NCBI GenBank assembly: GCA_905221605.1 | Contig: CAJNDS010001591.1 | Span: forward strand, 585,540-649,539 | DNA from: Symbiodinium natans | Taxonomy: Eukaryota; Sar; Dinophyceae; Suessiales; Symbiodiniaceae | DNA: 64,000 bases | Reading direction: 5' to 3' | Part shown: in pieces, positions 1-64,000 of the stretch | Position numbering within the stretch: the first letter of the stretch is position 1 | Layout of the letters: every line of letters begins with the position of its first letter | Notes under the pieces: generated by a model | The model's input: the letters and a program-made list of their open reading frames with translations, nothing else | Databases searched by the model: none | Told to the model about the DNA's origin: nothing | Position numbers and translations under genes: made by a program

Positions 1-430
1 TAAAGCCCAAAAACCCCTAAAACCATGAGAATCCTAAAGCCCTAAAACCCTAAAACGCTAAAAATCCAAAACCCCTCAAAACCTGAATATCCTAAACGCC
101 TAAAACCCTCAAACCCTCAAACCCCAAAACCCTCACACCCTAAGACCCTAAAACCCTAAGACCCTAAAACCCTTAAAACGCTAAACATCCTAAACCCCCA
201 AAACCCTCATTTGGCCCGAGATCTCCAGACCCCGCACCCGGACTTGCAGGCCTTCGAAACCCTAAACCCTAAACCCTAAACCCGAAGTCTCTCAAAACCC
301 AAAATCCAGGTACCCTAAGTCGACCCGAGACTTTTGCCTCGCTTTTGTAAACTAATCTTTGGGGACCATGCTGCTGTGCGAGATATGAGAGCTCGATCCT
401 GCAAATGCAATATGACACCTACAGCCAGCT

Positions 431-594
431 TTTAGGGTTTAGGGTTTAGGGTTTAGGGTGTAGGGTTTTAGGGTTTAGGGTTTAGGGTTTAGGGTTTAGG
501 GTTTAGGGTTTAGGGTTTAGGGTTTAGGGTTTAGGGTTTAGGGTTTAGGGTGTAGGGTTTAGGGTTTAGGGTTTAGGGTTTAGGGTTTGGTGCC
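431..594. repeat. TTTAGGG array
   Basis: About 22 units with a few TGTAGGG and TTTTAGGG variants, in an intron of channel gene A. Confidence 0.95.
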
Positions 595-696
595 TGCAAG
601 GTGGTGAAGTCGTAGGCATCCGGTTTGCTGTGCTGCTTGACGATGATCAGCTCCTTCCGTGCCAAGTCTACGGCCCGGCTGCAAATATCCTTGGCC
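594..696 (-). CDS. Channel A exon: AKDICSRAVDLARKEL
   Basis: Open across 103 nt, encoding AKDICSRAVDLARKELIIVK and beyond, in the place where these channels carry the helix before the nucleotide-binding roll. The acceptor CCTTTTAG|GGCC lies in a MITE-like end; the donor is TTGCAG|GCACC. The gene continues left, where only degenerate CCCTAAA runs and short candidate exons (about 345-400) are seen. Confidence 0.5.
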
Positions 697-803
697 CTAA
701 AAGGGTTTATGGTTCATATACCTTACTAGGAATTGTAGTAGTGAAGGGCAAACGACCCCAATCTTGGGGATCATTTGCTGCCCAAGGATGACACGATTTC
801 TAC

Positions 804-848
804 CTTCAGTTCACGGTCCTTCAAGCAGCGCTCGTACTTGGCATACCT
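804..848 (-). CDS. Channel A exon: RYAKYERCLKDRELK
   Basis: Acceptor TTTGCAG|AGG, donor CTGAAG|GTAGAA. It is the paralogue of gene B QYARYEKCLEARDAG at 37671-37714, between the C-linker and the cyclic-nucleotide fold. Confidence 0.6.
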
Positions 849-995
849 CTGCAAAGAGGGAGAAACAGGAAGATGACACACGGGGGCTCACCGGATTGAG
901 GCTTCGAGACACATGACTGTTGATGCTAAGCAAAGGCCGATAAACCCTAAACCCTAACACCTAAACCCTGAACCCCAAACCCTAAACCCTAATGC

Positions 996-1053
996 CGTCA
1001 AGGCACTGGAGTTCGGCCGTAAGGGGTTTGGACAAGAACCCCAGGAGCTCCAC
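996..1053 (-). CDS. Channel A exon: C-linker, VELLGFLSKPL
   Basis: Encodes VELLGFLSKPLTAELQCLD, a typical C-linker helix (LL..LS.PL..EL). The acceptor is CTCCGAG|GTGGAG and the donor TTGACG|GCATTAGGG, the same position and type as gene B. Confidence 0.7.
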
Positions 1054-1109
1054 CTCGGAGACGCCAAAAAGCGCGCCACGTACGCACGGACACCCGCGCA
1101 CGCGGAAGC

Positions 1110-1208
1110 TTTAGGGTTTAGGGTTTAGGTTTAGGGTTTAGGGTTTAGGGTTTAGGGTTTAGGGTTTAGGGTTTAGGGTTTAGGGTTTAGGGTTTAGGGT
1201 TTAGGGTT
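1110..1208. repeat. TTTAGGG array
   Basis: About 14 units. Confidence 0.95.
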
Positions 1209-1389
1209 CAGCATCTCAAGTTCGAGCATTTGCTGGGCCTGCAGTGTGTTCAGGCAACGGAAAAAAACCCACCCGCCCAAAGAATCCCATAACATTAAGC
1301 AAATAAAAGGTTTTCTTCCTAATCCAAAGAGTTTTACCTACCCAAGTCAGGCACGTTTTCAACAACATTAGGAAAAATATCCAACCTCC

Positions 1390-1515
1390 TTCTTCTCTAG
1401 GCACGTGGTCAACAGAATGGACTTGTTAACCACATGTTTCTGTTTCGAGCGGACAAGAAAACCAAACGTGGTCACCAGAATGGATTAGTTAACCACATGT
1501 TTCTGTTTCAAGCGG
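1390..1515. repeat. 63-bp repeat, copies at 1.4 and 2.2 kb
   Basis: GTGGTCAACAGAATGGA...TTAACCACA...TTTCTGTTTC units occur twice here and twice at 2165-2290. The unit contains an inverted GTGGT / ACCAC. Confidence 0.8.
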
Positions 1516-1799
1516 ACTTGAGAAGGGGCTACGAAAGCCAGTCACCACAGGGGGGTGGCAGGCAGCGAGTCGGCAGGACTTGGAGCCGCCGGCGCAGCTT
1601 TTTCCGTATTTCAGGCACATGGCTCAACCGGTTAGTCAGGTAAGATCAAAGACCCCTAAACTCGAAATCTGAAGCCCTAAACTCCTTCAGCCCGCTTGCT
1701 TCCCCCGCTGGAACCCCGTGTCGCAAACGAAGTTTAGGTACAGGGATGCTCTGTTCAGTACGACCTCTGCAAAGTACCACAGACCTTCAGAGCATGGTG

Positions 1800-2730
1800 A
1801 CTGTGCGGGGCGGGGGAGGACCTTGGGGGGGGTGGGGGGGGACCTTGTGGGGGGGGGGGGGGGGGGGGGGGGGACCTGAAGGTGGTAGGGGGGGGGGCCC
1901 CCCCCCCCTACCTTATCCCACGCGCAACCACCTTAAAGGAGAGGGGGGGGGGGGGGGGGGCCGGCACCTTATCCTTCGAAAATGCTTCATGGTGAGGTGA
2001 GGGGGGGGGGGGGCCCCCCCCCCCCCCCCAACCCCCACCTTAAGTCTTGGGTTTCGGACCTGTTAAGGTGTGGAACCCTTTTTTTCCCTGGAAGCTTCTT
2101 AACAAGGTGAATACCAGTGCATGGGCAAACGACAACTCCCGCCAGCTCCACAGAGCTAGTTTTCGTGACAAGAAAACCAAACGTGGTCAACAGAATGGAT
2201 TTGTTAACCACACGTTTCTGTTTCAAGCGGACAAGAAAACCAAACGTGGTCAACAGAATGGATCTGTTTATCACATTTGGAAGCCATCTTGAGTTTCTTG
2301 AATCGATTGAGAGGCTTCAGGGGCCTCAAAAACAGGCGCGGTCATTCGAGAACTTATTCTTTGGAAGCCATCTTGAGTCTCTTGACTCTTTTGAGGGGCT
2401 TCAGGGGCCTCAAAAACAGGCGCGGTCATTCAGAAACTTATTCTTTGGAAGCCATCTTGAGTTTCATCAGGGGCGGTCATCCGGGGCCGCCCATGAGATC
2501 AGGGCACAGGCCAAGCGGGCTTCCCCACCCCACCCTTTGATCCACCTTGTCGAGGGGGGTTGAGGGGGGAGGGGGGGCGAGGGGGGGGTGGTGGGGGGGT
2601 GGAGGTGTGGGGTGGGGGTGGTGGGGGTGGGGGTGGTGGGGGTGGGGGAGGGGTGGGCGGGGGGTGGGGGGGGCTGGGGGAGGGGGGGGGGGGGGGGAGG
2701 GTTGGGGGGGGGGGGGGGGGCGGGGGGGGG
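1800..2730. repeat. Guanine-rich low-complexity region
   Basis: G runs up to about 24 (1847-1874), C/G palindromic runs at 1890-2030 and a G-rich tract at 2555-2730, separated by the 63-bp and 92-bp repeats. No gene is seen. Confidence 0.85.
2165..2475. repeat. 63-bp repeat pair followed by a 92-bp tandem repeat
   Basis: Two copies of the 63-bp unit (2165-2290), then about 2.3 copies of a 92-bp unit beginning TTTGGAAGCCATCTTGAGT (2276-2470). Confidence 0.8.
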
Positions 2731-3044
2731 CCTTGCCCACTAAATATATGACCTTGCCCGCTAAATATATGACCTTGCCCTCTAAATATATGACCTTGCC
2801 CGCTAAATATATGACCTTGCCCACTAAATATATGACCTTGCCCGCTAAATATATGACCTTGCCCGCTAAATATATGACCTTGCCCGCTAAACGTATGACC
2901 TTGCCCGCTAAATATATAAAAAATGACCTTGCCCTCTAAATATATGACCTTGCCCGCTAAATATATGACCTTGCCCGCTAAATATATGACCTTGCCCACG
3001 AAATATATGACCTTGCCCGCTAAATATATGACCTTGCCCGCAAA
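2731..3044. repeat. 21-bp tandem repeat
   Basis: About 15 copies of CCTTGCCCGCTAAATATATG plus A, with few variants. It follows a 190-bp G-rich tract and is itself followed by a TTTAGGG array. Confidence 0.9.
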
Positions 3045-3078
3045 GTCATTAAGATTTATATTATATATGAAAGACTGG

Positions 3079-3204
3079 TTTAGGGTTTAGGGTTTAGGGT
3101 TTAGGGTTTAGGGTTTAGGGTTTAGGGTTTAGGGTTTAGGGTTTAGGGTTTAGGGTTTAGGGTTTAGGGTTTAGGGTTTAGGGTTTAGGGTTTAGGGTTT
3201 AGGA
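3079..3204. repeat. TTTAGGG array
   Basis: About 18 near-perfect units. Confidence 0.95.
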
Positions 3205-3666
3205 TTTTAGGGCCGAAGGCCCCACTGCAATTTCGGGGACCCGCAGAGCCGAGAAGAGCTGGTCAGCACCTGTCAGAGTTGAAGCTGAAGTGGGCAGGCA
3301 GGGTAGGTGCTAAGTCTTCTGAAACGGTTACAGAAGGTTTAGGGTTTAGGGTTTAGTGTTCAGGGTTCAGGGTTTAGGGTTTAGGGTTTAGGGCTTAGGG
3401 TGTAGGGTTTAGGGAGGTATGAAACGGAAAGAGTTCACAGGGGAGGTTCGGGCCTTGTGACTTCTGCCCGGAAAAGCCCTGCATGCACTTGGAAGGGGCC
3501 TCCTACATCGAAACAGGTTGATCTTGCGTCATCTGCTGGAGGTCTCGGAGATCTTAGAGAAAGCAACATTGGAGCATCTTGGGCCTTGGGAAGGCCTTCC
3601 GCATCTTCCGGAAGCTGGGGACGCTGGAAAGCATGGAACTAAACAAGCCGATTTTAATTGAAGCAG

Positions 3667-3760
3667 CAAACCCTAAACCCTAAACCCTAAACCCTAAACC
3701 CTAAACCCTAAACCCTAAACCCTAAAGCCTAAACCCTAAACCCTAAACCCTAAACCCTAA
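3667..3760. repeat. CCCTAAA array
   Basis: About 13 units in the orientation opposite to 3079-3204. Confidence 0.95.
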
Positions 3761-4012
3761 CTCCCTGCTTCACTGGGCCGGGCCTTCGCTGCCAGCGGCA
3801 TCAGGCAGCTCCACCAAGGGGGAGCTTCGAACGCTCAGATGGCGAGATGGGGAAACGGTGAGTTCGCAAAGGCGTAAAACCCAAACCCTAAACCCCAAAC
3901 CCTAAACCCTAAACAAGAAGCCCTAAACAAGAAACCCCCAAACCCTGAACCTTGAACGCAAAGGCATTTCCGCATGTCAAATGCGCATCGGATAGACCAC
4001 TGAGAGCCCCAC

Positions 4013-4048
4013 TTGCGACTCCAGAACAGCCGCCTTTCTGGGAAATCT
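4013..4048 (-). CDS. Channel A exon: C-linker, RFPRKAAVLESQ
   Basis: Short exon after CCCTGCAG|AG. It joins in frame to the exon at 1053 as ESQ-VELLGFLSKPL, matching gene B VESQVTLLELLSKPL, which is continuous there. Confidence 0.55.
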
Positions 4049-4160
4049 CTGCAGGGCTAGACCGTCGGGAGCTAAGGTGCCCCAAAACCCGAACCCTAAC
4101 CCTAAACCCCAGAACATAAACCCTTAACCACTAAACCCTAAACCCTTTCTCTCTTCACGC

Positions 4161-4245
4161 CTGTCGCACGTCAAAGGCATTCTCCAGGAAGCCCGTGATT
4201 CGAAGACCCAGCTCATCATCGATCCGATTCTGTATCAGATATTTC
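4161..4245 (-). CDS. Channel A exon: C-linker, RIDDELGLRITGFL
   Basis: Encodes KYLIQNRIDDELGLRITGFL and ENAFDVRQ without interruption. Gene B has a telomere-repeat intron in the middle of the same segment. The acceptor is TTCACCAG|GAAAT and the donor CGACAG|GCG (GC type), at the same position as in gene B. Confidence 0.75.
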
Positions 4246-4359
4246 CTGGTGAAGCTTGCTGCTCTGCGGGGGTTTACACGGGAGCAGACCCTGTCACTCA
4301 CCCAGCCAACGGCTTGCATGAGACCCTCTATCATATGTCCGGTGTTTGCTGATCCGCAC

Positions 4360-4430
4360 CTCAGCTGGCGAAACTGGTTCTTCTTGTTTTCCGCGGCTCT
4401 GTTGAGCTGCGTCGTCATGGTTGTGATGGC
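4360..4430 (-). CDS. Channel A exon: C-linker, first helices
   Basis: Encodes AITTMTTQLNRAAENKKNQF and RQLR. The acceptor is TGCCTGAG|GCC and the donor CTGAG|GTGCGG. It matches gene B AITSLTTQLNKASEERKHQF at 38.8 kb. Confidence 0.75.
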
Positions 4431-4809
4431 CTCAGGCACATGCTTTCACGACCGCGCACGTGACCTTCGGCACTCGTGATGTCGGATCTTTGGCACTGGG
4501 GTGCCTCCCCTTGCGGGAAGGCTGGTGATACTACTCATGGCAACTCGGAGCACGTCAGATCAGCTCTCATAACCTGACCACAAGCTATGCTCACGCCCAT
4601 CACGCTGCGCCAAGAGCTAAGTGGGAGATTGCCAAGCGTTGGGCTATATCACTCCGCCCTCACTCTTGCGGACGACATGAACCCTAAAACTGGGGTCATT
4701 TCCCCATAACTACTTTCACTCCTTTTGTAAGGTATATGAGCCATAAACCCTGTTAGGGTCATTTCGGCCCCAAGACAGGCCAAGACCAGACGCCGAACCT
4801 CTAGTGCAG

Positions 4810-4903
4810 CTCTGGCACGCCAAGGATTGTGGAGAAGACCACGAGGGCCATGAAAGCCGTCAGGATTCCAAACATCCGCTCCACAATCGTCTCGAGTCTC
4901 GGC
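4810..4903 (-). CDS. Channel A exon: S6 helix
   Basis: Encodes PRLETIVERMFGILTAFMAL and VVFSTILG, the inner pore helix with the conserved ER.F. The acceptor is GACGCAG|GCCG. Gene B splits the same helix over two exons. The donor is uncertain; the open frame ends at a TAG soon after. Confidence 0.65.
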
Positions 4904-5050
4904 CTGCGTCTCGGTCATCAGGAGGCCCCGCTGAGTAAGAAAGCAACGCAAACGGGCACAACAAGAATGCAGCCCTAAACTCTAAATCCTAAACCCTAAA
5001 CTCTAGACTCTAAACCCTAGACTCTAAACCCTAAACTCAAGTCAAGCATC

Positions 5051-5111
5051 CTCAATATTGGTAGAGCCAAAGCCCAGCTGGCAGAACATCCAATGCAAGG
5101 AGGTTGCGTAC
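5051..5111 (-). CDS. Channel A exon: pore loop
   Basis: Encodes RYATSLHWMFCQLGFGSTN then IE, the pore helix and filter. The acceptor is ATGTCAG|GTACGC and the donor ATTGAG|GATGC (GA type). It is almost identical to the pore exon of gene B at 39988-40048. Confidence 0.75.
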
Positions 5112-6401
5112 CTGACATGCTAAGAGCAGAGTCATATACCCTATACCCTACTAAGGCAATATGATCCATAAACCCTTTTAGGTTCGTGTGGCCAGTTCTC
5201 AGAATTCTGCCCCCCATTGTTGGCGGGTGCCTGAAAATTAAGGGGCCCCCTTTCATCGTTGACCCCATCAGGGGACCACAATTCCGAGAGAAGTGTCCAT
5301 ATACCCTTTGCTACAAGTATTATTCCCTACTAAGGTAATATGAACCATAAACAATTTTAGGGCTCATGTCATATGCCCAGTTACTACTATGATACCCTAC
5401 TAAGGCAATATGAACCATAAACCATTTTGGGATTCATGTACTCTACCCTCTACTGCGCATTTTCCCTACGCTGACCCCTAACAGGACAATGTTTAGACCC
5501 TAAACCCTCAACCCTCAACCCTCAACCCTCAACCCTAAACCCTAAACCCTAAACCCTAAACCGGGCAAGGCTTGATGAGAGGAGAGTGAGCGGCTGAGTG
5601 GAACAGACCCAGGCGAATGTCGAGCTTAGGGTTTAGGGTTTAGGGTTTAGGGTTTAGGGTTTAGGGTTTAGGGTTTAGGGTTTAGGGCTTAGGGTAATCC
5701 TACAAAGCCTGCAAACCCTGCGAATCCTACAAAGCCCCGCAATCCCTGCAATCCCTACAGGCCTACGAGCCCTACAAGCGAAAAACCCCTTAAAACACAC
5801 CAAAAACTCCTAAAATCCCTATTTGAAACAAAAAACTAACCCCCCCCCCCCCAAAAAAAAAAAAAAAAAAGGCATAAAAAATCAAAAAAAAAAACCTTAA
5901 AACCCAAAACGGCCCAAAAAGCCCAAGCAAAAACCCTAAAACCCCCAAACCCTGCACCATGCCAAGCCCAGGGAGGTGCGCCTGTAGCCTGGACTTTCAG
6001 AGGCGAACTTGTGCCTGGCCAGTATTTGGTGTTTAGGGTTTAGGGTTTGGGGTTTAGGGTTTCGGGTTTGGGGTTTGAGGTTGAGGGTTTAGGGTTTAGG
6101 GCTTCGGGTTTAGGGTTTCGGGTTTAGGGTTCGGTACAGACTGGACAAAGCGCAAGGCCGACCGAAAGTCCCGAAATCATGCGAACAATCCTACACATCC
6201 GAGACTGTGCAACTAGGTACAGAAGCGACCATCTGTGTGATGGCGATATCACCCCACTTCTGAGGGCGAGTTTCGGGTTCATTTGGGGAATGCCAAGATA
6301 TCTCTCAAAAAGAGATCCACTTGCCACCAAGGCTTTTGCCCCAAGGTCACGCCAAACTGCCAGGTTCGAATTCAAGGCTCCCTACGAGACTAACACTGTG
6401 G

Positions 6402-6500
6402 TTTGGGATGTTCCCCTTATACGAACAGCCTGCAGGGATGCCAAGAGCGGGTACTAAAATCCCTATTAAGGACTGTTAGGACACGGGGGAGCATCCCAAA
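6402..6500. mobile_element. MITE family 1 copy (GGGATGTTCCCC ends)
   Basis: Palindromic element of about 100 bp with inverted ends TTTGGGATGTTCCCC / GGGAGCATCCCAAA and inner ACTGTTAG-type arms. One of six copies in the window. Confidence 0.7.
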
Positions 6501-6559
6501 TTGTGGTCTTTACTGGAGATGCGAGAGGGTGGACCCACACCCTGCACATGCTGGAGTGG

Positions 6560-6732
6560 AACTGGGAAGGAGGGAGCCGCCAGCATGTCTGACAGCAGGC
6601 GCACAAGGAGCCGGCTCTGAAATGCGGCCTCGCATGCGCCGATGGCCGCGCTGAAGCTCACCATGTCCGCACAAGGCATGGAGGACAGGAGCCGAAGGGA
6701 CAGCTGCCATTGCAGTCCCTTCCTTAGGTGCT
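6560..6732 (-). CDS. PPR exon 11
   Basis: Encodes LRKGLQWQLSLRLLSSMPCA, DMVSFSAAIGACEAAFQSRL and LVRLLSDMLAA. No further PPR unit is recognised to the left, where a MITE (6402-6500) begins. Confidence 0.6.
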
Positions 6733-6814
6733 GAGGTCCCTCAGGGGGCAAAAAAAATGTTAACCTTTGGGTTTTGAGGGAAAATTTCTAGTACCCATAA
6801 ACGGTCAACAGGTT

Positions 6815-6993
6815 GCCCACCCAGCACCTAAGCTTCTTGCAGGCGCCAATGGCCGCGCTGAAGCACAGCTCGTTCGGGCGGAGCCCGACCGTGGCCATAT
6901 CTTCCAGCAGTTGGAGCACAGCTTGCCACTGCCCAACCCTCTCACAGGCGCTGAGAGCGGCACCGTACACGACTTCGTTCTGGCTTACTTCCT
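6815..6993 (-). CDS. PPR exon 10
   Basis: Encodes NEVVYGAALSACERVGQWQA, VLQLLEDMATVGLRPNELCF and SAAIGACKKL, nearly two full PPR units. Confidence 0.65.
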
Positions 6994-7119
6994 TGGGGAC
7001 GCAAGGAACCTTAATCGGGTTTAGGGGTTTAGGGTTCATATTGCCTCAAGAGGAATTTTAGTAGTCAGGGTATATGACCCCGACTTTTAGGGTTCGTAAT
7101 TCGTCCCCGAGGTACTTGT

Positions 7120-7227
7120 GACTGCATGGCTGCCAGCACATGCAGGGCCATCTTCCACTCGCCGGCCTTCTCACACGCGCTGATGGCAGCACCAAAGGTC
7201 ACTTCATCCGGATGCAGCTTGGCTGAG
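7120..7227 (-). CDS. PPR exon 9
   Basis: Encodes AKLHPDEVTFGAAISACEKA, then GEWKMALHVLAAMQSQ. The acceptor is CCCTCAG|CCAAG. Confidence 0.6.
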
Positions 7228-7267
7228 GGCACCTTACTTCCCTTAATAACCAAGGGAACATACAAAA

Positions 7268-7396
7268 AAGTTAAACTTTATTATTCCTACTAAATTAGGA
7301 GACCCAAAATTCAAACTTTATTCTTCCTACTAAATAAGGAAACCCAAAAAGTTAAACTTTACTATTCCTGCTAAATAAGGAAACCCAAGAAGTTTA
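7268..7396. repeat. 43-bp repeat, three copies, PPR intron
   Basis: Units of the type GTTAAACTTTATTCTTCCTA then CTAAATAAGGAAACCCAA, repeated three times. Confidence 0.7.
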
Positions 7397-7509
7397 AAGC
7401 TCAGCTCTTGGAGAAGTCGGGCACTTGGGCCAGAAGGAAGAGGGCCATCCCCCAGTGGCCCACCTTCTCACAAGAGCTGATGGCCGCGTTGAAGCTGAAG
7501 ATGTCAGGC
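7391..7509 (-). CDS. PPR exon 8
   Basis: Encodes VEEPDIFSFNAAISSCEKVG, then HWGMALFLLAQVPDFSKS. An in-frame stop follows, so the donor must lie just before it. Confidence 0.55.
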
Positions 7510-7571
7510 TCCTCTACTTTTTGATTAAGAACCCTCAAAAGAAATCTTCCTTATAAAGGGCAATAACAGGA

Positions 7572-7674
7572 TTTGCTCAAGAACCCTCAAAAAACACAAG
7601 CAAAGAATATTCTTCCTTTTCAAGGGAAATTAATAGGATCATTGCTTTCTATTTTTTGGGGGGTTCTTAAGAAC
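7572..7674. mobile_element. MITE family 4 copy in a PPR intron
   Basis: TTTGCTCAAGAACCCTC at one end and GGGGGGTTCTTAAG at the other. It lies between PPR exons 7 and 8. Confidence 0.55.
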
Positions 7675-7692
7675 ATAGTCGTCCTGTGCCAG

Positions 7693-7800
7693 CGAAGCCA
7701 TGTCTTCGAAAAGCAGCTTCAGGGCCATCGGCCACTGTCCTCCCCGCTCGCAGGCGCTCATCGCCGCGTTGAAGCTAAACCTGGGCTCTTGCTTGGGAGC
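7693..7800 (-). CDS. PPR exon 7
   Basis: Encodes FSFNAAMSACERGGQWPMAL and KLLFEDMASLAQ. A 34-bp direct repeat (7797-7830, 7850-7883) lies just upstream. Confidence 0.6.
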
Positions 7801-7944
7801 TGAAATGAAGCTACCACAAATAGGGCTATACAGCAAAAAATGCCAAAGGAGCTGAAATGAAGCTACCACAAATAGGGCTATAATCATAATGTAGCTCCCT
7901 CATCCATGGTAACTTGAGCTCTCTTCCTTTTTAAGCAAGAGCCC

Positions 7945-8108
7945 AGAAGCATGTCAGGAACGAGGCTTGCGTAAGGCATGTCTGAGAGCAGTTGGAGTGC
8001 CATTTGCCAGTGTCCGCGTCGCTGATGGGCAGTGATCACGGCGTTGTAGCTGATCTTGCTCGGGCGCTGCCTCGACGACCAGATCTCCTTTAGCAGCCCC
8101 AATGCTTC
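7945..8108 (-). CDS. PPR exon 6
   Basis: Encodes EALGLLKEIWSSRQRPSKIS, then YNAVITAHQRRGHWQMALQL and LSDMPYASLVPDM. The acceptor is CTGACAG|GAAGC. Confidence 0.65.
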
Positions 8109-8204
8109 CTGTCAGCGACTGAACAGCTACATGTGAGAGGTCCTAAACCCAAAACCCAAACCCAAAACCCCAAACCCTAAACCCTAAACCCTAAAGGATG
8201 TTTC

Positions 8205-8297
8205 CGCATCTGCCTGCGTCTGCGCCCCTCTGCTACAGGCGGCGATGGCCGCTCCCAGGATGACCTGGTTCGGGGTCACCCGGAGATGCGGCATCTC
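8205..8297 (-). CDS. PPR exon 5
   Basis: Encodes EMPHLRVTPNQVILGAAIAA then CSRGAQ after an acceptor AAACCCAG|GAG. Confidence 0.55.
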
Positions 8298-8451
8298 CTG
8301 GGTTTAGGGCTTAGGGAAAAGGGAAAAGGGTTTAGGGTTTCGGGTTTAGGGTTTAGGGTTTAGGGTTTAGTGCTTTTTCAGCTCCCTTCAGTATGAAATT
8401 AAGGGGAACCCAAAACTTACAAAGTGATAAAGTTGTAGTAAAGTCCCACCT

Positions 8452-8500
8452 AGTCTCGTTGAAGAGCCTCAGCGCCATCCTGGGCTGGCCGTTATAAGCC
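8452..8500 (-). CDS. PPR exon 4
   Basis: Encodes NGQPRMALRLFNETR, the second helix of a PPR unit, ending at a donor ACTAG|GTGGG. Confidence 0.45.
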
Positions 8501-8736
8501 CGTGAAAGATGTTTGTACATTGTGCATCAGGGCCCCTGATAAACCTAAATAAGGAGAGTAAGAATTATCCCGAACACCCATAAAAGAAGTAAAAGAAATA
8601 AGAAATCAAAAACAAATAAGGAAACTACAAATGATCCCCAACAGCCATTACAAAACGATATATATATATATGTATATATATATACACATATATATAACAT
8701 AAGGAAACCACAAACAGATCCCCAACAGTCAGCCGA

Positions 8737-8812
8737 GCATCGGCCATTGATCCCCTTTCTCACAGGAGCTCATGGCCGAGCTGATGCTAAACTGGTCCGC
8801 TTCAGCGCCAAG
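8737..8812 (-). CDS. PPR exon 3
   Basis: Encodes AEADQFSISSAMSSCEKGDQ and WPML, half of a PPR unit. Edges are not exact. Confidence 0.5.
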
Positions 8813-8965
8813 AGCCTCGCTTTCATGGTTGGGATAAGTACGTTGAAAACAGCAGATGTCTATTCCTTATTGGGTTTAGGTACCCTTAAGCATGTAAGCT
8901 TCTATTCCTTATTGGGTTTAAGTCAAAGTACCCTGAAAAATATGAAATGCTACCCAACTATGACA

Positions 8966-9067
8966 AAGGAACGGCGAAGATCGCAAGGGCCGCCTGCCAC
9001 TCACCGGCCTTGGCACAAGCGCTGATGGCGGCATTTCGAGTGATCGCATCGGGAAGCACGCCGGTGC
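8966..9067 (-). CDS. PPR exon 2
   Basis: Encodes GVLPDAITRNAAISACAKAG then EWQAALAIF. The acceptor CTACTGAG|GCACC is supplied by the other end of the same MITE. Confidence 0.65.
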
Positions 9068-9070
9068 CTC

Positions 9071-9181
9071 AGTAGCCCAGTAACCATATTCTGGTAAGGG
9101 CACCCTTTTTTGCGTTGGTTACTTTATAAGGAAACCCAAGAACCAAAAAAAAGGGGTAAAGGGTACCACTGGGCTACCAAG
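9071..9181. mobile_element. MITE family 5 copy forming a PPR intron
   Basis: Inverted ends AGTAGCCCAGT / ACTGGGCTACCA. It almost fills the intron between PPR exons 1 and 2 and provides the donor TTG|GTAGCC. A second copy is at 47868-48001. Confidence 0.65.
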
Positions 9182-9183
9182 GT

Positions 9184-9585
9184 GCAGTGCATCTGCTGCA
9201 GCAGCTGCAGAGCCGGAATCCACTGCGCCGCCCTCTCACAGGCCGTCACCGAGCTGCCGCAGGCGATCTGATTCTGCATAAGCCCCGGCGTCTCTGAAAG
9301 CAGCCGGAGAGCGTGCTCCCAGCGCCCCACGCCTGCGCACGCCTTGATCGTCGCTCCTACCACGATGTGGTTCGGGGACGCCGAGAAGGATGGCATGTCT
9401 GCCAAGAGTTGCAAGGATGCCTGCCAAGCCTGTGCCCTCCCACAGTTGTTGATGAGCCCACCAACAGTCCGCACATCGGCTGCAAGGAAGCTTCCTCGTG
9501 CATGCACCAACAGGTCCAGGGCAGCTTGCCACTGGCTGCCCTTACCCAGCGAAGCCACGTCTGCTTGCGCGGAATCCGGAGCCAT
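9184..9585 (-). CDS. PPR exon 1: three to four repeats
   Basis: Longest open PPR segment, from a possible start MAPDSAQADV. It includes GKGSQWQAALDLLVHA, RAQAWQASLQLLADM, GVGRWEHALRLLSE and ERAAQWIPALQLLQQM. The frame is open for a few codons above the ATG. The end runs into a MITE whose terminus supplies a donor TTG|GTAGCC. Confidence 0.7.
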
Positions 9586-10377
9586 TCTAGAATTGCTGGC
9601 CGTGCGGCTTCTGACCCCTACTCATGCCCCCATGAGCACTTGGTCCGAACTCAGCTTTGATCACACAGCCCGCCGAGCCTTTCCGCGAACTTTACATGTT
9701 TCACGTCGGGTTGCTGACGCTTCGCTCAAACAGGCCGGCGAAACGCATGAACCCATCCCTCCGAATCCGCAGAGCCGATGGAATACCACGCACAGGCCTG
9801 GGCAGGGGGGGTTTATAGGGCTTGGGGTTTAGGGTTTAGGGTTTAGGGTTTAGGATTTAGGGTTTAGGGTACTTCTGAGCCTGAAACCCTCGCGCCTACG
9901 AGACTGGCCCCAGAGGAACGTTTATCGCAGCCATGGCACCATCACATGCTGTATGAGGAGGACCTCGGTTGGAAAGGTCTCTTAAGTGACCATATTGTCC
10001 CGGCTGAACAAAAGGTTTCAGGGTTGCAGGGCTCAGGCCCAGTGATTCGCGGCCCGAGGCTTCAAAAGGCATGTTACTTAGGGCTGTTACTATCTGCTAT
10101 AGTATCTCCAAAATAGACACCCCACATGTGCTCAACCAACCGCACTAACACCGGCTTTGAACATAAACGAACCTCTAAACTCGTGCAGGAACCCTGGCTG
10201 TCAGCAACCATCCCTTAACTGCCTTGCTGATCGCGATGTGCCCTGGGCCAGAAACCCACTCTCTCAGACGAGGTGGGATCTCCCACAATACGGGTACCGC
10301 TGTATGCCCCCAAAAACACTCATCCTTGTCGAAGGAAGCCCCCCCCAAAAAGTACCCCCTGTTCTAGTACATGCCCT

Positions 10378-10475
10378 ACTTGCTGAGTACCCTGGGCCAA
10401 ACATTGTTAACCCCTCAAGTATGGTAGGATCGTATATACCTAATAAGGTTCAAGGTTACTTACCCAGCTACTAAG
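10378..10475. mobile_element. MITE family 6 copy
   Basis: Shares TGCTGAGTACCCTGG and GTATGGTAGGAT.GTATATACCT with 22582-22681. The ends are weak inverted copies of CTWGTWGCTGAG. Confidence 0.5.
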
Positions 10476-10605
10476 ATGCCACTTAAGTGCTGAACCGTAT
10501 TCCCTAAACCCGCGGCCCCAAACCCTAACCCCTAAACCCTGAACCCTGAACCCTAAACCCTAAACCCTGAACCCCAAACCCTAAACCCACCGAAAACTTT
10601 AGTAA

Positions 10606-10686
10606 GATGCCCAGGCGGCTTGGCAGGACAGCTGGAAGATATTGGCCTTGGCAATCAGGGTCTCCGAGATGAGGCGGCGCTTCAAG
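10606..10686 (-). CDS. Channel A exon: S4-S5 region
   Basis: Encodes LKRRLISETLIAKANIFQ then LSCQAAWAS. It is the paralogue of gene B LNSDTAIAKAKIFLLSCQ at 42.9 kb. The acceptor is CGGACAG|CTTG. Confidence 0.6.
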
Positions 10687-10884
10687 CTGTCCGAGGTCCT
10701 CAGAGCGTTGAGGGTTTAGGGGTTTTGGGGTTTTTAAGGGTTTTTAAGGATTTTTAAGGGTTTTTAGGGTTTGGGGTTTAGGGTTTAGGGTTTCGGGTTT
10801 GGGGTTTAGGGCGAAGCGAAGGCGCGCGAGGAATCTGCGAGGCAGATGCAGGGATTGGACGACTCATGTTGCGAAACTCAGTGC

Positions 10885-10932
10885 TCTCTTGTGCGGCCGA
10901 GGTGCTTGTTCAGCTTCATGAACCTCGCCAGC
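10885..10932 (-). CDS. Channel A exon: second half of S4
   Basis: Encodes RLARFMKLNKHLGRTREH after the acceptor AAGCAG|GCTGGCG. The intron above it is absent from gene B and is flanked by a 13-bp imperfect direct repeat. The 3' boundary was not resolved; an in-frame stop follows the H. Confidence 0.6.
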
Positions 10933-11035
10933 CTGCTTGCTTTATCCATTCTTGGGCGTGGATTTGCGATTAGGGCCCTAAACCCTAAACCCTAAACCCT
11001 AATCCCTGAACCCTGAACTCTGAACCCTTGCCCGC

Positions 11036-11073
11036 CTGGCCCCAAGCTTCATCATGATCAGGACGTACTTGAA
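11036..11073 (-). CDS. Channel A exon: first half of S4
   Basis: Encodes FKYVLIMKLGA. Joined across a 103-nt intron it gives MKLGARLARFMKLNKH, aligning with gene B TKFILRLVRFAKLNRI, a voltage-sensor-like S4 with spaced basic residues. The donor is GCCAG|GCGGGC (GC type). Confidence 0.65.
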
Positions 11074-11399
11074 CTGAGCACGGGCGGGAGAGTGAGAAAG
11101 CCGAATTGAGGGGCCCGAAGTGCATGCCGATAGCCTACAAAGGACGCTTCCATATTCTAACTTTAATTTAACTCACAAATGAATAATAACAGTCACAATA
11201 CTACTAAACTCACAGTAATAAGAATACTAAGAATATGTAGCTTGTTTGGGAATTAACTAGTACACATAGCAATCATAACAAAACATTGTAGTAACATTCA
11301 ATGTAATAATAAGTAATTATGGTAATTATCTGTCACTTGCTTGGTTTGTTGGAGGAGATTTTGGTTGCAGTCTGTTTTCACGGTGTTTAGGGTTTAGGG

Positions 11400-11619
11400 T
11401 ACGGGGGGAAACCGAAGGGGGACGAGAAACCGAACAGTCAACCCCAACAGAAGCCCTTGATTTCCCTGGATCAACCACACAACAAACCCAAACCACAGGG
11501 CACTCACCTTTTACTACCAGGCACATGGCCCAGTCTTGAGCCAAAAAAGATTTCCGGGTTTATTAACCCTTTCAACTTCCAACACTAACTCTTTTTACAA
11601 TACCAGTTGCAGCTCCGCA
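11400..11619 (-). repeat. 3' LTR of the element
   Basis: Second copy of the 220-bp repeat, read by eye as identical to 19841-20060. It is preceded on the minus strand by the polypurine tract and followed by TAGGG of a short TTTAGGG run. The spliced-leader-like 12-mer is at 11535-11546. Confidence 0.9.
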
Positions 11620-11627
11620 CTCCCCCT
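11620..11627 (-). promoter_or_regulatory. Polypurine tract
   Basis: The minus strand reads AGGGGGAG directly before the TG start of the 3' LTR, the place and composition expected of the plus-strand primer of an LTR retroelement. Confidence 0.75.
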
Positions 11628-11988
11628 GTCCTAGGATTTCCTAGGACACATTGGAGATGCAGATCTTTGGCCAAAAACTGCCATTAGGGCAGTAGCCTGC
11701 TGCTTGACATGCACAATATGGTTTTACGTCTACCAGGACGAAATTATAGCACATTGGCTAAATCCACTAACCATAGAGAATCTTTTCACCATGATCCTCT
11801 CATCACCGAAGACTCCTTGGCCTTCTTCACCACAAACCGTGGTCTTCGCTACGCGAAAAGCTACTGACTTCTACTATCAGGGATTTCCATACCCTTAATA
11901 GTAACCACCACATTTGTCAGCACATTGGCTGTTCCAGCGCACCTGTCTCCAGAAAGAGAAAAACCATCCCTTCATCCATACCATCCAA

Positions 11989-14900
11989 TCACTTCTTTTT
12001 CCGATTGTTGGCAATCTTGAGGTGAAGTTGCAGCAGAATATACTCCAGGTCCGAAACTGCAAGAACAGGATCCTGTACGCCCCTTTGAATTGAGGATACC
12101 AGTCCTTCTCTTTTCGCGTCCTCAATCGCTTGGCAAGATTGACCCAGCTCTGCACTCACAGCTGCCGACGCTTGCGCATCCACATCAGGAGGACGATCCT
12201 TTTCTTCAGGACCTTTCACCACCACCACTTCTCCCTTTTTGGGACTCTGACTTTTCTCCTTCTTCTTCGCCTTTCCACCGACGATTGACTTTGTGCGCAT
12301 TCTCGAGGCTTTTTCCCCTGCAGAAACCGCCGCATTGGTTGATGATCCACTCTTCTCAATGGTCGCCGGCATCTTCTTTGGCTTTGGAACCAGGAGAGTG
12401 TAAGGATCTTCGATAACTGCAGCTTTCCTCTTCTTTTTAACCTTTTTTGCCTCCTCCTTAACGATAACCTCCGTCTCAGAAGTCTCAACCACCTCCTTTT
12501 CGGCAGGAATATCTTTGCTGGACTCCCTTTCTAGGGACCTCTTCTTGCCCCTTTTGGGATCTTTTTCTTCTTCCATGTTGGCTCGCTCAAACCATATCCT
12601 CAGGTCATTGACCCATTCTTCCACCTCCTCGAGCGAAACCTCATACGACTTCACTACTTCGTGAAGTTCCAGCACGGACAACATATCGTCGGTCCACGAA
12701 ACCCATTCTCTATCCATCTGGTCAGCGTCTCCCTTGAACTTCAGGAGTTTGAACAGTGGGTCCGCCTCTGCTCGAGCCAAGTCTGTTTTGCCATTGGACA
12801 GAAATGAAATCGCTTCCATCAACAGTTCCGACATTTTGGTGTCATCGTCATAGGTCATGGAATACTCCTCACCATCATCGAACTGTTCAGGAGAGATCTC
12901 CTCTTCTCCACCTTTTGCACCAGAACTTCTCCTTGGACCATCCCTTGGGGGCGTCCTTGGAGACCTTGGCCTCTGTTCATTCAGCGGATCACCATGCTCA
13001 AAAACACACTTGTCACCATAACGACACTTCCCAGACTGAGCAAACTGAATGCACCTCACACCAGTTGCATCATGCGAGAACGCACACGTCTTTCCAGCGA
13101 AACAGAGTCTCCCCGCCACATAGTATTTGCACCAATACGAATGCAGCACCACATCATCTTCTGAATGGATGAATTTGCAGTCTTCACCAAATTTGCAGCG
13201 ATCTTTTCCCTTACTGAACCAATAGCAGAAGCCTTTCTTCCTCTTCTCCAAGCGCTCCGCCTCGAACCGGTCCATAGGGCGATTCTGCTCTACATGAACA
13301 TTGCCATGTGCTTGAGAACTGCTCCCTTCACCCCAGGTGCTATCAGTATTTGATGCTTGGAGTACAGCTGGAAAACCTGGCCTTGGTCCTACCACCTTCA
13401 TGATTGGTTTTCCGCCAGCTCCTGAGCCACGCTGAGACGATCCAAAAACATTGAACTTCTTCATGAGGGCTTTCCTAGTGCCGATCTTCTGCACCCTTTT
13501 GATTGGACGCTTCATTGTTCCAACCTTGCATCCAGATACGTTCAAACGACACAACCTCCTATACCCAGCTCTATATCCCTTTTTCCAAAGATCCATAAGA
13601 ATTTTAGAGGCAGTAACATTCTCCACCTCTACCTTTTCCAACGATCCCTCACTTCCCGGAACAGACCCCTCCAGCCCATCCATATCTGAAGACCTTTCCA
13701 TCTTTTTTGACACCACTTCGTCGAGGTAGTCTTCAGAGATCCAGGGTAAGTTCCTCTTAGAGGAAGGATTGTCACCATTGTTTGGTCCTTCACCAGGATA
13801 CCCTTTTGTGCTGTCAAAGATCTTCCCAGTAGTGCGGTCCTGCGTAGAGAAGTTGGAAGCAACACGAGAGTACACTGACCACAAGAAAATCCTTGTGCCC
13901 GCCAGTCTTGACGACCCACTGGATGTCTCCTCTTCTGGAGAGACTTCTGGCGCTTTGCCATCCCTTCCAGTGTCACCAAGTGTCTCACCTCCAGCATCTT
14001 CAATGGGAATAAGGGATTCATTGTTCCCTTGATCTAGTACCGCATCTTGTTGATCGGGGATCTCCAGCACCATTCCTGTAGGATCCACTTCTTCATCAGC
14101 ATCGTCGTCCATTCTTCTCCAGAGAACTTCCAATTGATCAGCGCAAGTCGCTGCCTGAAGGAACTCCATCATTTGGTCCCTCCCGTGCTGCCAGAGAAAT
14201 TCGGAATTCACCACTGTCCCTTGGCCTCCAAGTCTAAGGAATGGAGCGACCAGATTGGCTACCCTTGCCATAAGTTCCACATGAACTTCCATGCCTGGAC
14301 TGCGACTCCAATCATAGGCTATTGCCTCCATAGCAGTTCCAAACTTTCCAGTATCCCTGAATTCCTTTTCCAGGCCAGGAGAAAGCAGTGCACCCATCAC
14401 CGAAAGAGGATAATTTCCCACCACCGGCAAGCACGGATTGTCATGGAACGAATGATGCAAATCACAATAATATCCTTGATCTCTCCTTTCAAAAAGGAGT
14501 CTCCCAGTATTCAACTGGGCGTTCAGTTCATCCACTTGAACCATTTCAGCACATATTCTCTGTGCTGTGTACGCCATTGCTGGCCAGATGGAACGATCGG
14601 TCAGACCACGACGCATAACCCAATCAGTTGTTGGCGACTGAATCAGCGTCCTTGGATCATACACCAGAACTACCATCGCACCGTCACCCATTGACTGATC
14701 AGCATCGTCCTCCAGTGCCAGGTTCTCATCCTGTTCGCTTGCACCCTCGGATGACATGCTAATAACCAAATTTCGATCCATCTTATTGGACCCTTTTTGG
14801 CAGTCTCTTTGCCCCACCGGCAACTTGCCAACTGCAACCTTCCAATAAATCCGATTCAGAAGGCCTTTAACCAGCAATTGCTGAAGGTCACTCCTCACCG

Positions 14901-16449
14901 AACCACCGTCCAACTTCTTCGCATCATCACCACGGAGATCATTGCTCCCACCTTCTCCTTCTTTTTGGTCAGTCTCCTCGCCAGAAATTTGTACTGCTCC
15001 TTCCGGCGCCGTCTCCTGTCCAGCCACTTCATGCCCAGGAAGAACTTGAGCGCTTTCAGGGACATTCACCTGTCCAGCAACACCTTGCCCAGGTAAAACC
15101 TCATCCGTGGAGCCCACCGCCAGCGAACCAACCATAACTGAGCCATCCCTTGCTCTTTTTTGAGACTGTTCAGCTCGACGAGAAGGTTGTGATAGCGAAA
15201 AAACTTGAGAAGTCACTTCTTGGCGGGTCTCCCCCCGCGACGCTTTGTCGCGTTCTTTGCCAAGGAGAACCGATTTTTTCTGCCCGTCATTGGGGCCGGA
15301 AGAACCACCCATCGGAACATTGCCACGAATCGCAGTTCTCTGTAAATCCCTTTCTTGCAAAAGGATTTCCCGCATGCGGTGCACAGCATTGGTCTCTTCC
15401 TCGCTTGAATCGCTTGAGGAAGCGGCATAAGAAACCAAAGCCTCCGCCTGATCATCATCGTCCACCACATCTGCCCACGCTCTGCTGAACCGATACGACA
15501 ACCCACCACGAGGCTTCAGTTCCAGTGGTTTTGGTTTCTCCACCACTTCCGCCGGTTGCGCTCGTCGCTGTGAGCGAGAGCGTGGCACCTGTCGCACCTG
15601 TTTTTTGTCCAGCAAGGGCCTTCCCCTTTTCACAGGGTTTGATCTTGACCGATACTTTTTTGTTGGTGGATTCACCGGTGGCATTCCAACTCCCACCAAC
15701 TTCAGCTTCTGTACGCACAGCGGAGACCTCTGCGCAAGCGTCCAAGCGTCACGGTACTTGACCTTATCAAAAAGCTCCCGATAGGAGCCTCTCGGCATCG
15801 TTTTTGCACCGGAGCCTTCAGCTTCCCGCACCTGAGTGAGGGTTCGCACCGCCGCTCTTCCAGTCCCTTTGTTCCCAGAAGATTGTTGTACCCGTACAGA
15901 TGCATCAGAAGGAACTGCCTTTTCCGGTCCTCCCGGTCGATATCGGACCTCACCCACCAATTGCAGAATTTTGCATGCGGTCACCTTGTTGATCCCTTTG
16001 TCAACCAAATCTTCCACAAAGATGAACTCTTGCAAGTCCGACACATTGGTCACACCAAGGGTAATCATCACCTCACTTACATGAGGGGTATACACCCACA
16101 GGTGTTGGTTGCGAGCCATCCAATTTTCAATTGGCTCCTCTGGATTGTGAAGCTGAGTGCTAGTAGATGCAGCCACCGAATTCTTTTGTTCATCAGCCTC
16201 TTCTTCATCCAGAGTACCCTTCTCACCATCTTTTTGTGACACATTGGTCATCTGCAGCGCTTTTGGTGCTGAGGAGGACGAAGATTCTGCTCCCCCACTT
16301 ACCGGTGGTTGAAAAGCGTTCCTGTCGGGAATCTCCAATCCCTTTGCCCTTTGAAAGGACACATGGTTTGCCACATTCACCAAATGCTTCAACTGGGCCA
16401 GCCGGTCCTCAGACATCTCTTCGTGAGAATACTTGCAGCCAAATCGCAC
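11989..16449 (-). CDS. Element ORF2: multi CCCH-finger protein, about 1486 aa
   Basis: Second element ORF, -1 frame relative to ORF1. The called start is a GTG; the frame is open further up, to 16527, and that extension completes a perfect C-x8-C-x5-C-x3-H finger with the first residues here, so translation probably enters by frameshift or splicing rather than at this start. Contents: a conserved region at about 110-265; basic SR/RK-rich stretch 265-305; acidic Ser-rich linkers; an unfamiliar globular region at about 590-780 (DWVMRRGLTDRSIWPAMAY); and three clustered CCCH fingers at about 1075-1095, 1107-1126 and 1133-1152, followed by Arg/Pro- and Lys-rich tails ending NNRKKK. I see no RT (no YxDD), no integrase HHCC/DDE, no RNase H and no protease. 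A second, broken copy of residues about 136-264 at 24.4 kb differs mostly at silent sites, which supports real coding. Confidence 0.75.
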   Translation of the reverse strand: MRFGCKYSHEEMSEDRLAQLKHLVNVANHVSFQRAKGLEIPDRNAFQPPVSGGAESSSSSAPKALQMTNVSQKDGEKGTLDEEEADEQKNSVAASTSTQLHNPEEPIENWMARNQHLWVYTPHVSEVMITLGVTNVSDLQEFIFVEDLVDKGINKVTACKILQLVGEVRYRPGGPEKAVPSDASVRVQQSSGNKGTGRAAVRTLTQVREAEGSGAKTMPRGSYRELFDKVKYRDAWTLAQRSPLCVQKLKLVGVGMPPVNPPTKKYRSRSNPVKRGRPLLDKKQVRQVPRSRSQRRAQPAEVVEKPKPLELKPRGGLSYRFSRAWADVVDDDDQAEALVSYAASSSDSSEEETNAVHRMREILLQERDLQRTAIRGNVPMGGSSGPNDGQKKSVLLGKERDKASRGETRQEVTSQVFSLSQPSRRAEQSQKRARDGSVMVGSLAVGSTDEVLPGQGVAGQVNVPESAQVLPGHEVAGQETAPEGAVQISGEETDQKEGEGGSNDLRGDDAKKLDGGSVRSDLQQLLVKGLLNRIYWKVAVGKLPVGQRDCQKGSNKMDRNLVISMSSEGASEQDENLALEDDADQSMGDGAMVVLVYDPRTLIQSPTTDWVMRRGLTDRSIWPAMAYTAQRICAEMVQVDELNAQLNTGRLLFERRDQGYYCDLHHSFHDNPCLPVVGNYPLSVMGALLSPGLEKEFRDTGKFGTAMEAIAYDWSRSPGMEVHVELMARVANLVAPFLRLGGQGTVVNSEFLWQHGRDQMMEFLQAATCADQLEVLWRRMDDDADEEVDPTGMVLEIPDQQDAVLDQGNNESLIPIEDAGGETLGDTGRDGKAPEVSPEEETSSGSSRLAGTRIFLWSVYSRVASNFSTQDRTTGKIFDSTKGYPGEGPNNGDNPSSKRNLPWISEDYLDEVVSKKMERSSDMDGLEGSVPGSEGSLEKVEVENVTASKILMDLWKKGYRAGYRRLCRLNVSGCKVGTMKRPIKRVQKIGTRKALMKKFNVFGSSQRGSGAGGKPIMKVVGPRPGFPAVLQASNTDSTWGEGSSSQAHGNVHVEQNRPMDRFEAERLEKRKKGFCYWFSKGKDRCKFGEDCKFIHSEDDVVLHSYWCKYYVAGRLCFAGKTCAFSHDATGVRCIQFAQSGKCRYGDKCVFEHGDPLNEQRPRSPRTPPRDGPRRSSGAKGGEEEISPEQFDDGEEYSMTYDDDTKMSELLMEAISFLSNGKTDLARAEADPLFKLLKFKGDADQMDREWVSWTDDMLSVLELHEVVKSYEVSLEEVEEWVNDLRIWFERANMEEEKDPKRGKKRSLERESSKDIPAEKEVVETSETEVIVKEEAKKVKKKRKAAVIEDPYTLLVPKPKKMPATIEKSGSSTNAAVSAGEKASRMRTKSIVGGKAKKKEKSQSPKKGEVVVVKGPEEKDRPPDVDAQASAAVSAELGQSCQAIEDAKREGLVSSIQRGVQDPVLAVSDLEYILLQLHLKIANNRKKK

Positions 16450-16505
16450 ACGACATCTCCCTTTGAGATAGTAGTCGAAACAGCAATGGTGGAACCCCGC
16501 GTCCC

Positions 16506-16527
16506 TTAGTGCCCTTCCAATGCCATG
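16506..16527 (-). promoter_or_regulatory. ORF1/ORF2 overlap, candidate -1 frameshift window
   Basis: The ORF2 frame opens just after a TGA at 16528-16530 and ORF1 stops at a TAA at 16506-16508, leaving 19 nt of overlap plus the stop. The ORF2 frame is -1 to ORF1, as in many gag-pol pairs. I see no classical X XXY YYZ heptamer in the overlap, so an unusual shift site, splicing or a one-base lesion are all open. Confidence 0.4.
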
Positions 16528-19500
16528 TCATCGTCGTGGAGATACCTGCACGCAGTCCCATATTTACAACCACTTTGATTGTAATACAGACACAGCCGTT
16601 TCTTCGTTTCACCCAGCGTAGGCTCACCTTTTGATGTCCCTTTGCCATAGTTGTACTGGGCACGGAAGGCCGAATCCTCCCGCTCCTGCTGCACCTCATC
16701 CACTGTACCTTCATCAGTTGGAGGGCCACCGATGTCCCCATCCTCGTCACCAGTTTTTTGGCTGTTCTTTGGCTCAGTTGGCTCTCCTTCAGGCCACCCT
16801 TCACCGTAGCGACGATGTTCATAGGAACACCCATCTCCATTTCGACACCTCCCTTGATTGAAGAACTTGCACAGCTTACTGTATCCAGGTGACACAGTCT
16901 TCGGAGTCGTGTGAGCCTTTGTGTACTGATCGGGATCCATATAGGCTTCTATTGGCCTGTTTTCCCTCTTACTCATCTCCTCGACTGCACCATCAAGCTC
17001 TTGCAGAAATCGTTTGGTGTCCAACCACAGCTCGTTCCAAAGCTCATCTTTCCCTTTGCTCAGCAACATTGCCACCGCTTCACCCACGACTGGTCCACTA
17101 AATCTTCTTTTCTTGCGTGCCAGTTCGTAGAGCGCGTCGTGGTACTGCTTCCGGGAAAAAGTGGTTGTTTCTTCCACACCGACACGTTCTTTCTCCTCAG
17201 GCTTCCAATCATCACTTAGCAAGATGTTGTATGCGCTCCGAGCCTCATTATTCAGGAATGCATGATCTGCAATACACTCCACAATCACGTCCATTGAACG
17301 ACTCAGCAACATCCCAGTGATTTTGCCGACATAGTCATTATCAATTGTTTCATCTTCCAGGAGATTTCGACAGATCTTCTCTCCATAGAGCTGTTTCTGC
17401 TCAGCCTCCTCTTGTTCCTTAGAGGATGCTTTTGACTCGGCAAACCACTCACGAGACTGCTGTTCCTCCGACTTCCAGTCCCATTGACCATCGGAACCTT
17501 TGTACCATTGACCAGTCTGCCATGAGCCTGTCCACCATGTACCCCAGCCGCTGTCCTTCCATTTGCGCAGCTTTGAAGAGGAATCCTCCTCGTCCTCTTC
17601 CAAAACCAGAAAGGTGTCCAAGATTATGGTACCATCATCTTCCACTCGTTTCACTGTTCCATTGACAGTATCACCAAATTGGAACTGATGTACATTGTTC
17701 CCTTCTGCAGGAACCAATACATTTATATCACCATAGTCCAAAAAGGCTCCATACCCATTGATGCAGCGCACTAGACCAATGATCTTATCTCCCTCTTGAT
17801 AGCAATGTGTCCCAGGTGATTCCAAGGCTCCCGCTCGGGGCACTTTCTTTGCATGCTCTTCAGAAACCATCTCTGTATCATCGGCTCCTGGCGCATCCTT
17901 TGTCTTCACCTTTGGGTCACACTGCTCGTCCTGTTCCACGAGTCCCACAAGCTCATCTTTTTTGTGCTCCTGGATTTCAGGACCTCCCTTTTTCTCTGCC
18001 AAAGGCTTTGCCTCATCTGCTTCAGTTCGCTCGGTGTCGACTTCCGGTGAACTTCCAGACGGCAACGCTTCTTCCTTCATGGGAGTGGACCCATCATTGG
18101 TGTCCTTTGTCACACCTTCTGCAGCAGGCAAATTTTCTTCCACTGCAGGGCGATTGAGTTGATCATCCACGGCAGGCACACTTTCTTCCACCGCAGGCTC
18201 CTTTGGTTCCATGGTTTCCAAAGGAGAATTGCCACCATCATTGACCACAGCTGCCTCATTGGCTCCGGTGTAGCCCTTGTCATTTCGTTCCTCGCGGCTA
18301 ACTTCAGGTTGAACCAGTGCGTCCACCTGTGAACCTCCATCATCAGCTGCTGCGGAGACCTGCGCCCCATTGTTGCAGTCGCCCGTGGAACGTAACACCA
18401 TATGCACCTCAACCCGTGCCTCCTTCGCACTCCAGGTACTATCTGGCGCATCGACCCGCGCTTCATTGGCGCTCCAGGCCTCATCTTTCCGATCAGCCGT
18501 GTCTCCAGCAGTTTCAGAAGTTTCCTTTTCCCTTTGAATGGCAGAATTCTCGGCACCAAACGAAGAGACCTCCTCAGTCGTAATGCACAACTTTTTCTCT
18601 TCGTCATCCAAATCTCCAGGGCCATCTTCCTGAACGACAGGCACCACATCCACCACTCGCTCTTCTGCAGCCGACACAATTCCGATCTCCACATTGGGCA
18701 TTTTTTCTTCTGGACCCACCGATTCCACCGCTGCCACACCCTCAGAAAGCGTCTCCATTTCTTCCCGATCCAGATGTTGAGCTTCAGCGATGTCTGCTCG
18801 GTTTCCAGAAATCCCCTCTTCATCAGGAGAACCCGAGGTCGGGGCGTCACCACCACCCCTAGGACCGCTATCCCCGATAGTAGAGGAAAAATCCTTTTCA
18901 CTTACACTATTTACACCGCTGTTCACACTTTCCATGCTACCCTGCTGTGCCCTAGAAGACTCAGTAGGTGACGGAGACGAGGTAGCACCCAGCGCTGGCT
19001 CATCTTCCACAGGGACAATGCCCATTCCAACACCTGGCCCCTCGCTATTTCCAGCCATTCCAGTCTTCTTAGGCAACACCCATTGGGTATCTCCAGTGTC
19101 CAAGCAGTAAAGATATTCTCTCCCATCCTCGTGAAAATGGCGTTCCCATGTCTTCCCATCGCAGTCGATGATTGGAAGGTCAGCAGCTTGAGACGCTTTG
19201 CCTCCACCACCAGCGTATAAGTCTTCATCTGACTCTTGCTGTATTCTTGCTGCCTCCAATTCCAGGATTTCTCCTTCGCTCATCACCATAGCAACAGGAA
19301 CGACTCCTTCTGCGTCCCCAACGACGAGGATACTGCTTTTTGTCGCAGCAACAGGCGCAGTTTCTTCCGCTTCACCTGTCAACAGATCACCACTTTCAGC
19401 CGCGAAACTCACTTTGTTGCGAGCTCGCTTGGAAACAGGGATAACATCCCCAACCAGTTCTGTCTGGCACCCTTGCTCCACCATCTTTGACGTAGAGGAG

Positions 19501-19775
19501 CTTGTTGCTGGCGCTCCCGTTGATTCAGCAGATTCCGCAGCCCGAAGAAGATGCCCATGTTTGCTTAGAAGGCGCAGCAAAACTGCTTCCATCTGGTCTT
19601 CCAGTCCTTCCACCACCGGCTTCTCTTCGCCACGCATACCACCAACATCAACCAGAGCTTCCTCATTGGAAACAACTTTTTCACCCGTTGCAGACCTTTT
19701 GACACCACTTTCACCTTGGTCGCCCACATTGGAGCTCGATGATGTCGCACCAGTCCGTAACCAGTTGGTCGCCAT
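16506..19775 (-). CDS. Element ORF1: WW, S1-like and CCCH-finger protein, 1089 aa
   Basis: First ORF of the element, starting 45 nt inside the primer-binding site at an ATG in good context (G at -3, G at +4). Visible parts in order: an acidic, low-complexity N-terminus; a WW domain at about 207-237 (W210, W232, then VLP); a long Glu/Asp/Ser-rich region to about 650; an S1-like RNA-binding fold at about 660-722 (GLVRCINGYGAFLDYG); a Trp/Gly-rich patch at 739-778 (GWGTWWTGSWQTGQW); an alpha-helical stretch; and two CCCH fingers of spacing C-x7-C-x5-C-x3-H (C969-H986 and C1062-H1080). No gag CCHC knuckle, capsid or protease motif is evident. The RNA-binding modules suggest it packages or binds RNA in place of a normal Gag; this is inference. 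It ends 9 residues after the last finger, and the next ORF continues in the -1 frame with another finger. Confidence 0.8.
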   Translation of the reverse strand: MATNWLRTGATSSSSNVGDQGESGVKRSATGEKVVSNEEALVDVGGMRGEEKPVVEGLEDQMEAVLLRLLSKHGHLLRAAESAESTGAPATSSSTSKMVEQGCQTELVGDVIPVSKRARNKVSFAAESGDLLTGEAEETAPVAATKSSILVVGDAEGVVPVAMVMSEGEILELEAARIQQESDEDLYAGGGGKASQAADLPIIDCDGKTWERHFHEDGREYLYCLDTGDTQWVLPKKTGMAGNSEGPGVGMGIVPVEDEPALGATSSPSPTESSRAQQGSMESVNSGVNSVSEKDFSSTIGDSGPRGGGDAPTSGSPDEEGISGNRADIAEAQHLDREEMETLSEGVAAVESVGPEEKMPNVEIGIVSAAEERVVDVVPVVQEDGPGDLDDEEKKLCITTEEVSSFGAENSAIQREKETSETAGDTADRKDEAWSANEARVDAPDSTWSAKEARVEVHMVLRSTGDCNNGAQVSAAADDGGSQVDALVQPEVSREERNDKGYTGANEAAVVNDGGNSPLETMEPKEPAVEESVPAVDDQLNRPAVEENLPAAEGVTKDTNDGSTPMKEEALPSGSSPEVDTERTEADEAKPLAEKKGGPEIQEHKKDELVGLVEQDEQCDPKVKTKDAPGADDTEMVSEEHAKKVPRAGALESPGTHCYQEGDKIIGLVRCINGYGAFLDYGDINVLVPAEGNNVHQFQFGDTVNGTVKRVEDDGTIILDTFLVLEEDEEDSSSKLRKWKDSGWGTWWTGSWQTGQWYKGSDGQWDWKSEEQQSREWFAESKASSKEQEEAEQKQLYGEKICRNLLEDETIDNDYVGKITGMLLSRSMDVIVECIADHAFLNNEARSAYNILLSDDWKPEEKERVGVEETTTFSRKQYHDALYELARKKRRFSGPVVGEAVAMLLSKGKDELWNELWLDTKRFLQELDGAVEEMSKRENRPIEAYMDPDQYTKAHTTPKTVSPGYSKLCKFFNQGRCRNGDGCSYEHRRYGEGWPEGEPTEPKNSQKTGDEDGDIGGPPTDEGTVDEVQQEREDSAFRAQYNYGKGTSKGEPTLGETKKRLCLYYNQSGCKYGTACRYLHDDDMALEGH

Positions 19776-19820
19776 GGCTTCAAACTTCCACCCTAAAGCC
19801 GAAACACAAACCGCAGGGAA

Positions 19821-19840
19821 CCTAATTTGGGCTCATAACC
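19821..19840 (-). promoter_or_regulatory. Primer-binding site, initiator Met tRNA anticodon arm
   Basis: Immediately inside the 5' LTR the minus strand reads GGTTATGAGCCC. Its complement, GGGCTCATAACC, is the anticodon stem-loop of a methionine tRNA (CAT anticodon flanked by CT and AA). Known copia and some other Pseudoviridae elements prime with a tRNA-iMet 5' half cut in this arm rather than with the tRNA 3' end. The position and match support a half-tRNA-primed LTR element. Confidence 0.8.
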
Positions 19841-20060
19841 TACGGGGGGAAACCGAAGGGGGACGAGAAACCGAACAGTCAACCCCAACAGAAGCCCTTG
19901 ATTTCCCTGGATCAACCACACAACAAACCCAAACCACAGGGCACTCACCTTTTACTACCAGGCACATGGCCCAGTCTTGAGCCAAAAAAGATTTCCGGGT
20001 TTATTAACCCTTTCAACTTCCAACACTAACTCTTTTTACAATACCAGTTGCAGCTCCGCA
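19841..20060 (-). repeat. 5' LTR of the element
   Basis: 220-bp long terminal repeat, upstream copy relative to the minus-strand ORFs. It should carry the promoter. On the minus strand it contains the 12-mer TTTTGGCTCAAG (19976-19987), the 3' end of the dinoflagellate spliced leader, followed 9 nt later by an ATG and then by AAAAG|GTGAGTG, a strong splice-donor match. It directly abuts a long TTTAGGG array on its outer side. Confidence 0.9.
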
Positions 20061-20240
20061 TAGGGTTTAGGGTTTAGGGTTTAGGGTTTAGGGTTTAGGG
20101 TTTAGGGTTTAGGGTTTAGGGTTTAGGGTTTAGGGTTTAGGGTTTAGGGTTTAGGGTTTAGGGTTTAGGGTTTAGGGTTTAGGGTTTAGGGTTTAGGGTT
20201 TAGGGTTTAGGGTTTAGGGTTTAGGGTTTAGGGTTTAGGG
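20061..20240. repeat. TTTAGGG array at the LTR element insertion site
   Basis: About 26 perfect units beginning at the outer edge of the 5' LTR. The short run 11380-11399 is the other side of the same original array. Confidence 0.95.
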
Positions 20241-20259
20241 TCTCAGGCCAGGCAGCCAG

Positions 20260-20319
20260 AGGCTCCCGACTTGCCAAGACAGTCAGCGCGTAGGTATGCA
20301 TGATGTCTAGAACCCAGTC
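20260..20319 (-). CDS. Channel A exon: S3 helix
   Basis: Encodes DWVLDIMHTYALTVLASRE, an S3-like helix with the W.xDI pattern. The acceptor is CCGAG|GACTGG; the donor is not certain. The LTR element inserted into the TTTAGGG array just downstream of this exon. Confidence 0.5.
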
Positions 20320-21017
20320 CTCGGAAGAACAGAGCGACTCACAGTCTGGCCCTTCCAGGGGTTTAGGGTTTAGGGTTTAGGGTTTGGGGTTTAGGGTTTA
20401 GGGTTTAGGGTTTAGGGTTTAGGGTTCAGGGTTTAGGGTTGAGGGTTGAGGGTTGAGGGTTTAGGGTTTGGGGTATTTCGGGTTTTTTAAATGCGGATTT
20501 TCCAGCGGCTTTTCAGGACCAAGGCTCAATTGTCACATTGGTGGCGTCGCAAAGGAACCAACCTTCAGCAACGGACCCCCTATACGCGAAACCCTACACT
20601 GTGCACCCGAAGCCGATCAAGTCATTCGGGCTTCGGATTTCGGGTCTAGGGTTTCGGGTTTAGGGTTTAGGGTTTTGTTTTTAGGGAAAGCATACACAAG
20701 AACTCCTGAGCGCATCCCTACTTCACTTCACGCCGAGCCTATAGGGCCTACCTTGTCATCCCACTCAGGCCCTCCTCCAGTGAGCAATGAACACGTGGGG
20801 GGGGGGGGGGGGGGGGGGGGTGGGGGGGTCCCCAAAATAAGGGTACTGTTTTTTGGTGGGTTCTTCGTTCTTGCATTCAGGATTTCAGTTGACTTTTTTG
20901 GCTTCTTGTTTTTGGTTCTTTATGTGGAGGGGTGGGGTGGGGGGGGGGGGGGAATATTCGGGTTACCCCATTTGGGGAAATACCACACCGATTAAGCATT
21001 GGAAACCTGCAGCCCGC

Positions 21018-21072
21018 CTCGCAGGTAATTCAAAGCGATCCGCTTGGAGTCCACGACTAAATTCCCACACTC
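21018..21072 (-). CDS. Channel A exon: S2-S3 linker
   Basis: Encodes ECGNLVVDSKRIALNYLR, the segment after S2 (..I...YL). The acceptor is TCCCAG|GAG and the donor CTGCGAG|GCGGG. Gene B has an intron at the same position. Confidence 0.65.
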
Positions 21073-21461
21073 CTGGGATAGGGCGGTCGGCAGGTCAGCA
21101 TGTTTTTCGCAGAACAAGTACCAGTAGTCATTCGACCTTTCTTCAGTCACTCTTCGGGTGCTGCATTCGCGGCCGTACATGGCCCAAGAGGCACTGGCCG
21201 TCCCTCGCCTGAACCCTGCCGACTCAACGCTCCACATCTCTATGCCGCCCGCAGCCAACAATGTAGCCACTTGCGCTTCAAGGGAGACACGCAAGGCGAT
21301 CACGAAGCCAAGTGTTCACAGTTTTTTCTCCCGGAGAAGGCCGAGGCGGTCGACGCTCAGGGTTCTGTCACAGATGTGCGAACTTCGCAGGACAGCATGG
21401 CTTCCCTAAACCCTAAACCCGAAACCCTAAACCCTAAACCCTTCAGATTCATGGGCCAAGC

Positions 21462-21513
21462 ATCATAGAAGCCAGTGCGAAATGAGACGAGGATGTCGGC
21501 GTTCCAGAACAAC
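21462..21513 (-). CDS. Channel A exon: S2 helix
   Basis: Encodes LFWNADILVSFRTGFYD, the S2 signature (FW..DI...F.TG). The acceptor is CCGAG|GTTG and the donor is TATGAT|GCTTGG (GC type). It joins in frame to the next exon as FYD-ECGNLVVD, parallel to gene B, where no intron interrupts at this place. Confidence 0.7.
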
Positions 21514-21837
21514 CTCGGGATGGTCATGCCACACACAAATTGGCTGGGTAAGGCCTTCCCAAAATACCAGGGCAAAGCAGCCCATATTATGTATAACGAT
21601 ATGAACTATAACAGTAATAAGAACCATACTCATAGTGATCTTACCCCTGTGTTCTGTTCTGCAGGCGGGGCTCTGGATCAGCCACTGCAGCAACTGCCTC
21701 GTGATCAAAATGACTCTCCCCCCCCTACCCCTCGTGATTTTCGGGTTTGGGGTAATTATGAGGCAACTCGCTCTCTTCACATGCATCCTTGCAAACGGCT
21801 CCATTCAGCTCTGGCGCAACACGATGGTTGGCTGAAG

Positions 21838-21885
21838 CTCAGGCAAGACGTGGAGTGGGATGAGGATCAGCTCAACAGCCAGCAC
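21838..21885 (-). CDS. Channel A exon: S1 helix
   Basis: Encodes VLAVELILIPLHVLPEL, an S1-like helix with the ELxxIPL pattern typical of these channels. The acceptor is TTTTTCAAG|GTGCTG, preceded on the minus strand by a (CT)n tract (21904-21946) that can act as the polypyrimidine tract. Confidence 0.5.
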
Positions 21886-21900
21886 CTTGAAAAATGAGGT

Positions 21901-21948
<48 letters not shown>

Positions 21949-22117
21949 GCTCCTCTCAGTGTCCTTCAGCCACACAGACAGGACCTGGAAATGACCTGTA
22001 TAGACCTGGCTGGATGCACATTCAGCTGTGAAGGATTGTACTGGCCAACCTGAGAGACTGCAAGCCTCCATACACTCCACTGTCAGAGGCCAGGGTTTAG
22101 GGTTTAGGGTTTAGGGT

Positions 22118-22149
<32 letters not shown>

Positions 22150-22330
22150 GGTTTAGGGTTGAGGGTTTAGGGTTTAGGGTTCAGGGTAGGGTTGGTAGCT
22201 TGGGGCTTTGGGTGATGGCTTTGCATCGTGGATGGTCGGCTTCCCTAAAAGGTGCTCATGGATCCCAGAATGAGAAAATGGAAAAGCCTTTGCCAATGCG
22301 GCCAGGATGCCAGGATGCTCAGGAGATCCT

Positions 22331-22490
22331 CAGCTACTATGTGCTTCAGAACCCACCCAAAACAATCAACGTTCTCTTCCTTATAAGGGCTGTATAGGGG
22401 TTATGATTCTTCTTCTTTTGTAGATTCTTTGTTTTACTTTCTCATTTTTTCTTGGGGGGGGGGGGGGGTATTCTTAAGCAAACAGTAGTC
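22331..22490. mobile_element. MITE family 4 copy
   Basis: Ends GTGCTTCAGAACCC and TATTCTTAAGCAAACAGTAG are imperfect inverted copies; the core has a run of G. Confidence 0.55.
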
Positions 22491-22581
22491 AGCTGCAAGG
22501 GCAAAGGAGAGAACCAACTGGCCAAGGCTCCCAGGCGGCACGAAACCTGCCTGCTGGCAAGACGAGAGTCCTGGCATCTTC

Positions 22582-22681
22582 CTAGTTGCTGAGTACCCTG
22601 GCCCAAACAAGGTTCACCTGTCACTTATGGTAGGATTGTATATACCTCAAAAAGGTGAAAGGCTATCTGCTCAGCTACAAG
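22582..22681. mobile_element. MITE family 6 copy
   Basis: Partner of 10378-10475, in the same orientation. Confidence 0.5.
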
Positions 22682-22899
22682 GTTTGTCGCTGAGCCCTAC
22701 ACGCTCAACCCTAAATAGCGACCCTTCGTCACACTTCGGGCGTGTCCCTTTCAGGTGCACCCCATTCCCGGTGCAGATGGCTATGTCCTCGTCCAGACAC
22801 CGCCAAAGACTCCCGTCGCTTGTTTGCGAGCCTTACTTTCGTTGCGGGCCTCTGCGTATCGGAAGATGGATTTCAAAAGCCACTGAAAAAAACCTAAAC

Positions 22900-23008
22900 T
22901 TGGGATATTCCCCCTTATACAAACAGTCCTTAGTAGGGATTTTTGTACCCCCCCCCCCTATCATAATCCCTATCAAGGATTGTTCGTCTAAGGGGGAACA
23001 TCCCAAAC
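22900..23008. mobile_element. MITE family 1 copy
   Basis: Inverted ends TTGGGATATTCCCCC / GGGGGAACATCCCAA; about 109 bp. Confidence 0.7.
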
Positions 23009-23073
23009 TTTAACCCTAAACCATCTGCCTGAGAGGTGATCTCTTCCCCAGGAGTGACAAAAGTAAAAAAAAG

Positions 23074-23200
23074 TCCTAGGGGATAGGATTAGGGGGACCC
23101 TTGGGGATATAGACCCTCTGAATAAGGTCCCTGTTTAAGAGAGCCAGAAGAGGGTTAAGAAGGGGTTCCCTTTTGAGGGTCCCCCTTATCCTACCTAGGA
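23074..23200. mobile_element. MITE family 2 copy (TCCTAGG...CCTAGGA ends)
   Basis: About 127 bp with inverted ends TCCTAGGGGATA / TATCCTACCTAGGA and arms GGGGGACCC / GGGTCCCCC around a conserved core (GACCCTCTGAATAAGGTCCC). Two further copies are at 46.1 and 48.6 kb. Confidence 0.7.
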
Positions 23201-24439
23201 CAGTCCAAGAGACCGCTGCGAGGGCGATATTCGTGTGAGTTGTCGCTGCTCCTGTCAGACAGGAGGTTTGGGGTTTGGGGTTTAGGGTTTAGGGTTTAGG
23301 GTTCAGGGTTTAGGGTTTAGGGTTTGAGGGGTAGGGTTTACGGTTTGCGGTTTTGGGGTTGAGGTAGGATTGTTCTTACCGGTATTCCCCAAAAGGACAC
23401 ACAATATATTACGCTCACCAAGACTTGGATAAGGATCTATATACATGCACAATCTATACACCATCACCACCAACTGCAATATGGGCAAGTCCCAAGTAGG
23501 GGTACCCCTAGATACTACACTCACTTACTATAGGCACCAAGAACTGGTAGCCCCCCTTTGTCGGAAAACCTCATCAGTCTGCGCGAGTTCGGGCAGTGTC
23601 GGCGTCATATGGGTAGTTCTCCAAGTCCCTGCTTGGGAGCCGCTTGTATAAGGTGCCGTACGAAAACAGGGACCACAAAAAGGAACCTAATTCAGAAGAA
23701 GACTACCCATATGGTCACTTCGCTGGATTATGGTTCCCTTTTCGGGGCAAGCTAAATAAGAGGGGCCGCCGTTTAAGAGCAACCCCAAAAAGAGGAATCT
23801 AATTTAGAAGAAAACTACCCATATGGCTGCTTCCCAAAATAGGGGTACCCCTTATAAAGGCCGGTGGCCTTACCCTTATGCCTTAATATAGCCCCTACCC
23901 TAATAAGAACGCCCCTACAAAACAGAAACCTTACTTAAAGAGACCACCAGCCAATAATGTTAACCTCATATTTATAAACCCCCCCTCAATGAAGGAATTT
24001 CCGGGCCAGGGCCGGATGATTTTTTCTATGGGCCCATTTGGGTAGGTCAGGGCTTGGGGCGGCTCAGGACAGCCTGACCGCCCCCCTTCAATAGGGGGGT
24101 CGGGGCGGAAACAAAAATCAATTGAGACGGGGGGCGGGGGGGGATTATTTTTAATTCAAGGTCAACATTACAAGGTACCCCCCCCCCCCCCAAAAAAAAA
24201 ACAAAAACAACAACAAAACATATAGACCCTGCCACACGTGCCATTCGATCTCCTCAGCCCCGTCGTCACTCGAAGCGCACAACAATTCTGGAACGGCACA
24301 GGCCCAGCCCCAGCCCCAGCCCCAGCCCCGGGCTTGCAAATCATACTGAGGGTTTAGGGTTTATATAGGGTTTAGGGTTTAGGGTTTAGGGTTTAGGGTT
24401 TAGGGTTTAGGGTTTAGGGTTTAGGGTTTAGGGTTTAGG

Positions 24440-24829
24440 GTGTCGGACTTGCAAGAGTTCATCTTTGTGGAAGATTTGGTTGACAAAGGGATCAACAAAG
24501 TGACCGCATGCAAAATTCTGCAATTGGTTGGTGATGTCCGATATCGTCCGGGAGGACCGGAAAAAGCAGTTCCTTCCGATGCATCTGTACGGGTACAACA
24601 ATCTTCTGGGAGCAAAGGAACTGGAAGAGCGGCGGTGCGAACCCTCACTCAGGTGCGTGAAGCTGAAGACTCCGGTGCAAAAACCATGCCGAGAGGCTCC
24701 TATCGGGAGCTTTTTGATAAGGTCAGGTACCGTGATGCTTGGACGCTTGCGCAGAGGTCTCCGCTGTGCGTACAGAAGCTGCAGTTGGTGGGAGTTGGAA
24801 TGCCGCCGGTGAACCCGCCAACAAAAAAT
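24440..24829 (+). pseudogene. Broken copy of element ORF2 (residues about 136-264)
   Basis: About 390 bp closely match the minus strand of 15650-16042. By eye I count about 17 base differences, of which about 12 are silent; the five replacements are E/D, N/S, G/D, K/R and K/Q. The left end joins a TTTAGGG array directly (AGGG then TGTCGG) and the right end stops after a run of A. No LTR or other part of the element is nearby. It is a fragment of a second, diverged element copy in the opposite orientation. Confidence 0.85.
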
Positions 24830-25693
24830 AGGGTAATTGTCTGTAGCTTTTGCCCGCGTCCTTGACGGCTGGCTGTTCGGTTGTCCTTGCGGTCGAAAAG
24901 CGCCGTCCACCTCGGAAACACATGGGGCGTTTCCGAAACCCTAAACCCCAAACCCTAAACCCTAAAACCTAAACCCTGAACCCTGCACCATGAACCGTTT
25001 GCTTGGGGCTCAGTTCAGAAGGATTAGTGTGTTTTGGGGCACGTAAACCTGGGGTTCCCCCATTTGGGGACATACCCACATGGCACCGACCTCCAAGGGG
25101 TTCCAACAACCAGGGGCACCCTAAGGCCCTAAGCACTAAGCCCTAAACCCTAAACCCTAAACCCTAAACCCTATGTTGAGCGGCACGTAGAGAAGGGGCA
25201 ACCCCTATTTCGGGAAATGGACCCACATGGTTCCTGAACCCAAACTTTTCGGACGTAGGAGCTGATGTTGGGCCCGCTTCCCTGAGGGTTTGGGGTTTAG
25301 GGTTTAGGGTCTTAAGGTTTGGGGTTCAGGGCCTTAGGGTTTAGGGTTTAGGGTTTAGGGTTCAGGGCCTTAGGGTTTAGGCCTTAGGGTTTAGGGTTTA
25401 GGGATAAGGCTAAGCAAAGCCAAGTTGCTGGATTCTCAGTCGGAAAGCCAAATCTTGATTTTTGCTCCTGAGGCCAGGTGGCACTCAAGAACATCTAAAC
25501 CTTAAACCCTAAACCCTGAACCCTAAACCCTAAACCCTCAACCCTAAACACCCTAAATCCTAAACCCTGCTTCAGGAAACTCATCAACCTTAAACCCCAT
25601 GCAAGCCAAAGATTCATATTCGGAATGCCATGAGCTCGGAGAAGCACGTTTCGCTCCTGTGTGGGCGTTATCATGGATTCCCTTACGATCCTC

Positions 25694-25809
25694 CCCCTCT
25701 ATACTACCCCCCCCCTAGGTTCCCCCCAGTATGAAGGCAATTAGGGATAATTAAGCCTACTTAAGGCAATTTAAGGGCGGAACCCGGGGGGGCGGGGGGT
25801 AGTATAGGG
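25694..25809. mobile_element. Inverted-repeat element with CTATACTACCCCCC ends
   Basis: CTATACTACCCCCCCCC at the left and GGCGGGGGGTAGTATAG at the right, about 116 bp. A single copy was seen. Confidence 0.55.
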
Positions 25810-26279
25810 AAACCGATGACATTAAGGTCTGCAAGGGTGATCGCACTGCTTAAAGTGAGAACTTGCTTGAGGCTGTACTGGGGCAGGTCTGGGGCCCTGC
25901 AAGAAATCCAGCTTTATGGCTTTAGAAGGATTACAGAAGGATTCAGGGAAATTTCTAAAAACAACACGCAACAACAAAACGCATACACACAAAAATATGT
26001 AAGTGCAACCCTACCCCTGTATAGTGGCGGCTGTTCCGTGACCCCGGCACGTGCGCCTGCTCGTCTAGAGCACCAATCGCCTCTCAGAATGCCGCGGGCG
26101 CACGCAAAACATCGACATCAAACACGACATCCAAACGATACCGACTGCGCTACGATGCAGGTCAAGGACTGCCCATCATGGGTAGCTTCCAAGAATGGGG
26201 CCCCTTTTTTGGGTACCCATCCTAAGGCGGCAGCCATTTTAAAAAGGGATCCCAAAAAGGCACCCTAACTTGGAGAACT

Positions 26280-26415
26280 ACCCCACGGAAAGCTGGCGAC
26301 TCGACCCGGAGCATCGCAACGCCTCCTGGAGCTGTTGCGCGCAGTCTCTGGCCAGGACCTGGAGACTGCAAGCTTTCTCAACGTCAGTTGGGGCACGCTT
26401 GGACGCTTTGCAAGC
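26280..26415 (+). CDS. Weak plus-strand exon candidate
   Basis: Open frame with QRLLELLRAVSGQDLETASF and LNVSWGTLGRFAS. It looks protein-like but is on the strand opposite to all firm genes, so it may be a false reading or a relic. Confidence 0.25.
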
Positions 26416-26647
26416 CCTAAACCCTAAACCCGAAACCCTAAACCCTAAACCCTAAACCCTAAAGCCCTAAGTCCGAAGCCCTAAACCCTAAACCCCAAGC
26501 CCTAAACCGCCTCCACAATACCCTGAGGTGCATCGCCGATTCCCTGAGGCACACATGCCCATGCAAAAGAAAAATCCGCGCTGCTTCCAGACCATCCTAT
26601 GGCTTAGACGAAGCTGCTTAGCGAGTCAGAGCTGCTTAGCGCGCAGC

Positions 26648-26750
26648 CTTGGGATGTTCCCCCTCACACTAACATCCCGTAGTTGGGATTGTAGTGCCCC
26701 CGACTATAATCGCGATTCAGGACTGTTAGTATAAGGGGGAACATCCCAAG
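26648..26750. mobile_element. MITE family 1 copy
   Basis: Inverted ends CTTGGGATGTTCCCCC / GGGGGAACATCCCAAG; about 103 bp. Confidence 0.7.
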
Positions 26751-27069
26751 ATGTATGAGATAAGGTCCTTGGGGGGGGGGGGGGTTCGGGGTGTGTAGGG
26801 TTTAGGCTGCGTCATAGTTCAGACTCACACTTGTACACACCCCAAAAAAATCTTTCCGGCCTCTTCCGGGCTTTCTCCCAAACTCGGCCGCCGAGACCTG
26901 GGACGCAAGATATCGTGTGCAGACATCTGCTTGCTGCTTCTGGCCTTGAGAAAAAACACCCCCCGCCTCACCAAGAAAGCTGCTCATACCCTGAACCCAT
27001 CTTTTCAGGAATATTTGCCCCTCCCCCCCCCCTCCCCTCCCCCGGCCGACCCTAAACTTCCCACAACAC

Positions 27070-27170
27070 TGAACCCCAAACCCTAAACCCTAAACCCTAA
27101 ACCCTAAACCCTAAACCCTAAACCCTAAACCCTAAACCCTAAACCCTAAACCCTAAACCCTAAACCCTAA
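27070..27170. repeat. CCCTAAA array
   Basis: About 14 perfect units. Confidence 0.95.
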
Positions 27171-27929
27171 CTCAGGCCAAGCTACGAAATGCTGGCTGCG
27201 TGCATGTTTTCAAGGGCCAGGCTAGGTGAGCCGGGGCCTGGTTTTCCCCAGGGAGCTGGCTGGTTTAGGGTTTAGGGTGTATGGCCTTTTTACCTTAGGG
27301 TTTAGGGTTTAGGGTTTAGGGTTTAGGCTTTAGGGTTTAGGGTTTAGGCTTTAGGCTTTAGTCTTTAGGCTTTAGGCCCAAACCCCAGCAGCCCTGAGCA
27401 GTCTTCGAACCCAAAAAGAACCCTAGAACCCTAAACCCTAAACGCTAAGAACCCTAAACCCTAAACCCTAAACCCTAAGAACCCTACGTTCCACAACAAC
27501 CCCATCGCCCCGTCGCCCGCCTAGGTGATGTTGGCGAGATGGCCGGAAATGCTGTCGAGCCCGGTGCTGGTCCCTGTCCAATACAGTCATAAGCTGGGCG
27601 GAACGGTGTGGGAATCAGGGGGCAACACATGACACCAGAGTGAAACATTCTCATGGGCTCTCGAATTTCGGGCTGCGTTTACAACCCGCCATTCCAACCC
27701 CAAACGCTAAACCCTAAATCCAGCCTGGAAGGCTAAGGCGATAGGAATCACCTCATGACGCGAGTCGCGCAAGGCTCCGGCTCTGGGTCGTAAAGTTGAG
27801 CTGTCAGGCTTCAGGTGGACTAAATTCAAGGGACGAAAGGAGGGACCCTTATAAGGGACCTAGGGATTATTTAGGGGATATTTTGGGGCGACTTATAGGT
27901 CTATAAGGGCTACATGGGGTGTGTGTATA

Positions 27930-27970
<41 letters not shown>

Positions 27971-29799
27971 TTCGCCTCGGCTTCCTGCCGAGAAGCGTCT
28001 GGAACAAGCAGACCCGGATCGGGCCTCCTTCCCCCTAACCCAACCCTTCCCCCCATACCAAATTTTTTGACGCCCACCCCCACCCCCCCCCCCCCCCCCC
28101 CCACCCCCCCCCACCCCCCTCCCCACCCCCCCCCCCCCCCCCCCCCCCCCCCACCCCAACCCCCCCCCCACCCCCCCCTCTCCCTTCCTCCCTTTTTTTT
28201 TGCAAACCCTCTTTCCTTTTCCTGTCCTGGGGCCGGCCCGGCTGCCGAGGCGGCGTGCGCAAGCGTTTACAATTACATAGGGGAATTCGATTAAGTGTCC
28301 CTTCTAGGGGTCCCTCCTTCAAAACGCTATTAGATGAACCCGAAAACGTTTTACGGTTCATATACCCTTGCTAGGGGTTTAGGGTTTAGGGTTTCGGGGG
28401 TTCTCGTTCATATACCCTTGTAAGGGCTTAGAGTAGAATCGAGTACATGACCCCAATGACGTTTCCGCACTTCCCGCGGAAAACCCGACCACGAGACACA
28501 TAATCAAACAACATCGAAGCCCAAAGCCCTGAACACTGCAACACACACACACACACATCGCATCTCCGACTCCGATCCTGCTTGCGTATGTATGTATGCC
28601 TGTGTACATGTATATGTCCCATGTCTATGCCACTATGTCTGTGTCATGTACATGTACATGCATATGTGTATGTATATGTAGGGCGGGGGGTGGTCCCAAA
28701 AAAGGGTTTGCTGTATTTGTTTAACAAAAGGTTTATCGCATTTTGTGGGGCAGAAAGGGGGGCGAAGGGGTCCCTTCTATGGGGAAATGCCCGTTTTCGT
28801 GGACATCCTGCCAAGCAGCACATACGCGAATCTCCACTCCGCAGCAAATTTCGGGCACCTGGTACTGGTCAGCATGGCGCGACATGCCACCACCCCAGAA
28901 ACGCGCCAGCAAAGCCAAACCCCCCGCAGAGGCGCAGAACCAGGAATCTAACCTAACCACAACTAAAAGCCCCGATGATATGGAGTCAAACCAAACCACA
29001 ACTCAAACCCCTAGGACTGCGTAGGACATGCAGCTTTGTCGGAGACGCAGTACCAGCGTTCGAGTATCTTCCGTGTCCGACCTGAATCATCCGACGCCAT
29101 TGACATCCGTGCAGTCAAGCTGGTCGCGAGTTCCGGCTCGCCCTGGCCAGCTCTATGTGATGCGCAACATGTTCTTGGGAATGTAGGGGCAATGTACGGG
29201 CAAAAAGCGCGGGGGGGGGGGGGGGGGGGGGTACAGGGTTCAGAGAGGCACCTTGCCAAAGTCGTGTCCATGACGGCCCAAGGCTCAGGAGCATGGGGTT
29301 TAGGGTTTAGGGTTTAGGGTTTAGGGTTTAGGGTTTAGGGTTTAGGGCTTAGGGTTTAGGGTTTAGGGCTAGGGAGCATGCAGCATGTCCCAGCCTGAAA
29401 CTTGCGAGTCAAGTCGTCCAGCTCCGCCTTGTGGCGCTCCTGAGTGCTTCAAAGCAGCTGCCGGATGAGCCCGAAACAATGAACCCTAAATCCTAAACCC
29501 TAAACCCTAAACCCTACACCCCAAACCCTAAACCCTTAAGCCTGAACCCTAACTCCTAAACCTTCAAAAACTGCTCCCGCCCTGCTTCTGCGAGGAGTGT
29601 GTGGAGGTCCCAGAAGGTCATGTCCTGCCGATACGAGCAGCATCAGCAAGCTTTGTGAATCCATGCAAAGAACCTGATCTCACATATTCTCTGCCATGTA
29701 TACATGATCATGATCAGATTTATACCTGTGTGTACTTAGACAAATACATATCTAGGAGAGGCTGTGCTACAGCCTCTCTTGATCTATATCTACATACCA

Positions 29800-29902
29800 T
29801 ATCAAAGAAGCAGTCCTCGGCCTTCCGGGGTTTCGCGCGCGAGGGCTCAGGAGCGTCACAGGCGATGATGGAGCTCTCATCGGAGTCGCTGCTTTCTGCC
29901 AT
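29800..29902 (-). CDS. Possible first exon, acidic N-terminus
   Basis: An ATG in good context (ACCATGG) opens MAESSDSDESSIIACDAPEP and SRAKPRKAEDCFF. A downstream segment at 29415-29460 (ERHKAELDDLTRKFQ, acceptor CACTCAG|GAG) could be its coiled-coil continuation. The family is unknown. Confidence 0.4.
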
Positions 29903-29945
29903 GGTTGCAGACAGACGACTCGAAGGCAGTCTACCAGGTAAGTAT

Positions 29946-30028
29946 CTTGTGATGTTCCGCCCTTTAACGAACTGTGCTTACTAGGGATGATCACAGGGGG
30001 CTTGCTAGTATAAGGGGGAACATCCCAG
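29946..30028. mobile_element. MITE family 1 copy, shortened
   Basis: Ends CTTGTGATGTTCC and GGGGGAACATCCCAG; the centre is shortened relative to the other copies. Confidence 0.55.
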
Positions 30029-32986
30029 CAGGTATACATCTTGGAAAGCTCTTGCGCGTTCTTGTGTGGCTTTTCTACTCCCCTGCAGGCGCGGCGACAG
30101 AATGGTGATGCAGCACAATGATGCCTTCCCCCCCCCTTTCCACTATGCTTTATTGCACCCCCCCCCCCCCCACCCCTCACCAAAAAAAAAAACCATGAAA
30201 TAAAATACAAAGACTCCCTACACTGTACGGCTCTAACGAACCCTAAGAACCGATAGAACTGGAGCAAGGTTTTAGAAGGGGCCCTACAGGGTAGGGCTTG
30301 CAGAAAAGATGGGGATAAGAGGTACCTTATTGGGTTCCTTATTGTAAGGGATCCCACCATTTGGTGTTTTTGTTAAGGGTTCTGTATTTTCGTAAGCCCC
30401 CACATAAGTAGCACGAGCGCCATTTCTGAGTGTGCCGGACAAGCGCCTGGCGAAGGTAAGAAATAGGCTACAGCCGCCGCGGCAACGTTGAAAGACCAGC
30501 TTCCTGATTTAAAGACTTGAAAGCACGGCCATGACTTCAGCGTAATCCACTGCTGCCCTTGCACCTTTCCCCCCAAGTGCAGGGAAAGTTCATTCGAGCA
30601 AAATGCTCAAGGCCGACAGGGGCTACGAGGTGCTCGTGTGAAGCCGTCTCTAGAACCAAGCCACCGTCTGAAGTCGGTTCAGGAATAGTTGAACTATTGT
30701 GCGCGAAACGCTGATCCCGAAACCCTAAACCACTACACCCCCAAACCCCGAACCCCTATAGGATTTAAGGTCTTCGAAAACTCGAACCAATTCAAGCCGC
30801 ACCGTGCTCCCTTAGGCCCGAAAAGGCTCCCGCCTGCGACGCAGGCATTGAAGCGTTGTAAAACATCGCAAGCATCACCAGAGCATCAGCAAGGATGTGT
30901 GAGGAGAGGGTGTGTCAATTCTTGCCGTCTTCTGGTTTGCTGGCATCTTGCCAGCCTTACTGTTCCTTGATTGATACGAGTGCTGCACATGTAGTTGATT
31001 CATGTGCACTGTCTCAGATCGAGAGATGCCTGCCCAACTTGGAAGAAGAATGTGAGCGATGCTGCTTCTTGGAAGCCTCTCGCTGAAGATTGCAAATGCT
31101 GCATTGTTCAAGAGGTACAGCTTAGCTGCGGAAAATGCGGTAAGGAATCACAAGAGACGCGAAGGGAAGTGCCCTGTAGTAGGCTGCTCAAGATTGCCCC
31201 CGAAAATGCGCGGGAGCTTGTAGCAAGCCTTTGCAGGCCTCCGGAATGTCCTACACTGAAGGACGGAGCACAACACGGAACGAATTTCGCAGACAGGGGG
31301 ATCCAAGCCCGGAACCCCCACGGGTTGCGCGATTGAATGGGGACGGTTGCAAAAACCATTACATCAGGGTGTGGGTACGGAGAGGTCCAAGCTTGTGGCT
31401 GTCTGTTCCAACGAATACCTTGCTACATGCCAGCACTCGCATACTCTTCCATGCTGGCCACACCTCTGCAATCTGCACTTCTTTTGGACAGGCCCTAAGC
31501 ACGCACCCCAAGCTTTGATAGTGCGCATCACTTGCTCCTACATGCCAAGCACACTTGGCGCAGACTTCAGACGGTCTGAACACAGAATTCAAGAAATTTC
31601 GACTGGAATACATTGTCGTCCAAGCTGATGCTACTTGTCGGGGACGATTTTCGAGAAGTCACCATCCATCGAGATGAAGCGCCGGAAGAAACCTCAGTGT
31701 TGAGAGCTCCCGGCCCACTGATGTAGGCCCTAAACCCTCAACCCTGGCACCCGTGCTTTTTGCAGAGTTTTCGGGGAGTGCGCTGTGTGCTCCAGCTTAA
31801 TGGAAACTTTAATGGAAAGCTCTTACGGTTTTGGGTTTAGGGCTGAGGGGTTAGGAGCAAAACAAAATCTCGAGCGATTGCGCCTCGAAGCTACATCTCT
31901 AGTGAGGCAGGTCCGTGAAGCCAAGACGTGCACTGACCTTCCAAAACCCCTTAATTCAGGTACTCTAATTCAAAATAAGGATCCTTAGTATACATGAGGG
32001 TATATTCCTTAATTAAGGGGTTTTGGAAGATCTGGGTAATACACAAACTGACTCCCGGGAGCGTCTTCCTTGATCGAAGCTGGCACGTCGATGATGATGA
32101 GTGTCATGATCGGTTTCCTGTAGTCTCAGGGATCGCTCGCGCGGTATGCCAGGCTGGGTTCTATCGTGCTCAGGAAGTTCACCAGGGTCTGAAAAGGCAA
32201 ACAACCTGCCTTCAACCATCCTCGACCTCAACATGTCCCAGGATCCCCTAAAGCCTAAATTTAAACCCAAAGCCCTAAACCCGAAACCCCCAAACCTCTG
32301 AAGTACCATCTTCATAGACACGCCGCCACTTAAAACCCTCAGCCCTACGCCTTGCTAGGCCCGGCCGTGCAAGACTGCGGACAGGGAAGCGCGCGAAAAG
32401 CTCACAAAAAAGCCGAAAGGCGTTTAGCTTTCGACTGTTCGCATCCTGGAGCACTCTTCGACTGGTTTGAGAGCTTCCGCAGGTTTCGACTCTCCGCGTC
32501 CTACTTGTCCATCTGTGCACGTCTTTTCAATGCTTGCGGTCATGAAGTTCCTTGCGTGAAGCAGCAATCTTAAGAGTGCCTGTTTTTGCCGATTTTGGGG
32601 GCAGGGGAAGCCTAACCCTAAACCCTAAACCCCCCTAGTAGCACGTCGAAGAGACCGCCCTGGGCCCTCCACCTTAGCGCAACCCAAAAGGGCCCCCCGC
32701 TGTGAACTGCCGCCTCAGTGGGCTCTAAGACTTCCAGCCCGCCTTCTGGTAAGAATTTTCAGAACCTATGACTCTTCATTCATACACATGTAAAAGAATA
32801 TATATATTTACATATATATATACATATATATATATACACATATATATATGAAAAGAATATGAACATAAGCGCAAATAACCAGAGAATACAGCAAGATGGC
32901 AATGCGTTGACCTCCTTTGGCAACTTCTGCACTCCCAGCACCCTCAACCCATCTAACCCTAAACACCCTAATACCCTGAACCCATA

Positions 32987-33105
32987 TGAAGCAGGGTATA
33001 TATTTCTTGTACTCCCAAAAAGGACACCAGGTATACACACTCACCAATTTTAAAAAAGGAACCTTATATACACTCACCAAAAACAGTAATATAAACCCTG
33101 CTTCA
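32987..33105. mobile_element. MITE family 3 copy (TGAAGCAGGG ends)
   Basis: 119 bp with perfect inverted ends TGAAGCAGGG / CCCTGCTTCA. The core holds repeated TACACTCACCAA motifs. Confidence 0.7.
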
Positions 33106-33799
33106 TTGCCCCCACATGAAACCCAAAAGAGGCTGGTGGCTCGGGGAGTGTCTCCGAGTTCGAAGCCTGCTGAACCCTCTGTGGTGTTTGTGCTCTTTGA
33201 CTTTTCCAGGAGCTCTTCTTTAGGTTTTAGGGTTTTAAAGGGTTTTGGCTTTAGGGTTTAGGGTGAAGGGCCGCAATTGCGGTTGCGCAAGTTTTGGGAG
33301 CTTCGAAGAGCACAAGCCCCCCCCCCCTTAAACCTTTCAAGCCCCCAGGAAGCCCTGGAAAGAACCCGGACATGGAGCTTTGAAGAACTGTTCGGCACTT
33401 GTCCCGCGTTTCGCCCTTTCCCACTTTTTGGCCTGGGGAGCGGGGAGGCATTGTTTGCATTTTTCTGGACTCTGTTGGACTTTTCGACTCTTCGCGTCCT
33501 GGAGAACTGTTCACACTTGTCGACTTTACGCGTTGGTGGACATTCTCCGTCCGCGGCCGCGCACAGACGCTCGCAACCACAGAAACCCCTCGAAACCTTA
33601 AACCCCCTAAACCCTAAACCGCCTACACCTCTGAGAACAAGCTGCCGACTCGATCTTCGGCGGGATTTGCCACAAGTCTGTAAGCACCTCCAGCTCGTTC
33701 CTCGGATGTCAAGAGCATACGGGGTTTAGGGTTTAGGGTTTAGGGTTTAGGGTTTAAGGCTTAGGGTTTAGGGTTTAGGGTTTAGGGTTTACCTACTAA

Positions 33800-33912
33800 T
33801 TGCTTAAGAACCCCCCAAAAAATAATAATAAATATATATATATATATACATTCTTCCTTATAAGGGTAATATGCGGAATGATTGTCTTTTGTTTTTGGGG
33901 GGTTCTTAAGCA
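33800..33912. mobile_element. MITE family 4 copy (TTGCTTAAGAACCCCCC ends)
   Basis: Inverted ends TTGCTTAAGAACCCCCC / GGGGGGTTCTTAAGCAA around a TA-rich core. Relatives at 7572-7674, 22331-22490 and 50371-50472. Confidence 0.7.
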
Positions 33913-33965
33913 AATGACAGTTGCTAGTTCGTAGGGCTTAGGGCTTAAGATTCAGCGTCTCTGTA

Positions 33966-34087
33966 TGAAGTAGGGCTTTTGGGACTGGTATCCCAAACAG
34001 GACACCAATTATGTACACTCCACCAATATTACAAAAAAAACCCTAAATACTCTCACATCGAAGTAACAGTCATATAAGCCCTGTTTC
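33966..34087. mobile_element. MITE family 3 copy
   Basis: Ends TGAAGTAGGG / CCCTGTTTCA; diverged core. Confidence 0.6.
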
Positions 34088-35269
34088 ACGTACTCCCCTA
34101 GTCTCCCTAAACCCTAAACCCTAAACCCTAAACCCTAAAAAAAGGTACCCTTGGGGATACGAGTAGAACCCTGCATGTCATGCTAATGCAGGCAAGTTGC
34201 AAGGCTTGCACGTATTTCTGGGCAAAGTCCTGCACATGTTGAGGGTGTAGGGTTTGGGGTCTAGGGTTCGGGGGTTTCGGGGTTTGGGGGTTTGGAGTTT
34301 GGGGTTTAGGGTTTAAGGGTTTAGGGTTTAGGGTTTAGGGTTTAGGGTTTATTGTTTAGGCCAAGGCAGCCATGAGCCCCCTTTTCTTCGTCCACCACTC
34401 AGGCCTGTGCCAGGCTCTGACCGTTGGAGGACCGCCGAATGCTGGCAGCAAACTTTCCGACCTTCCGGACATCGATCGCCCCCCCAGGGCCCAAGAACTG
34501 TCTGTGTGACAAGAGAATCCTTGAGCTGGACCACACCCCATGCTTGGGATCACAAAGCCCTGAGGTGCGAAAGGTAAAGGAGGGAAGGGTGAGGCGCCAA
34601 ACATGATGAGCGAACCCTGTAAGCAAGCAAACTACTCTTGTGTAGCAGATTGGGTATCGCTCCACTCTTTGCAAACGTCCGCGACGCCTCGAGCATGACT
34701 AGGCTGGAGACGTCCTCAGGCAGTTCAAGCAAAAATGACATCACGCGGATTGTGCAGAAATGCCAGCACAGCCCAACGAAGCAGCCCAGGGTCCTCCGTA
34801 TGGAGTTCACCTGCGTGAGGATGCAGAGTTCAAGGAACGGAGGCTCGGGGGGGGGGGGGGGGTTGGCGATACAAGGAATGCGAGAATGCTGCGAACCCTA
34901 AACCCTAAACCCTAAACCCTAAACCCTAAACCCTGTGAACCACTTCCTATGCTTCCGTCCGGCCTAAGTGAAGCCAGGGGATCCACAAGCTCATCTCCAC
35001 TAGCCTCATTGAGAGGCATGAGAGGGCGCTTCATCTTCATCCTTCTCAAGATGCCTGTTCCTGTTCCCTGTGTGGGATCCTCATCTGTTGATAGCTAGCA
35101 GCTAGCACGTATATCCAAGAAGCTTTCAGCAGGCTTCAAGACACCATTTCCCAGAGAGCCCAATACTCCTTAATTAAGGAATATACCTTAAGTTATAAAG
35201 GGATCCTGAATGGGATTTAAGGAATATTCCGTAATTAAGGGGTATTGGGCTCTTTGGGTTCAGAGGTCG

Positions 35270-35362
35270 GCAGAACGCTGGCAAACCCCAATCTTGCAGT
35301 CCAAGTCTCCACCGGCTGTCTTGCAACCGCACTTTGTAGCCATTGAGCTCGTAGACAAGCAG
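35270..35362 (-). CDS. Unrecognised exon GLLVYELNGYKVRLQD
   Basis: Open segment after an acceptor ATTTCAG|CC, encoding QGLLVYELNGYKVRLQDSRW and RLGLQDW. It could be a downstream part of channel gene B or a separate gene; no family is recognised. Confidence 0.4.
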
Positions 35363-36295
35363 ACCTTGGCTGAAATTCGAACCGGATTAGGGTTTAGGGT
35401 TTAGGGTTTAGGGTTTAGGGTTTAGTTGCCTGTCTACATGCCGGTCGCCGCGCACTGCCGCACATTGCTCCCTCGCACTCGAAACATGTATGCAGGTTGA
35501 CCATTGGGTCATTTCGGACCTGTGAGCTTTGAATGAACGGAACCTGTCTGAAATGGCGCGACGCCTTTTCGTGGGCAAGCGAACTTTGGGAACGACCTGG
35601 CCTCGTCCTCTTAGCCTTCTTAGAAGGTTTAGGGTTTAGGGTTTAGGGTTTAGGGTTTAGGGTTTAGGGTTTAGGGGGTAGGGTTTAGGGTTTACCTGGA
35701 CTACCCGGAGCTTCAGTCTGGCTCGACAAAGCCCGAGCATCAGCAGTTGCTTATCTTCTTTTTGCTCATTTTGCCGAAAATGGGGTACCCTTGTTGGGAT
35801 TTTTTTTAAGGGGACCATAGGGGTACCCCTATCTTGGGAAACGCCCATTTGGGCTCCACATGGGCTCTTGGATTTGTGCCAAAAAAAAACAAGGATTGGC
35901 GAGGTTTACGGGCTTAGGGGTTTAGGGTTTAGGGGTTTAGGGTTTAGGGTTTAGGGTAACTGGGCCCCAGGATCCCCACGGCATCTGCCTATGCTGCAGC
36001 AATACTGCAGGAACATGTTGGATGCCGCAGCATCTCTGCTGCCGATGCAACAGTCGTGGGACAAGAAGGCACAAGGGCAAGGGAAATGGGGCCACAGGCC
36101 ATGGAAGAGCAAAGACCGTTGGCGCTGGCAGCATACCCGGCCTGTGTACGCTCGTGCACGCGCATGATCCTGCCATTGGTTTTGTCACCCCCTAAACCAT
36201 AAACCCTAAACCCTCCGTGTGGAGTTGCTAGCTTTTACTCAGCTAATTATCCTGGTTTCCGGGCCCTAAACCCTGCACTTCAAACCTCATTCGCA

Positions 36296-36356
36296 CAACG
36301 ACATAGTCTCTGCCCAAGGTGCCCGAGGTCAGGAAATAGGCGTGGTTGGCAATGAC
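36296..36356 (-). CDS. Channel B exon: nucleotide-fold part 2
   Basis: Encodes VIANHAYFLTSGTLGRDYVV, resembling the Y.V.SG.L strand pair of the same fold. The acceptor is TGATGCAG|GTC. Confidence 0.4.
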
Positions 36357-36445
36357 CTGCATCAACAGTACACCTGAACCCCTAAACCCTAAACCCTAAA
36401 CCCTAAACCCTAAACCCTAAACTTTGCTCAGAAGGGACACAAAAG

Positions 36446-36535
36446 AGCCAAGGCTTTCCACACCGTCACCCCGATGGGGTGCCTCAGCCTCGAAGATGGT
36501 GTCGGCTGGAGCAAAGGTTCCTTCGGAGCCCGCTA
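36446..36535 (-). CDS. Channel B exon: nucleotide-fold part 1
   Basis: Encodes GTFAPADTIFEAEAPHRGDG. It resembles the (P)GD.IF..G stretch of cyclic-nucleotide-binding domains, with Pro-Ala-Asp in place of Pro-Gly-Asp. Edges are approximate. Confidence 0.45.
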
Positions 36536-36540
36536 GGGAA

Positions 36541-36740
36541 AGTTTAGGGTTTAGGGTTTAGGGTTTAGGTTTAGGGTTTAGGGGGTTTAGGGGGTTTAGG
36601 GGGTTTAGGGGTTTAGGGGTTTAGGGGTTTAGGGGTTTAGGGGTTTAGGGGTTTAGGGGTTTAGGGGTTTAGGGGTTAGGGGGGTTTAGGGGTTTAGGGG
36701 TTTAGGGGTTTAGGGGTTTAGGGGTTTAGGGGTTGAGGGT
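36541..36740. repeat. TTTAGGGG (8-bp) variant array
   Basis: After three 7-bp units the period changes to TTTAGGGG for about 20 copies. A similar 8-bp array is at 52500-52590. Confidence 0.9.
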
Positions 36741-36817
36741 CCCTCCTCATCCCCCCCCCCCCCCCCCTCCCCAAAGTCAAACACAAAGCGCACAGCAACT
36801 CGATGCAAAGGCAGCAG

Positions 36818-36876
36818 CTGTGCGCCAGGGCTTCGGTGGCCAGGTTCTTCGCCGCCTGGAGGTTCCGAGGATTGTC
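36818..36876 (-). CDS. Channel B exon: LQAAKNLATEALAH
   Basis: Encodes DNPRNLQAAKNLATEALAH, the helix expected before the nucleotide-binding roll. The acceptor is GTGCCGAG|GACA. Confidence 0.45.
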
Positions 36877-36894
36877 CTCGGCACGTTTATGCTG

Positions 36895-37020
36895 GTTTAG
36901 GGTTTAGGGTTTAGGGTTTAGGGTTTAGGGTTTAGGGTTTAGGGTTTAGGGTTTAGGGTTTAGGGTTTAGGGTTTAGGGTTTAGGGTTTAGGTTTCGGAT
37001 TTAGGGTTTAGGGTTTAGGG
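36895..37020. repeat. TTTAGGG array
   Basis: About 17 units next to a channel B exon. Confidence 0.95.
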
Positions 37021-37670
37021 CCCACTCTTTTGGAAAAAAAGGGACCCCCAATACAGACCCCACCTTAGTAGGATTCCTTCATAGCAAGGACCCCCAACAA
37101 GGTACCCAAGGGGGTGGTAGGTAGCATATGTAATCCCTTGACGGGGTATGTCAGGGGATGTACGGTACCTATTTCTCTTTTGCGGGGTTCCGATAATCAG
37201 GATGACCGTAGTTTGGGGTCAGGGGCCGGGTACCAATCGGAAACTCCTATGTGTGCTCATCAAAACGATGGACATATAAACCTCACCTCGCAGAACGTTT
37301 TTGCGTGTGTCCCGTGTGATGGTGGAAGCGCCCTCAAGTTGCACCATGTAGTGACACTTGGGAGAGACTAGGATGCAAGATCTGGTCTGAGGGGCTCAAC
37401 AAACTTCCCCCCCCCCCCCCGCCCCTACCAGCCAGAAGTATCTCGGACCAAGCAGCGTGGACCAACAACTCATCCCTCACAAAGGACATCTCCTCCCGAG
37501 GGCGCAAAACATGCCCGGCGAGGAGTTGCCAGACAGAGGGAAGCCTTTTCCCAGCTACAGAGGAAGCCTCGCACCTACATGCAAACCCAAAAGGGAGGGG
37601 ACCCTAAACCCTAAACCCTAAACTCTAAACCAGGCCGCAAACCCTAAACCCCAAAAGGCCGCTTCAATAC

Positions 37671-37714
37671 CTGCATCCCTGGCCTCGAGACATTTCTCGT
37701 ACCTGGCATATTGC
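37671..37714 (-). CDS. Channel B exon: QYARYEKCLEARDA
   Basis: Acceptor GCCGAG|GCAA, donor GATGCAG|GTATTG. It is the paralogue of gene A RYAKYERCLKDRELK. Confidence 0.6.
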
Positions 37715-37959
37715 CTCGGCTCGTCACGACACCACATTTCAGATGCGGAGGTCGAAGGCTCTCAAAGTATGAGAGCACAGGGATGATACAAAAAACACAG
37801 CTAAACCCTAAACCCCAAACCCCAAACCCTAAACCCCAAACCCTAAACCCTAAACACCAAGCCCCAAAACCCTAAACCCCAAACCCCAAACCCAAAACCC
37901 AAAACCCTAAACTAAACCCTAAACCCTAAACCCTGAACCCTGTGCCGCATGTTTGGTGC

Positions 37960-38032
37960 CGTGGGGCAGTTCGCCCCGCAGGGGCTTGGACAACAACTCC
38001 AGCAGCGTAACCTGGGACTCGACCAGTCCTGC
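37960..38032 (-). CDS. Channel B exon: C-linker, ESQVTLLELLSKPL
   Basis: Encodes GLVESQVTLLELLSKPLRGE and LPH. It is uninterrupted where gene A has an intron after ESQ. The donor CACG|GCACC matches gene A in position. Confidence 0.7.
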
Positions 38033-38155
38033 CTTTCAGGGGCACCGCAGGTCTGTGAGGCGTTTAGGGTTTTGGGTTTAGGGTTTAGAGTTTACGGTGT
38101 AGGGTTTAAGAAATTCGGGGAGGGTCTTGCCATGCCTTTTCATCTACACTCGGGC

Positions 38156-38209
38156 CTGGCGCAGCTTGTAGGCCTCCTCGAGGAAACCGGTGATGCGCAG
38201 GCAAAGATC
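38156..38209 (-). CDS. Channel B exon: DLCLRITGFLEEAYKLRQ
   Basis: Acceptor CCAACGAG|GATC and donor CGCCAG|GCCCG (GC type, the same position as gene A). Confidence 0.7.
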
Positions 38210-38505
38210 CTCGTTGGTTAGGGTCTAGGGTTTAGGTTTTAGGGTTTAGGGTTTAGGGTTTAGGGTTTAGGGTTTAGGGTTTAGGGTTTAGGGTTTAGGG
38301 TTTAGGGTTTAGGGTTTAGGGTTTAGGGTTTAGGGTTTAGGGTTTAGGGTTTAGGGTTTAGGGTGTCGGGTTTAGGGTTTAGGGTTTAGGGTTTACGGTT
38401 TAGGGTTTACGGTTTAGGGTTTAGGGCTTAGGGCTTAGGGTTTCGGATTTCGGGTTTAGGGTGCAGGGTGCAGGGTGTGTGTGTAGGGTTTAGGGGGCAA
38501 AGGTC
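38210..38505 (-). other. 296-nt telomere-repeat intron gained in B but not A
   Basis: The intron body is almost entirely TTTAGGG repeats (+ strand). CAACGAGGAYCTTTGCC occurs at both ends (38200-38216 and 38496-38512, 16 of 17 identical), spanning the donor and acceptor. The paralogous segment of gene A (4161-4245) has no intron here. Confidence 0.75.
38218..38495. repeat. TTTAGGG array filling a channel B intron
   Basis: About 38 units with scattered variants, spanning nearly the whole 296-nt intron. Confidence 0.95.
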
Positions 38506-38536
38506 CTCGTTGATGTGGTGCTGGCTCAGGTACTTC
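38506..38536 (-). CDS. Channel B exon: KYLSQHHINE
   Basis: Acceptor CCTGCAG|GAAG, donor CAACGAG|GACC (GA type). It is continuous with the next segment in gene A (IQNRIDDELGLRITG). Confidence 0.7.
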
Positions 38537-38750
38537 CTGCAGGGGACACGCACACTGGGGGACTCCGCTAATTACTCTCACCACCACTTCCCCGCCCCCA
38601 ACAACCCGAAACCCCATACCCTAAACCCCATACCCTAAACCCTAAAACCTAAACCCTAAACCCCAAACCCTAAACCCCATACCCTAAACCCCAAACCCTA
38701 AACCCTAAACCCCAAACCCTAAGCCCGGAGCCCCCTAAACATGTCCCGGC

Positions 38751-38823
38751 CTCAGCTGGCGGAACTGGTGCTTGCGCTCCTCGGAAGCCTTGTTCAGCTG
38801 AGTCGTAAGGCTTGTGATGGCAC
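38751..38823 (-). CDS. Channel B exon: C-linker, first helices
   Basis: Encodes AITSLTTQLNKASEERKHQF and RQLR. The acceptor is GTGGCAG|GTGCC and the donor CTGAG|GCCGGG. Confidence 0.75.
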
Positions 38824-39046
38824 CTGCCACGCACTGTAGACCCAAAACCCCCCCTAAACCCCTAAACCCTACACCCTAAACCCTACACCCTAAACCCTAA
38901 GCCCTCGACCCGAAATCCTAAACCTAAATCCTAGGCCCTAAACCCTAAACCCTAGACCCTAAACCCTAGACCCTAAACCCTAAACCCTAAATCTTGCTGA
39001 ACCCCCCCAGAGAAGTCTCCAAAAAGAAGCATGCCCGCTGAGGCAC

Positions 39047-39086
39047 CCAGAAGGGTAGAGAAGACCACCAGGGCCAAGAAGGCCAC
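39047..39086 (-). CDS. Channel B exon: S6, second part
   Basis: Encodes VAFLALVVFSTLLG, aligned with gene A TAFMALVVFSTILG. The acceptor is GCTCAG|GTGGCC. The donor is near GG|GTGCC; GGTGCC recurs at the next acceptor. Confidence 0.65.
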
Positions 39087-39107
39087 CTGAGCTATAGCTC
39101 TGGGAAG

Positions 39108-39254
39108 GTTTAGGGTTTAGGGTTTAGGGTTTAGGGTTTAGGGTTTAGGGTTTAGGGTTTAGGGTTTAGGGTTTAGGGTTTAGGGTTTAGGGTTTAGGGT
39201 TTAGGGTTTAGGGTTTAGGGTTTAGGGTTAGGGTTCAGGGTTTAGGGTTTAGGA
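39108..39254. repeat. TTTAGGG array
   Basis: About 20 units in the intron that splits the S6 helix of channel B. Confidence 0.95.
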
Positions 39255-39455
39255 TGAGTGAGGTATCTGAGCTTTGGCACGACTCCCGACAAATCTTGGG
39301 GTTTTCTTTGGGGGGTTTAGGGTTCAGGGCTTCGGGTTTAGGGGCTAGGGGTTAGGGACCCTAAAGCCTAAACCCTAAACCCTAAATCCTAAACCCCAAA
39401 CCCGAAACCCTAAACCCTTCTGGGGTGGTGAATGCTCCGAAAAAGGCCAAGCGTC

Positions 39456-39491
39456 GATGAGTCCGAAGGTGCGCTCCAGTGTGGTGCTTCC
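39456..39491 (-). CDS. Channel B exon: S6, first part
   Basis: Encodes GSTTLERTFGLI, aligned with gene A LETIVERMFGIL. The acceptor is CATCCGAG|GG; the donor is ATC|GACG or one base away. Confidence 0.6.
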
Positions 39492-39739
39492 CTCGGATGC
39501 ATCAAGAAGCTGCGCAGCAGGGGTTTAGGGTTTAGGGTTTAGGGTTTAGGGTTTAGGGTTTAGGGTTTAGGGTTTAGGGCTTAGGGCTTAGGGCTTAGGG
39601 CTTAGGGTTTAGGACTTGAAAGCCCACATTGCCCAGGAGAGCTGCGGGTTTCGGGTTCAGGGGAGGTCAAGCTCGGTGCAGCCGAAGCCATGCACAGACC
39701 TCAGAAAGCCGAGCAGCCTGGGCCAGAGACTACTCCCCT

Positions 39740-39895
39740 AAACCCTATACCCTAAGCCCTAGCCCTAAACCCTAAACCCTAAACCCTAAACCCTAAACCC
39801 TAAACCCTAAACCCAAACCTCAAAACCCTAAACCCTAAACCCTAAACCCTAAACCCTAAACCCTAAACCCTAAACCCTAAACCCTAAACCCCAAC
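39740..39895. repeat. CCCTAAA array
   Basis: About 20 units, opposite in orientation to its neighbours. Confidence 0.95.
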
Positions 39896-39987
39896 CTCAG
39901 GGTATCGAGTTTAGTCTCTTGTAAAATACGGAGAGTACCTCCCACACAAACCCCCCCCCCCCTAAAATCACCCCCCCGCGGCGTGGC

Positions 39988-40048
39988 CTCAATGCTCGTA
40001 GATCCGAAGCCCAGCTGGCAGAACATCCAATGCAGAGATGTGGTGTAC
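39988..40048 (-). CDS. Channel B exon: pore loop
   Basis: Encodes RYTTSLHWMFCQLGFGSTSI then E. The acceptor is CCCCGAG|GTACACC and the donor ATTGAG|GCCACG. Confidence 0.75.
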
Positions 40049-40256
40049 CTCGGGGGCTGATTGACATGAACCCTAAACCCTAAACCCTAACCCTAAACGC
40101 TAAACCCTAAACCCTAAACCCTAAAACCCTAAACCCTATAAATGAAGCGGCCTTTGCGCGCCTCAGACATGTAGATGGCTAGAATCTGACACGCGACTTC
40201 GCGTAGAATCCTCTCGAAGCAGTACATCACGGTGCCGGGGGACGGTAAAGCGTGGT

Positions 40257-40520
40257 TTAGGGTTTAGGGCTTAGGGTGTAGGTTTAGGGTTTAGGGTTTC
40301 GGGATTGGGGCTTAGGGTTTACGGTGTAGGGTTTAGGGTTTAGGGTTTGGGTTTAGGGTTTAGGGTTTAGGGTTTAGGGTTTAGGGTTCAGGGTAAGTTT
40401 AGGGTTTAGGGTTTAGGGTTTAGGGTTTAGGGTTTAGGGTTTAGGGTTTAGGGTTTAGGGTTTAGGGTTTAGGGTTTAGGGTTTAGGGTTTAAGGTTTAG
40501 GGCTTAGGGCTTAGGGCCTA
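40257..40520. repeat. TTTAGGG array
   Basis: About 35 units with variants; it ends next to the turret exon of channel B. Confidence 0.95.
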
Positions 40521-40528
40521 GGGCTTGC

Positions 40529-40574
40529 CTGTAGTCCGCATCTTGCTCGCCGAAGCCGAATTGGGTTACCCAGC
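40529..40574 (-). CDS. Channel B exon: pore turret
   Basis: Encodes WVTQFGFGEQDADY and joins in frame (TACAG + GTAC) to the pore exon as DADYRYTTSLHW. The acceptor is CTTTGCAG|GC and the donor CTACAG|GCAAGC. Confidence 0.55.
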
Positions 40575-41209
40575 CTGCAAAGTGGCGCAAGACGATGGGA
40601 AAAATCTTTGCATGACATGCCGTGGTCCGCTAAACCCTCAACCCTCAACCCTCAACCCTAAACCTCAAATCCTGAACCCTAAATACCCTAAACCCGCCTT
40701 CCGTCTCTGAGACACGGCCCACTCTGTACCAGACACATGCCTCGGCGGCCCAGAATACACACGGGATGCCCCCAGGGTTGAGGGTTTAGGGTTTAGGGTT
40801 TAGGGTTTAGGGTTTAGGGTTTAGGGTTTGGGGTTTGGGGTTTGGGGTTTAGGGTTTGACCCTAGTGGCCGCTCGAACGGAACGGGACTCATCTTTCATC
40901 ACCTTCCAAGGGACTAAAAAGGGGGCCCTGAACCTTATTCCCCTATAACCCCTACATATATACCTTATATAGTCCCCGTGCACCCAATTACCCCTAAGTC
41001 AACCCTCACCTCCGAATTCAGGGACTAGGGACTCTTATGCGGGACCTTAGGGGTTATTGGGGGGGGGGGGGGGGTTTAGGGGCTACTGAGGTATATAGGG
41101 ACTATATAGGGTAACAGGATTCACCTTCCATCACTAAGGCGATCTTATTCCCCCCATAAAGCCCATAGATCCCTATAGATATAATATAGAGATAAACAAG
41201 ATATATACA

Positions 41210-41338
41210 TATATGTATGCATATATACATATATATATATATGTATGCATGTGTATATATATATATATATATATGTATGCACACATATATATATATATGT
41301 ATGCACACACATATATATATATATACATCTATGTATGC

Positions 41339-41370
<32 letters not shown>

Positions 41371-41420
41371 GCATATATATATATGTGTGTATGCATATAT
41401 ATATAGAGAGAGAGAGAGGC
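41210..41420. repeat. Alternating purine-pyrimidine (TA/TG) tract
   Basis: About 200 bp of ATATATGTATGCAC-type repeats ending in (AG)n. Smaller tracts of the same kind are at 8655-8700, 27935-27967, 32800-32850 and 45660-45850. Confidence 0.9.
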
Positions 41421-41500
41421 CCTATATAGCCCCTTTGTACCTACATAACCCCTAAGTAACCCCGAAGGTCTCTTGTAAGGGGCCCTCCTTTAGTGGGCCC

Positions 41501-42680
41501 AGGGTCGAGTAAACATCATGTCAGGACTCGAGTTTGCCTGCGGGGGGTCCCCGTGCACTTACTTGTCCAGCGTGTGCCCTGGGATGCGCACTGGACGCTT
41601 AACGTTTACTGGACCCCGCGGCGCGTCCAGTAAACGCCGGGACTCCAGTGCGCGCCCTCCTTTGTTACCTTCAAATTGTGTTGAATGCTATGTCTTCCTA
41701 TGTTATTCCTAACTGCTTAGGGCTTTCTTCTCACTCCATAGGCTTGTCTTTTTGCACTTCTCTGCTTAGGACAAGATTGTCTGTCACCAACTACATGTTG
41801 GTGTTCTTGCTCCTTAGGGTTTCTTTTTGGCTTTTCTCTTCAGGATGTCTGTTTAGGAAAGGATTGTTTGTCACCAACTGCCTCACGCCTTAGGGTTTCT
41901 TGTTTGGTTTTCCTGTTGAGAATGTTCTGTCTTCCTATGTTGCTTTTCCTAACTCCCTAGGGTTTTCTTCTCATTCCTTAGGGTTTTTCGGTTCAGGGTT
42001 TACGCTCTTCTTTTAGATCCTCTTTGAGATGTTGGTTTCTTCTTTGAAAACTATGGCCTCTATCGGATGTTGAGTTCTTTATTATTCAAAAGTTAGGGCC
42101 GACTGCAGTATTTCGAAAATAAGCCTTTTCGGGTTTAGGATTGTCTTGTATTTTGGAGGTTTAGGTTCTCCTGAAGGACTCAGGCTCTTCTTGGTTTCAG
42201 ACTATTCTTTGAAAGGTTTCCAAGGTGTCGAGTTTCAAGTAACACTTCTCTGTTCAATGGTTCAGGATCAGGTGTTAGTTGACAAGAATTAAGGTTAACT
42301 GCAACCTTTCGAAGTCTAAGGCCATTCTTTTAAGGTTTGGGATTCTCTTGCTAAGTTTTTAAGGTTTAGAATTGACTTGAAGGACTAACGGCTTCGCTTG
42401 TTTGAGGCTGTGCTTTTAAAGGTTTCCAGCCGTGTGGCACCAGGGTGGGGCCCTGTGCATTTTGCGGAAGCCGGGAAGGAACCCTGTGCATTTTGCAGCG
42501 GCCGGAAAATGCACGGCGGGTGTCCCGCTGCGTGAAACCGGAGAGAAATCCTGTGCATTTTGCGGCAGCCGAAGAGGGGCATGGCAGGGTGCCCGAAGAG
42601 GGTAAATCCCTTTGGCCTGGATGACACTGGACGCTTAACATGATGCTTACTGGACACTTAACGTGATGTTTCCTCGACCC
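41501..42680. mobile_element. 1.2-kb element with 20-bp inverted ends
   Basis: AGGGTCGAGTAAACATCATG at the left faces an inverted copy at the right (18 of 20 identical). Just inside each end the motif ACTGGACGCTTAAC occurs (41590, 42628). The centre (41.65-42.4 kb) is T-rich with no ORF, and a CTGTGCATTTTGC motif is repeated three times near the right end. A candidate non-autonomous DNA transposon. Confidence 0.45.
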
Positions 42681-42898
42681 TGCCCCCCTCCTTGAGCCCC
42701 CTTGGCATCACGTTCCTCCCCTGAAGGTGTGACTGCGGCTGAGACGCAAGTACATGCTGCATAAGCAGGATCCTTGGTAGAATGGCGGGATGCTGCCCGA
42801 ATCTCACCCGCAACCATGAAACCTGAACCATGTTGCACAACCCCCTAAACCCTAAACCCTAAACCCTAAACCCTAAACCCTAAACCGCAGACATGCTT

Positions 42899-42953
42899 CT
42901 GGCACGAGAGCAGGAAGATCTTGGCCTTCGCGATGGCGGTGTCGGAGTTGAGC
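42899..42953 (-). CDS. Channel B exon: S4-S5 region
   Basis: Encodes LNSDTAIAKAKIFLLSCQ after CCGTAG|G. It aligns with gene A LISETLIAKANIFQLSCQ. Confidence 0.6.
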
Positions 42954-42983
42954 CTACGGACGAGAGACCTTGGGCAGCCGGCG

Positions 42984-43300
42984 TTTAGGGTTTAGGGTTT
43001 AGGGTTTAGGGTTTAGGGTTTAGGGTTTAGGGTTTAGGGTTTGGGGGTTTGGGGGCTTGGGGGTTTGGGGGTTTTGGGGGTTTGGGGTTTGGGGTTTGGG
43101 GTTTGGGGGCTTGGGGTTTGGGGTTTGGGGTTTGGGGTTTGGGGTTTGGGGTTTGTGGGTTTGGGGTTTGTGGGTTTGGGGTTTGGGGTTTGGGGGTTTG
43201 GGGTTTGGGGTTTGGGGTTTGGGGTTTGGGGTTTGGGGGTTGTGGGTTTGGGGTTTGGGGTTTGGGGTTTGGGGTTTGGGGTTTGGGGTTTGGGGTTTTT
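42984..43300. repeat. TTTAGGG array changing into TTTGGGG
   Basis: Eight TTTAGGG units, then about 33 units of TTTGGGG and TTTGGGGG. The proline-rich and glycine-rich ORFs over it are repeat artefacts. Confidence 0.95.
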
Positions 43301-43405
43301 GTTCGGGGCTTTCGTCCAGAACCGCGCTGGACGGAATTGGGGCGCAGCGCGCAGTGTTGCGACTGGATGGTGCCATACATCGTTGCCCGGCGGCTGCGCA
43401 ATCCT

Positions 43406-43468
43406 GTTCAGCTTGGCGAAGCGCACCAGGCGGAGAATGAACTTGGTAATGACCAAGTAATACAGCAC
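43406..43468 (-). CDS. Channel B exon: S4 helix
   Basis: Encodes VLYYLVITKFILRLVRFAKL then NR, the S4 helix uninterrupted where gene A has an intron. The acceptor is GTCGCTGAG|GTG. Confidence 0.7.
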
Positions 43469-43985
43469 CTCAGCGACAATAAGTACCAAATACTTGGGGT
43501 TTAGGATATACCCTCCTTTTGTTGGCTACCTGGACAATTGCGTTTCACAGCAAAGCAGAGCTGAGCGGGGCGGCGCTGGCGTCGGTCTGCGACAACACGG
43601 CCGAGGGGTAGGAGTCAACACTGTCCACGTACCAATCCAACACCACGTTCCTTGTAGGGTTGAGGGCTTAGGGCTTTTTCAGGGGTATGAGGAGGGACCT
43701 CTAAGTAGCCCCCAAATAGCCCCTAAAGAACCCCTAAGGTCCCTTATAAGGGTCCCTCCTTTAGTCCCTTGAGCTTTGGGCTTACGGCTAGGCAACTCAC
43801 AAGCGTGAGACACAACAAAGGCCAGCGGCGAAAAGTCGCAAAGTAACCAGCCTGCACAGGGCATGTTTCGCGGCAAGCCCTGCTGTAAGCCCTCAACCCC
43901 CCCCTAAACCCTAAACCCAAAACCCTAAACCCTCGCCCCTAAACCCCAATCCATAAGCAGGATCTCAAGCTGGTACACTCCCAAC

Positions 43986-44056
43986 CTCTCAGGTAGTACA
44001 CCCTAAACCTCCTTAAACCCCCCCAAACCCTAAACCCTAAACCTTAAGCCCCCAAC
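43986..44056 (-). other. 71-nt telomere-repeat intron with 21-bp flanking repeat
   Basis: GT-AG intron whose body is degenerate TTTAGGG on the sense strand. A 21-bp sequence is repeated perfectly at 43980-44000 and 44051-44071. The repeat contains TGAGAG|GTTGGG, so one copy supplies the donor and the other the acceptor. Gene A has an intron at the same place. Confidence 0.75.
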
Positions 44057-44160
44057 CTCTCAGGTAGTACAGCGCAATCTGCTTGGTCTCCTTGATGGCG
44101 TTGCCCCGCATGTAGAAGCCGGTCCGAAAGTTGACCACAATGTCCATGTTCCAAAAGATC
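44057..44160 (-). CDS. Channel B exon: S2 helix
   Basis: Encodes RIFWNMDIVVNFRTGFYMRG, then NAIKETKQIALYYLR. It is a clear S2 signature. The acceptor AAACAG|GATC is formed at the edge of a telomere-type array; the donor is TGAGAG|GTTGGG. Confidence 0.8.
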
Positions 44161-44379
44161 CTGTTTAGGGTTTAGGGTTTAGGGTTTGGGGTTTAGGGTT
44201 TAGGGTTTAGGGTGCGGAGATGTTGTAAAGAAGTTGAGAGGATGTTCAACACACCTCTGAAATACGTAACTATTTGGCTCAAGGATGGCCACAGGAGTCG
44301 TTCGCAGAGAGGAGAGTAAGCCCTTCAGGGTTTGGGATCGGGGGTGTTGGTCTCGGTGGTTGGACCCTTGGTTGGGTTT

Positions 44380-44683
44380 AGGGTTTAGGGTTTAGGGTTT
44401 AGGGTTTAGGGTTTAGGGTTTAGGGTTTAGGGTTTAGGGTTTAGGGTTTAGGGTTTAGGGTTTAGGGTTTAGGGTTTAGGGTTTAGGGTTTAGGGTTTAG
44501 GGTTTAGGGTTTAGGTTTAAGGGTTTAGGGTTTAGGGTTTAGGGTTTAGGGTTTAGGGTTTAGGGTTTAGGGTTTAGGGTTTAGGGTTTAGGGTTTAGGG
44601 TTTAGGGTTTAGGTTAGGGTTTAGGGTTTAGGGTTTAGGGTTTAGGGTTTAGGGTTTAGGGTTTAGGGTTTAGGGTTTAGGGT
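44380..44683. repeat. TTTAGGG array, the longest in the window
   Basis: About 43 units with only two short indels. Confidence 0.95.
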
Positions 44684-45565
44684 AGCTTAGGCTTGGTATG
44701 CCCCCACCGGACCCCCCTGGTTGAGCTTGGTGGTACCCTTTCAGGGTTGTTGTGTTTCAGTCCCAAAAAGTCTGAAACTTTAAGGGGTGATATTCCTGTT
44801 CCCCCTTTTGGTTTCCCCATATAGGGCTGAGGGTTCTGAAGAACAACCGAAAACCTTTATCTTATAAAGAGGGAGCTGTGTAACCTAGCATAATCGGACA
44901 GTTGGTAGCATGGCCATCTTGATTGTTTGTTGGGGCATGTTGGTCTTCCAATTCTTGCAGAGATGCGGAGGACGGTACTTCTACCTGAAAGCCTAACCTT
45001 CATAGACCTAATTTCAGCAGTGGCGACAGCAGTTCATGGCCCAAAGAAACTCAGGCCCACCAACATTGAGACTCGGATTTTCTGATGAGAGTTGATTTGG
45101 CTCGACAAAACGTAGGGGGCTCCACACAGTTTTTGCAAGCATCGCCACTGTTACAGCACAGCGTTTCTATGTATTGCCACTCGCTCTTCAGAATCCAGGC
45201 ACATCCCACAGACATTCTAAGCGCCGAAAGCTCAACTCGACAACGCTTGCATACAAAGCATACCAAGCACGAACACGAACAGTAACGCAGCCTTCTTCTT
45301 CAGCCGTGTCACTGAATGACCCATGATAGGCCGATGAGCCCAGGTGTGGGCACCATCCCCTCGAAGACATGTAGCGGAAGCAGGATCCTGGGCTGCGAAT
45401 GCTTGGCTCTCCACCCAAAAGCCCCTAAACCCTAAACCCTAAACCGTAAGCCCTAAACCCTAAACCCTAAACCCTCAGCCCTAAGCCCTAAAGCCCGAAA
45501 CACCATGGGGAGCAAGGCCTCGCAGAATGCTGCGAACGTGCGCCTTACGCTGCGCCGAGGCGCAG

Positions 45566-45625
45566 CTCCAGGGTCAAGACGACAATGTTGAAGAAATCCC
45601 AGGCCGTCCTGGCAGCCACCGGCCA
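45566..45625 (-). CDS. Channel B exon: S1 helix
   Basis: Encodes WPVAARTAWDFFNIVVLTLE. It resembles the S1 start (R..WD......LE) and lies in the right place. The acceptor is TTCCCCAG|TGG. Confidence 0.45.
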
Positions 45626-46060
45626 CTGGGGAATGTGGAAGCCCACAGAGATATACACATGTACGTATGCACATATATTATGTGTATGTATATATATATA
45701 TATATGTAGATATATGTGTGTGTGCGTGTACGTATATAAAGAAAAACAACGTACGCACATGTTTACGCATGATTCTATATATATATATACATGTATACGT
45801 ATATACATGTGTATATATATATAGATATAGATATGTATGTATAACGCGTATACGTAGACGTATACATATGTGTATATTTACATAAGCTGATCTTTGCGTA
45901 TATACGTACGCAGCACGCATGCCTCCTCTAGGCACACACCTTGCAAGCCTTGCGGCCGCGCGCGGTTCGGGTAGCTGGCTCAGGGTGGGGAGAGGACGCA
46001 CGCACAGCCGGCTGGCGTGCTCCCTACCAAAGATGTGCACAGCATCCTCCAGTTCGACAA

Positions 46061-46189
46061 TCGGGGATAGGAGTAGGGGGACCCTTGGGGATGTAGACCC
46101 TCTGAATAAGGTCCCTGTTTAAGAGAGCCAGAAGAAGGTTAAGAAGGGTTCCCCTTTTAATGTAAGGGTCCCCCTTATCCTACCTAGGA
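46061..46189. mobile_element. MITE family 2 copy
   Basis: Close match to 23074-23200 through the core and right end. It lies between a telomere-free spacer and an orphan segment. Confidence 0.7.
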
Positions 46190-46776
46190 AACAACACTCG
46201 GGCGTCCTGAAGGTGCCGGTGGGCATGAAGACCAGCCTCGACGCAACCAATCAGCGCAACTTTCTGGGTGCTCCGCTTGGAAGGCCCTTGAACCAGATGT
46301 CCAAGACAAAGAAGCCGACGTTTAAGGTCTTTTGGGCGCATGTAGCCAAGCAACTGCGGCCAACGACGGCGCGTCGGATGATACAGATTGCTGGTGAACT
46401 GTCGGGTCCTTGTTGCACAGTGCCGGCTATCGGCTACTCAAAGGAATGTGCCCCAATCTACAACACCACTTCTTATTGCCTCAAAACATGCACAACACAC
46501 CAAGCACGGTTGGTTGCCGCGAGCCCGACTCTCGCCATAAACATGTACACTCACCTTTGGAGCAAAGTCTCTGTCCCATCTCTGGAATGTCATCAGCTAG
46601 GTCCATCTGGCTGGTCAGCGTCGTGGCAGCTGAGCGCACGGGCGAACATGATGGAAGCACTCCGACTTGCTGCAATGTGCAGGAGAAAACTTGGGATCTT
46701 CTAGTATGCACTGAAGGTCCCCTTAGAGAGTCACCTGGTACAGGTGCAATCCGAAGTCACTTCGAGCACTTCGAGT

Positions 46777-46915
46777 CCTAAACCCTAAACCCTAAACCCT
46801 AAACCCTAAACCCCAAACCCTAAACCCTAAACCCTAAACCCTAAACCCTAAACCCTAAACCCTGAACCCTGAACCCTAAACCCAAACCCTAAACCCTAAA
46901 CCCTAAACCCTATTC
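46777..46915. repeat. CCCTAAA array
   Basis: About 19 units. Confidence 0.95.
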
Positions 46916-47042
46916 TAAACCTGGGGGGAGCAGGTGCCGAGGCGGTGGGCGCAAGCGTTACAAAATACCATTGCGCCCAGCTCCGAATGGGCACTTCCCA
47001 AAATAGGGGTACCCCTTTAAAAACCCACATAGAACAGAATCG

Positions 47043-47143
47043 CTTGGGATGTTCCCCCTATACCAACATTCCTGAATAGGGATCATTATCGGGGGGGTAC
47101 GATACTCCCTATTAAGGACTGTTAGTATAAGAGGGAACATCCC
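47043..47143. mobile_element. MITE family 1 copy
   Basis: Ends CTTGGGATGTTCCCCC and GAGGGAACATCCCC; inner arms ATTCCTGA / GACTGTTAGTATAA. Confidence 0.7.
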
Positions 47144-47395
47144 CTTAAAGGGACCCCCAAGAAGGGCAAAATCATTGCACCCAGCTCCATCCTCTAAACC
47201 CTAGCTAAGCCCTAAGCCCTCAACCCTAAACCCTAAACCCTAAACCCTAAACCCTAAACCCTAAACCCTAAACCCCAAACCCAAATCATCGCCCCCGAAC
47301 ACAAGCCAGTCTGAGGCACGTTTCCGCGAGGAGGCCCTCGACCTGCTGTTACGCTCAGCAGCGGACCACCTGAGCTCCGGGCTCAGCCACAGAGG

Positions 47396-47508
47396 TTTAG
47401 GGTTTAGGGTTTAGGGTTTAGGGTTTAGGGTTTAGGGTTTAGGGTTTAGGGTTTAGGGTTTAGGGTTTAGGGTTTAGGGTTTAGGGTTTAGGGTTTAGGG
47501 TTTAGGGT
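47396..47508. repeat. TTTAGGG array
   Basis: About 16 perfect units. Confidence 0.95.
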
Positions 47509-47867
47509 TCCCGGGCTTCATGAAGCCAGGCGCATCCCGCCTTAAAGCCGACAGAGCCTGTTTTTCTGGTCCAAGCCGCTCCATCCTCGGGGCAAAAACG
47601 GTCTCATCCTCCTCGTCCTCTTCCAGGCTTGGCAACTTCTGCTTCCTTTGCCAAGGCTGCTAAGCCCTAAGCTCTAAGCCCTAAGCCCTAAACCCTAAAC
47701 CCTAAGCCCTAAACCCTAAACCCTAAACCCTAAACCATAAGGAAAGGAAACCCTAAATGCATCATGGCTGGCACCAATGCCGCGAAACCACGTTCTGGGC
47801 ACAGCTAAGGCCGCCCATCTCACTGAGCTACGCCATGTAACCTAGGCCTGGAACACACAGTTTCTTG

Positions 47868-48001
47868 GCAGCCCAGCAACCATCTTACAACAAGGGCACC
47901 CTTTTTTGGGTGGGCGATTTTATCAGGGAAACCATAACCACCACCCCCCCCCCCCAAAAAAAAAAAAAAAAAAGTAAAGGGTACCACTGGGCTACCAAGG
48001 T
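47868..48001. mobile_element. MITE family 5 copy
   Basis: Shares AAGGGCACCCTTTTTTG and GTAAAGGGTACCACTGGGCT with 9071-9181; the core is expanded by runs of C and A. Confidence 0.65.
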
Positions 48002-48389
48002 TTGCGGAATTCGCCCTAAACCCTAAACCCTAAACCCTAAATCGCAAACCCTGAACCCTAAACCCTAAACCCTAAACCCTAAACCCGCCCCCAAGGCGCA
48101 GGTGGGGAATGGCGTGCCGGTTGAGGAGGGCTGCGTGTTCCTCCAGCAGCAAAAAAAAATCGGACCACACCCGTCCCCAGAGTCCCTCCCAAGCCCCCGA
48201 GAGAAGGAAGAAATCCTAAACCCCAAACCCTAAACCCTAAACCCCAAACCCTAAACCCTAAACCCTGAAACTCTTGGCGTCCTGGGGCTCAAGGGCTGCC
48301 ACAGCTTCCTGCAGCAGTTGCGCTCAGATGACGTGAAAGGCACCGTGGGAGCACTCATCCTGCGTTGTCTGCCTCCCCTAATAGTTTAG

Positions 48390-48563
48390 GATAAGGGTTT
48401 AGGGTTTAGGGTTTAGGGTTTAGGGTTTAGGGTTTAGGGTTGAGGGTTGAGGGTTTAGGGTTTAGGGGTTAGGGTTTAGGGTTTAGGGTTTAGGGTTTAG
48501 GGTTTAGGGTTTAGGGTTTAGGGTTTAGGGTTTAGGGTTTAGGGTTTAGGGTTTAGGGTTTAG
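48390..48563. repeat. TTTAGGG array
   Basis: About 24 units running into a MITE family 2 copy. Confidence 0.95.
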
Positions 48564-48674
48564 GGGGACTCTTGGGGATATAGACCCTCTGAATAAGGTC
48601 CCTGTTTAAGAGAGCCAGAAGAAGGTTAGGAAGGGTTCCCTTTGAAGGGTCCCCCTTAATTATCCTACCTAGGA
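48562..48674. mobile_element. MITE family 2 copy, left end cut by telomere repeats
   Basis: The core and right end match the other two copies, but the left end is replaced by a TTTAGGG array that runs straight into GGGGGACTC. Confidence 0.7.
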
Positions 48675-48969
48675 CCTCAGAGCCACGGATTGTGTGCCGC
48701 CTGACAGCCGGCTTAGCCCGGCCTGAAGTTTGGCCGCGATCTCTCTCGCCTTGCTGTCCTCGTCCGCTCCCACGATTGCTTGCCTCAACTGGCAAAAAAG
48801 CTGAAGTTCAACCACCTAAACCCTAAACCCTAAACCCTAAACCCTAAACCCTAAACCCTAAACCCTAACCCCTGAGTCTCAAAGCATGATCCAGGCCACG
48901 AGATGTCACCAACTTCGCTAAGGCCGGCGAAGTCGGGATTCAAGCCCGACATGAAGGAAGCGGAGCCTC

Positions 48970-49113
48970 ACTCATTTAGGGTTTAGGGCTTGGGGTTTAG
49001 GGTTTAGGGTTTAGGGTTTGGGGTTTAGGGTCTAGGGTTTAGGGTTTAGGGTTTAGGGTTTAGGGTTTAGGGTTTAGCGTTTAGGGTTTAGGGTTTAGGG
49101 TTTAGGGTTTAGG
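48970..49113. repeat. TTTAGGG array
   Basis: About 20 units with TTTGGGG variants. Confidence 0.95.
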
Positions 49114-49322
49114 GTGAAAAAGGCACACCCCTTGTCCAAAGTCAAGAATGGCCAGCTGATGGCTGAGTGATCGCGAAGTCTTGCCAAGGAGCTGAGGCAT
49201 CGCTGTCGACCACCGCGACCGGTAGTGCTGTCAACCTGTTTAGGGTTTAGGGTTTAGGGTTTAGGGTTTAGGGTTTTGGGTTTTGGGTTTTGGGTTTAGG
49301 GTGTTAAATCGTGATCTTTGGT

Positions 49323-49424
49323 CTGGGAATGTTCCCCCCCCATACTAACAGTCCTTTATGGGCATTGCAAAAAGGGGGTACTCGAATCCCTACTGAGGAC
49401 TGCTGGTATAAGGGGGAACATCCC
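49323..49424. mobile_element. MITE family 1 copy
   Basis: Ends CTGGGAATGTTCCCCC and GGGGGAACATCCCC; inner arms ACTAACAGTCC / GGACTGCTGGTAT. Confidence 0.7.
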
Positions 49425-50027
49425 CATCTTGATCCCAAGAGCAAAACTCTCTTGACTAGTTTCGGTGTGCTTTGTTGGGATGAGTTCATATCGATTTGAC
49501 GCTCGTCGTACTGATCTGTCACTCAATTCCTAAACCCTGAACCCTAAACCCTAAACCCTAAACCCTGAACCCTAAACCCTAAACCCTAAACCCGGGAAAT
49601 TTGAATGAATGCACCTAGAGTTGCTTGAAGATGATTGCTTGCTTCAGCTGCACCATGTGTGAGTACGTTCGACCGTCTTGGGCGTTCAGAACGGGTTTAG
49701 GGTTTAGGGTGTAGGGTTTAGGCTTTAGGGTTTAGGGTTTAGGGCTTAGGGTTTGGCCGAAGATGAACGCGTAGGTTCGCCTGGGGCCCTCTAGGTAGCC
49801 TTCTGAAAAAAGGTGCCCCCTAAATCCTAAACCCTAAACCCCTTAGAGAACGCCCAGCCAGTTCCAGGTCACGTACTTGGGAGCTCCTGACAAGCGGCGG
49901 TCGCGCTCCGCCTCTTGATGCTGTTCGTGGGCGAGGAGGCCGGCGGACTCAGAACGCAAGAGCCGCAGCCCCACAAACATAAGAGTGGGTTAACCCTAAC
50001 CCCTAAACCCTAAACCCTAAACTTCGG

Positions 50028-50190
50028 CGATACTGCGATAATTCTGACAACTCTTCATTTTCCAGTGAGTACTCATACTTCCAATCATGGAGGAGACACG
50101 TGCAACCATCATTCCACCTTGTGTGCCAAGCTATCTCTGGCCTCTTGCTCGTAGCCCGCAACGAGGGTTGCGCACCCTTTAACTCGATGC
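50028..50190 (-). CDS. Exon IELKGAQPSLRATSKRPEIA
   Basis: Open for more than 50 codons on the minus strand, continuing WHTRWNDGCTCLLHDWKYEY and SLENEELSELSQYRR. The family is unknown. A 25-bp sequence at its upstream edge, next to telomere repeats, recurs at 53904-53928. Confidence 0.45.
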
Positions 50191-50370
50191 AACCCTAAAC
50201 CCTAAACCCTAAACCCTAAACCCGAAACCCGAATCCCTAATCCCTAATCCCTAAGTGAGTAGAACATCCGAGCTGCGACGCCGGGTGCATGGGCACCGAC
50301 AGCTGGGCGCCTGCTCAAGTTCCTACAGGTCCCTTATGGGGTGCCCTTTTATAATACGGCACCCTGATAA

Positions 50371-50472
50371 TACTACTATTTGCTGAAGTCCCAAAAAAAA
50401 CGATTCTGACCCTATAAGGGTAAGATAGAGAGAACTAGCTTCATTTTGCGGGGCTCTTAAGCAATAGTAGTA
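50371..50472. mobile_element. MITE family 4 copy
   Basis: Ends TACTACTATTTGCTGAAG / CTCTTAAGCAATAGTAGTA, a long inverted repeat. Confidence 0.65.
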
Positions 50473-51689
50473 TAATGAAGAATGGCCCAATATACCTTAA
50501 AAGAGGGTATCGTAGTATAGGGCATATTCTGGTTCATGTACCCTACTTCACATGTTGCCACGCCCAGGACTAGTGATAGCCAAATAGAATTCGAGCCCGC
50601 CTCGAAACGTTGCAAGAAAAGAGAATGAAGAACACAACATGGGTTGAGGGTTCAGGGTTTAGACCGGGTTTAGGGTTTAGGGTTCAAGGTTCAGGGTTCA
50701 GGGTTCAGGGTTTAGGGTTTAGGGTTTAGGGTTTAGGGTTTAGGGTTTAGGGTTTAGGGTTTAGGGTTTAGGGTTTAGGGCCCCACCACCCCGACCGCAC
50801 AACCGAGATGACACAACACGTCACTAGCAGGTCCTACCCGATGCCACACGAGGCAACGGAGCATCAGAAAATCAAAGGAACACATGCTTGGAGGTTCACG
50901 GGTACTTAGATGCACGTACCCTAAATAAGGTCGTAACCATCGTTACACTACTGATAACCCTACTTGCATGTACCAATGAACCTCCCTAAACCCTAAACCC
51001 TGAACCCTAAACCCTAAACCCTAAACCCTAAACCCTAAACCCTCAACCTTTGCCACTTTGGGACATCTTGCACCTGTGAAGCTGAGCTTAGATCCACTGC
51101 GCGGAAGAAAGCCACCCGATCCTGGGATGGAGCTTGGGGGTTAGGGTTTGGGGTTCAGGGTTTGGGGTTTAGGGTTTAGGGTTTAGGGTGTAGGGTTTAG
51201 GGTTTAGGGTTTGGGGTTTGGGGTTTGGAGTTTGGGGTTTGAGGCTTGGGGTTTGGGACTATTTGGGGTTTGGGGTTTGGCGATGTGTAGACACAAAGCA
51301 GTCGTGCTCTGGAACTCCGCAAGCAACGATCATGGGGTTCAGGATTTAGGGAGGGAGGGGAGGGAGGGAAGGAGGGAGGGAGAGCGAGATCTATACTCTT
51401 ACCTGGAACCACAAGAAAAAGATGTTTGAAAATATTCCCTTGAACCTTTATATAGCCAAAAGAATACGGCACAATTCCTGAAGGGGGCTTGCAGTTGTGA
51501 GATCTTGGAAACCGTAAACCCTAAACCCTAAACCCTAGACCCTAAACCCTACGCCCTAACCCTAAACCCCAAACCCCAAACCCTAAACTAAACCCTAAAC
51601 AGCCGGGAACATCGCCGAGAAGCCAACGGCCTCGTTTAACGAGCGATCTCGGTCGTGGTTCAGGGATGCGACGGACTCGTCCTCCTGGC

Positions 51690-51950
51690 TTCGAGAGAGA
51701 GAGAGAGAGGGACAGAGAGAGAGAGAGAGAACGAGAGAGAGAGAGAGAACAAAAAAAAACAAAAAGAAAAAGAGAAAGAGAGATTAGGGTTAGGGTTTAA
51801 GGTTTACGGTTCAGAGCTTGGAGTTAGAGTTCAGAGCTTAGGGTTTGAGGGAGAGGGAGCCGGAGAGGGAGAGGCAGAGGCAGAGGGAGAGGGCGAGGGA
51901 AAGACAGAGACAGAGACAGAGACAGAGACAGAGACAGAGGCAGAGACTGA
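51690..51950. repeat. Polypurine (GA-rich) tract
   Basis: About 260 bp, largely purine on the plus strand, in GAGAGA, AAAGAG and CAGAGA units with a short degenerate TTAGGG stretch in the middle. Confidence 0.9.
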
Positions 51951-52842
51951 ACCCTAAAACCCCCGAACCCGAAAACCCAAACCCTAAACACTAAACCCTA
52001 AACCCTCAAGGCCAGAATAATTAGAAAGTGTATGTGATTCACTCAGAACGTGCCTCGTCGATGGGCTTCAATACTCCCTCCTTTTCTTGGTCCTAAACCC
52101 TAAACCCTAAGGCCTAAACCCTAAACCCTGAACCCTAAACCCTAAACCCTAAACCCAAACCCCTAAACCCTAAGCCTTAAACCCTAAGCCCTAAGCCCTA
52201 AACCCTAAACTTTAAACAGCCCTAAACCGCTTCAAGAGAGTCAGGTCAAGGCCCTGCATGCCCTCAGGCTTCAGAGGCCCGGTAAGCCTCAAAATCTAGG
52301 GTTTAGGGTTTAGGGTTTAGGGTTTAGGGTTTAGGGTTTAGGGTTTAGGGTTTAGGGTTTAGGGTTTAGGGTTTAGGGTTTAGGGTTTAGGGTTTAAGCC
52401 CTACACCCCTTGGAGGTTGCGGAAACATGTAAACGCAGACCTCCGAAGCCTCGCTCCCGTCAGAACCGACCTCGGGAGGGGGTGGGTTGGGGGTTAGGGG
52501 GTTAGGGGGTTAGGGGTTTAGGGGTTTAGGGGTTTAGGGGTTTAGGGGTTTAGGGGTTTAGGGGTTTAGGGGTTTAGGGGTTTAGGGGTTCTGGTTTAGG
52601 GTTTAGGGTTTCGAGATGTAGCGTTTGAGTTTAGGGGTTTGGGGGCTTTGGGGGGGGTGCCTCGAAGAAGGATGCTGATTTTGGGGGAGCCTGTCAGGGG
52701 CCAGCCCTTGAATTATTTCGGGAAATGCCCCACAATTGTGTTTGTTGCGATCCCTCTGATCTACTCTCTACTTCAACCATCCCTGCTTCCCTTTCTTGTG
52801 GCTGAGGCTCCTCGGACCTTTCATGGCTCAGGGCGTGGGATT

Positions 52843-52960
52843 CCCAGACCCCTGGGAGGATCCAAAAAGCAGATCCCTCAAGGGTTCCGAAGAATGACCC
52901 AATAGTCGTATAGGGTACTATTTGTGGGTTCTACTTTTTGGATCCTCCCCGGGGTCTGGG
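52843..52960. mobile_element. Long-palindrome MITE, GGATCCAAAAAG arms
   Basis: CCCAGACCCCTGGGAGGATC..AAAAAG at the left and CTTTTTGGATCCTCCCCGGG.. at the right form an inverted repeat of about 28 bp; total 118 bp. Confidence 0.65.
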
Positions 52961-53659
52961 TTTGGGGCTTGTCCAATCCCTCGCCAGGCGGCAGAGTCTT
53001 GCAATTCTGGTGACCCGCCGCTGCGTTTAGACGAGGAGACCTTCTGGCATCATTTGGCTATCTGCCTGTCTGGGGTAGGTTTGGGAACCCTATAAACAAC
53101 ATATTCTTTGGGTTTTACAAGGATTGTGTAGGGATTAAGGGCAATAGCAAGTATAAAAGTTATGTTCAAAACTACCCCTGCTGTATGTATGCACGCACGT
53201 ATGTGCTTAAACACACATGTCGTATCTTGCTGCCCGGCTAAGATTCTTATGTTCTCATCTATGATCCACGGCATGCGAATCATGAGGCAAAGGTGCAAGT
53301 AAACCCTAAACCCTAAAACCCTGAACCGTAAACCCTAAACCCTAAACCCCTGGGCAGAAATACTACGTGGTCGGCCTGACCCAGCTGAAGCTTGAGCGTC
53401 AACTCTGACATGGCCTGACGATGGGCCTGTGTCAAGCTGGAAGGTGGGTTTAGGGTTTAGGGTTTGGGTTTAGGGTTTCGGGTTTAGGGTTTCGGGTTTC
53501 GGGTTTAGGGTTTTGGTTTGAGGGTTGAGGGTTTAGGGTTTAGGGTTTGGGGTTTAGGGTTTCGGGTTCCACCCGTCCACATTCATGACCCACACCTCGC
53601 CAAGCTTTGCGTGCAGCTTCCAAAAGGCATCTGCCTGCCCAAAATCAAGAGGTTTCGGG

Positions 53660-53903
53660 TTTAGGGTTTAGGGATTAGGGATTAGGGTTTTAGGGTTTAG
53701 GGTTTAGGGTTTAGGGTTTAGGGTTTAGGGTTTAGGGTTTAGGGTTTAGGGTTTAGGGTTTAGGGTTTAGGGTTTAGGGTTTAGGGTTTAGGGTTTAGGG
53801 TTTAGGGTTTAGGTTTAAGGGTTTAGGGTTTAGGGTTTAGGGTTTAGGGTTTAGGGTTTAGGGTTTAGGGTTTAGGGTTTAGGGTTTAGGGTTTAGGGTT
53901 TAG
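53660..53903. repeat. TTTAGGG array
   Basis: About 34 units. Confidence 0.95.
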
Positions 53904-54388
53904 CATCGAGTTAAAGGGTGCACAACCAGGAGCAGCGGAATGTCTGGGACGCAGTGCAGCGCTGGTCATGCCCCCCATGGCAGCAGGCCTTGTGCTCCAT
54001 ATCTTGGCACGCATCCGCCATGCGGCATTCCAACTGGAGCTGGTCTTGCTTGTCGTGGCGTGCCACAAAAACGCAACCCTAAACTCTAAACCCTAGACCC
54101 TAAACCCTACACCCTAAACCCTAAACCCTAAACTCTAAACCCTAAACCCCATAGATTCCGCCCTCGTTGGCACGGGCTCTCCACGCTTTGGCGAAAAGCA
54201 TGCGGAACCGCTAAGCCCTAGGGGTGGTCAAGCCACTAGCCAACCCTGCTGGGACCTTCCCGGCTGCGGAGAGCAAGCAACAGGGTTTAGGGTTTAGGGT
54301 TTAGGGTTTAGGGTTTAGGGGTTTAGGGTTTAGGGTTTAGGGTTTAGGGTTTAGGGTTTAGGGTTTAGGGTCTAGGGAATCTACGCAC

Positions 54389-54478
54389 CTGCGCCGGCCG
54401 TTCTTCATAGTAGCCGATGAGGCGATGACCATTGCAGAGCAGAAGCCATGCCCTCATGCGACTTCAGCTGACGCAAGA
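54389..54478 (-). CDS. Exon RMRAWLLLCNGHRLIGYYEE
   Basis: Open segment of unknown family with a canonical donor CAG|GTGCGTAG. Part of the unrecognised gene at 53.35-55.02 kb. Confidence 0.5.
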
Positions 54479-54897
54479 ATATAACTTCCAAGGAGCTCCA
54501 TCGATCTTGTACAGCTCCAGATCCTGTGCTGAATATGGGGGGGGGGACCGAAGTGTGCCTGATTGGGGTCCGTATCATAAAGGAATCCTACTATTTGGGG
54601 GGTGAATACTACGCTATCCTCTTATTCTCGTAAACCGCCATATGTCCAAGCCGAACCAGACATGGGGGTTACCGAAAATAGGGATACCTTACTGTGGTCC
54701 TTGTTATATGTTGTGGGGGCCCCGTATTTTCGCAAACCCCACATGAAGAAGACCGACTTGCGCAGAGGCTGCCAGTTCAAGGGCAGCCGCTAAACCCTAA
54801 ACCCCAAACCCTAAACCCCAAACCCTAAACCCCAAACCCTAAACCCTAAACCCCAAACCCTAAACCCGAAACCCTCAACCCTAAGCCCTAAACCCGA

Positions 54898-55018
54898 CGA
54901 TGCGCATTGCTTGGGAGCTCGGTCCTCCAGGTCAGCAAAGTTCTCACTGGCAGGATTTTTCGAGTCCAAGGACCACTCGCCCTTCCTGAAGAGTCCTTGC
55001 TGGTTGGCTCTTCTGTTT
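54898..55018 (-). CDS. Exon QQGLFRKGEWSLDSKNPASE
   Basis: Open 121-nt segment between telomere-type runs, of ordinary hydrophilic composition. The family is unknown. Confidence 0.5.
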
Positions 55019-55169
55019 CGGGTTTAGAGTTTAGGGTTTAGGGTTAGGGTTTAGGGTTTAGGGTTTAGGGTTTAGAGTCAGGGTCAAGGTCGTGCCGAAG
55101 AGAGCAGACTGGAGACTGGAGGAGCATGGGAGAGCATCAGATCTGCAAATTGCGGAAAGCAAACTCATG

Positions 55170-55285
55170 TGAAGTAGGGTACATAATTCTTGTACCCCCA
55201 GAAGGACACAAGGTATATACACTCACCAATATTAAAAAGGAACCTTCTATACACTCACCAAGAACAGTAATATAAACCCTGCTTC
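55170..55285. mobile_element. MITE family 3 copy
   Basis: Ends TGAAGTAGGG / CCCTGCTTCA, with CATG on both outer sides. Confidence 0.65.
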
Positions 55286-55429
55286 ATGTGAATCCAAGAC
55301 CCCTAGCCCTAAACGGAAACCCTCTCAAAACCCTCTTAATACCCTCTTAGAACCCTCTTTAAACTCTTCGAACCCTGAGCGTCTACCCTCAGACCCTACA
55401 CACCCGCCCTTCGAAAGCCCTACACCCCT

Positions 55430-55500
55430 AAAGCCCCCTAAATTGGGCTGCCACCGTCTGAAGGCCGAGACGTCTGCCGGAAGACCAACTTCCACTCCGT
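55430..55500 (-). CDS. Unrecognised exon VPETEWKLVFRQTS
   Basis: Short open segment after an AG acceptor, QVPETEWKLVFRQTSRPSDG, at the end of the golvesin-like gene's run of exons. Confidence 0.35.
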
Positions 55501-55639
55501 CTCGGGCACCTGCCCAGTTTGGGGGTTGAATTTTGGGGGGTTTGGGTTTCGGGGGGTTTTGGGAGGTTTTTGGAAGGTTTTTGAGGGTTTTGGGGGGGTT
55601 TTGGGGGTTTTGAGGGTTTTGGGGGCAAATGGGGGGAAA

Positions 55640-55850
55640 TGGGGGGTTTAGGGGTTTCGGGTTTCGGGTTCAAAGCTATTAAGTCGGCCCCCTGTATGGA
55701 TACCCTCTGGAAGCCCAATTCTGACAGCCAAGATCGTGCCTCAGATGGGGCCTGTAGCTCCGAGGTTAAGTCATCGTTGCCTGCCGTAGGCGCCACGCGT
55801 TTCGATGCGGCCACGGGCTTGTAGGCGTGTGGGGTTGGGCCGATCGACTG
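55640..55850 (-). CDS. Unrecognised exon downstream of the golvesin-like region
   Basis: Open segment with SIGPTPHAYKPVAASKRVAP and PSEARSWLSELGFQRVSIQ. It has ordinary protein composition but no family recognised. The edges are approximate. Confidence 0.35.
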
Positions 55851-55976
55851 CAAACAAGGCCCGGCTAGAACCCGAGATGAATCGCTATGTCCAGGTGAAA
55901 CCGAGCGGCATGACGACAGCTTCAGAGCATCGGCGACCACCTGATGCAGAATGCACAAGCATCTCAAGGCAAACTC

Positions 55977-56097
55977 CTGGGGTAGAAGAACCGACGACCT
56001 TGCCATCCACGCCGTACGTGGCAAGCTTGATGGTGTCACCCTTGGTGAAGGTGTACCTTCCCGTGGTGACTATATCCGCCGATGTCGAGCATGCGTC
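55977..56097 (-). CDS. Golvesin-like exon 4
   Basis: Encodes DACSTSADIVTTGRYTFTKG and DTIKLATYGVDGKVVGSSTP. The usual W..LG lead-in is not visible, so the 5' edge is uncertain. Donor CCCCAG|GAG. Confidence 0.5.
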
Positions 56098-56616
56098 CTG
56101 CTCGAACCCTGATTTGAGATCCTAAAAAGGAACCCTGAAAGGAGTGTCCACCTCTGTCGAAAGGACAAAGGGGCCCAAATTCTGTGGAGGTGTTGGGCGA
56201 TCGGCGGGCGGGGGGTCTGTGGCGTTGAGTGCATTTGGGGATTTCCCAGAATAGGGGTACCCCTTATTCACCCCAAAATAGAGCACTTACAAAAAGGACC
56301 CACCAAAATAGGCACCGCTGATTTTGAGAAGCCGCCCATTTAAGTTTTAGTGAGATGGTGTGAGCCGCCGTGACAACGCTCAAGCAGATCTTCCCAGCCT
56401 CCCCAACAGCTTCTGGCGGCCTTCGGCAGGCGACGCCAACACGCAAAAAAAAAAAAAAAAACAGTGAGCTGACCTCCTGATGCATCTGGTCAGTTCTCAA
56501 AATTCTGGTCCCTTTTTGAGCACCCTAAATAGTAGGGGCCGCCTTAGAAAAGCGACCCTAAAAGGGACCAGAATTTGGAGAAGTGACTATCTGACTTCTG
56601 CTGTTCGGTTGCCCGC

Positions 56617-56709
56617 CTTGCTTCTGGTTCACGCGCAGGGTGGTTGACTGGCCTCCCTGTGTGATGACGACGGGCACGTTGGAGGCTCGGTTTGGATACG
56701 GCGTGTAGC
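56617..56709 (-). CDS. Golvesin-like exon 3
   Basis: Encodes GYTPYPNRASNVPVVITQGG and QSTTLRVNQKQ, the most recognisable part of the family (VPV.I..GG..TT..VNQ). The acceptor is GCTGAG|GCTAC and the donor GCAAG|GCGGG. Confidence 0.6.
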
Positions 56710-56865
56710 CTCAGCTCCGCAACTTGCAAGCGCGAAAGGAACAAGAGCCGAAAAATGGCTCAAAGCAAGCCGGCTGCGAACGACTGTCCTAAACCCTAAA
56801 CCCTAAACCCTAAACCCTAAACCCTTGTAGCGCTTCCAGGCAACTCAGCAGCACCAAGAAGGTGC

Positions 56866-56920
56866 CTGAAGGCACCGCCCAGGTCACCGAGCCGCCAGCG
56901 CGCTTGTCCTCTCACAAATC
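56866..56920 (-). CDS. Golvesin-like exon 2
   Basis: Encodes AGGSVTWAVPS, donor CTTCAG|GCACC. It joins as VPSGYTPYPNRASNVPV with the next exon. Confidence 0.45.
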
Positions 56921-57189
56921 GTAGGGTTTAGGGTTTAGGGTTTAGGGTTTAGGTTTTAGGGTTTAGGGTTTAGGGTTTACGGTTTACCTCAGGACTTAGG
57001 GTTTAGGGTTTTAGGGGTTTAAGGGTTTAGGGCTTAGGGGTTTAGAGGCTTAAGGGTTGAGGGGTTGGGGGTTATTAGCGGTTTAGGTTCAGTGGTTTCG
57101 GGTTTCGGGGCTTACAAAACCCCATTCTGTGTGAGGTTTTCAGGGTTTTTAGGGGTGTTGGGGGCTGTTAGGGCCTTTGGGCTTTGAGG

Positions 57190-57300
57190 GCTTTAGGGTT
57201 TTAGGGTTTTAGGGTTTTAGGGTCTTAGGGTTTTAGGGTTTTAGGGTTTAGGGTTTTAGGGTTTTAGGGTTTTAGGTTCTTAGGGTTTTAGGGTTTAGGG
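57190..57300. repeat. TTTTAGGG (8-bp) variant array
   Basis: About 13 units with an extra T. Confidence 0.85.
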
Positions 57301-57482
57301 TCCATATTGTCCCAGCTCTCCCACACCAGGTCCCAACTTTACACCGGGCCCGTGAGTCAGCGTACATCAACTTCGGCGAGCTCCTACTCCGAGAAGCCAC
57401 AGGACCCTCTAGCTAAAGCCCGAAACCGAAAAAACCCTAAACCCTAACCCTAAACCCTAAACCCTAAACCCTAAACCCTAAA

Positions 57483-59195
57483 CCCTCTCTACCATATATA
57501 TTTAAACCTTAATTGTATTTTCAAAATTTGGCCGCTTTATTTTCAGAATTTGGCCGCTTTATTTTCAGAATTTGGCCGCTTTATTTTCAGAATTTGGCCG
57601 CTTTATTTTCAGAATGAGCCAAAATCAAGCCAAAGGCTAATTGAATTTCAGAATTTGGCCGCTTTATTTTCAGAATTTGGCCGCTTTATTTTCAGAATTT
57701 GGCCGCTTTATTTTCAGAATTTGGCCGCTTTATTTTCAGAATTTGGCCGCTTTATTTTCAGAATTTGGCCGCTTTATTTTCAGAATTTGGCCGCTTTATT
57801 TTCAGAATTTGGCCGTTTTATTTTCAGAATTTGGCCGCTTTATTTTCAGAATTTGGCCGCTTTATTTTCAGAATTTGGCCGCTTTATTTTCAGAATTTGG
57901 CCGCTTTATTTTCAGAATTTGGCCGTTTTTGGCTTTCTCAATGTAGTGGGATTCTCTGGGTGGGTGGGTGCTATATCCGAGCCGTAAATAAAGCTTAACC
58001 ATAAAGCTGCTCGACCCGGAGTGCTGAACCCTAAACCCTAAACCCTAAACCCTAAACCCTCTCTACCATATATATTTAAACCTTAATTGTATTTTCAAAA
58101 TTTGGCCGCTTTATTTTCAGAATTTGGCCGCTTTATTTTCAGAATTTGGCCGCTTTATTTTCAGAATTTGGCCGCTTTATTTTCAGAATTTGGCCGCTTT
58201 ATTTTCAGAATCAGGCCAAAGGCTAATTGAATTTCAGAATTTGGCCGTTTTTATTTTCAGAATTTGGCCGCTTTATTTTCAGAATTTGGCCGCTTTATTT
58301 TCAGAATTTGGCCGCTTTATTTTCAGAATTTGGCCGCTTTATTTTCAGAATTTGGCCGCTTTATTTTCAGAATTTGGCCGCTTTATTTTCAGAATTTGGC
58401 CGCTTTATTTTCAGAATTTGGCCGTTTTATTTTCAGAATTTGGCCGCTTTATTTTCAGAATTTGGCCGCTTTATTTTCAGAATTTTGCCGCTATATTTTC
58501 AGAATTTGGCCGCTTTATTTTCAGAATTTCGCCGCTTTATTTTCAGAATGAGCCAAAATCAGGCCAACGGCTAATTGAATTTCAGAATTTGGCCGCTTTA
58601 TTTTCAGAATTTGGCCGCTTTATTTTCAGAATTTGGCCGCTTTATTTTCACAATTTGGCCGCTTCAGAAATTGGCCGCTTTATTTTCAGAATTTGGCCGC
58701 TTTATTTTCAGAATTTGGCCGCTTTATTTTCAGAATGAGCCAAAATCAGGCCAAAGGCTAATTGAATTTCAGAATTTGGCCGTTTTATTTTCAGAATTTG
58801 GCCGCTTTATTTTCAGAAATTGGCCGCTTTATTTTCAGAATTTGGCCGCTTCAGAATTTGGCCGCTTTATTTTCAGAATTTGGCCGCTTTATTTTCAGAA
58901 TTTGGCCGCTTTATTTTCAGAATTTGGCCGCTTTATTTTCAGAATTTGGCCGCTTTATTTTCAGAATTTGGCCGCTTCAGAATTTGGCCGTTTTATTTTC
59001 AGAATTTGGCCGCTTTATTTTCAGAATTTGGCCGCTTTATTTTCAGAATTTGGCCGCTTTATTTTCAGAATTTGGCCGCTTTATTTTGGCCGTTTTTGGC
59101 TTTCTCAATGTAGTGGGATTCTCTGGGTGGGTGGGTGTTATATCCGAGCCGTAAATAAAGCTTAACCATAAAGCTGCTCGACCCGGAGTGCTGAA
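57483..59195. repeat. 22-bp minisatellite, two duplicated blocks
   Basis: Tandem unit TTTGGCCGCTTTATTTTCAG plus AA, about 17 copies at 57530-57925 and about 40 at 58098-59090. Both blocks begin with the same 50-bp left flank and end with the same 110-bp right flank (one base difference seen), with CCCTAAA repeats between them. A separate insert (GAGCCAAAATCAGGCCAAAG) interrupts the arrays four times. All frames stay open because the unit has no stop, so the long FRIWPLYFQNL-type ORFs are not genes. Confidence 0.9.
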
Positions 59196-59316
59196 CCCTA
59201 AACCCTAAACCCTAAACCCTAAACCCTAAACCCTAAACCCTAAACCCTAAACCCTAAACCCTAAACCCTAAACCCTAAACCCTAAACCCTAAACCCTCAC
59301 CCTAAACCCTAAACCC
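59194..59316. repeat. CCCTAAA array
   Basis: About 17 units between the minisatellite and a golvesin-like exon. Confidence 0.95.
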
Positions 59317-59396
59317 GTCCAGCAGATAGTTGCGCCCGGTGAAGCCGGGCACGGCTCGGCTTGTGGTCCAATCACCCTCCTTGTCATTGCAAGGGC
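59316..59396 (-). CDS. Golvesin-like exon 1
   Basis: Encodes PCNDKEGDWTTSRAVPGFTG and RNYLLDG. It ends at a GGTTTAGGG donor formed by the adjoining telomere-type array. Confidence 0.5.
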
Positions 59397-59964
59397 TCTG
59401 GGGTTTAGGGTTAGGGTTTAGGGTTTAGTTTAGGGTTTAGGATGTGGGGGTTTCCGAGATTAGGGGTACCTTTTTGGGGTCCTTATTATCAGGAAATCCG
59501 ACTCTTTGAGGGTCCATTTAGGGGGTCCCTATCTTCGTAAACCCCCGGGTAGATTGCGAACATCTGCCAACCTTACCTCGTGATGCAGAAGCTAGACCAT
59601 CGAGCGTAGATGTCGTCAGTTCTGACAGCAGACGGCCGTGAGCAGAGTAGAAAGCCCTGAGGCAGTTCTCTCCCTAAACCCTAAACCCTAAACCCTAAAC
59701 CCTAAACCCTAAACCCTAAGCCCTCGTGCCAAGGCTCGATTGTGGCATTGGGTGTGTCGAGGATGATGGTCTTGCAGACAGTCTTGGCCTTCAGACGGTG
59801 CTATGGACTCAGCTGCCTCTCCAACTGTCTTGGTGCGTTTCCGGCTTCTTGCAAGAAAGATGCCCAGCAGCTGCTGGTGTTCTGGTTGTCTGCGTGCTTC
59901 ACGGCACCTGGAGAGCGCGAACAGCTTTGCCCTAACCCCTAAACCCTAAACCCTAAACCCTGAA

Positions 59965-60068
59965 CCGCATGTGTCCGGTCCCAGACATGAGGGCACGCTC
60001 GCAGCGCAGGCCTGTGTAGAGGCCACAGAAGCCAGCGCACCCAGAGATCTCGGCATCCTCAGTTTGCG
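59965..60068 (-). CDS. Cys-containing exon
   Basis: Open frame with DAEISGCAGFCGLYTGLRCE, of extracellular character, between the leader exon and the golvesin-like exons. Confidence 0.35.
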
Positions 60069-60109
60069 AACCCTAAACTCTAAACCCTAAACCCTAAACT
60101 TGTGCGAGC

Positions 60110-60190
60110 TTTGAGGTCCATCGTTTCGTCACTCACTGAAAGAAGACGCGCCAAGAGGCCGAACAGTAGGAGTAAGCCCGGCCTCGGCAG
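60110..60190 (-). CDS. Exon with signal-peptide-like leader
   Basis: Encodes NTLPRPGLLLLFGLLARLLS, then VSDETMDLKA. The hydrophobic run suggests a signal peptide or anchor. No ATG is in the exon, so the start would lie in an earlier exon. Confidence 0.4.
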
Positions 60191-60199
60191 GGTGTTTCT

Positions 60200-61303
60200 A
60201 GGGTTTAGGCCTTGGTGTTTAGGGTTTGTTGGTGCAGAGTTTAGGGTTTAGGGTTTGTTGGTGCAGAGTTTAGGGTTTAGGGTTTGTTGGTGCAGAGTTT
60301 AGGGTTTAGAGTTTAGGGTTTAGGGTTTAGGGTTTAGGGCTTAGGGTTTAGGGTGCAGATTTTAGGGTTTGCAGCTGGCAAGAGATGCACTCTTGGCTTG
60401 TCGAAGGAAGTAGGTCTGGAAATCCAAATTAAGCTATGATTGTGATTCTCAGCATCCCCAAAAGGACACCTACTACATACACTCGCCAATATTTATAAGA
60501 AACCACATAGACACTCAGAAGAGTACCATTAAAACCTCTCCCTCGCACACCCAGACTCTGCAGCGAGCTGTGTGTGACCGTGGCTTGTAATGCCCGACCC
60601 TAAACCCTAAACCCTAAACCCTAAACCCCGATCAACGCCCACGTGCTGCTTGCGGTAGCACCCTGCCGCCCAGAGCCCAAGCAAATTGCCGGGCTTCCCA
60701 GCAGCTGTCCATCCGATTGCACATCTCCTCCCGGGTTGTGGAAGCTCTGCAGCGGCTTAGGGAAGAACGGGTTTAGGGTTTAGGGTTTAGGGTTTAGGGT
60801 TTAGGGTTGAGGGTTCAGGGTTCAGGGTTTAGGGTTCAGGGCTTCCACCCTACCAGGACGCTCCACGATGGCTTTGTTGCACCAACTGCCCCGGGTGGGG
60901 GGGAAGCCTACCATGGCCCACCCCTTTCAACCAATCTGGCAAATTCTGGGTACCGCGTTCCTACCCCAAATAGAATAGAATCCCCTTCAAGGGGCCCCCG
61001 AAAAGGGTGCCCCCGAAAAGGGTACGCCTACTTTCGGAAACCCCAATTTCACGGTCAGCCCCTCCTGGCAGGAATCGCGCGAGCCCACGTCGGGCTGATG
61101 GGTGATCCGCTCCATACCTCAGCTTCAGCTCTCCTAACCCTAGGTTTGGGGTTTAGGGTTAAGTGTTTGGGGTTTAGGGTTTAGGAAATTAGGAGATCCT
61201 ACTATTTGGGGGTCTATGTTGGGTCCCCTGTTTTCCTAAACCCTAGTTACGTCCTAAACTCTTCTTCTTGTGCATGCTTTACCCTCCGACAGGGAGGGCC
61301 CAA

Positions 61304-61334
<31 letters not shown>

Positions 61335-62930
61335 CTTCTTCTTCTTCTTCTTCTTCTTCCTCTTCCTCTTCTTCTTCTTATTTTTCTTCTTCTTCTTCTT
61401 CTTCTTTTTCTTCTTCTTCGTCCGATCACCAGGGAGTTTCGCAAAACGGGTCTTTATTATCATGACACCCCAGAAAGAAGAGAACAGACCTTGCGAGGAC
61501 CCCCAAAAAAAGGCGCAAATGGTCAGAAACTGTTGAAACTAACCACCATTACAGCCAAGCCGCTGGCACAGATACCTTGGCCCACGAGCGTGAAGTTGAA
61601 GACCTTGCGCTGAGATAGTACGCAACCACGACACACACCAAACACCAGCCCCAGCTCAAAAGGGCCCTTTATAGGGTTGATCATGGGATTATAGCAGGAT
61701 ACCCTAAAACCCCTGCAAAAAGGCTCTTTATAGGGTTGGTTATGGGGATTCTAGGGCCTAGTAGCCCATCCTGGCAGCCAAACTGTCGGAACTACGCCAT
61801 CCTTCGCACAGCGGGAGGCTCAAATCCAGGGTTTAGAGTTTTGCGGCTTTCGGGTTTAGGGCTTAGGGTTTAGGTTTTAGGGTTTAGGGTTTAGGGTTTA
61901 GGGTTTAGGGTTTAGGGTTTGGGGACTTGAAGACCCTTCCTGGAAGCCGACACCCACGAGATGCACCTGTCCGGTGGTGGTCGTCGTGCTGGTCCTTGGG
62001 CCCATCACCAAGCAAGAGCTGCAAGTGCTGCCCTTTGCTTAAGGGTTTATGGGTTTAGGGTTTAGGGTTTAGGGTTTAGGGTTTAGGACCAGGGTTTAGG
62101 GGGCACCATTCCGTTTTTGGATCGGTGGAATCTGGAAGCGGCCCTTCTTCAAAGCCCAGTGGCGTGGGCGCGTTGGTCACCAAACCTGCCGCTTAGTACT
62201 GCATTGGCATAGCCGCAGCATTTAGTCGGGGGTTTTCCATACTAAGGGACCCGTCATGTAGACCCCGAAATAGTGGGATCCCCTTATTGTAAGGACCCCA
62301 ATAATTATTGTAAACCCCCAGTTCATGAAACGAATATCAGGTAGCTGCAAGGCGAGCATGGAGCCCTTCAATGTTACGTAGCTTGGATGTTGAATTCCTG
62401 TGAACCCTCCAGAATCCCTAACTTCCGAGCCACCTGTCTTCTCGTAGGCGTCGACGTTTGTCACATCTCGCAGGGGAGGGCGGACTTCGCATGTAAAAGA
62501 CCGTGCCCGGAAGAACTGTTTCACACCCAAGACACAGTGACTTGGTTATTAAAACGGCGTCATGCAAAGGACCGCCGAACCCTAAACCCTAAGCTTCAAG
62601 CTGCCGCTTCAAACGCAGGATGAAGGCACGACCCCCCACTGCCACAAAAAACTCTCAAAAAACCAAAAAAAGGGGGGGGGGGAGCGCGAACCCATGCTTG
62701 CATTCACCCACAAGTTGAAGAAGGGAGCTGAACATCGACGAAAAAAAATGCAACCTTCAAGATGTCCCCAGAGGCCTGTGTCTGTAGAAAGGAGCTTGCT
62801 CAGCAGCTGGCAGGTGCCCACCTACGGCAGGCAAGGAGGGCAGTGTAGGTGAACCCTAAACCCTAAACCCTAAACCCTAAACCCTAAACCCTAAACCCTA
62901 AACCCTACGTTGGAGAAAGCAGCGCACGCC
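60200..62930. other. Spacer with short exon candidates
   Basis: A 31-bp repeat with GTTTGTTGGTGCAGAG, three copies at 60220-60305, the TTC tract, GGGGTACC-type palindromes at 60945-61050 and 62225-62325, and weak minus-strand open segments (60665-60740; 61950-62020 with a CAG|GTGCATC donor). Confidence 0.5.
61304..61420. repeat. TTC trinucleotide repeat
   Basis: About 39 TTC or TCC units. It gives false poly-Phe/Ser/Leu and poly-Lys/Arg ORFs. Confidence 0.95.
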
Positions 62931-62939
62931 TGGCTCAGA

Positions 62940-63080
62940 CCGGGGAAATCCACTTAACGACATCGTGACGATCCCTGGCATGAGTCTCAGGCGAAGAGGC
63001 GCTCAGCGCGCCTTCCAATCTCTCAAAGTCTGATAGTCGTCCGAGTGCTTGTAGTTGAAGCCCAGGCACCAGCCGCCTCA
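62940..63080 (-). CDS. Weak exon candidate WCLGFNYKHSDDYQTLRDW
   Basis: Minus-strand open segment after an acceptor TTTGTGAG|GCGG. Aromatic- and Cys-containing composition suggests a secreted domain. No family is recognised. Confidence 0.3.
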
Positions 63081-63386
63081 CAAACAGGCGCGTTTCCCCT
63101 TCTTCGGGCCGACGCCTCGCGACCGCCCCCTAAACCCTAAACCCTAAACCCGAAACCCCACGCCCTAAACCCGAAACCCGACGCCCTAAACCCTAAACCC
63201 TACGCCCTAAACCCTAAACCCTAAAACCCCTAAGATTCAGCCCAGAGTCGATCACTGCACAGTGCTTGGCATTGTTCCAGAGACCGATTCATCTGCACCT
63301 AGGGTCTAGGGTTTAGGGTTTAGGGTTTAGGGTTTAGGGTTTAGGGTTTAGGGTTTAGGGTTTAGGGTTTAGGGCACTGGCACACA

Positions 63387-63500
63387 TGAAGAAGGACTTA
63401 TATTCCTTGTATCCCCAAGAGGACACCCAATATGTACACTCACCGATATGAAAAAGGAACCTTAAATACACTCACCAGAAACAGTAGTATAAACCCTGCA
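63387..63500. mobile_element. MITE family 3 copy
   Basis: The same core (AGGACACCCAATATGTACAC, AACAGTAGTATAAACCCTGC) with weaker ends. More degenerate relatives are at 23365-23540 and 60443-60534. Confidence 0.6.
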
Positions 63501-63632
63501 TTGGCACACCGGCAGATGCCTTTTTGAGGACTTGCAGAGCTCCGCCGCTTCACTACGAGGGCCCCTGGGGATCGCAACGTTTTCGCAGCCTCTCTTGAAG
63601 GGTGTCGGTGAGGCCTTCTTGGGGACTTCAGC

Positions 63633-63866
63633 TTAACTTAGGGATCCCGTGGTCTGGCGCTCGTATGGGAAACAGTTTGGGGGGTGCAGCGATTTAGGGC
63701 ATGACTGTAGGCCGACATCAAGCGCCACAGTCGTGCGAAACCGAGCCGGACAACTCGACTGCACGTTCCCATGCATCCAGGATGCTTCGTACTCGCCGCT
63801 GAGGTATGCGCCTGTCGCATGAGGGCTCGTCATGTTCGTGAGAAGTGAGGCCATCGTTCCATTTGG
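63633..63866 (-). CDS. Weak exon candidate at the right end
   Basis: Open for about 78 codons, including YLSGEYEASWMHGNVQSSCP and TTVALDVGLQSC. The length is unusual for chance here, but there is no recognised family and no clear junctions. Confidence 0.3.
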   Translation of the reverse strand, partial: PNGTMASLLTNMTSPHATGAYLSGEYEASWMHGNVQSSCPARFRTTVALDVGLQSCPKSLHPPNCFPYERQTTGSLS

Positions 63867-64000
63867 TTCCCTGACACATCTGGCAGGTCTCTGACTCTAA
63901 AGTGCAGGAGGGCGCGCCCTACGCAGATTATCCTCGGAAAGTATCTACCATGCCACTGCTGCACCGAACACTCATACACTTCCCCCCACCTTCTCCGCCA

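Follow-up and report, generated by a model that had tools for sequence, protein, structure and literature searches.

A candidate intron composed of telomere repeats and bordered by a 17-bp duplication in a putative CNG-like channel gene of a dinoflagellate

Intron gain by staggered-break repair has been described in Daphnia, where direct repeats of 4-12 bp are found at the opposite ends of the new introns (PMC4202315), and is counted as one of seven mechanisms of intron gain in a review that also names tandem genomic duplication and warns that a comparison with conserved introns is needed (PMC3443670). The string "telomer" is absent from the available parts of both texts. Telomere repeats are known as inserted DNA from mammals, in which a target duplication accompanies 6 of 130 interstitial telomeric insertions in rodents and 4 of 25 in primates (PMC2246262). 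The introners of Amoebophrya carry direct repeats of 3-5 nt and inverted repeats of 8-20 nt, unlike the intron described here (PMC7789003). A survey that included Symbiodinium microadriaticum found direct repeats close to the splice sites of many kinds of introns (PMC11782384), and GC and GA donors together account for 25-74% of the boundaries in Symbiodiniaceae (review, PMC11453091). Among the titles and abstract openings of the literature on intron gain, introners and dinoflagellate telomere repeats, a body of work outside which most subscription journals fall, there was no report of telomere-derived introns. The origin of new introns has long been an open question, and cases that unite the inserted sequence, the footprint of its insertion and an intron-free relative are rare. 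All three are seen at the locus in gene B described below, and the abundance of telomere-repeat arrays in the host genome makes the hypothesis testable by counting.

The window (the whole stretch of DNA analysed, 64,000 nt, C1591:585540-649539) belongs to an assembly of 759,417,921 bases in 2543 contigs. Exact matches to the dinoflagellate spliced-leader pattern were obtained 104 times in forward and 101 times in reverse orientation, with 0 in the reversed control, and the host genome is, on account of these matches, identified as a dinoflagellate nuclear genome. An initial alternative, a coccidian such as Eimeria, which has telomere-like repeats, was discarded on this ground. The four-unit telomere word gave 853,942 plus 852,709 matches in the genome (~2.2 per kb) and 342 times in the window (~5.3 per kb), which is ~2.4-fold richer than the genome average. 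TTTAGGG arrays made up 17.8% of the window (136 arrays) and 21.2% of a neighbouring 200-kb sample of the same contig (559 arrays, 5000 N included), while telomere repeats accounted for 19.5% of a 10-kb piece of contig C1 and 3.2% of a 10-kb piece of contig C21. On the sampled contig, arrays occur at ~2-3 per kb and differ in length. The window also contains a satellite of TATTTTCAGAATTTGGCCGCTT-type units that is open in several frames (57516-59087) and, on the minus strand at 6500-9600, exon-like pieces that appear PPR-like by eye, between which lie short inserts that resemble introners and contain GGGTTCTTAAG... and TATGAACC... motifs (by eye).

Gene B, located on the minus strand, carries a 17-bp direct repeat whose copies are identical at 16 of 17 positions and enclose an array of 278 bp (39.9 copies according to TRF) that is separated from them by 1 and 0 bp (flank-match score 14.5) and whose degenerate units cluster near the high-coordinate edge (Table 1). 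Along the transcript, exon sequence ending in ATCAACGAGGACCTTTGCC gives way to a telomere-repeat stretch of 279 bases, one more than the array itself, and then to CAACGAGGATCTTTGCCTGCGCATC. When the array and one repeat copy are removed, the conserved C-linker stretch of a CNG-like channel becomes continuous and the reading frame is restored exactly; the sole mismatch between the copies is a synonymous GAC/GAT difference. Its paralogue, gene A, contains KYLIQNRIDDELGLRITGFL without interruption (4245-4161, coordinates by eye). The anatomy agrees with an earlier note on this DNA, which had described a 16/17 repeat at both edges of an intron of about 38 TTTAGGG units and the same codons as continuous in gene A. 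Further downstream, the coding sequence of gene B probably continues past a nearby stop (RQARV-stop), because a CAG/GC donor shared with gene A (38156/38155) and additional exon-like pieces conserved with gene A can be recognised by eye.

Table 1. Positions of the features in the window (slashes in splice-site sequences mark exon-intron boundaries).
Feature	Position	Strand	Basis
3' (transcript sense) 17-bp copy, CAACGAGGATCTTTGCC	38200..38216	-	sequence comparison
5' (transcript sense) 17-bp copy, CAACGAGGACCTTTGCC	38496..38512	-	sequence comparison
TTTAGGG array (CCCTAAA in the sense strand of gene B)	38218..38495	+	repeat detection
Predicted B-specific intron, 296 nt, GA-AG	38210..38505	-	only offset of 18 with an AG acceptor
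Upstream part of the interrupted exon (...KYLSQHHINE)	38506..38536	-	sequence
Downstream part of the interrupted exon (DLCLRITGFLEEAYKLRQ), ending at a CAG/GC donor also found in gene A	38156..38209	-	donor by eye
Neighbouring intron at a position common to A and B (CTGAG/GC...GCAG/G), TTTAGGG array in B only	38537..38750	-	direct repeats of score 6 at most
Gene A counterpart: shared intron 4246-4359 (GT-AG, without array) and uninterrupted exon 4161-4245	4161..4359	-	sequence
Second telomeric insertion in gene B: 21-bp perfect repeat (43980-44000, 44051-44071), short degenerate TTTAGGG block	43980..44071	-	sequence
Telomeric insertion with 15-bp perfect repeat (28356-28370/28406-28420) in a dispersed repeat	28356..28420	+	empty-site search
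Array 3877-3951 with 9-bp repeat CGCAAAGGC near both edges, weak case	3865..3965	.	sequence

The joined gene B protein (ITSLTTQLNKASEERKHQFRQLRKYLSQHHINEDLCLRITGFLEEAYKLRQ) was 65% identical to that of gene A over 51 residues without gaps. A whole-genome search (E <= 0.001) yielded eight matches, corresponding to two pieces each of genes A and B, single matches on C2332 and C21, and a pair on C2449. The joined codons of gene B aligned without gaps to gene A and to the homologues on C2332, C21 and C2449, and the position of the B-specific intron was uninterrupted in five of these five other family members found. The C2332 homologue, a 306-aa open frame, matched cyclic-nucleotide-gated channels of solved structure, 7w5z being the best (E 5.9e-11), and the stretch in question is also ungapped in the printed alignment of CNGA1 to this homologue. 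Short channel peptides had no match at the cut-offs in PDB and Pfam, and Pfam returned nothing above cut-off for the channel homologues, so that it is the match of the C2332 homologue in PDB that gives the family its name; gene B is treated as a putative CNG-like channel gene. Because none of the five other members found has the intron, the comparison supports its gain in gene B rather than its loss elsewhere. An ancestral intron that was lost from the five relatives, with a direct repeat arising by chance or gene conversion, is scarcely credible: it has the general possibility of intron loss in its favour, nothing more, and needs losses in all five relatives found as well as a chance 16/17 match at both edges of the array. 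We also regard it as improbable that gene B is disrupted, the array staying unspliced and the gene being a pseudogene or truncated. The non-canonical GA-AG boundary and the crowding of the gene by many arrays would fit such a state; the conservation of the flanking codons with gene A, the exact restoration of the frame and a copy difference limited to one synonymous position speak against it.

The neighbouring intron (QLR/K) is present in genes A and B, absent from the C2332, C21 and two C2449 homologues, and 114 nt long in gene A. Since it holds an array in gene B only, arrays enter old introns too; the 296-nt intron, in turn, is specific to gene B. Direct repeats at the QLR/K intron reached best scores of 6 in gene B and 6.5 in gene A, and this single position, as present in both genes, served as the conserved-intron background for direct repeats. 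Gene A has an apparent intron of its own, absent in gene B, that holds a short TTTAGGG array (21404-21442) without a close duplication at its edges, the best being 7 bp long at distances of 21 and 32 bp. Also within an inferred gene A intron lies an element (11400-20060) in which direct repeats of 220 bp, 100% identical to each other, form the two ends (11400-11619 and 19841-20060) around two long minus-strand open frames, which gave CCCH zinc-finger, Torus and MLLE matches and no reverse-transcriptase family among the Pfam matches with E <= 0.01. It is bordered by telomere units (11385-11400 and 20061-20241) and was perhaps inserted into an array.

All 18 cut offsets permitted by the 17-bp repeat remove 296 nt, and an AG acceptor is obtained with one of them only, GAG/GACC...CGAG/GATC, which places the predicted intron at 38505-38210 with a G after the AG. 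A G following the AG acceptor is usual for dinoflagellate introns. In its sequence, the predicted intron fits the dinoflagellate pattern of a GT, GC or GA donor and an AG acceptor followed by G. The CCCTAAA sense strand of the array offers the branch-point-like motif CTAAAC, and its intact units contain no AG/G of their own, so that the splice sites have to be supplied by the duplication. The claim of the earlier note that a duplicated AG/G gave both splice sites is supported by the unique solution within the repeat and not by the frequency of AGG in duplications, which was 10 of 16 repeats listed by hand compared with 6.95 expected (P 0.10, no significant enrichment); AGG enrichment was dropped as a sign of splice-site selection.

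The intron could alternatively stem from an introner that was inserted first and left the direct repeats as its target duplication, its body being later replaced or overgrown by telomere-like repeats. Dinoflagellates are rich in introners (PMC11453091), and an introner-like repeat with a TAAACCCTTTTAGGGTT core does carry an array in this genome. However, the repeats are parted from the array by nothing but telomere units and 0-1 bp, no inverted terminal repeat is seen in the outer 40 bases of the 296-nt intron (score 3, reached by 99% of shuffles), and the direct repeats of the duplication cases measure 9 to 21 bp, as against 3-5 nt in the available description of Amoebophrya introners (PMC7789003). 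An introner origin of the 296-nt intron was rejected for its lack of inverted termini, and the replacement scenario as a whole is judged to have little chance of being correct.

For the counting of direct repeats, the 30 bases on each side of the arrays were compared in 284 kb (264 kb of one contig and 20 kb from two others), and repeats located within 10 bp of both edges were recorded, with telomere-like and low-complexity repeats excluded. Direct repeats with a score >=9 bordered 14 of 707 array clusters, compared with expectations of 0.83 when flanks of the same strand were mismatched and of 1.25 when the windows were shifted at each locus. An unmasked random-interval control was dominated by satellites and gave as many as observed (14.4 expected); it was replaced by a version in which tandem repeats were masked in flanks and controls. 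With masking, 12 of 635 clusters were positive at a score >=9 (2.25 expected), 10 at >=10 (1.43 expected) and 7 at >=12 (0.57 expected), the masked control comprising 71 positives, or 69 distinct repeats, in 20,000 draws. When a score >=12 and gaps <=10 bp on both sides were required, one of 8484 mismatched flank pairs qualified (0.08 expected among 707 clusters). Among 106 other microsatellites, one had a direct repeat, and that one was a CA-rich artefact. The association of array and duplication recurs and is not a single coincidence. An excess of flanking repeats, named as a check in the earlier note, was found in the 284-kb sample, where a recognisable duplication accompanies only ~2% of the arrays; the note's further proposal of an insertion with target duplication gains support from this enrichment and from the empty sites of two other insertions described below.

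Among the perfect repeats in the 200-kb sample are those at array 99847-99874 (19 bp), 166096-166161 (18 bp), 60020-60100 (15 bp) and 31104-31155 (13 bp). A 20-bp repeat around 90760-91011 (by eye) was left out of the counts, since 15 bp of other sequence adjoin the array and the limit is 10 bp. The 21-bp case in gene B was likewise uncounted, as degenerate units part its left copy from the called array. This duplication covers the AG/GT donor of the preceding exon (donor by eye), so that splicing from the first donor would leave the message unchanged. A second insertion clearly inside an exon was not found among these cases, the others being situated at exon edges, in repeats or in unassigned sequence, and a Pfam search with seven peptides for further exon-interior cases gave no match.

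Empty sites were sought by joining the flanks of an array around one copy of the repeat. For the insertion with the 15-bp repeat (Table 1), this array-free query gave 36 matches, including the two halves of the locus itself, and all 34 of the 34 listed non-self matches (77-84% identity) extended over the junction, which lies at query position 60. In the 200-kb sample, a 13-bp repeat with two differences (score 8, below the threshold for counting) flanks the array at 56899-56945, and at least two other copies of the surrounding element lack the array (61482-61588 of the sample and 35148-35261 of the window), having a single 13-bp stretch and a further small difference nearby. Because the other copies are uninterrupted, the array and duplication at both loci are, by this comparison, insertions into pre-existing sequence. 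The empty site of the 38200-38512 insertion is seen at the protein level through the paralogues, and a genome search with the 99847-99874 insertion returned the locus itself and no other copy. In a scan within the sample, 27 of 702 array queries matched elsewhere across the junction, some of the matches being telomere-like or satellite; four of the 27 were examined and one was traced further. An introner-like dispersed repeat in the 200-kb sample carries an array at 25494-25555, where another copy (47725-47812) has the TAAACCCTTTTAGGGTT core, which suggests expansion of, or insertion at, a telomere-like seed. No duplication was visible at this array, so that more than one route may fill the genome with arrays.

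The register of clean array edges is non-random: 84 of 261 G-strand 3' ends lie after GGG (chi-square P ~2e-16), and of 289 clean 5' starts, 63 are at A and 61 at the first G. Such a bias suggests templated synthesis rather than random fragments, and mutation at particular positions of the unit can mimic it. The polarity of arrays (5' versus 3' thirds) was weak, 121 vs 87 of 248 arrays, and was set aside. It is conceivable, though on balance unlikely, that end joining captured random fragments of telomeric DNA and that telomerase synthesis was not involved. DNA capture at breaks is known, the mammalian study names it beside telomerase (PMC2246262), and the arrays are often degenerate; the non-random register of their ends is a suggestive counter-argument, subject to the same mimicry by mutation. 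Capture is a variant of the explanation by telomere-repeat addition that follows, is not exclusive with it and leads to the same intron.

The sequence anatomy, the absence of the intron from the five relatives found, the recurrence of duplications and the empty sites at two other loci are observed. They are probably best explained by the addition of telomere repeats at a staggered break in an exon, followed by filling-in of the ends, with the duplicated AGG giving both splice sites. A staggered break would have opened inside the gene B exon at CAACGAGGAYCTTTGCC, and one of its ends would have gained telomere repeats, most simply through telomerase extending a 3' end. Filling-in and joining of the single-stranded tails would then have produced the 17-bp duplication. 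Of the duplicated GAG/GA, the upstream copy would provide the donor and the downstream one the acceptor; the motif would be usable at both ends because dinoflagellate introns accept GA besides GT and GC donors. The pre-mRNA would shed the array and one copy, with CTAAAC within the array as the putative branch point, and the protein would stay unchanged. The break, the action of telomerase, the splicing and the branch point are what we infer from the sequence. A broader proposal, that in the dinoflagellate lineage the telomere-repeat repair of staggered breaks is a recurring genome-wide source of new introns, with telomerase supplying their body, is put forward tentatively, with somewhat more doubt than belief; the intron claim is carried by one exon-interior case. 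Equally tentative is a component of this proposal, namely that relaxed donors (AG/G followed by T, C or A) let an exon with AGG become an intron in one step. If true, these ideas would connect the birth of introns to the addition of telomere repeats at breaks that is known from mammals and would explain why permissive splice donors favour intron gain.

In tandem genomic duplication, a duplicated splice-site-like AGG(T) supplies donor and acceptor. The gene B locus resembles this process in that a duplicated AGG would give donor and acceptor, and differs from it in that the duplication is 17 bp long and its copies are parted by foreign (telomeric) sequence. With introners of dinoflagellates and Amoebophrya it shares an insertion that would become an intron, direct repeats at the boundaries and predicted non-canonical splice sites; introners, however, form repeated families with inverted repeats, whereas the insert in gene B consists of telomere units only and lacks inverted termini (PMC7789003, PMC9860276). 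The survey of direct repeats at splice sites likewise reports such repeats around both intron borders, and the available part of its text contains no telomere-repeat introns, "telomer" appearing in a reference only (PMC11782384). Mammalian interstitial telomeric sequences are similar as short arrays at formerly uninterrupted sites, a minority of them with target duplication; in the part of that text available, "intron" occurs once, in a reference, and "exon" never, whereas the array in gene B interrupts an exon (PMC2246262). As in Daphnia, a probable new intron is situated in coding sequence, and short direct repeats lie at its opposite ends, which are attributed to staggered breaks (PMC4202315, PMC3443670); the exon-copy repeats measure 4-12 bp there, compared with 17 bp and an insert of telomere repeats here (PMC4202315). 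Break-repair intron gain with flanking repeats was thus already known from Daphnia, and the new element is the use of telomere repeats as the inserted DNA.
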